Source: a virus
Reading direction: 5' to 3' (one strand)
Virus record (IMG/VR): IMGVR_UViG_3300017991_000356
Location: 1-27,050 of that record
DNA length: 27,050 nt
In this document: positions 1 to 27,050 of the stretch, piece after piece
Layout of the letters: each line of letters starts with the position of its first letter
Position numbering within the stretch: the first letter of the stretch is position 1
Translations under genes and position numbers: made by a program
The notes under the pieces: generated by a model
Databases searched by the model: none
Told to the model about the DNA's origin: nothing
What the model saw: only the letters and a program-made list of their open reading frames with translations

Positions 1-36
1 CCTAGTCCCTAATCCCTAGCCCCTAACCCCTATCCG
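1..36. repeat. Low-complexity CCCTAA-like repeat
   Basis: Degenerate units of the form CCCTA(A/G)(T/C)CC run up to the stop codon of the first minus-strand gene. The same class of repeat (reverse complement GGATTAG or GGGGTTAG) recurs at about 6590-6621, 12951-12962, 14286-14370 and 18339-18397, always at gene boundaries. Confidence 0.7.
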
Positions 37-339
37 TTACACCGCCAGCCAGAGCGTCAGGTGGCCGAGCGTTCCGTGGCGGGTCGTCGCCGTGTGAAGG
101 ACGCGGTACTCGGCGCCGTCCACGGTGACCAGGTCGCCGTTGGAGACGGCCGGGTAGTTCGGGTCGGGGAAGTGGACCTTGAGGCCGGCGACCACGTCGC
201 GGCCGTCGATCTTGAGCTGCCGGGCGGAGGGCTCGGCGATCACGCGCCAGGAGCCGGACTGCGGGGTGTGGGTGGGCTGGCCGTAGCGGTCGCTGCCGGT
301 GGCCCTCTTCCACGTCGTGAGTGTCGCGTTGGTGATCAT
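37..339 (-). CDS. Putative head-closure / head-tail joining protein
   Basis: A 100-residue protein with no membrane segment. It is beta-rich, with a segment (about residues 40-80) resembling the small phage head-tail joining or stopper proteins: a K-I-D-G-R-D strand, then G-D-L-V-T-V-D-G, then Y-R-V-L. The start ATG overlaps the stop of the upstream adaptor gene (ATGA), so the two are probably translationally coupled. Position directly after the adaptor, downstream of capsid genes, fits a neck protein that seals the filled head and receives the tail. The family assignment rests on size, predicted beta content and position, not on a strong motif. It is the last gene seen before the window edge. 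Confidence 0.5.
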   Translation of the reverse strand: MITNATLTTWKRATGSDRYGQPTHTPQSGSWRVIAEPSARQLKIDGRDVVAGLKVHFPDPNYPAVSNGDLVTVDGAEYRVLHTATTRHGTLGHLTLWLAV

Positions 340-845
340 GTCATCCGCCCGCTCTTCAGCAGGTACGGCCGGAGTTGCTGGAGGGCCTCGAAGCAGACCG
401 GCGAAACGGCCTTGCCCTGCTGGTAGGTCTCGAAGAAGCCGGCGGCGGACTGGACGGTGATGCCCTGGTGGCGGTCGCGGAGCCGCTCGCGGCGGGACGG
501 CTCGGCCAGGAGCGAGAGCGCCTGGAGGAACACGGCGAACTCCACGGCCAGGGGCACGATGGCCTCATCGTCGTCGTCGAGGTCCCAGACGGTGTAGCTG
601 CGGGTTGCCTTGCCCTCGGGCCACTGACTCGGCGGGTCGTAGACGATCCGCGGGAAGGCGCGGTCCTGGTCGGCGTCGTAGGGCTCGCCGGCGAAGCGGA
701 GCGTGTCGATCTCGTCGGAGGCCTGGAGCAGCGCGGCGGCCTGCTGCGCCGCCGAGGCGGCCGCCCAGGCGGCGGCGTCGGCGACGCGGACGGCGTACTC
801 GTCCGTGGCCTCCGTCACCGTGATGTAGGCGTCGGGCAGTGCCAT
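336..845 (-). CDS. DnaT-like / head-tail adaptor protein
   Basis: 169 residues. The N-terminal part has the pattern of the phage 'putative DnaT-like ssDNA-binding' family: a start like MALPDAYITVTEATDEYAV, then W-A-A-A-S, then A-L-L-Q-A-S-D-E-I-D with a following R-F-A-G-E, and Q-D-R-A-F-P-R near residues 60-66. In phages this family lies next to capsid genes and is generally taken to be a head-tail connector rather than a true DnaT. The second half is helical and ends in basic residues. It is followed by an overlapping head-closure-like gene and preceded by the beta-helix gene. The DNA-binding label should not be taken literally; a neck adaptor is the inference from position. Confidence 0.6.
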   Translation of the reverse strand: MALPDAYITVTEATDEYAVRVADAAAWAAASAAQQAAALLQASDEIDTLRFAGEPYDADQDRAFPRIVYDPPSQWPEGKATRSYTVWDLDDDDEAIVPLAVEFAVFLQALSLLAEPSRRERLRDRHQGITVQSAAGFFETYQQGKAVSPVCFEALQQLRPYLLKSGRMT

Positions 846-855
846 CGTCTCACTC

Positions 856-2202
856 TCACTCCGCGCAGGCCATGTCGCCGAAGCCGAGCAGTGCCCGGCG
901 GCGCTTGTATCGGATCGGCTGCGCCCCGGCAGTCAGGTACGCCCGCTGCGCCGCGTTGTACCAGTCGAGATCGACCGCCGCCGCGTGCGGGCCCGCGAGA
1001 ACGGCCCCACGCGTCAGGCGGTAGTCGCGCCCGGCCTGGTCGCGGTAGCCGATCTGGGCGGGCGTCTGGCTGGTGAGGCTGTTGCCCCGGTCCGTCACGT
1101 TGTTCGTGTCGCCGCCGACGTTCCCGCCGAGGACGTTCCAGTCGGCCCATAGTTGGCCCGCGCCCGCCGCACAGTTAATGCCGTAGCCGGCGTTATTGCT
1201 GATGCGGGAGTGCGTCACGGCCCCCACGCCCGCCCCGGCGTCGGCATACACACCATCCCCGCCGTTATCGTCGATCGTGCATCGGGTGGCGGTCAGGTTG
1301 GTGCTGTTGACGACGCCGTGGCCGGAGTTGTCGTAGATCAGGCAGTTGGCCACGTCGCCGCCGAAGGTGGGGTCGATTCCGAGGCCGGCGTTGCCCGCGA
1401 TGACGGAATCGGCCAACAGGAACCCATACCGGGGCGCCCCGTTGATCGCGTTGGCCCCGCTGTTGACGACGACGAGTTCCGTCCAGGCGCATAAGTAGGT
1501 CGGGGAGCCGCCGAACTCGATCCCGTGCGACCCGGCCCCGTCGACGGCCACGTGGTGGACGCTGTTGTAATTACCCCCGCTGCAGTACAGGCCGCTGCCC
1601 GCCGCGTTCGTCATCGCTGCATAGGCCAGGCGAATATAGGACTTGCCGTCGAGGGACACGTTATGCGCCGCCTTGCCGCCGCCGTCGAGGCCGAAGACGG
1701 CGGCGTAGTCGGTCCAGGCGGCGTCACAGCCGCGCAGCTCGATCGGGCCGCTGGAGTTGTCCCCCCAGAGCGTATCGATGTGCAGCCCCGGCGTGCTCTT
1801 GCTCGCGAGCGTCGTCGTGTCGCTGTCCGTCGTGTTGTTGATACCGTCGGCGAGTGTGATCGAGTCCTCGTCGCCGCTGGCCAGTTCCACAAGGACGTCC
1901 GTGTTCACGCCGACGTTGACCTGGCAGACCACGCCCGACCACTTCGCGCCGGTGTCGTTATCCACGACGGTCGCACCCAGGGACCAGCCGGAGATGTCCT
2001 TCCCGCCGCGCAGCAACACGAGGAGGGCCTGGTCGGCGGTACCGGCGACGTGGACGACGTCGCCGGCACTGAGGGCGGTCGCCAGGCCGGTGCCGCGAAT
2101 CGCCGCTTGTAGGCCGCCCGGCCCGAGGTATTGATTGCCCGTGTGGTCGACGCCGCTCTTGTCGGCGTAGCCCTGGCCGAGATCGCAGTAGTAGTCCGTC
2201 AT
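856..2202 (-). CDS. Right-handed beta-helix virion-associated protein
   Basis: 448 residues, no signal peptide. About residues 190-370 contain repeated short turns typical of parallel beta-helix (pectate-lyase-like) proteins: SGLYCSGGN, SHGIEFGG, NAGLGIDP, NSGHGVVN, NGGDGVYAD, NAGYGIN, spaced roughly 20-25 residues apart. A C-terminal tail (about 385-448) has D-Y-R-L-T-R-G and ends in a basic stretch. Such folds in phages form fibres, tailspikes or carbohydrate-binding decorations. The gene lies between capsid genes and neck genes rather than among tail genes, which suggests a head-associated fibre or decoration. Its start overlaps the upstream stop (ATGA). I see no clear catalytic acidic cluster, so enzymatic activity on polysaccharide is not claimed. 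Confidence 0.65.
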   Translation of the reverse strand: MTDYYCDLGQGYADKSGVDHTGNQYLGPGGLQAAIRGTGLATALSAGDVVHVAGTADQALLVLLRGGKDISGWSLGATVVDNDTGAKWSGVVCQVNVGVNTDVLVELASGDEDSITLADGINNTTDSDTTTLASKSTPGLHIDTLWGDNSSGPIELRGCDAAWTDYAAVFGLDGGGKAAHNVSLDGKSYIRLAYAAMTNAAGSGLYCSGGNYNSVHHVAVDGAGSHGIEFGGSPTYLCAWTELVVVNSGANAINGAPRYGFLLADSVIAGNAGLGIDPTFGGDVANCLIYDNSGHGVVNSTNLTATRCTIDDNGGDGVYADAGAGVGAVTHSRISNNAGYGINCAAGAGQLWADWNVLGGNVGGDTNNVTDRGNSLTSQTPAQIGYRDQAGRDYRLTRGAVLAGPHAAAVDLDWYNAAQRAYLTAGAQPIRYKRRRALLGFGDMACAE

Positions 2203-2564
2203 CGGCGCACCTCCTGCACGGGGAGCGTATCGAGCTGTGCCTGGATCGCCGCCGCGCGGGCTGCCGCCGCGTCGCGGTCGGCCTCACACCTCGCCAGTGC
2301 CGCCACCAGCCGCTGGCGCTCGGTGGGCTCCGGATCGGGTTCTCGCTGGGCGAGGTTGCATCCCTCAATGGTCCATGCGGGATCGGGCCGAACGTTCGTG
2401 AGGTTGCAGCCGCGCAGCATGATTCGCTTGCCGGCGAGTTGCGGGATGATCGTGCCCGGCCGCGCCTGCGAGAGGTTGGCCCCCTCGATCACGTCGCCGT
2501 CGCGGACGGCCTCAAGCCGATCGGCCCGCCGGCCACGTGAGAAGTTGCCAGTGATGTGTGCCAT
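2199..2564 (-). CDS. Small protein with pentapeptide-like units
   Basis: 121 residues. Three loosely repeated units in the first 75 residues, IEGANLSQARPG, LRGCNLTNVRPD and IEGCNLAQREPD, share a G-(A/C)-N-L core about 20-25 residues apart and recall pentapeptide-repeat turns, though too few to build a full quadrilateral helix. The remaining third (about 80-115) is a predicted coiled-coil helix rich in Ala, Arg and Asp. The gene is coupled to the beta-helix gene by an ATGA overlap and begins just after the 180-residue protein. A chaperone or trimerising partner of the beta-helix protein is possible, but that is only an inference from position. Confidence 0.5.
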   Translation of the reverse strand: MAHITGNFSRGRRADRLEAVRDGDVIEGANLSQARPGTIIPQLAGKRIMLRGCNLTNVRPDPAWTIEGCNLAQREPDPEPTERQRLVAALARCEADRDAAAARAAAIQAQLDTLPVQEVRR

Positions 2565-2567
2565 AGC

Positions 2568-3110
2568 CTACGCCTCCTCCAGGACGGCGATGAGGACGCC
2601 GTCACCGGCGGACTCGACGGCGAGCCAAAACTCGTCGAGGTCGCGGTTGAACGGCAGCGGGAAACACTCGCCCGGGTCGATGTAGCCGAGGGCCTCCGTC
2701 ATGTCGTCCGCCTTGTCGAGCACCCACACGCGGCCGCTGTTGATGACCGGGATCGTATGGGCGTCGGCAGCCGGCTTGATCGCCGTGAGCGTCGCCCGCA
2801 CGTAGGGCACGCTCGTCGCGGAGAGCTGCACGCTGTTGGCCGCACTGCCGTCCACGATGGCGTTGGCGTTGGCGATCTGAATCGCGGAGCCGTCGCGGCC
2901 GTCGGCGGTGGCGTCGTCGTCGAGCTTCTCCACGGCCGCCCGGACCGCCGCCAGGGTGGCCTCCGTGCCCAGGGCGCCGGCCCCCTGGGCGGCGACGGCC
3001 GCCAGGACGGCGGCGAGCGTGGCCTCGGTGGCGACGGCCCCGCCGCCGTGCGCCTGGATGGCGGCGAGCAGTTCGTCCTGTTTTGCCTTCGTCGCACGCG
3101 CTTCCGACAT
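2568..3110 (-). CDS. Hypothetical phage structural protein with TEATLAAV repeats
   Basis: 180 residues. The start is set by a good ribosome site (GAGAGGAG) seven or so bases before ATG at 3110; the open frame extends further upstream but there overlaps the glycosyltransferase. Residues about 27-61 hold two near-identical helical units (ATEATLAAVLAAV and GTEATLAAVRAAV), a motif common in phage and prophage structural proteins. The C-terminal half (about 85-180) is beta-rich, with an acidic last segment ending in LIAVLEEA. No transmembrane helix or catalytic motif is visible. It lies between the glycosyltransferase and the pentapeptide-like protein in the insert that follows the capsid genes. 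Function unknown. Confidence 0.65.
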   Translation of the reverse strand: MSEARATKAKQDELLAAIQAHGGGAVATEATLAAVLAAVAAQGAGALGTEATLAAVRAAVEKLDDDATADGRDGSAIQIANANAIVDGSAANSVQLSATSVPYVRATLTAIKPAADAHTIPVINSGRVWVLDKADDMTEALGYIDPGECFPLPFNRDLDEFWLAVESAGDGVLIAVLEEA

Positions 3111-3121
3111 GATGACTCCTC

Positions 3122-4381
3122 TCAGGAAATCAGCCCCGCCAGGTGCATGGCGTGCCAGGCCGTGTTGTCGCGATCGTTCATGCGCGCCAAGGCGTGCGCC
3201 CGGGCCGCGCCCTTCCACGTGGCGAACCACGGCCCCGGCCGCCGCGAGCCGGCCTGCACCAGCAGGCGGTTGGTCAGCTCGAAGAACCGCCGCTGGTCGC
3301 CTTGCGTCAGGCGGGCGAGCCAGCGATGGCCCCGCTCGGGCGCTACCAGGAAGCCCGTCTCGCCGTGGCGGACCACGATCTCGGCCAGCCCCCCGACGGC
3401 CGTCGCCACGACGGGCACGCCGCAGGCCTGGGCCTCCGCCGCCGTGCGGCAGAAGCTCTCGCTGCACGCCGTGTGGACGTACACGTCGACGGACGCGAGG
3501 ATGTTCTGCCAGTCCTTGACCAGGCCCGTGATCCGCACCGGGGCGCCGAGGTCGGCGTTGAAGCGGGCGATCTCGTTGAGGTGGCGGGTCCGCCAGTAGC
3601 CGCGCTGCGGGCCGGTGACCGCCAGGCAGGCCAGCCGCTCGCCCCAGGCGTCCTTCAGCCGCCGGCAGATGGCGACGTAGTCCAGCCAGTTCTTCTCCTC
3701 GCCCGGCCGGCCGGCCATGGCCACGACGAGCCGCTTGCCGCCGCCGGCGCGGGCGAGGTCGAACCGGCGGGCGTACTCGCGGGCGGCGCCGGCGTCCGAG
3801 CCGCCGGGGCGGAAGCGACACACATCGACGCCGGGGGCGACGACGCGGACCTTCGCGGGCGACAGGTCCGGGGCGAACAGCTCGCAGAGGTCGGCCTTGA
3901 GCCGCGCGTGGTGGGCGTAGCAGCAGTCGGCGCGGCGGAGGATCGCCCGGGCGCGCGGCGAGTCGTGGTGCTGCAGGAAGCAGGCCTCGGAGTGGAAGCG
4001 GACGCCGAGCTTGGCGCCCGGGCAGACGCTCAGGAGGCCCTCGATCACATCGCAGTGCCCGCCCCGCAGCGGGAAGGCGGCGTCGAGGTAGCGGTAGCCG
4101 ACGGCGCGGGCGTGTGTCAGCAGCCGATACAGGCCGTTGGGCAGGCATCGCGTCGCGCCGCAGCGGGCGGCCACGCCGCCGGCACGCCCGATGTAGCCGG
4201 TCACGTCGCAGGTGTAGCGGCCCGTGGCGGCCAGGCCGTCGCCGAGGCGCTGGATCATGTAGCCCGCGCCGCCGGTGACCAGGCTGTACTGGAGGAACAG
4301 GATAGGCCACCGGCCGGGCTCGCTGTAGCGAGCGCCGGCCGGGAACGCGAGGGCCTGCCGGATGGTGCGGTCGAGGTCCAT
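3122..4381 (-). CDS. GT4-type glycosyltransferase (GT-B fold)
   Basis: 419 residues, starting at 4381 where the upstream stop overlaps the ATG by one base (TAATG). GT-B features are clear: an N-terminal glycine loop (LVTGGAGYMIQRL, about 35-46), the linker motif VVAPGVDVCRF (about 180-190), AGRPGEEKN (about 223-231) with candidate donor-binding Arg225 and Lys230, and the EX7E motif with E308 and E316 followed by ACGVPVVATAVGGLAEIV. These are hallmarks of retaining GT4 enzymes that transfer sugar from nucleotide donors. No membrane anchor is seen, so it is likely cytoplasmic. It sits directly after the capsid and cement genes, making virion-protein glycosylation the simplest idea, with host-envelope or DNA modification as alternatives. 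The acceptor cannot be told from sequence. Confidence 0.85.
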   Translation of the reverse strand: MDLDRTIRQALAFPAGARYSEPGRWPILFLQYSLVTGGAGYMIQRLGDGLAATGRYTCDVTGYIGRAGGVAARCGATRCLPNGLYRLLTHARAVGYRYLDAAFPLRGGHCDVIEGLLSVCPGAKLGVRFHSEACFLQHHDSPRARAILRRADCCYAHHARLKADLCELFAPDLSPAKVRVVAPGVDVCRFRPGGSDAGAAREYARRFDLARAGGGKRLVVAMAGRPGEEKNWLDYVAICRRLKDAWGERLACLAVTGPQRGYWRTRHLNEIARFNADLGAPVRITGLVKDWQNILASVDVYVHTACSESFCRTAAEAQACGVPVVATAVGGLAEIVVRHGETGFLVAPERGHRWLARLTQGDQRRFFELTNRLLVQAGSRRPGPWFATWKGAARAHALARMNDRDNTAWHAMHLAGLIS

Positions 4382-4827
4382 TAGGCGTGGCGGAGCCAGG
4401 CGGACAGCGTGATGGACGGCGTGGTGCCTGCCAGCGTCAGGTAGGCCCGAACGTAGCGCTTGGCCACGCCGCCGACCTGGACGATCGTCCCGGTCGCGGC
4501 GACGGCGAACTCCAGGCCGGCATCGCTCCAGTTGGCGTCGTCGGCGGACTCCTGGAGCTTCATGACGTATGTCTCGTCGCCCGTGGTCTCGTCGAGGGCG
4601 TCTACGTCCACCAGCAGGTGGACCGGGGCCCTCGGCGCCGGCGAGAAGTTCTCGCCGAGGTCGATCGAGTCGGATGCCGCGCTGGCGGCGACGGTGTCGG
4701 CGTCGTAGAGCTGGAGTTCGGCGTCCACGGGGCCGAGCCACTGGCCGGCGTAGGAACTCTCGGCGAACCGGGCGAGCAGGACGGCCGCGACTAGGGCGGC
4801 GACGGCGATGAGTGCGATCAGTGTCAT
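4381..4827 (-). CDS. Putative capsid cement/decoration protein with N-terminal hydrophobic helix
   Basis: 148 residues. From about residue 35 the pattern (I-D-L-G-E-N, then VHLLVDVDALDE, then MKLQESADDANWSD, then an aromatic strand YVRAYLTLAG) resembles the Bbp16-like capsid cement family found next to phage major capsid genes. Residues 2-19 form an uninterrupted hydrophobic helix, which is odd for a capsid protein; there is no other Met to start from before residue 88, and a GAGG site lies just ahead of this ATG. It is the first gene after the major capsid gene, exactly where a cement protein is expected. The hydrophobic N-terminus might be a membrane tether, a cleaved peptide or a mis-assigned start at a rarer codon. 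Confidence 0.55.
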   Translation of the reverse strand: MTLIALIAVAALVAAVLLARFAESSYAGQWLGPVDAELQLYDADTVAASAASDSIDLGENFSPAPRAPVHLLVDVDALDETTGDETYVMKLQESADDANWSDAGLEFAVAATGTIVQVGGVAKRYVRAYLTLAGTTPSITLSAWLRHA

Positions 4828-4878
4828 GGTTGCCTCAGTGGGTTGCGTGTCGTGTGGGTCTCGGCCCCGGCCTGCGGG

Positions 4879-5811
4879 CTACGAGGGGTCCAGCCCCTCC
4901 TTGATGCCGTAGTAGCGGGCGGCGCTCTTGCCGTGGAACATGGCCAGGCCGACGCGCCCCTCGACCAGCGTCTGATCGGTGGTGCCGCGAACGCCCTGGT
5001 CCTCGACCTCGAAGAGGCCCTCGCCGGCCAGGCGGGCGATGCCCTGGAGGCGGTCCTCGTCGTCGGAGCCGCCGAAGGCGAAGCAGTAGATGCTGCCCGC
5101 TGTGGTGTAGCTGCCGCACGTCTCGTCGAAGCCGAGGATCTCGTTGCCGCTCTCGTCGTCCTCGATCACGACGATCTCGACGCCGTCGTAGGCGGTCGGC
5201 CGGAGGTTGCCCTGCCAGTCCACCATCTGCATCCGCGTCGAGCCGTGTGCCCGGACCGTGGCGCCCAAGGTCCTCCGCATGGCCTTGGACATCGTCAGCA
5301 CCTTGTCGCCGTCGGCGCCGATCACCAGGTCGATCAGCTCGTCGACGTTGTCGAGGTCGAGGTAGTCCCCGTTCGTCGCCGCCTTGATGGTCTGCGGCCC
5401 CGTGCCGAGGCGGCGGTTGATGCCGTCGAACTCCTTGGGGTCGCTGGACGAGTCGCCGTCGAAGAACTTCTTCGTGAAGACGCGGCCGGCGGCCTTGAGC
5501 TTCATGGCGATCCGCGCGGCCTTGCGGGCGAGCATCTGCCGGTCCGTGCTGACCAGCCCGCCCATGATGGCCGTGCCCTCGCGCTTGGGGACGATGGCGC
5601 CCTCGGCCTGTGCGGCGTAGTCCGCGTTCAGCGCGCGGAAGCCGATGGCCGGCAGGGAGCCCTCCTCGGAGTACTCGTAGCCCATGGCGTCGCCGAGGTC
5701 GATGAAGTTCATCCGCTCGGCGATCGGGCTGGCGGCGGCGAAGATCTCGACGACGCCCGCCCGCTTGAGGTCGGGGATCGCCTGAGCGTACTGGATCAGT
5801 GTGTCGGCCAT
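4879..5811 (-). CDS. Major capsid protein (HK97-fold type)
   Basis: 310 residues. It starts with MADTLIQYAQAIPDLKRAG, followed by a helix (about 22-38) and a G-Y-E-Y-S-E-E-G-S-L-P region like the N-arm/E-loop of HK97-type capsid proteins. Further family-like features are KKFFDGD...EFDGI (about 114-130), a spine-helix region and the A-domain strand YDGVEIVVIEDDE (about 208-220). Ribosome site AGAGAGGA precedes the ATG. It follows the scaffold gene and precedes the cement gene, the usual capsid order. The family is called from overall pattern and position; no protease-cleaved delta domain is evident because a separate scaffold gene is present. Confidence 0.85.
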   Translation of the reverse strand: MADTLIQYAQAIPDLKRAGVVEIFAAASPIAERMNFIDLGDAMGYEYSEEGSLPAIGFRALNADYAAQAEGAIVPKREGTAIMGGLVSTDRQMLARKAARIAMKLKAAGRVFTKKFFDGDSSSDPKEFDGINRRLGTGPQTIKAATNGDYLDLDNVDELIDLVIGADGDKVLTMSKAMRRTLGATVRAHGSTRMQMVDWQGNLRPTAYDGVEIVVIEDDESGNEILGFDETCGSYTTAGSIYCFAFGGSDDEDRLQGIARLAGEGLFEVEDQGVRGTTDQTLVEGRVGLAMFHGKSAARYYGIKEGLDPS

Positions 5812-5873
5812 TGTCGTCCTCTCTGGGTGGGGCTATGCGCCCTGGCCCGCCGGGTGCGGCCGGCGGTAACGAT

Positions 5874-6437
5874 TCATCCGTTGTCGGCCGCGTAGGCCGC
5901 CTTGAGCTTCTGCGAGCCGGTCATGTCGGCCGCGTTGGGATCGGCCGCCTGCGGCTTGGCCGGCGCGTCGGCGCCGACCTCGGGGAGCTTCCAGCCGTAG
6001 GCCTTGGCGTCGGCGGCGAGTTTCTCGCGGGCGGCCTTGAGGCCGGCCTCAAGCTCGCCCTCGTCGTCGGTCTCGGGGATGAGGCCGTGGTAGGCCTCGG
6101 GGAGCTTTCCGGCGCGGCCGGCGATGAACGCGGCGCGCTTCTCGGCAACCGCGGCCTTCGCGGCGGCGTCCTTCTCCGCCTCGCCGCGCGCGGCGTCGCG
6201 GGCGGCGAAGGCCTTGTCGATGAGCCGCTGGACGTCGGCGGCGACCTCCTCGGCGCTTCGCCCGCCGGCCGCCTGGACGGCCTCGACCTGGCTGAGCCCC
6301 TCGTCGAGCCGCTCGCCGAAGGCCTTGAGCGTCGCGGCCTGTTCGGCCGTGGCCGCCTGGGCGGCCTCCGTCGCGGCGGTTTTGGCCGCCTCCGTCGCGA
6401 CCTCCGTTGCCAGCTGCTTGACCTGCTCTTCGTCCAT
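5874..6437 (-). CDS. Capsid scaffold-like protein
   Basis: 187 residues from the ATG at 6437, chosen because GAGGAG lies about ten bases upstream; an in-frame ATG at 6485 would add 16 residues without a good site. The protein is extremely Ala/Glu/Lys rich with long helices (about 5-120, coiled coil), and ends with a basic C-terminal helix (TGSQKLKAAYA). This is the profile of phage scaffolding proteins, whose C-terminus binds capsid subunits. It lies directly upstream of the major capsid gene. I see no Ser/Asp protease motif of the Mu I protein type, so scaffold alone rather than protease-scaffold is the call. Confidence 0.7.
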   Translation of the reverse strand: MDEEQVKQLATEVATEAAKTAATEAAQAATAEQAATLKAFGERLDEGLSQVEAVQAAGGRSAEEVAADVQRLIDKAFAARDAARGEAEKDAAAKAAVAEKRAAFIAGRAGKLPEAYHGLIPETDDEGELEAGLKAAREKLAADAKAYGWKLPEVGADAPAKPQAADPNAADMTGSQKLKAAYAADNG

Positions 6438-6495
6438 GGACGAGTCTCCTCGTGGTGCACCGGGGATGGTCCGGGGGTTGAACATCGTTAGGCAA

Positions 6496-6503
6496 GCTAT
6501 TCG
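6496..6503 (-). promoter_or_regulatory. Shared CGAATAGC octamer upstream of the scaffold gene
   Basis: On the minus strand CGAATAGC lies ten bases before the in-frame ATG at 6485. Identical octamers precede the genes starting at 12240 and 14239, each exactly five bases before ATG and without a Shine-Dalgarno site. Role unknown. Confidence 0.3.
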
Positions 6504-6521
6504 GATTGGCGGGCGGAAAGG

Positions 6522-6548
6522 CAGTAGGCAACAGGCAACGGGGAACAG
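6522..6548. repeat. GGCAACA-type short repeat
   Basis: Units of the form AGGCAAC(A) occur here in the gap between minor head and scaffold genes. Reverse-complement copies (CCTGTTG) build the array at 8363-8395, and a similar run starts the gap at 14262. Confidence 0.6.
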
Positions 6549-6594
6549 TGCGGGGGAAGACAGAGCGGGGCGATGCCGCGCATCCGACTCCGCC

Positions 6595-7650
6595 CTAGCC
6601 CCTATTCCCTATCCCTATCCCCACCTGCCCCGTCGCGGGCATGCGGGCGGCGTAGCGGCGGGCGGGGCTGTGGAACATCCCCTGGGCCTGGCGGCCGGAG
6701 ACGCCGAGGAGGTCCGGGTTGACGTGGCCGCGCTCCAGCTCCGAGCGGCTCGCGAACTCGGCGATGAACGGCGCGACGTTGTGGCGGCAGTGCGGGTGGA
6801 ACGGCGGGCCGCCCTCGGGCAACTCGTCGAAGGGCGGGTAGTCGGGATGCTGCCCGCTGTTGGAGAAGACCTTGCCGACGTAGAACGCGCAGAAGTCCGG
6901 GCTGACGGGCCCGACGATCATGACCAGGTCGAAGCCCATCGGGTCGCCGAGCTGCTCGCCGGCCTCCCGCAGCCGCCCGCGCGTGGCGTGCGTCGAGGCC
7001 TCGCGGAGCTGGTAGCTCGCGACCAACTCGCAGTAGCGGCCGACCGCCATGCGCTTGGCGCCCGCCCGGATGTAGCCGGCCTCGAGGTCGGCCTGCTCCG
7101 CCAGCTCCGCCTCGCTGAGTGCGCCCGATTCGAGGGCCTCGCGGCCGGCCTCCGTGAGGCGCGTCCGCAGGCCGCGAGCGATCTTGTTGAGAGAGCCCCC
7201 CGCGATCAGCCCCCGCCCGACCAGCTCCGCAAGCTCGGGGTCGGCGAGGATTTTCTGCCCGGTGCCGGAGATGATCCGGCTGGCCGCGTCGCGCATCTGC
7301 CCGTTGGCCTTGGCCAGGTCGCGGGCGATCTGCGTCGCGAACGCGCCGACGGCCCGCTCGTTGATCTGCGGCTCGCGAAGCGCGGCGGCGGCCGTGCCCG
7401 CCCCGAGGCGCTTGATCTCCGAATCGACCCACGCCTGCGCCTTGCCGTATAGCTTGGCCGTATTGCGGGTCACCCACTGATCGCTCTTGACGCCGAGCCG
7501 CTTGGAGATCCGCCGCACCTGGGCGAGCAGCACCCCCGCCCGCCCGCGCTGGAAGTCCGTGCCGCGCAGCAGCGCGGCCAGGTCACCGGCCGCGCGGCGG
7601 TACATCCGCTCCAGGACGGCCAGCTCGCGCTTGGACGGTTCGGGCGGCAT
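6595..7650 (-). CDS. Minor head / head morphogenesis protein (Mu gpF / SPP1 gp7-like)
   Basis: 351 residues. The ATG at 7650 overlaps the upstream stop by one base (TGATG). The N-terminal two thirds are helical (about 1-215). The C-terminal third carries the diagnostic cysteine/histidine pattern of minor head proteins: DFCAFYVGKVFS (about 251-262), then HPDYPPFDELPEGGPPF and HPHCRHNVAPF (about 288-298). These proteins bind near the portal and are ejected or help head assembly. Following portal and methyltransferase and preceding the scaffold fits the canonical order. The last residues (QVGIGIGNRG) are encoded by a CCCTAT-like intergenic repeat, so the native stop may have been displaced by repeat invasion. 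Confidence 0.8.
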   Translation of the reverse strand: MPPEPSKRELAVLERMYRRAAGDLAALLRGTDFQRGRAGVLLAQVRRISKRLGVKSDQWVTRNTAKLYGKAQAWVDSEIKRLGAGTAAAALREPQINERAVGAFATQIARDLAKANGQMRDAASRIISGTGQKILADPELAELVGRGLIAGGSLNKIARGLRTRLTEAGREALESGALSEAELAEQADLEAGYIRAGAKRMAVGRYCELVASYQLREASTHATRGRLREAGEQLGDPMGFDLVMIVGPVSPDFCAFYVGKVFSNSGQHPDYPPFDELPEGGPPFHPHCRHNVAPFIAEFASRSELERGHVNPDLLGVSGRQAQGMFHSPARRYAARMPATGQVGIGIGNRG

Positions 7651-8186
7651 CACCACTCCCAGCGGCAGACGATGCGAGGGAGGCCCCCGCCAACGACCAC
7701 GTGCTCGCACGGCGCCTCGCCGCCCGCCCACATCGTGATCACGTCGAGCGTGATGCCCGCGTGGTTGCCCGCCTTCGCCGGCCAGTTGTACGGCAGGCTG
7801 AGGATCGCGCTGCCGGCCACGCGGCGGACCTCAACAAACGCCTCGCGCCACCACGGGCTTAGATGCTCGAACACCTGCAGGGCGATGACCAGGTCAAGCG
7901 CCTTGGCGGCGAAGGGCCACGGGGTGACGGTCGCGTCGTGGATCAGGCCGGGGCAACCGACCTGGCCGCCGGGCCACACGCGGCGGTCCATCGTGACGCA
8001 GCCCGTGACGATCGGCAGGAGGTACGGGCCGACCTCCAGCACGCGCCAGAGGTCGCGGAGGCCCCGCCGCCGTGACAGATCCCGGACCATGCGGGCGGCC
8101 TCGGCCATGTAGGCGGCCCGGCCCCTGTAGTAGGGGTCGGCCCCGGCCATGGCCTCGACGTCGGCTGCGGCAATCGTCTCCAGCAT
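7650..8186 (-). CDS. Class I SAM-dependent methyltransferase (first of two)
   Basis: 178 residues from the ATG at 8186, seven bases after a GGAAGG site (an ATG six bases upstream is less well spaced). Motif I-like VLEVGPY (about 49-55) is followed by a Rossmann acidic strand and by the DLVIALQVFEHL segment (about 98-109) typical of Methyltransf_11-type enzymes near motif IV. An L-S-L-P-Y-N-W-P segment (about 130-136) fits a substrate loop. It is cytoplasmic with no membrane segment. It lies between the portal gene and the minor head gene, an unusual place for such an enzyme. Substrate unknown: virion protein, sugar or small molecule are all possible; a DNA methylase is unlikely as no NPPY/DPPY motif is visible. 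Confidence 0.7.
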   Translation of the reverse strand: MLETIAAADVEAMAGADPYYRGRAAYMAEAARMVRDLSRRRGLRDLWRVLEVGPYLLPIVTGCVTMDRRVWPGGQVGCPGLIHDATVTPWPFAAKALDLVIALQVFEHLSPWWREAFVEVRRVAGSAILSLPYNWPAKAGNHAGITLDVITMWAGGEAPCEHVVVGGGLPRIVCRWEW

Positions 8187-8300
8187 GAGCATCCCTTCCG
8201 CGCGGCCGCCCGCCAGCGGCCGATCCTACGGCGTACGCGCGGGCGCCAAGGGGCTGACCCGATTCGCGGCGGTCTCTGGGCCGTCGCGACGGGCGAACCG

Positions 8301-9785
8301 TTAGGGGGCCGTTTCCGGGCTCTGCGTTCTCTGCGCCTCTGTGGTCGCCTCGGCCTCCGCCCCCTGTTGCCTGTTGCCTGTTGCCTGTTGCCTGTCCCCC
8401 AGCGCCATCATGCCGTCCCTAAAGCCGGTCGGCAGGTCGGCCTCGGCCTCGGCCGCCAGCTCCGCCAGCTCCTCCTCGACGATGGCGGGGTCGTTGTGGA
8501 TCTCCATCAGCGCGCGGCGCGTGCTCATGAGGCCGGCGCCGACGTAGCCGGTGACGACCTGCATCTTCTCCGTCTCGTCCTCCGGCAGGCCGTCGTTCCA
8601 GGCGAGGCTCACGTCGGCGACGGGGTAGCTCGCCCCGAGCACCCAGGCGTTCTCCAGGAGCATGGCCACGCGGAAGGCCGCGACGATCGCCGGGGCCATG
8701 TGGATCCGCTTGCGGTTGACGCGGGCCAGCGTCTGGCTCGCGCAGAGCTTGAACTTCTTCCACGAGTCGGCGCTCGTGCCGGCGCCCCGGCCGAGCAGCT
8801 CGGGCGCCATGTCCATCTGCCCCAGGGCCGCGTCGCGGGCCGAGGCCAGCGCCGCGAAGGCCTGTTCGAGGTTGGCGTCCCAGGTCACGTACCTCACGGC
8901 GTCCTGCGTCATGTCGCCGGTCGCCAGCGCCCGGCCGGAGGCCTGGAGGTTGCCATGGCGGTCGAAGAGGCTCTCGAGCGCCTGGACGATCGGGTCGGCG
9001 TGGGTGTCGAGCACGCGGGAGATCTGGCTGATGCGGTTGTTGACCTCGTCGAACAGGTCGGCCACGTCGCCGGCGTAGTCGCTGGCCCCGCGCCCGCAGG
9101 CGGCGTAGTTGGGGACCTCGACGACGCACAGCTCGCCGACGCCCGTGGGCTCGGCGGGCGGCGCGCCCAGGAGCCGCTGTGTGTCCGCCCGCGCCTTGAC
9201 CTCGTTGGAGCCGGCCGCCAGCTCCCACAGCTCGTGCTCGATCAGGCCCGGCAGGTGGCGGATCACGCGGGCGTACCGCACGCCGCCGATCGTCGCGACG
9301 TACTTGATCTCCGCGCTCGCCAGCGTTTCCGCGTCGTCGCCGTAGGCCGGGAAGACGTGCTCGGGGGCTATCGGCTGGATCACCACGGCGCCGCCCCGGG
9401 CGCGGCACTGCCAGAAGGCGGAGCCGGCCCACGAACTCTCGGCCGCCGCGCCGAAGAGCCGCTCGTGGAGGCGGCTGTTCGAGGCGATCCGCTCGACGGC
9501 CTCGGCGGCGGCGGGGCTGTCGCCTGCGGCCTCGACGCCCAGCGGCTCGCCGAACAGCAGGTCGGCGTACTTGAGGCTGCACCGGCCGGCGAGGTTCTCC
9601 GTGATGTACAGCACGTTCCGGGCGTTGGGCCCGAGCGCCTTATAGCAGTGGCGCGTGTTGGCCCTCGCGTAGAACTGGTCACGGTGACGCCCCTCGAAGA
9701 TGCGGCGGAGGCCCTGAAGCGCCTCGACGCGGGCCCGTTCGGCGGCGGTCAGGTAGTCCTTGTTGAGTTCCATGGTGTCACTCAT
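8301..9785 (-). CDS. Portal protein (SPP1 gp6-like)
   Basis: 494 residues. Pattern across the protein matches SPP1-type portals: helical N-terminus with ITENLAGRCSLKYADLLFGE (about 60-80), a core with PEHVFPAYGDD, the stem-region helix D-L-F-D-E-V-N-N-R-I-S-Q-I-S-R-V-L-D (about 242-260), and a C-terminal acidic helix (AIVEEELAELAAEAEADL). Portals form the dodecameric DNA gate of the head. This is SPP1-like rather than the Mu gp29 class, which makes the element mosaic. Downstream of about residue 460 the sequence (RQQATGNRQQ, then TTEAQRTQ) is encoded by CCTGTTG heptamers and an ACAGAGGCG-type repeat, so the natural C-terminus seems to have been extended by intergenic repeats. Confidence 0.8.
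   Translation of the reverse strand: MSDTMELNKDYLTAAERARVEALQGLRRIFEGRHRDQFYARANTRHCYKALGPNARNVLYITENLAGRCSLKYADLLFGEPLGVEAAGDSPAAAEAVERIASNSRLHERLFGAAAESSWAGSAFWQCRARGGAVVIQPIAPEHVFPAYGDDAETLASAEIKYVATIGGVRYARVIRHLPGLIEHELWELAAGSNEVKARADTQRLLGAPPAEPTGVGELCVVEVPNYAACGRGASDYAGDVADLFDEVNNRISQISRVLDTHADPIVQALESLFDRHGNLQASGRALATGDMTQDAVRYVTWDANLEQAFAALASARDAALGQMDMAPELLGRGAGTSADSWKKFKLCASQTLARVNRKRIHMAPAIVAAFRVAMLLENAWVLGASYPVADVSLAWNDGLPEDETEKMQVVTGYVGAGLMSTRRALMEIHNDPAIVEEELAELAAEAEADLPTGFRDGMMALGDRQQATGNRQQGAEAEATTEAQRTQSPETAP
8363..8395. repeat. CCTGTTG heptamer array inside portal C-terminus
   Basis: Four exact tandem copies of the heptamer CCTGTTG plus CCTGT. It is translated on the minus strand as alternating RQQATGN residues at the portal tail. 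Confidence 0.95.
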
Positions 9786-9793
9786 TTTCGTGG

Positions 9794-9908
9794 CACGGCC
9801 GTCTCGGCCGTGTGTGTCCGCATGGGCGTCTCGCCCATGCTCCGCTCTCGCCTGCCACCCAACACGGGCGAGACGCCCGTGCCACCCAACACGGGCGAGA
9901 CGCCCGTG
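9794..9908. repeat. Cluster of four REP-like 19-bp palindromes
   Basis: Stem-loops with 8-bp arms and 3-base loops lie at 9794-9812 (CACGGCCG-TCT-CGGCCGTG), 9821-9839 (CATGGGCG-TCT-CGCCCATG), 9863-9881 and 9890-9908 (both CACGGGCG-AGA-CGCCCGTG). The last two belong to a 27-bp direct repeat at 9854-9880 and 9881-9907. The first pair and second pair are in opposite orientation. They fill the gap between portal and second methyltransferase and end one base before its stop codon. Such repeats resemble dispersed chromosomal REP elements. Confidence 0.9.
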
Positions 9909-10397
9909 CTACGTTATCTCCCGCCGGTTGCTCACCACCATCGTGGTCGGGGCCAGCCGCCCGAACTCGCGGCGGTACGTGAAGGCTGAAAAGTCGTAGC
10001 CGTAGACCTTGGGGCAGTTGGCGTCGTGGACGACGAGAAACTCGGCGCGGTCGGCGAGGCGGATCAGGTCTCGCTGGCGGCGGTCCTTGGCGTGGTCGAT
10101 CAGCGCGACGGACCATCCGATCGCGTCGACCAGCGCGGCGTCGTAGCTCCGCAGGAACAGGTGCCAGCCCCGCATGTACTCCTGGAACTTCTCCCGCCAG
10201 ACCGCGCCCTCCTCGACCGTCACCAGGCGGCGGGCCTGCTGCTCGCAGACGGCGTGGAGGACGGGCGTGGACCAGAGGCCGGCGCCCATCTCCAGCACGG
10301 GCCCCGTGGTGCGGAGGACGCACTCCAGAAGGGCCGGCAGGTGCGAGCCCCAGCCGTGGCCGGGCGTCAGCGCGATGGGTTGTGCGTCCTGCGTCAC
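9909..10397 (-). CDS. Putative SAM-dependent methyltransferase (second)
   Basis: 162 residues. The GTG at 10397 is chosen because GAGAGG lies seven bases before it; a GTG two codons upstream sits too close to that site. Motif I is VLEMGAGLWSTPVL (about 34-47), followed by VTVEEGAVW with the acidic end of strand 2 (about 59-67). Later strands include SVALIDHAKD and FLVVHDANCP (about 122-131). This is a class I Rossmann pattern similar to small methyltransferases of unknown substrate. It follows the large terminase by about 20 bases and precedes the portal. No DNA-methylase catalytic motif is seen. The stop codon falls directly against the REP-like palindrome cluster. Confidence 0.65.
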   Translation of the reverse strand: MTQDAQPIALTPGHGWGSHLPALLECVLRTTGPVLEMGAGLWSTPVLHAVCEQQARRLVTVEEGAVWREKFQEYMRGWHLFLRSYDAALVDAIGWSVALIDHAKDRRQRDLIRLADRAEFLVVHDANCPKVYGYDFSAFTYRREFGRLAPTTMVVSNRREIT

Positions 10398-10419
10398 GTC
10401 CACGCCTCTCTTTCCGCGA

Positions 10420-12240
10420 TCACCACTCGGCAGGCTTCGCCACGGCCCGCGCCCTCGGCGCGGCGGCCGCGTCGCGGGCGGCGGCCAGGCTCCAGAGCCA
10501 GGCCTCCAGGTAATCGTCCTTGATCCACGTCGTGGCCTGCTTGATCGGCTCGCCGCTGAACGGATTGACGACGTCGAGGACGCGCTTCTCCCGCTCGCCG
10601 CCGTAGCTCGGCACGGCGCCCGAGGCGTCCTCGGCGTAGTGCGTCAGCTCGGCGCGGAGGACGGTGTAGTACGGGCTGATCAGCGCGCGGCGGGTGATGA
10701 CCAGGCCGTTGGCGAACTGGACGAGCTGGTGCTTGGCCTGGGCCGTCATGTGGCGGATGCTCACCCGCTTGCCGAAGCGCTGGGTCAGGCACCACTCCCC
10801 GAGGTCGCTCGCCTGGTAGGCCTCCAGGCAGGCGGCGCCTATCCCCCACATGCGGTCGATCTCCAGGAGCCGCTTCTGGATCGGGTCGCGGAGTGCGTAC
10901 ATGAACTCCCACGCGCCCAGGAGCAGGTAGACCGTGCCGTCCGAGGGCTCGCGGCCAATTGCCTTGCCCCGCTCGTCGTAGACCTCGACCGGCTTGCCGG
11001 CTTGCGAGGGGATCAGCAGCCGCCCCGTCGCGCAGAGGACCGACCGGTCAGGCGTCTTGCTGAACGCGCCGGCCCGGTCCAGCCCGACGCCGACGGCCAG
11101 GCTGGCAAGGTCAGCCTCGATGCCGCGCGCGAGTTCGACGAGCCGCTCGCCGTGGACCATGGCCGGCGCGCCGGCGGCGAACAGCGGCGCGATCTGCTCG
11201 TCGGACCAGATCGCCTCGCCCGCCCCGCTCGGGCGGTTGCAGTGGTTCCGCAGGAACTCGCTGCGGATCATCTGCATGTAACGGCCGCGAACCCAGTCGG
11301 CGTCCAGCCAGGGGTGGATCGGCTCGGCGCCGTCCTCAAGCCCCTCGCCGCAGCCGCGCTTCAGCACGTCGGCGAGGTCGTCGAAGTGGATCCACACCGC
11401 GCCGATCGAGGCGTCGCCGACGCCGGGGTCCGGCTCGCGGCCCTCTTCGGCCGCCCGCGCCGACTCCTCGGCCGCCTGCTCCGCGAGCTTCACGTAGCGG
11501 TAGACGGGGTTGGACACGCTGCCCATGTTCGAATCCACGATCGCCAGGCCGCACCAGGCGTCGCCGGTGCTGGAGGCGCCGACCTGATAGACCGCGTCGT
11601 TGTGCGCCTTGCAGAGCTCCGTGTTGTGGTAGACGTCGATCCGCTGGCCGTACGCCGTGGACTCCTTGGCCGGTTGCACCTTGATCGTCGAGCCCGTGCG
11701 GTTGAACAGCACCAGCCCGGACTGGACGACGATGTCGCCGTCGGCGCTCAGCCGCTGGCCGAAGTACCACGCCAGGCGGCCGCGGAGCGCGGGCGAGTTG
11801 TAGAGCGTTTCCGTGATCGTCTTGAGGACGGTCTCCTCGCCCTGGTCCTCGCTGTTGGCCTGGATGACGATGAGCTGATCGTCGTAGGCGTCGGCGCGGT
11901 GGAGGTCGTAGAGGCCGGCGATCTCGCTCTTGCCGCAGCGGCGGGGCAGGCAGGGGATGATCGTCCGGTAGCGAAGCGTGCCGTTCGCGGTGACGGCCCA
12001 GAGCCGGCGGATGACCTCCCGCTGCCACTCGGCGTACCGCAGCGGCTGCCAGCCGCCGGCCTTGGCGTTGCGGTAGCAGTGGGCCTCGACCCACTCGATA
12101 TGCTCGTCGGGCGTGAAGTGCTTTCGGGCGGCGTCGCGCGGCCCGCGCTCGGCGGGCGCACCCTGCGCGCCGCCGCCGAGCAGGCCGGCGATCTGCCGGG
12201 CGGGGTCCGTCCGCTGTCGTTTCCGGGCGCGCTTGGCCAT
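10420..12240 (-). CDS. Terminase large subunit
   Basis: 606 residues. Walker A is CLPRRCGKSE (about 97-106), following a Q-rich adenine-contact region WQPLRYAEWQ (about 64-73). A Walker B-like segment IDVYHNTE (about 201-208) ends in the expected carboxylate, but has Asn-Thr where Asp is common. The C-terminal nuclease half begins near LAVGVGLDRAGAF (about 367-379), containing the first catalytic Asp, with further acidic residues toward VLDVVNPF and DDYLEAW. The protein pumps DNA into the prohead and cuts it. The ATG at 12240 has no Shine-Dalgarno but follows the shared CGAATAGC octamer by five bases. The small terminase lies upstream, separated by one structural gene. Confidence 0.88.
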   Translation of the reverse strand: MAKRARKRQRTDPARQIAGLLGGGAQGAPAERGPRDAARKHFTPDEHIEWVEAHCYRNAKAGGWQPLRYAEWQREVIRRLWAVTANGTLRYRTIIPCLPRRCGKSEIAGLYDLHRADAYDDQLIVIQANSEDQGEETVLKTITETLYNSPALRGRLAWYFGQRLSADGDIVVQSGLVLFNRTGSTIKVQPAKESTAYGQRIDVYHNTELCKAHNDAVYQVGASSTGDAWCGLAIVDSNMGSVSNPVYRYVKLAEQAAEESARAAEEGREPDPGVGDASIGAVWIHFDDLADVLKRGCGEGLEDGAEPIHPWLDADWVRGRYMQMIRSEFLRNHCNRPSGAGEAIWSDEQIAPLFAAGAPAMVHGERLVELARGIEADLASLAVGVGLDRAGAFSKTPDRSVLCATGRLLIPSQAGKPVEVYDERGKAIGREPSDGTVYLLLGAWEFMYALRDPIQKRLLEIDRMWGIGAACLEAYQASDLGEWCLTQRFGKRVSIRHMTAQAKHQLVQFANGLVITRRALISPYYTVLRAELTHYAEDASGAVPSYGGEREKRVLDVVNPFSGEPIKQATTWIKDDYLEAWLWSLAAARDAAAAPRARAVAKPAEW

Positions 12241-12245
12241 GGTGT

Positions 12246-12253
12246 GCTATTCG
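12246..12253 (-). promoter_or_regulatory. Shared CGAATAGC octamer upstream of terminase
   Basis: The octamer lies exactly five bases before the terminase ATG, in the same spacing as at 14245-14252. No ribosome-binding site is present. Possible promoter or translation signal; function not established. Confidence 0.35.
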
Positions 12254-12257
12254 TCAA

Positions 12258-12357
12258 ACCTGCCGGCAGGCAGGCAGGCAGGCGGCCCCCGCCGGGTGGA
12301 GCCGCGCCGAAGCGCTCCCGGCGGGGGCCAGGCAGGGCAGGCAGGGCAGGCGGGGCC
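12258..12357. repeat. Composite repeat: CAGG arrays around a 13-bp-arm hairpin
   Basis: Flanks are CAGG/CAGGCAGGG tandem units. In the centre, perfect 13-bp inverted arms (GGCCCCCGCCGGG at 12284-12296 and its complement at 12317-12329) enclose a 20-base loop. The block separates the terminase start from the upstream structural gene. A terminator role is possible but no T-run follows. Confidence 0.8.
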
Positions 12358-12929
12358 TACGTAAACGCCAGCTCCACGGTCTCGCGGCAGTCGAGCAGCG
12401 GGCTGCCGTAGCACGGGCGGACGATCAGATAGCGGCTGGCGGCCGCCGCCTCGGAGACCTCCAGGTCGAGATGCCCGCTGGCGTCGGTGGTCGCGCGGAT
12501 GGCGGCGGTGCCGTCGCCGGAGATGATCGTCCCCGCCGCGCCCGCGCCGTCGGAGATCGTCGCCGTCGCCGAGTCCCCGCCGGTGGCGGTGTCGGAGACG
12601 TGGACCTCCAGGACGTGGCTCTCGGCCAGGGCGTTGCCCTGGGCGTCGTCGAGCTGGAGCTGGACCTCGATCTTGTTGGCGGCCTCGGCGCCGGGCGCGC
12701 CCCAGTCCACCGCGACCAGCAGGTCGGCGACGGCGTCGGCGAGCTTGACGGCGGTCACGGCGCCGGCGGCCAGGGCGTCGGCGTCGACGGTGCCGTCGAC
12801 CGGGATCGCGTCGATCTGGTCCTGCAGGTCGATCAGGAGCTGGTCGAGGTGCTGGCTGCTGTTGGCCTCGAAGATCGAGGCGTCCCGCCGCAGTGCGGCC
12901 TTCTCTTCGTCTGTCAGTGCGATGCCCAT
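12357..12929 (-). CDS. Hypothetical structural/fibre-like protein between terminase genes
   Basis: 190 residues, no membrane segment. A GGAGG site precedes the ATG. Residues about 1-45 are helical (DEEKAALRRDASIFEANSS, then a Leu/Asp-rich coil), residues about 45-65 contain VDADALAAGAVTAVKLADAV, a motif seen in many phage fibre or baseplate proteins, and the last 110 residues are beta-rich with Asp/Gly loops, resembling an Ig-like or carbohydrate-binding sandwich (I-E-V-Q-L-Q-L-D-D-A-Q-G, then LDLEVSEA). It lies between the small and large terminase genes, where structural proteins are not usual. A minor capsid or decoration protein is plausible. Function unknown. Confidence 0.55.
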   Translation of the reverse strand: MGIALTDEEKAALRRDASIFEANSSQHLDQLLIDLQDQIDAIPVDGTVDADALAAGAVTAVKLADAVADLLVAVDWGAPGAEAANKIEVQLQLDDAQGNALAESHVLEVHVSDTATGGDSATATISDGAGAAGTIISGDGTAAIRATTDASGHLDLEVSEAAAASRYLIVRPCYGSPLLDCRETVELAFT

Positions 12930-12948
12930 GGCGGCCTCCAGGCAGGGG

Positions 12949-13488
12949 CTAAGGGTTAGGCGCCTTGGCGGCGACGAGCCGCTCGAACTCGGCGCGGACC
13001 TTGACGCCGTAGGCGGCGTCGAACTTGGGGACGACGCGGCGGATGGCCTCCATCAGGCAATCGACCGCGTCCTTGACGCGGGCCTGCTCGGCGAGGTCCA
13101 CGTCGAGCATCTTCGCCGTCGCCTTCGTGACGTTGACGTAGGCGTAGATCTCCTGGCTCATGTTGCCCTGCTCGGCGCTGGCGGCGGCGTCGAGGGCGCG
13201 GGCCTCCAGGCGGCCCTGGAGCTTGAGCAGGCCGGCCAGGTGCTTCTGCTTGGCGGCGACGAAGTCCGTCGTGACGGCCTCCTGCGCCGCCCGCTCGGCG
13301 TCGTAGCGCCGCTCCGACCAGGTCTTGCCCGAGGCGTCCGGGACGTAGGCCCAGCGCTCCAGCGTGCCGGCGCTCGGCGTGTCGGCGCCGGGGTGCCGGC
13401 GCCGGAGTTCCTTCGCGATCGCGGCGGGGGAGTTGCCGAGCAGGTACAGCTCGAAGGCCTCCGTGCGGACCTCGGGCGTGTAGGCCAT
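12949..13488 (-). CDS. Putative terminase small subunit (HTH, DUF1804-like)
   Basis: 179 residues. The ATG at 13488 overlaps the preceding stop by one base (TGATG). The N-terminus (MAYTPEVRTEAFELYLLG, then SPAAIAKELRR and TPSAGTLERWA, about 1-46) is a helix-turn-helix of the type in DUF1804/Mu-like small terminases that recognise packaging DNA. The rest is helical with an oligomerisation-like segment (about 75-165). It stands two genes upstream of the large terminase in the same order seen in Mu-like phages. The final four residues APNP and the stop come from a GGGTTAGG repeat, so the C-terminus has probably been modified by repeat insertion. Confidence 0.7.
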   Translation of the reverse strand: MAYTPEVRTEAFELYLLGNSPAAIAKELRRRHPGADTPSAGTLERWAYVPDASGKTWSERRYDAERAAQEAVTTDFVAAKQKHLAGLLKLQGRLEARALDAAASAEQGNMSQEIYAYVNVTKATAKMLDVDLAEQARVKDAVDCLMEAIRRVVPKFDAAYGVKVRAEFERLVAAKAPNP

Positions 13489-13802
13489 CAGTCCTTGCCC
13501 TCCAGGTCGTCCCAGGGCTTGTCGCGCTCCACGAAGGTCTTGCCCTCGGCCGCCAGGCGCCACCGCTTTTCGCGCTCGTGGGGGCGCACGGGGTGGCGCT
13601 CGACCGACCGCTCCACCAGGCCGCGCTGCTGGAGGTACGCCAGGTCGCGGAGGGTGTAGTCGGCCGTCTGCGGGTCGGGCAGGTCGAGCATGACGTCGAC
13701 CAGCTCGTCCTCCGGCAGCCATTTCGGGTAGGCCGCGTTCAGGAAGTCGAGCAGCAGGGCGCGCGACTCGCGGATCAGGGAGTGGCGGGCGTGGAAGGTC
13801 AC
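13488..13802 (-). CDS. Winged-helix phage protein (VpaChn25_0724-like)
   Basis: 104 residues starting at a GTG that shares GTGA with the upstream stop. A winged-helix pattern is clear: helix (LIRESRALLLDFLNAAYP), a second helix, LRDLAYLQQRGLVERS recognition-helix region (about 51-66) and a wing ending in KRWRLAAEGKTFV. Mu-like phages carry a small protein of this type immediately before the small terminase. It may bind DNA or take part in packaging regulation; its precise role in that family is not known to me. Coupled by one-base overlap to the terminase gene. Confidence 0.6.
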   Translation of the reverse strand: MTFHARHSLIRESRALLLDFLNAAYPKWLPEDELVDVMLDLPDPQTADYTLRDLAYLQQRGLVERSVERHPVRPHEREKRWRLAAEGKTFVERDKPWDDLEGKD

Positions 13803-14239
13803 GGGGCCTCCCCCTCAGCGCCGGCGGTCGGGCAGGCCCTCGCCGGGGCCTTGCAGGGCAAGCCCTTGACCTCGTCGAGCAGCTCGCGGTGGTTGGCGTT
13901 GACCGTTCTCATCAGCGTGCCGTAGAGCCGCATGCCCTCGTGGCGGGTCTGGTAGTGCTCCTTGACCTCGCCCGCGAGCTGCCAGACGCGGTCGCCCGTG
14001 CCCTGGTCGGCGTCGGCGCGGGCGTCCTTTTCCGCCGAGAGCGTGGCCGCGAGCTTGTCGAGCCTGCCGTCGAGCGCCGCGTGGGCCCTGTCGTTCTGGG
14101 CGATCAGGCGCCAGAGCAGGGCGCCCAGCACCGCGACGGCCAGGCCGACCACGAGGTTGACGACCCACAGCAGCACGCCGCCCACCGAGAGTTCCCGGAG
14201 GGCGGCGGCGGCGACGAGGCAGAAGACAGCAATCACCAT
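13799..14239 (-). CDS. Membrane-anchored coiled-coil protein (DUF2730-like position)
   Basis: 146 residues. Two hydrophobic stretches at the N-terminus (about 1-14 and 18-45) are followed by a helical coiled-coil segment (about 48-125, DGRLDKLAATLSAEKDAR) and a Cys-containing tail (PCKAPARACPTAG). In Mu-like phages a small membrane protein of the DUF2730 kind sits in this spot before the winged-helix and terminase genes, and that is my best match. A spanin-like or holin-related lysis role cannot be excluded, as no other lysis gene is visible. The start lacks a Shine-Dalgarno site and is preceded five bases away by the CGAATAGC octamer. Confidence 0.5.
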   Translation of the reverse strand: MVIAVFCLVAAAALRELSVGGVLLWVVNLVVGLAVAVLGALLWRLIAQNDRAHAALDGRLDKLAATLSAEKDARADADQGTGDRVWQLAGEVKEHYQTRHEGMRLYGTLMRTVNANHRELLDEVKGLPCKAPARACPTAGAEGEAP

Positions 14240-14244
14240 GGGGG

Positions 14245-14252
14245 GCTATTCG
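14245..14252 (-). promoter_or_regulatory. Shared CGAATAGC octamer, start of head operon
   Basis: Third occurrence of the octamer, five bases before the ATG of the DUF2730-like gene, the first gene after the largest intergenic gap. Good place for a late promoter, but no other promoter element is evident. Confidence 0.35.
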
Positions 14253-14285
14253 GATCGGGGAGAGGCAACAGGCAGAGGGGGACAG

Positions 14286-14370
14286 GGATTAGGGATTAGG
14301 GGTTAGGGATTAGGGATTAGGGGTTAGGGATTAGGGATTAGGGATTAGGGATTAGGGATTAGGGATTAGG
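14286..14370. repeat. GGATTAG/GGGGTTAG tandem array
   Basis: About 85 bases of heptamer GGGATTA with occasional octamer GGGGTTAG variants. It is telomere-like in appearance but heptameric. It is followed at 14371-14400 by CCTGCC tandem units. Together with the MITE at 14401-14516 it makes up almost the whole 304-base gap between genes. Confidence 0.95.
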
Positions 14371-14400
14371 CCTGCCTGCCCTGCCTGCCCTGCCTGCTGG

Positions 14401-14516
14401 GGCTGTCGATTTAATCGATGCCCAAAACGAGTGATAAGGACTTATGCGCATCTGCATTGCCGTAAGTCCTTTGTTTACGTTGCCCAGACAGGGCCTTCGC
14501 GACTAAACCGACAGTC
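14401..14516. mobile_element. 116-bp MITE-like element with 8-bp target duplication
   Basis: The ends are inverted repeats: GGCTGTCGATTTAATC at 14401-14416 and, on the other strand from 14516, GACTGTCGGTTTAGTC, 13 of 16 identical. Immediately outside both ends is CCTGCTGG (14393-14400 and 14517-14524), an exact 8-bp direct repeat. Inside is a perfect 9-bp inverted pair AAGGACTTA/TAAGTCCTT (14436-14444, 14463-14471) with an 18-base loop. Base composition is more AT-rich than its surroundings and it encodes nothing. Size and structure fit a non-autonomous element mobilised by a transposase elsewhere in the host. 8-bp duplications and GG/GA-CTGT ends would be compatible with families such as IS1595 or ISL3, but I cannot assign one. 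Confidence 0.8.
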
Positions 14517-14543
14517 CCTGCTGGCAGGCAGGGCAGGCGGGCG

Positions 14544-14972
14544 TCACTTGCCCGCCCCCCCGGTGCGGTCCAGCAGGGCGATGTGGCCGCCCAGCAGCCG
14601 GAGCCCGTTGGCGCGTTCGGCCATCTTGCCCGCCAGCGGCGAGCCGGGATGCTTCCGCGCGTAGCGCTCGTAGGCCATCGCCATTGTGTCCAGCTTTTCT
14701 AGGCAGCGCAGCAGGGTGGGCCCGTGAATCGCGCCGCCGGCGAAGTGCCTCGCGGTGTCCCCCAGGGACTCCAGTTCCGCCCGGATCTCCGCCAGCCTGC
14801 GCAGGCTCGCGTTGGCACCCATCGCGGACGCCAGCCGCGTTGCCGTGCCAAGCAGCTCAATAACATAGCCGCGCAGCCGGTCGAGGAGACAGTCGGGGCA
14901 CAGGCCGGCGTACGTCGAGACGTAGCCGTAGCCGGCCATGATTGTGCCGCAGCTGCTACACGTGTCCGCCAT
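14544..14972 (-). CDS. Small zinc-ribbon protein
   Basis: 142 residues. The N-terminus holds CSSCGTIM and CPDCLLDRL (Cys5, Cys8, Cys25, Cys28), a four-cysteine zinc-binding site, followed by a mainly helical body (about 30-140) with no recognisable domain. The GGAGG ribosome site lies inside the end of gemA, with which it overlaps by 17 bases, suggesting shared transcription. It is the last gene before the repeat-rich gap. The zinc ribbon suggests nucleic-acid or protein binding; in Mu-like phages genes near gemA are early or middle. Function not recognised. Confidence 0.55.
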   Translation of the reverse strand: MADTCSSCGTIMAGYGYVSTYAGLCPDCLLDRLRGYVIELLGTATRLASAMGANASLRRLAEIRAELESLGDTARHFAGGAIHGPTLLRCLEKLDTMAMAYERYARKHPGSPLAGKMAERANGLRLLGGHIALLDRTGGAGK

Positions 14973-15426
14973 GGGCCCTGCCCTCCGTGTTCGCCGCCCC
15001 CGCCTCGCGGCGGCGGCTGATCGCCTTGAAGCCCTCGATGAGCTTCGTGAGTTGGTAGCCGTTCAGCTCCTCGAACGGGCCGGCCCCGCCGCACGTCCGC
15101 CGACGCCAGGCGTCCGACTGCATGGGCGAGACCTCGTAGCCGTCCGGCACCACGCCGCAGAGGGCGTGGCAGAGGGCCGCCAGGTTGGCCTTGCCGTCGC
15201 CGGTCCTGCCCAGGCGGCCGAAGAACGCGGGCCGCCGGCCGCGCCGGCCGGACAGGTAGTTCAGCCAGTCGAGCACGTGGTTGACCTGGCGGTCGGACAG
15301 CTCGCGGCAACTCCGCTCGCCGGTGAGGGCCTCCAGGAGGTCGCGGTAAGCGGCGTCGGCGAGCCCCATGTCGCGCTTCGCCGCGTGGATCCGCCCGAGT
15401 TGTCTATGCCGTTGTTTCCTGTCCAT
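14956..15426 (-). CDS. gemA: GemA-like regulatory protein
   Basis: 156 residues. The N-terminus matches the Mu GemA (DUF1018) family: RQLGRIHAAKRDMGLADAAY (about 8-27), then R-D-L-L-E-A-L-T-G-E-R-S-C-R-E-L-S-D-R-Q-V, and a later conserved segment EELNGYQLTKLIEGFK (about 118-133). In Mu the protein affects host gene expression and DNA supercoiling; the exact mechanism is poorly understood. A GAGG site lies five bases before the ATG. In Mu, gemA is followed by mor; here it is followed by a zinc-ribbon protein and a repeat gap, with no Mor in sight. Confident at family level. Confidence 0.8.
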   Translation of the reverse strand: MDRKQRHRQLGRIHAAKRDMGLADAAYRDLLEALTGERSCRELSDRQVNHVLDWLNYLSGRRGRRPAFFGRLGRTGDGKANLAALCHALCGVVPDGYEVSPMQSDAWRRRTCGGAGPFEELNGYQLTKLIEGFKAISRRREAGAANTEGRAHGGHV

Positions 15427-15434
15427 AAAGACCT

Positions 15435-15800
15435 CTATCTCTCTTGGGGCTCGAAGCCCGACACTTCCACCGTCGCCCCGTCGAGCCGGTCGCGGAGGAC
15501 GGCGCGGCGATGGCGGGCGCGGTCGGCGCCGCCGGGGGCGGCGGGCCTGGCGCCCATGGTCCGCCGGAAGATCGCCAGCAGCCAGGCGGCCTGGCGCTCG
15601 GTCAGGCGGAGGCGGCCGGCCTCGGCCAGCTCGCCGGCCAGGTCGCGGACGAAGCCGTCCTCGGCCGCCGTGAACTCGACGGCCAGGTAGAGGGCGTGGT
15701 CGGTGTCGCCGTCGGCGAGCAGCGCCCGCAGCTCCCGGACGATCAGCCCGACCGTGATGCCCCGGACGGGCTGCTCGTACTCGGCGACGCGGCGGCTCAT
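15435..15800 (-). CDS. Hypothetical protein upstream of gemA
   Basis: 121 residues, translationally coupled to the HNH gene by ATGA. Helical throughout: VGLIVRELRALLADGDTD (about 17-34), an acidic helix FVRDLAGELAEAGRL (about 50-64), and LTERQAAWLLAIFRRT (about 66-81), a short segment that resembles phage replication-region proteins of unknown function. The tail is basic, then ends with a short beta segment (TVEVSGFEPQER). No membrane segment or cysteines. The frame continues open for about 800 bases upstream, but that part is antisense-like shadow of the HNH gene. Function unknown. Confidence 0.55.
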   Translation of the reverse strand: MSRRVAEYEQPVRGITVGLIVRELRALLADGDTDHALYLAVEFTAAEDGFVRDLAGELAEAGRLRLTERQAAWLLAIFRRTMGARPAAPGGADRARHRRAVLRDRLDGATVEVSGFEPQER

Positions 15801-16792
15801 ACCGCCGCCCTCCGCGTGAGGCGCTCCCAGGCCGCGCCGCCGCACTTGGGGCAGGCCGCCGGCGGCGGGTCCACGGGGCCGTAGCCGCAGCCGTGGCACT
15901 GCCAGCCGGCCGCCAGCGGGGGCGGCGCGGCCGGGCCCGCCGGCGCGCCGTCGCCCGCCGCCGCCCGGCGGCTGCGGGCCCGCCGGAGGCGGCGCAGCGC
16001 CAGCTTCTGTTCGTCCGTCATGGCCGCCCGGACGACCGTCGACAGCCAGCCGGCCGCCACGCCGTAGACGGCCGCGATCTCGCGGACCGTCTTGGCCCCC
16101 TTGAGCAGGCAGCCGACGACGGCCGGCAGGTCGGCCTCGGCCCGCCGCCGGCGGGCGGCGATCCGCTCGCGCGCGGTGCGGTTCTTCCGCCGGGCGTGGC
16201 CCGGGCGCGACCACTGGAGCCGGGCGTTGCGCTCGCGCCCGACGCAGGCGTAGTTCGACAGGTCCGCCGCGTCGTTCATGGTGTCGCCGTCGCGGTGCAC
16301 GATGAACCGGCCCTTGGGGATCTCGCGGCCGGCGGCCAGCCACAGGTAGCGGGCCAGCGGCAGCCAGCGCTTGCCCGGCGGCCCGTCGTCGCGGACCTTG
16401 ATCCAGCGCCGGCGGTTCTGGCTGTTCTTGTCCCGGCGGACGGTGACGGTGCCCACGGGCCTGTAGTTGTGTCTGCCGCCGGTGACCCGCCGGCCCGGCT
16501 TGAAGCGGGTCTCGTGCGAGCGGCCGCCGGCGTCGAAGTGCTTGCCCTTGTTGTGCGGGCGGTGGCCCTTCTGGAAGCCGCTGCTCGCGGCGGCCCGGCG
16601 GCGGCGGCATCGCCTGGCGGCCGCGCGCTGCTCGGCCGTGCTGCGGGCGTGGTAGAGCCGCTTGACCGTCGGGTAGGCCACGCGGTACTCGCGCATGATG
16701 CCGCAGACGCTCGCCTCGGCGGCGAGCAGCCTGCGGACGACCTTCTCGGCGTCGGCCTCGAGTGCGTCCCGGTTGCCGCGGTAGGCGCCCAC
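15797..16792 (-). CDS. HNH endonuclease with C-terminal zinc ribbon
   Basis: 331 residues from a GTG at 16792 with AAGGAG eleven bases upstream; a much longer open frame exists but its extra part overlaps the upstream gene. Residues about 72-86 (SGFQKGHRPHNKGKH) and 108-195 match the phage HNH pattern: RPVGTVTVRR, W-I-K-V-R-D, LPLARYLWLAAG, then IPKGRFIVHRDGD with catalytic His166, N173 and a final L-S-N-Y-A-C-V. Where many homologues have His-Arg before the first helix, this one has Ala-Arg. A helix-turn-helix-like segment lies at about 225-260 (KTVREIAAVYGVAAGWLS) and a CxxC zinc ribbon at about 299-317. It could be a homing or packaging-associated nuclease. Confidence 0.7.
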   Translation of the reverse strand: MGAYRGNRDALEADAEKVVRRLLAAEASVCGIMREYRVAYPTVKRLYHARSTAEQRAAARRCRRRRAAASSGFQKGHRPHNKGKHFDAGGRSHETRFKPGRRVTGGRHNYRPVGTVTVRRDKNSQNRRRWIKVRDDGPPGKRWLPLARYLWLAAGREIPKGRFIVHRDGDTMNDAADLSNYACVGRERNARLQWSRPGHARRKNRTARERIAARRRRAEADLPAVVGCLLKGAKTVREIAAVYGVAAGWLSTVVRAAMTDEQKLALRRLRRARSRRAAAGDGAPAGPAAPPPLAAGWQCHGCGYGPVDPPPAACPKCGGAAWERLTRRAAV

Positions 16793-16794
16793 CG

Positions 16795-17436
16795 CTACGG
16801 CCGCTCCTTCCCGAGGGCGCGGGCGATGTTGTGGTAGGCGGCCTCGAACTGCTCGGCCTGCTCGTGCGTGATGAACACGGGGCCGTAGGCGTCGGCGAGC
16901 GCGGCGCGCTCGGCCTCCCAGGCCTCCGGGTCGTCCTTGAGGGCGTCGAGGAAGTTCCGCACGAGGCGCACCACGCTCTGCCGCCGCGTGGGCGGGAGCT
17001 TGGCCAGGTCCTTCATGCAGACGGGCCGGGCCTGGCCGCCGGCCTCGCCGTCGTCCGGGATCAGCAGATCGAAGAGCATCATCTGCCCGACCTCGACGGC
17101 CGTCATCCGCGAGAGGGCCTTCATCAGCCGGGCGTTGCCGATGAGGTAGCTCCGCGTCCGCTCGCGGTGCAGGCGGACGCGGAGGGCCCGCTGCCGCTCG
17201 TCCTGGATCGAGTCCAGGTGGACGTAGCCGAAGCCGCGCTCGCCGAGGGTGATCGGCTCGCCGCCGTCGCGGGCGAGCCGCACGCACTCGCGGACCGCGC
17301 GGGCGGCGTAGGCGAACTCGCTTTGCCAGCCGAGCCGGCCGGCGATCTGCTCGGCGGTCAGCCCTGGTTTCTCCCGTATGCAGCGGACGACGCTCGCGGT
17401 CATCCGCTCCGCTTCTGCTTCCTTGATCCGTGCCAT
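16795..17436 (-). CDS. Hypothetical winged-helix-like protein
   Basis: 213 residues with a strong AAGGAG site seven bases ahead of the ATG. The first 90 residues look like a winged helix: MTASVVRCIREKPGLTAEQI, then LGWQSEFAYAARAVRECVRL, then a short wing ERGFGYVHL. The rest is helical and acidic (about 95-213) with a conserved-looking RQSVVRLVRNFLDALKDD (about 152-169). The C-terminus ends one turn before the HNH start. It probably binds DNA, but I cannot name a family. The neighbours (sigma-like factor, small acidic protein upstream; HNH and gemA downstream) place it in the regulatory middle region. Confidence 0.5.
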   Translation of the reverse strand: MARIKEAEAERMTASVVRCIREKPGLTAEQIAGRLGWQSEFAYAARAVRECVRLARDGGEPITLGERGFGYVHLDSIQDERQRALRVRLHRERTRSYLIGNARLMKALSRMTAVEVGQMMLFDLLIPDDGEAGGQARPVCMKDLAKLPPTRRQSVVRLVRNFLDALKDDPEAWEAERAALADAYGPVFITHEQAEQFEAAYHNIARALGKERP

Positions 17437-17470
17437 GGTTGGCTCCTTCCTTCCGGTCAGCCGGCCGCGC

Positions 17471-17665
17471 CTAGTCGGCGAAGCCCACGAGTTGGACGGC
17501 GACCTCGTCGAGGCGGTGCGCCCGCGCGTGCGGCAGGCACGCCGCGATGCACTCGTCCAGGGCCTCGCCGTCCGCGATGTAGATGTACGTGTCGCCGCCG
17601 CTGTCCTCGCCGTAGGCGGCGTAGGCGTCGGCGTCCTCTCGCTCGATCCAAATCCTGGTCAGCAC
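17471..17665 (-). CDS. Small acidic protein with GTG start
   Basis: 64 residues, starting at GTG 17665, with GGGAGG upstream; it overlaps the end of the sigma-factor gene by seven bases (GTGCTGA). Contents: VLTRIWIEREDADAYAAYGE, then a short beta segment TYIYIAD and a helix ALDECIAACLPHARAH, ending in VAVQLVGFAD. Many acidic residues. Being coupled to a sigma-like factor, it could be an anti-sigma or cofactor, but this is only an inference from position. It is too short for family recognition. Confidence 0.4.
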   Translation of the reverse strand: MLTRIWIEREDADAYAAYGEDSGGDTYIYIADGEALDECIAACLPHARAHRLDEVAVQLVGFAD

Positions 17666-18318
17666 TTCCTGCCTCCCTTGCGCGCTGCGCGGCGGCCCGC
17701 CGGGCCCCGCGCCGCCAGGGGCGACCGCCGCCCCCGGATGAACTCCACGGCGTGCTTGCGCATGGCGGTGACGGCGGTCGGCGGCAGGCCGAGGATGTCG
17801 GCGATGCGGCGGTCCGGCGTCGCGTAGACGAACCACAGGTAGAGGATCGCCCGCACCGTCGCGGGCAACCCGAAGAAGAGCTTCTCGGCGGCGTCGGCGA
17901 CGGTGTCGCGGTCGGCCTTGCGGGGGCTCTCGATCAGGGCGCCCAGCGGGACGGCGCGGTCGGCGTCGGTGCCGAAGAGCGGGTGGTCGAGGCTGAACTT
18001 CGGCCCCTTGATCCCCTCGGCCCGCTGGTTGCGGCTCAGCTCGTCCCACCGGCGGATGCCGTCCAGGACGGCCCGCTTGCACCGCTGGTAGAGGTAGGCG
18101 CGGAGCGACACGTGCTCCGGCCGCCGGTTGCGCGCGATCCCGTCGCACAGGCCCATGAGGGCCTCCTGCCGGTAGTCCTCATAGTCCATGCCGTTGAGGT
18201 AGCCCTGGCGGTCGCCGATGTCGCGGGCCGCCTTCTCGGCGAGATCGCGGTGGGCCTCGAAACACGCCACCTGCTGTGGCCCGGTCAACTCCAGCTTTAT
18301 CTCTGCCTTCCGTGGCAT
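17659..18318 (-). CDS. Phage-encoded sigma-70-like factor
   Basis: 219 residues. Region 2 is recognisable at about 15-95: YEDYRQEALMGLCDGIARN (about 46-64), RAYLYQRCKRAVLDGIRRWDEL (about 73-94), the aromatic/basic core and -10 contact helix of sigma factors. Region 4 is at about 150-196: LPATVRAILYLWFVY, DRRIADILGLPPTAVTAM and RKHAVEFIRG, a helix-turn-helix for the -35 element. A variable linker lies between. The tail is very basic. There is no region 1 or 3, so it is of the small, ECF-like kind. It sits in the middle of the leftward operon, between MuB-like and gemA genes, where Mu has no sigma factor. It is a strong candidate activator for middle or late transcription. Confidence 0.75.
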   Translation of the reverse strand: MPRKAEIKLELTGPQQVACFEAHRDLAEKAARDIGDRQGYLNGMDYEDYRQEALMGLCDGIARNRRPEHVSLRAYLYQRCKRAVLDGIRRWDELSRNQRAEGIKGPKFSLDHPLFGTDADRAVPLGALIESPRKADRDTVADAAEKLFFGLPATVRAILYLWFVYATPDRRIADILGLPPTAVTAMRKHAVEFIRGRRSPLAARGPAGRRAARKGGRKC

Positions 18319-18338
18319 GAGGCGCTCACTCCGTTCGC

Positions 18339-18397
18339 TTAGGGGGCTAGGGGCCAGGGGCTAGGGGTTAGGGGCTGGGGGCTGGGGATCAGGGGTT
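18339..18397. repeat. GGGGCTAG/GGGGTTAG repeat at gene end
   Basis: Degenerate TAGGGGC(T/C) units straddle the stop codon of the 94-residue gene and fill the short gap before the sigma gene. The translated tail IATPDPQPPAPNP of the 94-residue protein comes from this repeat. Confidence 0.75.
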
Positions 18398-18645
18398 GCG
18401 ATCCCGTACTTCCGCCGGTTGGCCGGGGTGTCCTTGCGGAGGACGCGGGCGCGGAGGCTGACCAGCAGTTGCAGGCCGATCCGCACGTCGTAGCGGACCC
18501 GGCGCGCGTAGTCCCGCGCCGGGTCGTAGCAGATCGAGGCGTCCACGACCCGCCCGGTCCGGCCGCCGAACAGCAGCGGGTCGCCGATGTAGAGCACGGC
18601 CGTGCCCGGCGGGTAGCGGCGGGGGCTCAGGGCGACGCGGTTCAC
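18361..18645 (-). CDS. Hypothetical small protein, C-terminus encoded by repeats
   Basis: 94 residues from a GTG at 18645 with AAAGGAGG seven bases ahead, sharing GTGA with the upstream stop. Beta-rich: YPPGTAVLYIGDPLLFGGRT, then RVVDASICYDPA, then YDVRIGLQLLVSLRARVL, which looks like a small SH3-like barrel. The last 13 residues are encoded by an intergenic repeat. No cysteine pair or membrane segment. Function unknown. It lies between a coiled-coil protein and the sigma factor in the same operon. Confidence 0.5.
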   Translation of the reverse strand: MNRVALSPRRYPPGTAVLYIGDPLLFGGRTGRVVDASICYDPARDYARRVRYDVRIGLQLLVSLRARVLRKDTPANRRKYGIATPDPQPPAPNP

Positions 18646-19040
18646 AGGCCGGCCTCCTTTTGGAGCTTCGTCAGGGCGGCGTTGAGCAGCCGGTGCGCCT
18701 TGACGCTGGCGGCCTGGTAGTGGCCGAAGCACCGGTGGCACACTTCCAGCAGCCCCGCCCGCCGCTCGGCGATGCGGTCCAGTAAGTCGCGGTCGTCCCA
18801 GAGGTACCGAATGACGTCGATGGCCTTCTCGCGCCAGTAGGCCAGCTCTCCCGCCTCGGCCTCGGCATCCACGAGCATCTCGTCGCTCTCCCGCAGCGCC
18901 TCCCGCAACTCGCGGCAGTCGCGCTCCATCCGCTCCACGTCGGCCTGGAGGGCGGCGTTCTGCTCGCGGAGGAACGCGGCCTCGGCGGCGGCGGCGGCGC
19001 GGCCCGGCGACTCTGTCTGTTCGATTCCCGGCTGTGGCAT
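18642..19040 (-). CDS. Hypothetical coiled-coil protein
   Basis: 132 residues, good AGGAG site eight bases before ATG. Residues about 15-70 form a strong coiled coil (AAFLREQNAALQADVERMER and following). A second helical half contains a CHRCFGHY segment (about 101-108) that might bind metal with the two cysteines and nearby histidines. It follows the MuB-like gene directly and probably shares its transcript. A role in the transposition or replication module is possible from position alone. Confidence 0.5.
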   Translation of the reverse strand: MPQPGIEQTESPGRAAAAAEAAFLREQNAALQADVERMERDCRELREALRESDEMLVDAEAEAGELAYWREKAIDVIRYLWDDRDLLDRIAERRAGLLEVCHRCFGHYQAASVKAHRLLNAALTKLQKEAGL

Positions 19041-19049
19041 GCTGTGCTC

Positions 19050-19928
19050 CTATCCCGCGCGGCACGCGCGGACGGCCTCGGCCATCAGGTCGCGGTCGAT
19101 GGTCTGGGCCTTGATCCGCCAGGCCTCGTGGAGGGCGAGGCTGACGACGTTGTTGACGGCGAGGGGGTGGTCCCGGCTGGTCAGCGGGTTGCGGCCGGCG
19201 AGCCGGCCGAGTTCCTCGAAGGCCCCCTCGTCGAGCGGCGCGGGGCGAGGGCCCTTCGCGCAGCAGCGGGCCCACTCGTGCTGGACGTACGCGGCGGTGT
19301 GCTTGCCCAAGCCCGGCAGCGTGGCGACCTCCGCCCGCTGGTCGATCTCGGCGATGCCGCCGACGGCCCGCAGCAGCGGGGGCTGGCCGATCAGCACGAC
19401 GGCGAGCAGGCGGTCGAAGCCGTAGAGGTCGTCCCACAGCCGCTTGCAGGCGAGGAGGAACCGGCGGCTGCACGCGTGGGCGTCGTTGACGGCGAGGACC
19501 ACCGTCGTGCCCCGGTCGTTGCAGTCCTCCAGGAGGCGGCGGCACTGGCGGGCGCGGTCCTCATAGGAGCGGGCCAGCCGCCGCTGCGGCGAGCCGTCCG
19601 GCGGCTCGATGCCGTACTTGATGGCGTGGTAGAGCGTCGTCTCCCGGTAGCGGTGCGGGTCGAGCCCCTGGGGCTCGGCCACCCAGGCGAGGCCGCCGGC
19701 GTCTCGGACCCGCCGCCTGGCCTCCCGCCAGGCGACGCTCTTGGCGCTGCAGGCGGCCCCGGCGACGACGAGGAACTGCCTGCAGGTGACGGCCTCGACG
19801 ATGCGGCCGACCAGCGCGTCGAAGGCCGGCCAGAGGAACAGCCCCCCGGCCTCCTCGACGTGCGTGCTGAACGGCCGCTTCGTCCGCGTCAGCTTCCAGT
19901 AGTCCTTGCATCGGTTCGTCAGTTCCAT
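19050..19928 (-). CDS. MuB/ExeA-like AAA ATPase, transposition target protein
   Basis: 292 residues. The order and pattern match MuB/ExeA/TnsC-type ATPases: RPFSTHVEEAGGLFLWPAF near the N-terminus (about 18-36), a P-loop at VVAGAACSAKSV (about 54-65), a Walker B region TTVVLAVNDAHA (about 141-152), the sensor-type strand LLAVVLIGQPPLL (about 174-186) and the helix LGKHTAAYVQHEWARC. In Mu such a protein selects target DNA and activates the transposase. Both core motifs are altered: GAACSAKS lacks the usual Gly before Lys, and the Walker B reads N-D-A-H rather than D-E-A-H. It may bind nucleotide poorly, or use it differently. Downstream of the transposase and a ParB-like gene. Confidence 0.75.
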   Translation of the reverse strand: MELTNRCKDYWKLTRTKRPFSTHVEEAGGLFLWPAFDALVGRIVEAVTCRQFLVVAGAACSAKSVAWREARRRVRDAGGLAWVAEPQGLDPHRYRETTLYHAIKYGIEPPDGSPQRRLARSYEDRARQCRRLLEDCNDRGTTVVLAVNDAHACSRRFLLACKRLWDDLYGFDRLLAVVLIGQPPLLRAVGGIAEIDQRAEVATLPGLGKHTAAYVQHEWARCCAKGPRPAPLDEGAFEELGRLAGRNPLTSRDHPLAVNNVVSLALHEAWRIKAQTIDRDLMAEAVRACRAG

Positions 19929-19964
19929 CGTGAGGCTCCTTCACGATCGGCGGTTCGCGACAGG

Positions 19965-20813
19965 TCACTTGTCCGTCGCGATCGGGAATGGGTCTGCGAA
20001 GGCGTCGCCCCATTGGGGCTGCTTATACCCCTCTTTGCCACGCAGGAAGGCGCTCAGCGCAAGCGCCGCGTTCCTGTACGTCAGCGCGTACCGCCTGTAT
20101 CCGCCCGTCTCGTCGGCGAGTCCGAGGAGCCTATCCCGCAGAGACCGCATCACCTTGGCGCCGCCGAAGTCCTCGGTGCGCAGGGCGAATGCGGCCTTCA
20201 AGAGGGCGGGCTCATCGCGGCCTTCCTGCAGCCACGCCCGCCCCCAGGCGGCGTAGACGCCAGCGACGGTCAGCTTCCGTCTGAAGGTCGGGAACGCCTT
20301 CCTGGCGAAGTCCACCGCTAGGCACAGGGATTGGTAGATCGGGATGATCTCCACATTGGCAATCGACCGGCTTCCCCGCCCCCCGCGACGGATCGCGCGG
20401 ACGATCGTGGCCACGTGTCGTTCATGCCCGCCGGGAACCACGCCGGCGAACCTCAGTGCGTCTGCGTTCGATCGGGTGCGGTTATTGTCGATGTACTTCA
20501 GGCCATCAGCCGGCCAGTCACGTATCGTGTAAAACCACCAGCTAATGCCGGTCTCCCAGACAGCCATGAAACGGTGATTCCCGTCGAGGACGATCTGGCA
20601 CCCGGCCTGATCGTTCCAGCCCAGCAGAATGACGCTTGGACCCCCGAGGTCCGTCCTCAGCAGCCGCTTGTACTCCTCCACTTTCCTCTGGTAGAGCTTC
20701 CTGTTGTACTTAAGACTCACGTCCAACTCGGCCCGGCACTCCTCAGGCGTCCATAATTTCCACTCGCCAGCGTGATTACAGCGGTCCCATCCGTTCGGCA
20801 GTTTCGCATTCAT
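19965..20813 (-). CDS. ParB/Srx-domain protein, low-GC insert
   Basis: 282 residues from ATG 20813 with GAAGGAG six bases ahead. The N-terminal half has the ParB/sulfiredoxin-like motif: VILLGWNDQAGCQIVLDGNH (about 61-80, core DGNHR at 77-81), then ADGLKYIDNNRTRSNADALR (about 102-121). This pattern (DGxHR followed by ID..xRs.aD.L) is widespread in phage and mobile-element proteins and sometimes acts as a nuclease or NTP-using clamp. The C-terminal half is helical (about 140-282). Composition differs from its neighbours: two 60-base lines I counted are 52-53% GC against 72% for a line in the transposase, suggesting separate acquisition. It sits between the MuA- and MuB-like genes, where Mu has nothing. 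Confidence 0.65.
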   Translation of the reverse strand: MNAKLPNGWDRCNHAGEWKLWTPEECRAELDVSLKYNRKLYQRKVEEYKRLLRTDLGGPSVILLGWNDQAGCQIVLDGNHRFMAVWETGISWWFYTIRDWPADGLKYIDNNRTRSNADALRFAGVVPGGHERHVATIVRAIRRGGRGSRSIANVEIIPIYQSLCLAVDFARKAFPTFRRKLTVAGVYAAWGRAWLQEGRDEPALLKAAFALRTEDFGGAKVMRSLRDRLLGLADETGGYRRYALTYRNAALALSAFLRGKEGYKQPQWGDAFADPFPIATDK

Positions 20814-20848
20814 GCGAGGCTCCTTCGCATTGGGCCGGGAGGCCCGGG

Positions 20849-22495
20849 TTATCCGGCGCCGTTCGCGGCGCCGGGCAGTATCTCCTGTGTCAGCGACGCC
20901 ACGGCGGCGTCGATCTGTGACTGTGTGACCTGGCCGCCCCAGCCCAGCGCCGCGCGTTCGTGGCGCTCCAGGGCCCGCCCGATGGCGTCGACCAGCTTGC
21001 GGAGCGCGCGGGTCCGGGGATACGCCGGCCCGGTGCGGGGCGCGACGCGGAGGGGGGGCACGATCTCCGGGGGCTCGACCTCGGGCAGCGAGGCGGCCCC
21101 CACGGCGGGCGGCCCCGGCGGCAGCGGCGCGGCGAGCCGAAGCTCGCGGCCGGCGTCGCGGGCCTCGATCGCGGCGTCGCGGCGGTCCTTGCGGAGGTCG
21201 GCGTCCTCGACGTAGCCCAGGCCGTTGCGGGTGAGGGCCTGGGAGATGACGACCGTCTCGGGGGCGGCCTCCAGCGCCACGCGGACCGGCCGGGCGGCCT
21301 CGTCCCAGTCGAGGACGCACTTCCAGACGAAGACCTTTTTGCCCCGCTCGATGCCCTCCAGGGCGCGGACGGAGTAGTCGCGGCCCTCGAACTCGATGAG
21401 GCCGCGAGCGTTGACGGTCCGCCTGACGCGGGCCGTCGCCGCCGCCTCGCAGTAGCGCTCGTAGGGCGGCGGCAGGTGCGCGGTCTTGCGGTACTCGGCG
21501 TAGACCTCGGCCGGCGTCCGCTTGGTCCGCCGGTGGATGTGGGTGGCGCAGTACTTGGCGGCGAAGGCCTCCGCCCGCTCGTTCAACTCGTCCAGGCCCC
21601 CCGCCGGCCAGAGGCGCAGCTCGCTCTCCAGCGCTCGCTGCCAGGTGTCCATGAACTTCTCGACCGCGCCCTTGGCCCACGAGTGGCCGGTCGCGTGCGC
21701 GCGGTGGTCGATGCCGAGTTCGTCGCAGACGTTCTTGCAGGCCGCCGACATGTTGCCGGGCCCCTTGTCGAGGACGAGCACGTCGAACACGCCGGACATC
21801 GGGCACTGCTGGGGGTACGGGCCGGGCTGCATGACGTACCACAGGAAGTCGAGCAGGTGATCGGCGGTCTCCCCGGCGACCTGGTAGTACTTGACGCGGA
21901 AGCAGCCGCTGGGGGGGTCGACGGCCGCGTAGCGGATGATCGGCGGCGTCTTGTTCGGCTTGTTGCGGTTGACCTCCCAGTCCTCGGCGAAGCGGATCCG
22001 CCGGCCGGCCTCATCGACGACGAACCACTGCCGGCAGTTCGTCGAGTCCACCTGCGTGGTGTGGCCGGGCTCGCCCCAGTCGATCTGCCGGCAGATGCGC
22101 GGGCCCTTCGGGGCGCGGCGCTCGATGCCCTCGCGCCGCATGTAGCGGTCTACGTAGTGGGCGGGCAGGTCGCAGTCCGGGTCGATCAGGCCGATGCCCC
22201 TGGCGACGTCGATGGCCCGCCACGTGGGCATGTCGCCGGCGGCCTTGACCAGCAGCGTGGCCACGGCGTCGGCGGCGGCGTCGCGCGCCGGGTCGCGGGG
22301 CTTGCCCGCGTCGCGGCGGCGGGCGTAGCCGAAGTCCACGCCGCAGTCCTTCTTCAGCCGCCGGCGCAGGTGGCCGACGGAGATGCCGTAGCTGCCGGCC
22401 GCGCCGGCGATCAGCGCCGCCCGCTCCGCCCGCGCCTCGGCGGCGCGGACGCGGCGGGCGATCTCGTGGAGGACGTTGTCGGCGAGCGGGGGCAT
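20849..22495 (-). CDS. DDE transposase, MuA-like
   Basis: 548 residues. The catalytic triad is clear: D150 in HTTQVDSTN, D243 in VLVLDKGPGN and E279 in WAKGAVEKFMD, with 35 residues between D243 and E279 (DD35E, integrase core). An N-terminal helix-turn-helix (YGISVGHLRRRLKK, about 36-49) and further DNA-binding helices precede the core. The C-terminal domain (about 340-548) has the mu-transposase beta-barrel-like segment (VNARGLIEFEGRDYSVRALE) and a Pro-rich linker, then a helical tail that in MuA binds the MuB partner. It integrates and replicates the phage by transposition. Its start is three bases after the stop of the upstream gene, so it is probably cotranscribed with the early genes. 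Confidence 0.85.
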   Translation of the reverse strand: MPPLADNVLHEIARRVRAAEARAERAALIAGAAGSYGISVGHLRRRLKKDCGVDFGYARRRDAGKPRDPARDAAADAVATLLVKAAGDMPTWRAIDVARGIGLIDPDCDLPAHYVDRYMRREGIERRAPKGPRICRQIDWGEPGHTTQVDSTNCRQWFVVDEAGRRIRFAEDWEVNRNKPNKTPPIIRYAAVDPPSGCFRVKYYQVAGETADHLLDFLWYVMQPGPYPQQCPMSGVFDVLVLDKGPGNMSAACKNVCDELGIDHRAHATGHSWAKGAVEKFMDTWQRALESELRLWPAGGLDELNERAEAFAAKYCATHIHRRTKRTPAEVYAEYRKTAHLPPPYERYCEAAATARVRRTVNARGLIEFEGRDYSVRALEGIERGKKVFVWKCVLDWDEAARPVRVALEAAPETVVISQALTRNGLGYVEDADLRKDRRDAAIEARDAGRELRLAAPLPPGPPAVGAASLPEVEPPEIVPPLRVAPRTGPAYPRTRALRKLVDAIGRALERHERAALGWGGQVTQSQIDAAVASLTQEILPGAANGAG

Positions 22496-22498
22496 TGG

Positions 22499-23335
22499 TC
22501 AGACTCCTGCGTCGGCCTCGGCGTCGGTCATGCCGAGCGCGGCGGTGTAGATGGGGTAGAGCGTGTCCTGCCAGTACTCGTCGAACTGCCCCTTCATGCG
22601 CTCCAGCATGGAGGCGTAGATGCCGAGGCCCGCCTTCGTCCTCGGGGGGTTCTGCTGCATGCGGACGAGGGGCCGCCAGAGCCAAGCCTCAATGAGCTGC
22701 GCCCGCTTCTCGTCGTCTTGGATGCCCGGCGGGATGTGCGCCAGGTCGCCCTCGTCGCGGAGGCGCTTCACCTCCCGCTCGAGGGCCTCGATCCGCCCGT
22801 CGCGGCTGGCGAGCTGCTCGCGGCCCTTTTCGATCTTCTTGGCCTGCCTGTCCGCCTCGGCGGCGAGTTCCGCGTAGGTCTTGATGACGGCGTCCGGGTC
22901 GGCGAGGCGCTTGTCGATGTCCGGGTCGTCGAGGGCGGGCTCCGCGTCGTCCAGGCTCAGGGCCTTGACGGTCTCTGCCGGCAACGCCTTGCCGGCCGTC
23001 CGACGGAAGGCGAGCATCCAGTGTCTCACCGTCCGGATGTTCAGGCCGGGGAAGTGCTCCTCTATGTAGGCCGTCCAGGTGCCGTAGGCGGCCTTCTCGC
23101 GGAGCATCCAGAACCTGGCCCCGATCTCGATGGTGTTCATGGCGAGGGAGTGCATGAAGACCAGGATCTCCGCCCTGGTCTCGGCCTCGGCCGCCGGCGA
23201 CCAGTGCTGGATCCGGTCGGCCATGGCCGAGCCGCGCAGGAGGCCGCTCATCTCCCCGGCGCGTTTCTCAATGGCGGCGATCTGCTCCGGCGTCAGCGCC
23301 ACGGCCAGTGCGTTCTTGTGTGATATAGTGCCCAT
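22499..23335 (-). CDS. DUF3102-like early protein
   Basis: 278 residues. The start at ATG 23335 is chosen because GAGG is six bases ahead; ATGs at 23338 and 23347 are also possible. Residues about 64-110 (EIGARFWMLREKAAYGTWTA, then FPGLNIRTVRHWM) match the DUF3102 pattern, a helical segment with a helix-turn-helix flavour seen in phage and plasmid genes near replication proteins. A coiled coil occupies about 150-196. The C-terminal part is helical with P-L-V-R-M-Q-Q-N-P-P-R. It is immediately upstream of the transposase and probably in the same operon. A partition, DNA-binding or accessory transposition role is possible. Not assigned. Confidence 0.55.
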   Translation of the reverse strand: MGTISHKNALAVALTPEQIAAIEKRAGEMSGLLRGSAMADRIQHWSPAAEAETRAEILVFMHSLAMNTIEIGARFWMLREKAAYGTWTAYIEEHFPGLNIRTVRHWMLAFRRTAGKALPAETVKALSLDDAEPALDDPDIDKRLADPDAVIKTYAELAAEADRQAKKIEKGREQLASRDGRIEALEREVKRLRDEGDLAHIPPGIQDDEKRAQLIEAWLWRPLVRMQQNPPRTKAGLGIYASMLERMKGQFDEYWQDTLYPIYTAALGMTDAEADAGV

Positions 23336-23355
23336 CATGATCCTCATTGGTTATA

Positions 23356-23379
23356 AAAGCGGCAACCTGTTGCCGCTTT
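23356..23379 (-). terminator. Perfect 11-bp-arm hairpin upstream of the DUF3102 gene
   Basis: Arms AAAGCGGCAAC and GTTGCCGCTTT are separated by two bases. Read leftward it is followed by a TTTTAT run, so it looks like an intrinsic terminator or attenuator between the small early genes and the transposition genes. It could alternatively be an operator. Confidence 0.55.
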
Positions 23380-23693
23380 CAAAGACGGAGTTCCTTTGCT
23401 GCAAACGACTTAAGCGGTTGCCGGTCGGGGCCATTCCGCCAGCAGTGGCCGGCGGGGTCGGGGGCGCGGACGGCGCCGGCGGCGCTGCGGATCGCCTCGA
23501 CACGCTCGGCCGGCGGGCCGGCGGCGAGCCAGTCGCGGTAGGCCCGGATGACATACCAGGCCCTGCCGTACGCCACGCGGTCGAAGTGCCACTCCAGATA
23601 GTCGATCCAGCGGCCCTCGGGGCACCGGCGGCGGAGGGCGCCGAGGGCGCAGCCCATGATGAGTGTGCGGCTGTTGGGCGTGTGGCGGGCCAT
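23379..23693 (-). CDS. Hypothetical early protein
   Basis: 104 residues. Basic N-terminus, then RRRCPEGRWIDYLEWHFDRV and RAWYVIRAYRDWLAAG (about 22-41 and 43-58), a Trp/Tyr-rich helical pattern; a low-complexity Ala segment follows. Cysteines do not form a paired site. Coding is inferred from position in a tight series of leftward genes and from the stop lying against the palindrome at 23356-23379. No family recognised. Confidence 0.4.
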   Translation of the reverse strand: MARHTPNSRTLIMGCALGALRRRCPEGRWIDYLEWHFDRVAYGRAWYVIRAYRDWLAAGPPAERVEAIRSAAGAVRAPDPAGHCWRNGPDRQPLKSFAAKELRL

Positions 23694-23694
23694 T

Positions 23695-24075
23695 TTAGAG
23701 CACCTCCCGCGGCAGCGGCGGCAGGCCGGCGGCGTAGTCGCCGTAGCCGCCGAAGCGGTCGTAGAGTTCCAGGTCGAGGCGGAGGTCGGCCATGGTGTGG
23801 CCGGGCCAGCCGGCGGCGCGGACGGCGGCCAGGACGCGGGCGAGGTCGCCGAGGCAGCGGGCCTTGCGGGCGGCGAAGCGGCGGCGGAGGACGTTGAGGC
23901 GGGCCCGCTCGCCGCGAACCTCGGCGGCCACGGCGTCGCGCTCGCGGGCCAGCGCGCGGCAGCCCATGCGGAGGCAGACGCTCCGCAGGCGCGAGGGCCG
24001 CGCGGTGCGGCAGCACTCCAGGAGGGCGCGGAAGTAGTGCATCGTGATCCACACGCCCTGCGGTTGGCGCGGCAT
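23695..24075 (-). CDS. Hypothetical early protein
   Basis: 126 residues; its ATG overlaps the upstream stop by one base (TAATG). Basic and helical: MPRQPQGVWITMHYFRALLE, then CRTARPSRLRSVCLRMGCR with four nearby cysteines, a long Arg-rich helix (about 50-80) and a C-terminal W-P-G-H-T-M-A-D-L-R-L-D-L segment. The cysteines (about 21-22, 34, 39) could bind metal but do not make a classic ribbon. Cotranslated with the zinc-ribbon protein upstream. Function unknown. Confidence 0.45.
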   Translation of the reverse strand: MPRQPQGVWITMHYFRALLECCRTARPSRLRSVCLRMGCRALARERDAVAAEVRGERARLNVLRRRFAARKARCLGDLARVLAAVRAAGWPGHTMADLRLDLELYDRFGGYGDYAAGLPPLPREVL

Positions 24076-24566
24076 TAGAGGTCCTCCGGTGTGAGGTCCA
24101 CGCGCGACGTGCCCTGGCCCGTGCGGACGAGGGGGGCGCCGCCGGCCGTTGCCCGCTGCCCGATCCCCGTCCCGTGCCACGGGGGCCGCCAGGCCTCCTC
24201 GCCGACGAACGTCCGGTCGCAGTCGCGGCAGGCGTAGCCGTACCAGGTGACCTGCTCGGCGAGGTGGGCGCCGCCGCAGAACGGGCAGCGGACGCGGGGG
24301 GCCTCCCTGCCCCCCGGCCCGCCGGCAGCGTTTGGCGGTCCGTCGCCGCAGGCGTCCGTTGCCTGCTCTTCGCCCTCCATGGAAGGCGGTCCGTCGCCGG
24401 CCCCATCGCCGCCCGGTCCTTCGGGGGCGCACGGCTTGCGGCCGCAAACGCGGCCGTAGACGCAGTCGAAGAAGTACGGCAGGTCGTCGAGCGGCACGCG
24501 GCTGCGGACGGCGAGCCCGCCGGCGTCCACCTCGACCTGGATCGATCTATCGTGTGTGCCGCTCAT
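24075..24566 (-). CDS. Early protein with C-terminal zinc ribbon
   Basis: 163 residues; its start and stop both overlap neighbouring genes. The N-terminal 50 residues include IQVEVDAGGLAVRSRVPLDD and two cysteines (VYGRVCGRKPC). Residues about 52-90 are low-complexity Gly/Pro/Ala. A four-cysteine ribbon follows: CPFCGGAHL then YACRDCDRTF (about 94-120), then a basic, Arg/Gly-rich tail. This resembles transposase-associated and phage zinc ribbons that bind nucleic acid. Possibly a regulator of early replication. Not assigned. Confidence 0.5.
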   Translation of the reverse strand: MSGTHDRSIQVEVDAGGLAVRSRVPLDDLPYFFDCVYGRVCGRKPCAPEGPGGDGAGDGPPSMEGEEQATDACGDGPPNAAGGPGGREAPRVRCPFCGGAHLAEQVTWYGYACRDCDRTFVGEEAWRPPWHGTGIGQRATAGGAPLVRTGQGTSRVDLTPEDL

Positions 24567-24946
24567 GCGTCACCCGCCTTTCGGTAGGCCGCTGCGGCCT
24601 GGTAGCCCACGGCCCGCGCCTTGGTGACGAGGTCCGAGGCGTGCTCCGCCGCGCGTTCGAGCTGTCGGACGATCGCGCCCGAGTAGGCCAGCCAGGCCAT
24701 GGCGAGCCGTGGGCCAAGCTGGTACTTCCCGCCGCCGTCCCCGGCCGGGGCGAGGTAGCCGCCGTCGGCCAACGCCTTGAGCTTGCGGCTGAGCGTCCCT
24801 TTGCTCACGCCCGTGTACCTCTGGGCGTCGGTGGGGCCGATGACGAGCTTGCCCGTGGCCTCGAACATCTCGAGGATCCGCAGTTCCACGGGAAGGTCCG
24901 ATGGGTCCGATGGGGCCGCCGGGGCTCCTTCCGGCATCCTTGCCAT
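24563..24946 (-). CDS. IclR-type winged-helix early regulator
   Basis: 127 residues. ATG 24946 is preceded by AAGGAG seven bases away; a GTG six bases upstream is too close to the site. Residues about 21-80 are a clear winged helix: LRILEMFEATGKL, AQRYTGVSKGTLSRKLKAL (recognition helix about 47-59) and the wing YLAPAGDGGGKYQLGP. This is like the DNA-binding half of IclR regulators but without their ligand domain. The remaining helix (about 85-127) may mediate dimers. It is the second early gene and a good candidate for regulating early transcription. Confidence 0.6.
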   Translation of the reverse strand: MARMPEGAPAAPSDPSDLPVELRILEMFEATGKLVIGPTDAQRYTGVSKGTLSRKLKALADGGYLAPAGDGGGKYQLGPRLAMAWLAYSGAIVRQLERAAEHASDLVTKARAVGYQAAAAYRKAGDA

Positions 24947-24989
24947 AATCACGCTCCTTCGGGTTACGTGGTGTTACGCGGCGCACGGT

Positions 24990-25253
24990 CTACGCTCCCT
25001 TGGGTTCCGCCGCATCGTCGCGGGCCAGCTCCGGGTGGACGTACTTGCCGAAAAGCTCCGAGGGGCGGCGGCGGCAGAGGCGGGCGAGGCCCGCCTGGAC
25101 GCGGGCGGACCGTTCGCGGCATATGGCCACGTCGCACACGTGGCTGCGCGAGACGCCGATCCGCTCGGCCGCTCGCTTCCACGTGCCGGTGCCCCCAAGC
25201 CCGTTCTTGGCGAGCAAGAGTGCGATGACCGCCTTGACAACCTCGGGCCTCAT
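24990..25253 (-). CDS. First early gene, Ner/Cro-like HTH protein
   Basis: 87 residues. ATG 25253 follows an AGGA site by nine bases; an in-frame ATG three codons upstream overlaps that site. A helix-turn-helix spans about 22-46 (TWKRAAERIGVSRSHVCDVA), followed by a helical segment (RVQAGLARLCRRRPSELFGK). As the first gene leftward of the divergent promoter region, opposite the repressor, it corresponds in position to Ner of Mu or Cro of lambda, which turn down early and repressor transcription. The name is by position and HTH only. Confidence 0.55.
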   Translation of the reverse strand: MRPEVVKAVIALLLAKNGLGGTGTWKRAAERIGVSRSHVCDVAICRERSARVQAGLARLCRRRPSELFGKYVHPELARDDAAEPKGA

Positions 25254-25272
25254 TGCTATCATTCCTAGTAGG

Positions 25273-25286
25273 CCGAATATGTTCGG
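25273..25286. promoter_or_regulatory. Second dyad, CCGAA-N4-TTCGG
   Basis: A 5-bp inverted repeat with a 4-base centre, 20 bases before the first early gene. A weak minus-strand promoter (TTTTCA, 17 bases, CATATT) could overlap it. Possible operator. Confidence 0.35.
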
Positions 25287-25300
25287 TTCCGGCGTCCGTG

Positions 25301-25321
25301 AAAAACCCGCCGTGGCGGGTT
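25301..25321 (-). terminator. Intrinsic terminator-like hairpin in early leader
   Basis: On the minus strand AACCCGCC-AC-GGCGGGTT is followed by further T residues (TTTTT in total). It lies about 20-40 bases after the predicted start of the leftward early transcript and before the first early gene, so it may act as an attenuator. Confidence 0.6.
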
Positions 25322-25338
25322 CGCTAGTGTGGCGATTA

Positions 25339-25356
25339 CTACATGCCTCAATGTAG
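25339..25356. promoter_or_regulatory. Operator-like dyad CTACAT-N6-ATGTAG
   Basis: A perfect 6-bp inverted repeat with 6-base spacer in the divergent control region. It covers the -10 box of the leftward promoter, so a repressor bound here would block early transcription. Confidence 0.5.
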
Positions 25357-25377
25357 CTCGCCGTGGTGTGATGTCAA
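25350..25377 (-). promoter_or_regulatory. Leftward early promoter
   Basis: A perfect -35 TTGACA (25372-25377, minus strand), 16-base spacer, and -10 TACATT (25350-25355, 4 of 6). It is the best sigma70-like promoter in the gap and points to the early operon, with predicted start near 25343. Confidence 0.6.
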
Positions 25378-25482
25378 CCAGAAAATCGCTAATGCGGCAG
25401 AAAAAAACATCTATCGCTCGGCGGCGGCGCAACAGCGAGGGCGAGGGGCATAGGGCGGCGCCTGCGCGATGCGCTGGGGGCG

Positions 25483-26361
25483 ATGTCTCAGAAGGAGTTG
25501 GCTGCGGCCGCCGGCGTCGATGCAACTACACTAGGCCGCTACATAGCAGGCACTTACCGCATGCCGGTCGAGATCGCCGCCTCCGTGTGCGAGATACTCA
25601 GCGTCAGCCCGACCTGGCTGCTGCTGGGAGACGGCCCGCAGGGCCTCGGCGAGCTGGACGTGGCGTCCTTAACTATAGAAGAACTCACCAAGGCGTGGGC
25701 CGGGCGGACGGTCGCCCTCTACGAGCGTGCCGAGGCGACGCGAGAGGCGCTCGAGGAGACGAACCGCACGCTGGCGTTGCTCGTGTCCCAGGGGGCGGGG
25801 CCCCAGGCGGCGGCCGAAGCACGCGCGAGAAACGGGCCGAAGCCGCCGGAGACGCTCAGCCGCGAGGACTACTGGGCGGGCGGCGGCCCGGAGGCGTTCA
25901 CGGAGCACGTGCCGATCGTCAACATCGCGGCGGCGGGGGCGTGGGCGGACACGGCCCAGGCGGAGGCCTACGAGCCGGGGGACGCCGAGGAGTTCCTCGA
26001 CCTGAGCGGGTCGGGCCCGCCGGCCGGCGCGATCGCCGTGCGGCTCAAGGGCTCCTCCATGGAGCCGCAGTACCACGGGGGCGACCTCGTGGTGGTGGAC
26101 ACGCGCAAGCGGGCGGCCTGCGGCCGGGCGGCCGTCATTATCTATAGGGCGCGGCGGCAGGAGGCCGGCGCGGACGCCGAGAGCGAGGCCCGCGTCCCGG
26201 CGTTCAAGATCTACAGGCACACGCGGGGCGGGGCCGTGCTGGAGAGCCTCAACCCGGCACACGGGCCTATCGGGCTCGCGGACGACCAGATCGTGGCCGC
26301 CTGGCCGGTGCTCGAACACCTGCGGGCCCCGAGGGAGAAGACGGATGAGCGAACTCGATGA
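25483..26361 (+). CDS. Phage repressor, HTH plus S24/LexA-type autoprotease
   Basis: At least 292 residues from the first ATG. N-terminal helix-turn-helix (QKELAAAAGVDATTLGRYIA, then YRMPVEIAASVCEILSVSP) of the XRE type. The C-terminal half is an S24 peptidase: Ala151-Gly152 is a candidate self-cleavage site (NIAAAGAWAD), catalytic Ser192 is in LKGSSMEPQYHGGDLVVVD and Lys242 in AFKIYR. This predicts RecA-stimulated cleavage and induction by DNA damage, as for lambda CI, unlike Mu's own repressor. The open frame upstream of the ATG encodes the missing first helix (GRRLRDALGA) but offers no ATG, GTG or TTG, so the real start may be ATA at 25450 or CTG at 25462. Confidence 0.85.
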   Translation: MSQKELAAAAGVDATTLGRYIAGTYRMPVEIAASVCEILSVSPTWLLLGDGPQGLGELDVASLTIEELTKAWAGRTVALYERAEATREALEETNRTLALLVSQGAGPQAAAEARARNGPKPPETLSREDYWAGGGPEAFTEHVPIVNIAAAGAWADTAQAEAYEPGDAEEFLDLSGSGPPAGAIAVRLKGSSMEPQYHGGDLVVVDTRKRAACGRAAVIIYRARRQEAGADAESEARVPAFKIYRHTRGGAVLESLNPAHGPIGLADDQIVAAWPVLEHLRAPREKTDERTR

Positions 26362-26905
26362 GTTGGCGAGGCAGGCGACGGCGCCCAAGCCGCCGCCGCT
26401 GCCGGGGGCGGCCCAACGGGAGAAGGCGGCGGGGGCCACCAAAATGAGGGTAAAACGCCGGCCCAAGCGGCTCGCCCGCTCGATGGCGCCAGTCGGGGTC
26501 ATCCTGGCGGTCATCTTCGGATCGGCCGCCTATCGATACGTCGGGCGACACCGGCGCAGGCCCGCCAACCCCGGCCACCCCAGCGACCGCAGTCCCCAGG
26601 CCGCCAGGTCGCGTTCGGTGCGTGGCCTGATCGCCAATGGCATGGTGGCGAAGGTCGGCGCTGGGGCCGAAGGCCGCCCATACGTGCTGGTCAGCCGGCA
26701 ATGGCTTGAGAGCGAGTACGACCCGCTCTGGCCCACCCTCAGGATTGTCTATCATCACCACGCCGACCAGTACCCAAGCTTCGGCCAGCACGCCGGGGAC
26801 GTGCTGGAGGTCCGCCACGGCCGCAGCCTCGTTGGCACGTTCTCGCCCCGGCTGGGCTTCCGGCGAAACCCGAGCTTCCGGGGCCCCGCCCCTGACGGTC
26901 GCTGA
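26345..26905 (+). CDS. Membrane protein cotranscribed with the repressor
   Basis: 186 residues, overlapping the end of the repressor by 17 bases, with GAGGGAGAAG ahead of the ATG. The N-terminal 46 residues are Pro/Lys/Arg-rich, then one hydrophobic segment (about 47-66, MAPVGVILAVIFGSAAYRYV), then a basic region and a soluble C-terminal part of about 100 residues that is beta-rich (YVLVSRQWLESE, then LRIVYHHHAD, then GDVLEVRHG). Being expressed from the prophage together with the repressor, it could be a superinfection exclusion or lysogenic-conversion protein. No known family is recognised. Confidence 0.5.
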   Translation: MSELDELARQATAPKPPPLPGAAQREKAAGATKMRVKRRPKRLARSMAPVGVILAVIFGSAAYRYVGRHRRRPANPGHPSDRSPQAARSRSVRGLIANGMVAKVGAGAEGRPYVLVSRQWLESEYDPLWPTLRIVYHHHADQYPSFGQHAGDVLEVRHGRSLVGTFSPRLGFRRNPSFRGPAPDGR

Positions 26906-27050
26906 GCCGAACGCCGTTCGCGCCCCCCTTGATTGCACCCTCACTCGGCCCTCACTTCACCCCCGGTTCCCCCCGGAGAAGCGCGCCTTTCCCCCCTGCG
27001 CAAGCTCATCCCCCTACACCTACACCGTCGCCGTGCGGCCGGAGCAACTC
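26906..27050. other. Right margin without genes
   Basis: I see no gene here. Two copies of CCCTCACT (26938-26945 and 26949-26956, 11 bases apart) and a C-rich sequence are present. The genome end of the prophage would be expected in or beyond this region, since Mu-like phages place the repressor near one end, but no terminal sequence can be proven. Confidence 0.4.

Follow-up and report, generated by a model that had tools for sequence, protein, structure and literature searches.

A FliA-like sigma factor as the likely substitute for Mor/C in the late control of a Mu/B3-like planctomycete phage

What is a gene that looks like a sigma factor doing between the MuB-like gene and gemA of a Mu-like phage? 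In Mu itself, mor comes after gemA. The Mor protein acts with the host sigma-70 holoenzyme, according to PMC4390567. The first-pass annotation of the locus described here had suggested that a small sigma-70-like factor takes the place of Mor/C and redirects the host RNA polymerase. We examined this using profile and structure comparisons, a search for relatives and for Mor, and a count of words upstream of late genes.

A sigma factor gene in the early operon

The window, the whole stretch of DNA that was analyzed, is a linear virus fragment of 27,050 bases with Mu/B3-like gene content. Several markers of that group are found, namely a DDE transposase, a MuB-like ATPase, GemA and Mu/B3-type head genes, and portal and capsid genes are present as well (Table 1). 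Sigma-70-like sites in the window are confined to the repressor and early switch, with none in 1-12300. Between the MuB and transposase genes, an ORF (19965-20720) has a ParB-like look by eye (LDGNHR). All relatives carry, near the start of the operon, a second small winged-helix-like regulator with the motif GPTDVxRxTGxxKGTxS.

Table 1. Features of the window in order along the early and late genes; gene calls are from a home-made caller.
Feature	Position	Strand	Remark
CI-like repressor, HTH and S24 peptidase domain	25561..26361	+	Start uncertain; homology from 25483
Sigma-70-type promoter-like site TTGACA-16-TACATT ahead of early operon	25350..25377	-	Consensus match only
Ner-like HTH gene, first in early operon	24990..25262	-	Kept in all relatives
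Second winged-helix-like regulator	24563-24889 (L006 8073-8462; L012 2956-3327; L009 16479-16889)		By eye, tblastn for some pairs
DDE transposase, B3-type A protein	20849..22495	-	
MuB-like AAA ATPase	19050..19928	-	
Phage sigma factor, 219 aa, ATG start	17659..18318	-	By profile, orthologue and fold comparison
Sigma region 2, PF04542 match	18049..18261	-	Six-frame search, E=2.6e-10
Region 2.4/3.0 segment with D86, R89, R96, R99	18022..18063	-	Invariant in four phage sigmas
Sigma region 4, residues 151-191	17746..17868	-	Weak alone, backed by orthologues
Acidic ORF, 64 aa, GTG start overlapping sigma stop	17471..17665	-	Not conserved in relatives
213-aa protein, winged-helix N-terminus	16795..17436	-	Next conserved gene after sigma, all four phages
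GemA	14956..15426	-	E=1.2e-9
Cys-rich 142-aa protein at place of Mu mor	14544..14972	-	Without Mor similarity
Long imperfect inverted repeat, early/late junction	14373..14560	-	RNA fold -100 kcal/mol, z=-6.5
Candidate -10 element TCCGAATA	14247..14254	-	T 15 nt before first-late-gene ATG; without SD
First late gene, small membrane-associated protein	13799..14239	-	
Candidate -10 element GACGAATA	12248..12255	-	15 nt before terL ATG; without SD
Terminase large subunit (terL)	10420..12240	-	
Candidate -10 element TCCGAATA	6498..6505	-	68 nt before scaffold-position gene start
Scaffold-position head gene	5874..6437	-	Role inferred: sits between minor head protein and major capsid protein

The Pfam family Sigma70_r2 (PF04542) covers residues 20-90 of the 219-aa protein above its cut-off of 24 (E=4.9e-8, 33.1 bits), while the Sigma70_r4_2 match to residues 151-191 is weak (E=0.016, 15.3 bits, below the cut-off of 25.7). 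Of these, region 2 is the part of a sigma that binds core and contacts the -10 element, and region 4 the part for the flap and the -35 element. Region 4 shows up clearly in orthologue P0004, as it does when an orthologue profile is matched to FliA. Across both regions, the protein matches TIGR02937 (residues 19-195, E=8e-11) at 41.8 bits, slightly under the cut-off of 42.9, and PHROG_351, 'RNA polymerase sigma factor' (residues 20-195, E=2.6e-8). Two orthologues lie above the TIGR02937 cut-off with 52.0 and 64.8 bits, which settles the sigma identity of the window protein. Confidence in the predicted fold is low (mean pLDDT 56), and a Foldseek search with this model brought up sigma factors or RNA-polymerase complexes in the 50 best PDB matches, three of the top entries being integrative models titled as ribosomal-protein/RNA-polymerase pairs; against viral models, the matches were mostly phage sigma factors. 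Since the TM-scores are only about 0.3, we give these fold matches modest weight. Judged by these profile, orthologue and structure comparisons, the product of 17659-18318 is a real sigma-70-family protein, and this part of the first-pass annotation is confirmed.

Its closest kin by profile match is the FliA/WhiG (sigma-28) branch. A profile built from three orthologues has FliA/sigma-28 as its top PDB match (E=8e-11), covering both regions 2 and 4. On the curated full-length FliA/WhiG model TIGR02479 the phage proteins score 33.0, 30.5 and 60.3 bits, far under the cut-off of 189.6, and they are shorter between regions 2 and 4; we therefore call the protein FliA-like rather than FliA, with FliA/WhiG as the nearest group and not as a statement of membership. 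Residues D86, R89 and R96 of the window sigma, invariant in the four phage sigmas, align with D81, R84 and R91 of FliA, which we take to be the residues that read the GC-rich start of the FliA -10 element. A 2009 study by Koo is said to be the key paper on these residues.

The 64-aa acidic ORF coupled to the sigma gene, which had been proposed as its cofactor or anti-sigma, is real in that its GTG start overlaps the sigma stop. It has zero homologues in the relatives, making it unlikely as an essential cofactor or anti-sigma, and we rejected that role.

Relatives of the phage and the absence of Mor

A terminase search of IMG/VR led to three contigs, among them G003, a 41.6-kb virus contig whose sigma is 37% identical to that of the window (E=6e-24). 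A search with a transposase alignment found L012, a 10-kb contig of a Planctomycetales MAG (sigma 43%, E=2e-46), and a profile search of Planctomycetales found a fourth sigma copy in G418 (E=3e-41), where the prophage is seen as a chromosomal copy. Terminase alone succeeded among the single-protein scans of IMG/VR, those with sigma, transposase and capsid returning zero relatives; alignment scans (sigma, transposase, terminase and MuB) gave the same contigs again, and among 50,697 phage records tblastn detected nothing related to the sigma.

Gene order in the window, G003, L012 and G418 is ner, transposase, MuB, a number of small genes, sigma and the winged-helix protein. The gemA gene follows further downstream in the window, G003 and G418, and L012 stops within the winged-helix gene. 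Across the relatives, the sigma is kept at 31-43% identity to the window protein, which argues for maintenance by selection. The sigma profile matched, among 392 planctomycete genomes, that of L012 and, weakly, one ordinary host FliA-like sigma (G313, rejected as a phage sigma); with matches so restricted, this looks like a phage-specific sigma family. In the window the early genes share one direction with the late genes, as in Mu, whereas the two arms are opposed around the repressor in G003, G001 and G418, as in B3. The difference among close relatives is what an inversion of the early module would look like. An acyl-carrier-protein-like small gene of the early operon, recognized by eye, lies directly before the sigma of the MAG prophage (L012 8759-9094).

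A search with PF08765 (Mor) gave no match in the window, a fragment without the tail region, nor in G003, G001 and G002. The same search found Mor in B3 and in two cyanobacterial B3-like phages, Lsp-JY19 and Mae-JY22 (E=4e-19 to 6e-22). Sigma70_r2 shows the reverse distribution, being absent from B3, Lsp-JY19 and Mae-JY22 and present in the window and G003. B3 carries mor directly after gemA. In G418, gemA (22803-23393) is the last prophage gene, and the next ORF (23577-25067) points the other way and looks chromosomal; the tail arm lies off the contig that was read, and nothing in the whole 5.2-Mb assembly exceeds the cut-off for Mor (best E=0.13). The Cys-rich 142-aa ORF of the window was considered as a divergent Mor and rejected for want of similarity. 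The expectation that these phages have no Mor/C therefore held beyond the window, both right after gemA and across an entire lysogen assembly. What had also been claimed is that such a control scheme is unusual for a transposable phage. This probably holds for a sigma replacing Mor/C, but the absence of Mor/C itself has a precedent in Leptospira transposable prophages, which share the B3-like layout with gemA at one end and for which no sigma factor is reported (PMC8705779).

A motif upstream of late genes

The upstream gaps of 32 late and 21 early genes were collected from three phages (window, G003 and G001). A motif was first spotted in these gaps by eye, and all words were then counted with none preset. 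The top 6-mer of the late gaps is TCCGAA, found in 12 of the 32 and in all three phages against 1.07 expected from genome frequency (500 shuffles gave a mean of 1.5 and a maximum of 6), and the top 7-mer is TCCGAAT. Late gaps hold 12 sense copies of TCCGAA and 1 antisense copy, and 1 of the 21 early gaps has the word. No pattern of this kind occurs in the Mor-bearing phages.

Three junctions have the motif in the window, G003 and G001 alike, those before the first late gene, terL and the scaffold-position gene, the terL copy being degenerate in G001 (TTTTTCGAA, adjoining a terminator-like hairpin) and reading GACGAAT in the window. The window itself has 3 copies of CGAATAG, all at late junctions (P=3e-6, for a word picked after looking); for TCCGAAT, which was defined mainly by G003, the corresponding value in the window is 6e-4. 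A search for a shared promoter motif of non-host type before the genes starting at 14239 and 12240 had been proposed, and CGAATAG stands 13 nt before the ATG of both, with TCCGAA(T) in three relatives. G418 was read after the motif had been fixed and has TCCGAAT 3 times in 58 kb, each time on the late strand and once at each of these junctions, with the consensus AAATTCCGAAT; P is 2e-7 for the stretch as a whole and 3e-5 within the late arm. G003 has 5 copies of the long form TTTCCGAATCYC in its 41.6 kb, as opposed to 0-8 copies per planctomycete genome of 2.7-8.1 Mb.

At seven sites in four phages (two each in the window, G003 and G418, and one in G001, which counts only if an upstream in-frame ATG is the start) the T of the motif lies 14-15 nt before the ATG. 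If transcription began about 7 nt past the element, the RNA end would fall at or next to this ATG. By an automated count, none of the four genes with the motif 11-16 nt upstream has an SD, compared with 77 of 98 others (P=0.003); outside that count, the first late gene of G001 and terL of G418 carry SD-like words. Where the element is more distant, an SD lies in between at most sites. The sigma-28 consensus is TAAAGTTT-n11-GCCGATAA (PMC2859248), and TCCGAAT(A/C) shares CCGA in register with its -10 part. No -35 element, including none of the TAAA type, is visible at a fixed spacing upstream of the late motifs.

The intergenic DNA has other features of its own. An Rfam search of 12200-15500 found no match. 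Early transcription might terminate at the inverted repeat that lies at the early/late junction. This repeat contains AAGGACTTATG, an 11-mer which also opens contig L012 (1-11); this could be chance, or a phage-end or transposase site. Arrays of CCCTAAT/CCCTAGC-type heptamers occupy intergenic DNA at 14240-14370, at 1-32 and ahead of the sigma gene (~18319-18375). Late intergenic DNA of G003 (L006, L007) holds long and nearly perfect palindromes such as GGCACTAGGCAATAGG..., which in many cases directly precede the TTTTCCGAATC motif.

Late control by the sigma and its alternatives

We consider it likely, from comparative sequence evidence, that the FliA-like phage sigma runs the late genes of this Mu/B3-like planctomycete phage in place of Mor/C. 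Once the CI-like repressor is lifted, host polymerase of the sigma-70 type would transcribe the early operon (ner, A, B, sigma, the winged-helix gene and gemA), and the sigma would accumulate from it and bind the host core polymerase. The resulting holoenzyme would then start late transcription of the first late gene, terminase and head genes at several dispersed promoters, whose hallmark would be a -10-like element, (aa)TTCCGAAT. With a start about 7 nt past the element, some late mRNAs would be leaderless. The sigma identity, the late motif and the lack of Mor all support the earlier suggestion of a phage sigma that redirects host polymerase; we infer the binding to core, the reading of the motif, the use of these promoters and the timing.

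The chief rival is that the motif is read by another phage regulator, in which case the neighbouring winged-helix protein (16795-17436) would be the likeliest candidate, as a Mor-like activator of host polymerase, and the sigma would do something else or join it. In all four phages its gene is the first conserved one after the sigma gene, its conservation equals or exceeds that of the sigma (48-51% versus 34-43%), and its N-terminus is modelled with confidence as a winged helix. We nevertheless regard this as unlikely, given a motif that is short, asymmetric and strand-specific (12 sense, 1 antisense), unlike a dimer operator, that sits at a start-site-like distance from the gene, and that is similar to the -10 element of the sigma's nearest kin. 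It is very unlikely that a divergent or distant Mor/C still governs the late genes from the missing tail part or elsewhere: the window is only a 27-kb fragment and G003 breaks off some 30 nt past gemA, but the place after gemA is read through in the window and G418 with no Mor there, the rest of the G418 assembly holds none above the cut-off, and the search readily detects Mor in distant B3-like phages.

Some Bacillus phages carry sporulation-like sigma factors that reprogram the host. The present sigma would be scarcely probable as a cargo gene of this sort outside late control, since four divergent phages (31-43% identity) all have it at one and the same place of the core early operon and not at a variable cargo spot, Mor is absent and the motif is specific to late genes; that phage sigmas with host-directed roles exist (also mentioned in PMC8705779) is what speaks for it. 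Finally, TCCGAAT may be taken for a terminator tail, an RNA-processing site or a translation signal and not for a promoter element, and several G003 and G001 sites do come after hairpins with T-runs, while some sites lie 14-15 nt before an ATG. We find this highly improbable, as the first-late and scaffold sites of the window and the sites of G418 have no T-run of four, and the distance to the ATG varies from 14 to more than 60 nt, most of the distant sites having an SD between motif and ATG, as would be expected if the word marks a start site and not if it is a translation signal.

Late control by the phage sigma can be set beside several known systems. FliA/WhiG offers the best profile match in regions 2 and 4, the equivalents of D81/R84/R91 and a -10, GCCGATAA, that resembles TCCGAAT(A), but the phage late sites have no visible TAAA-type -35 and the phage gene lies in an early operon. 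The likeness to B3 and the Beetrevirus group extends to the transposase, the MuB-like ATPase, GemA, the head genes and, in G003, G001 and G418, the opposed arms around the repressor; B3 differs in having Mor right after gemA and no sigma, where the phages described here lack Mor and carry their sigma between B and gemA. With Mor/C of Mu the system would have in common that the phage itself supplies the early-to-late switch, from a gene in its early part, and uses host core polymerase for it, except that here a putative sigma-70 replacement takes the part of an activator. T4 late transcription of the gp55 type, in which gp33 and gp45 are partners, combines -10-only promoters with a clamp and the gp33 co-activator. 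Like gp55, the protein is a phage sigma with candidate late promoters that consist of a -10-type element without a -35 (PMC2988020), but the phage here is temperate and transposable, and the common ground is the sigma fold.

It is already known that phage sigmas are common, that transposable phages are classical and that a transposable phage without Mor/C has been described. A literature search that had most subscription journals outside its reach found no paper on sigma factors in transposable phages, and none on the combination of a sigma and a matching late motif replacing Mor/C. The late-gene switch of these viruses is probably of a kind not described for transposing viruses. With moderate confidence we extend this to a clade of transposable phages that would have swapped Mor/C for a sigma of sigma-28 kin, with a dispersed late regulon, -10-only promoters (TTCCGAAT) and several leaderless mRNAs. 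Among transposable phages Mor/C serves as a marker gene, and why some lineages do without it has so far had no explanation. A sigma-driven late regulon, if true, would be one concrete answer to the missing Mor/C and would come with a precise promoter, in the planctomycetes, a phylum with phages that have received little study. A further suggestion is that a conserved group of phages can exchange its mode of late control, with an activator that helps sigma-70 giving way to a sigma that replaces it.
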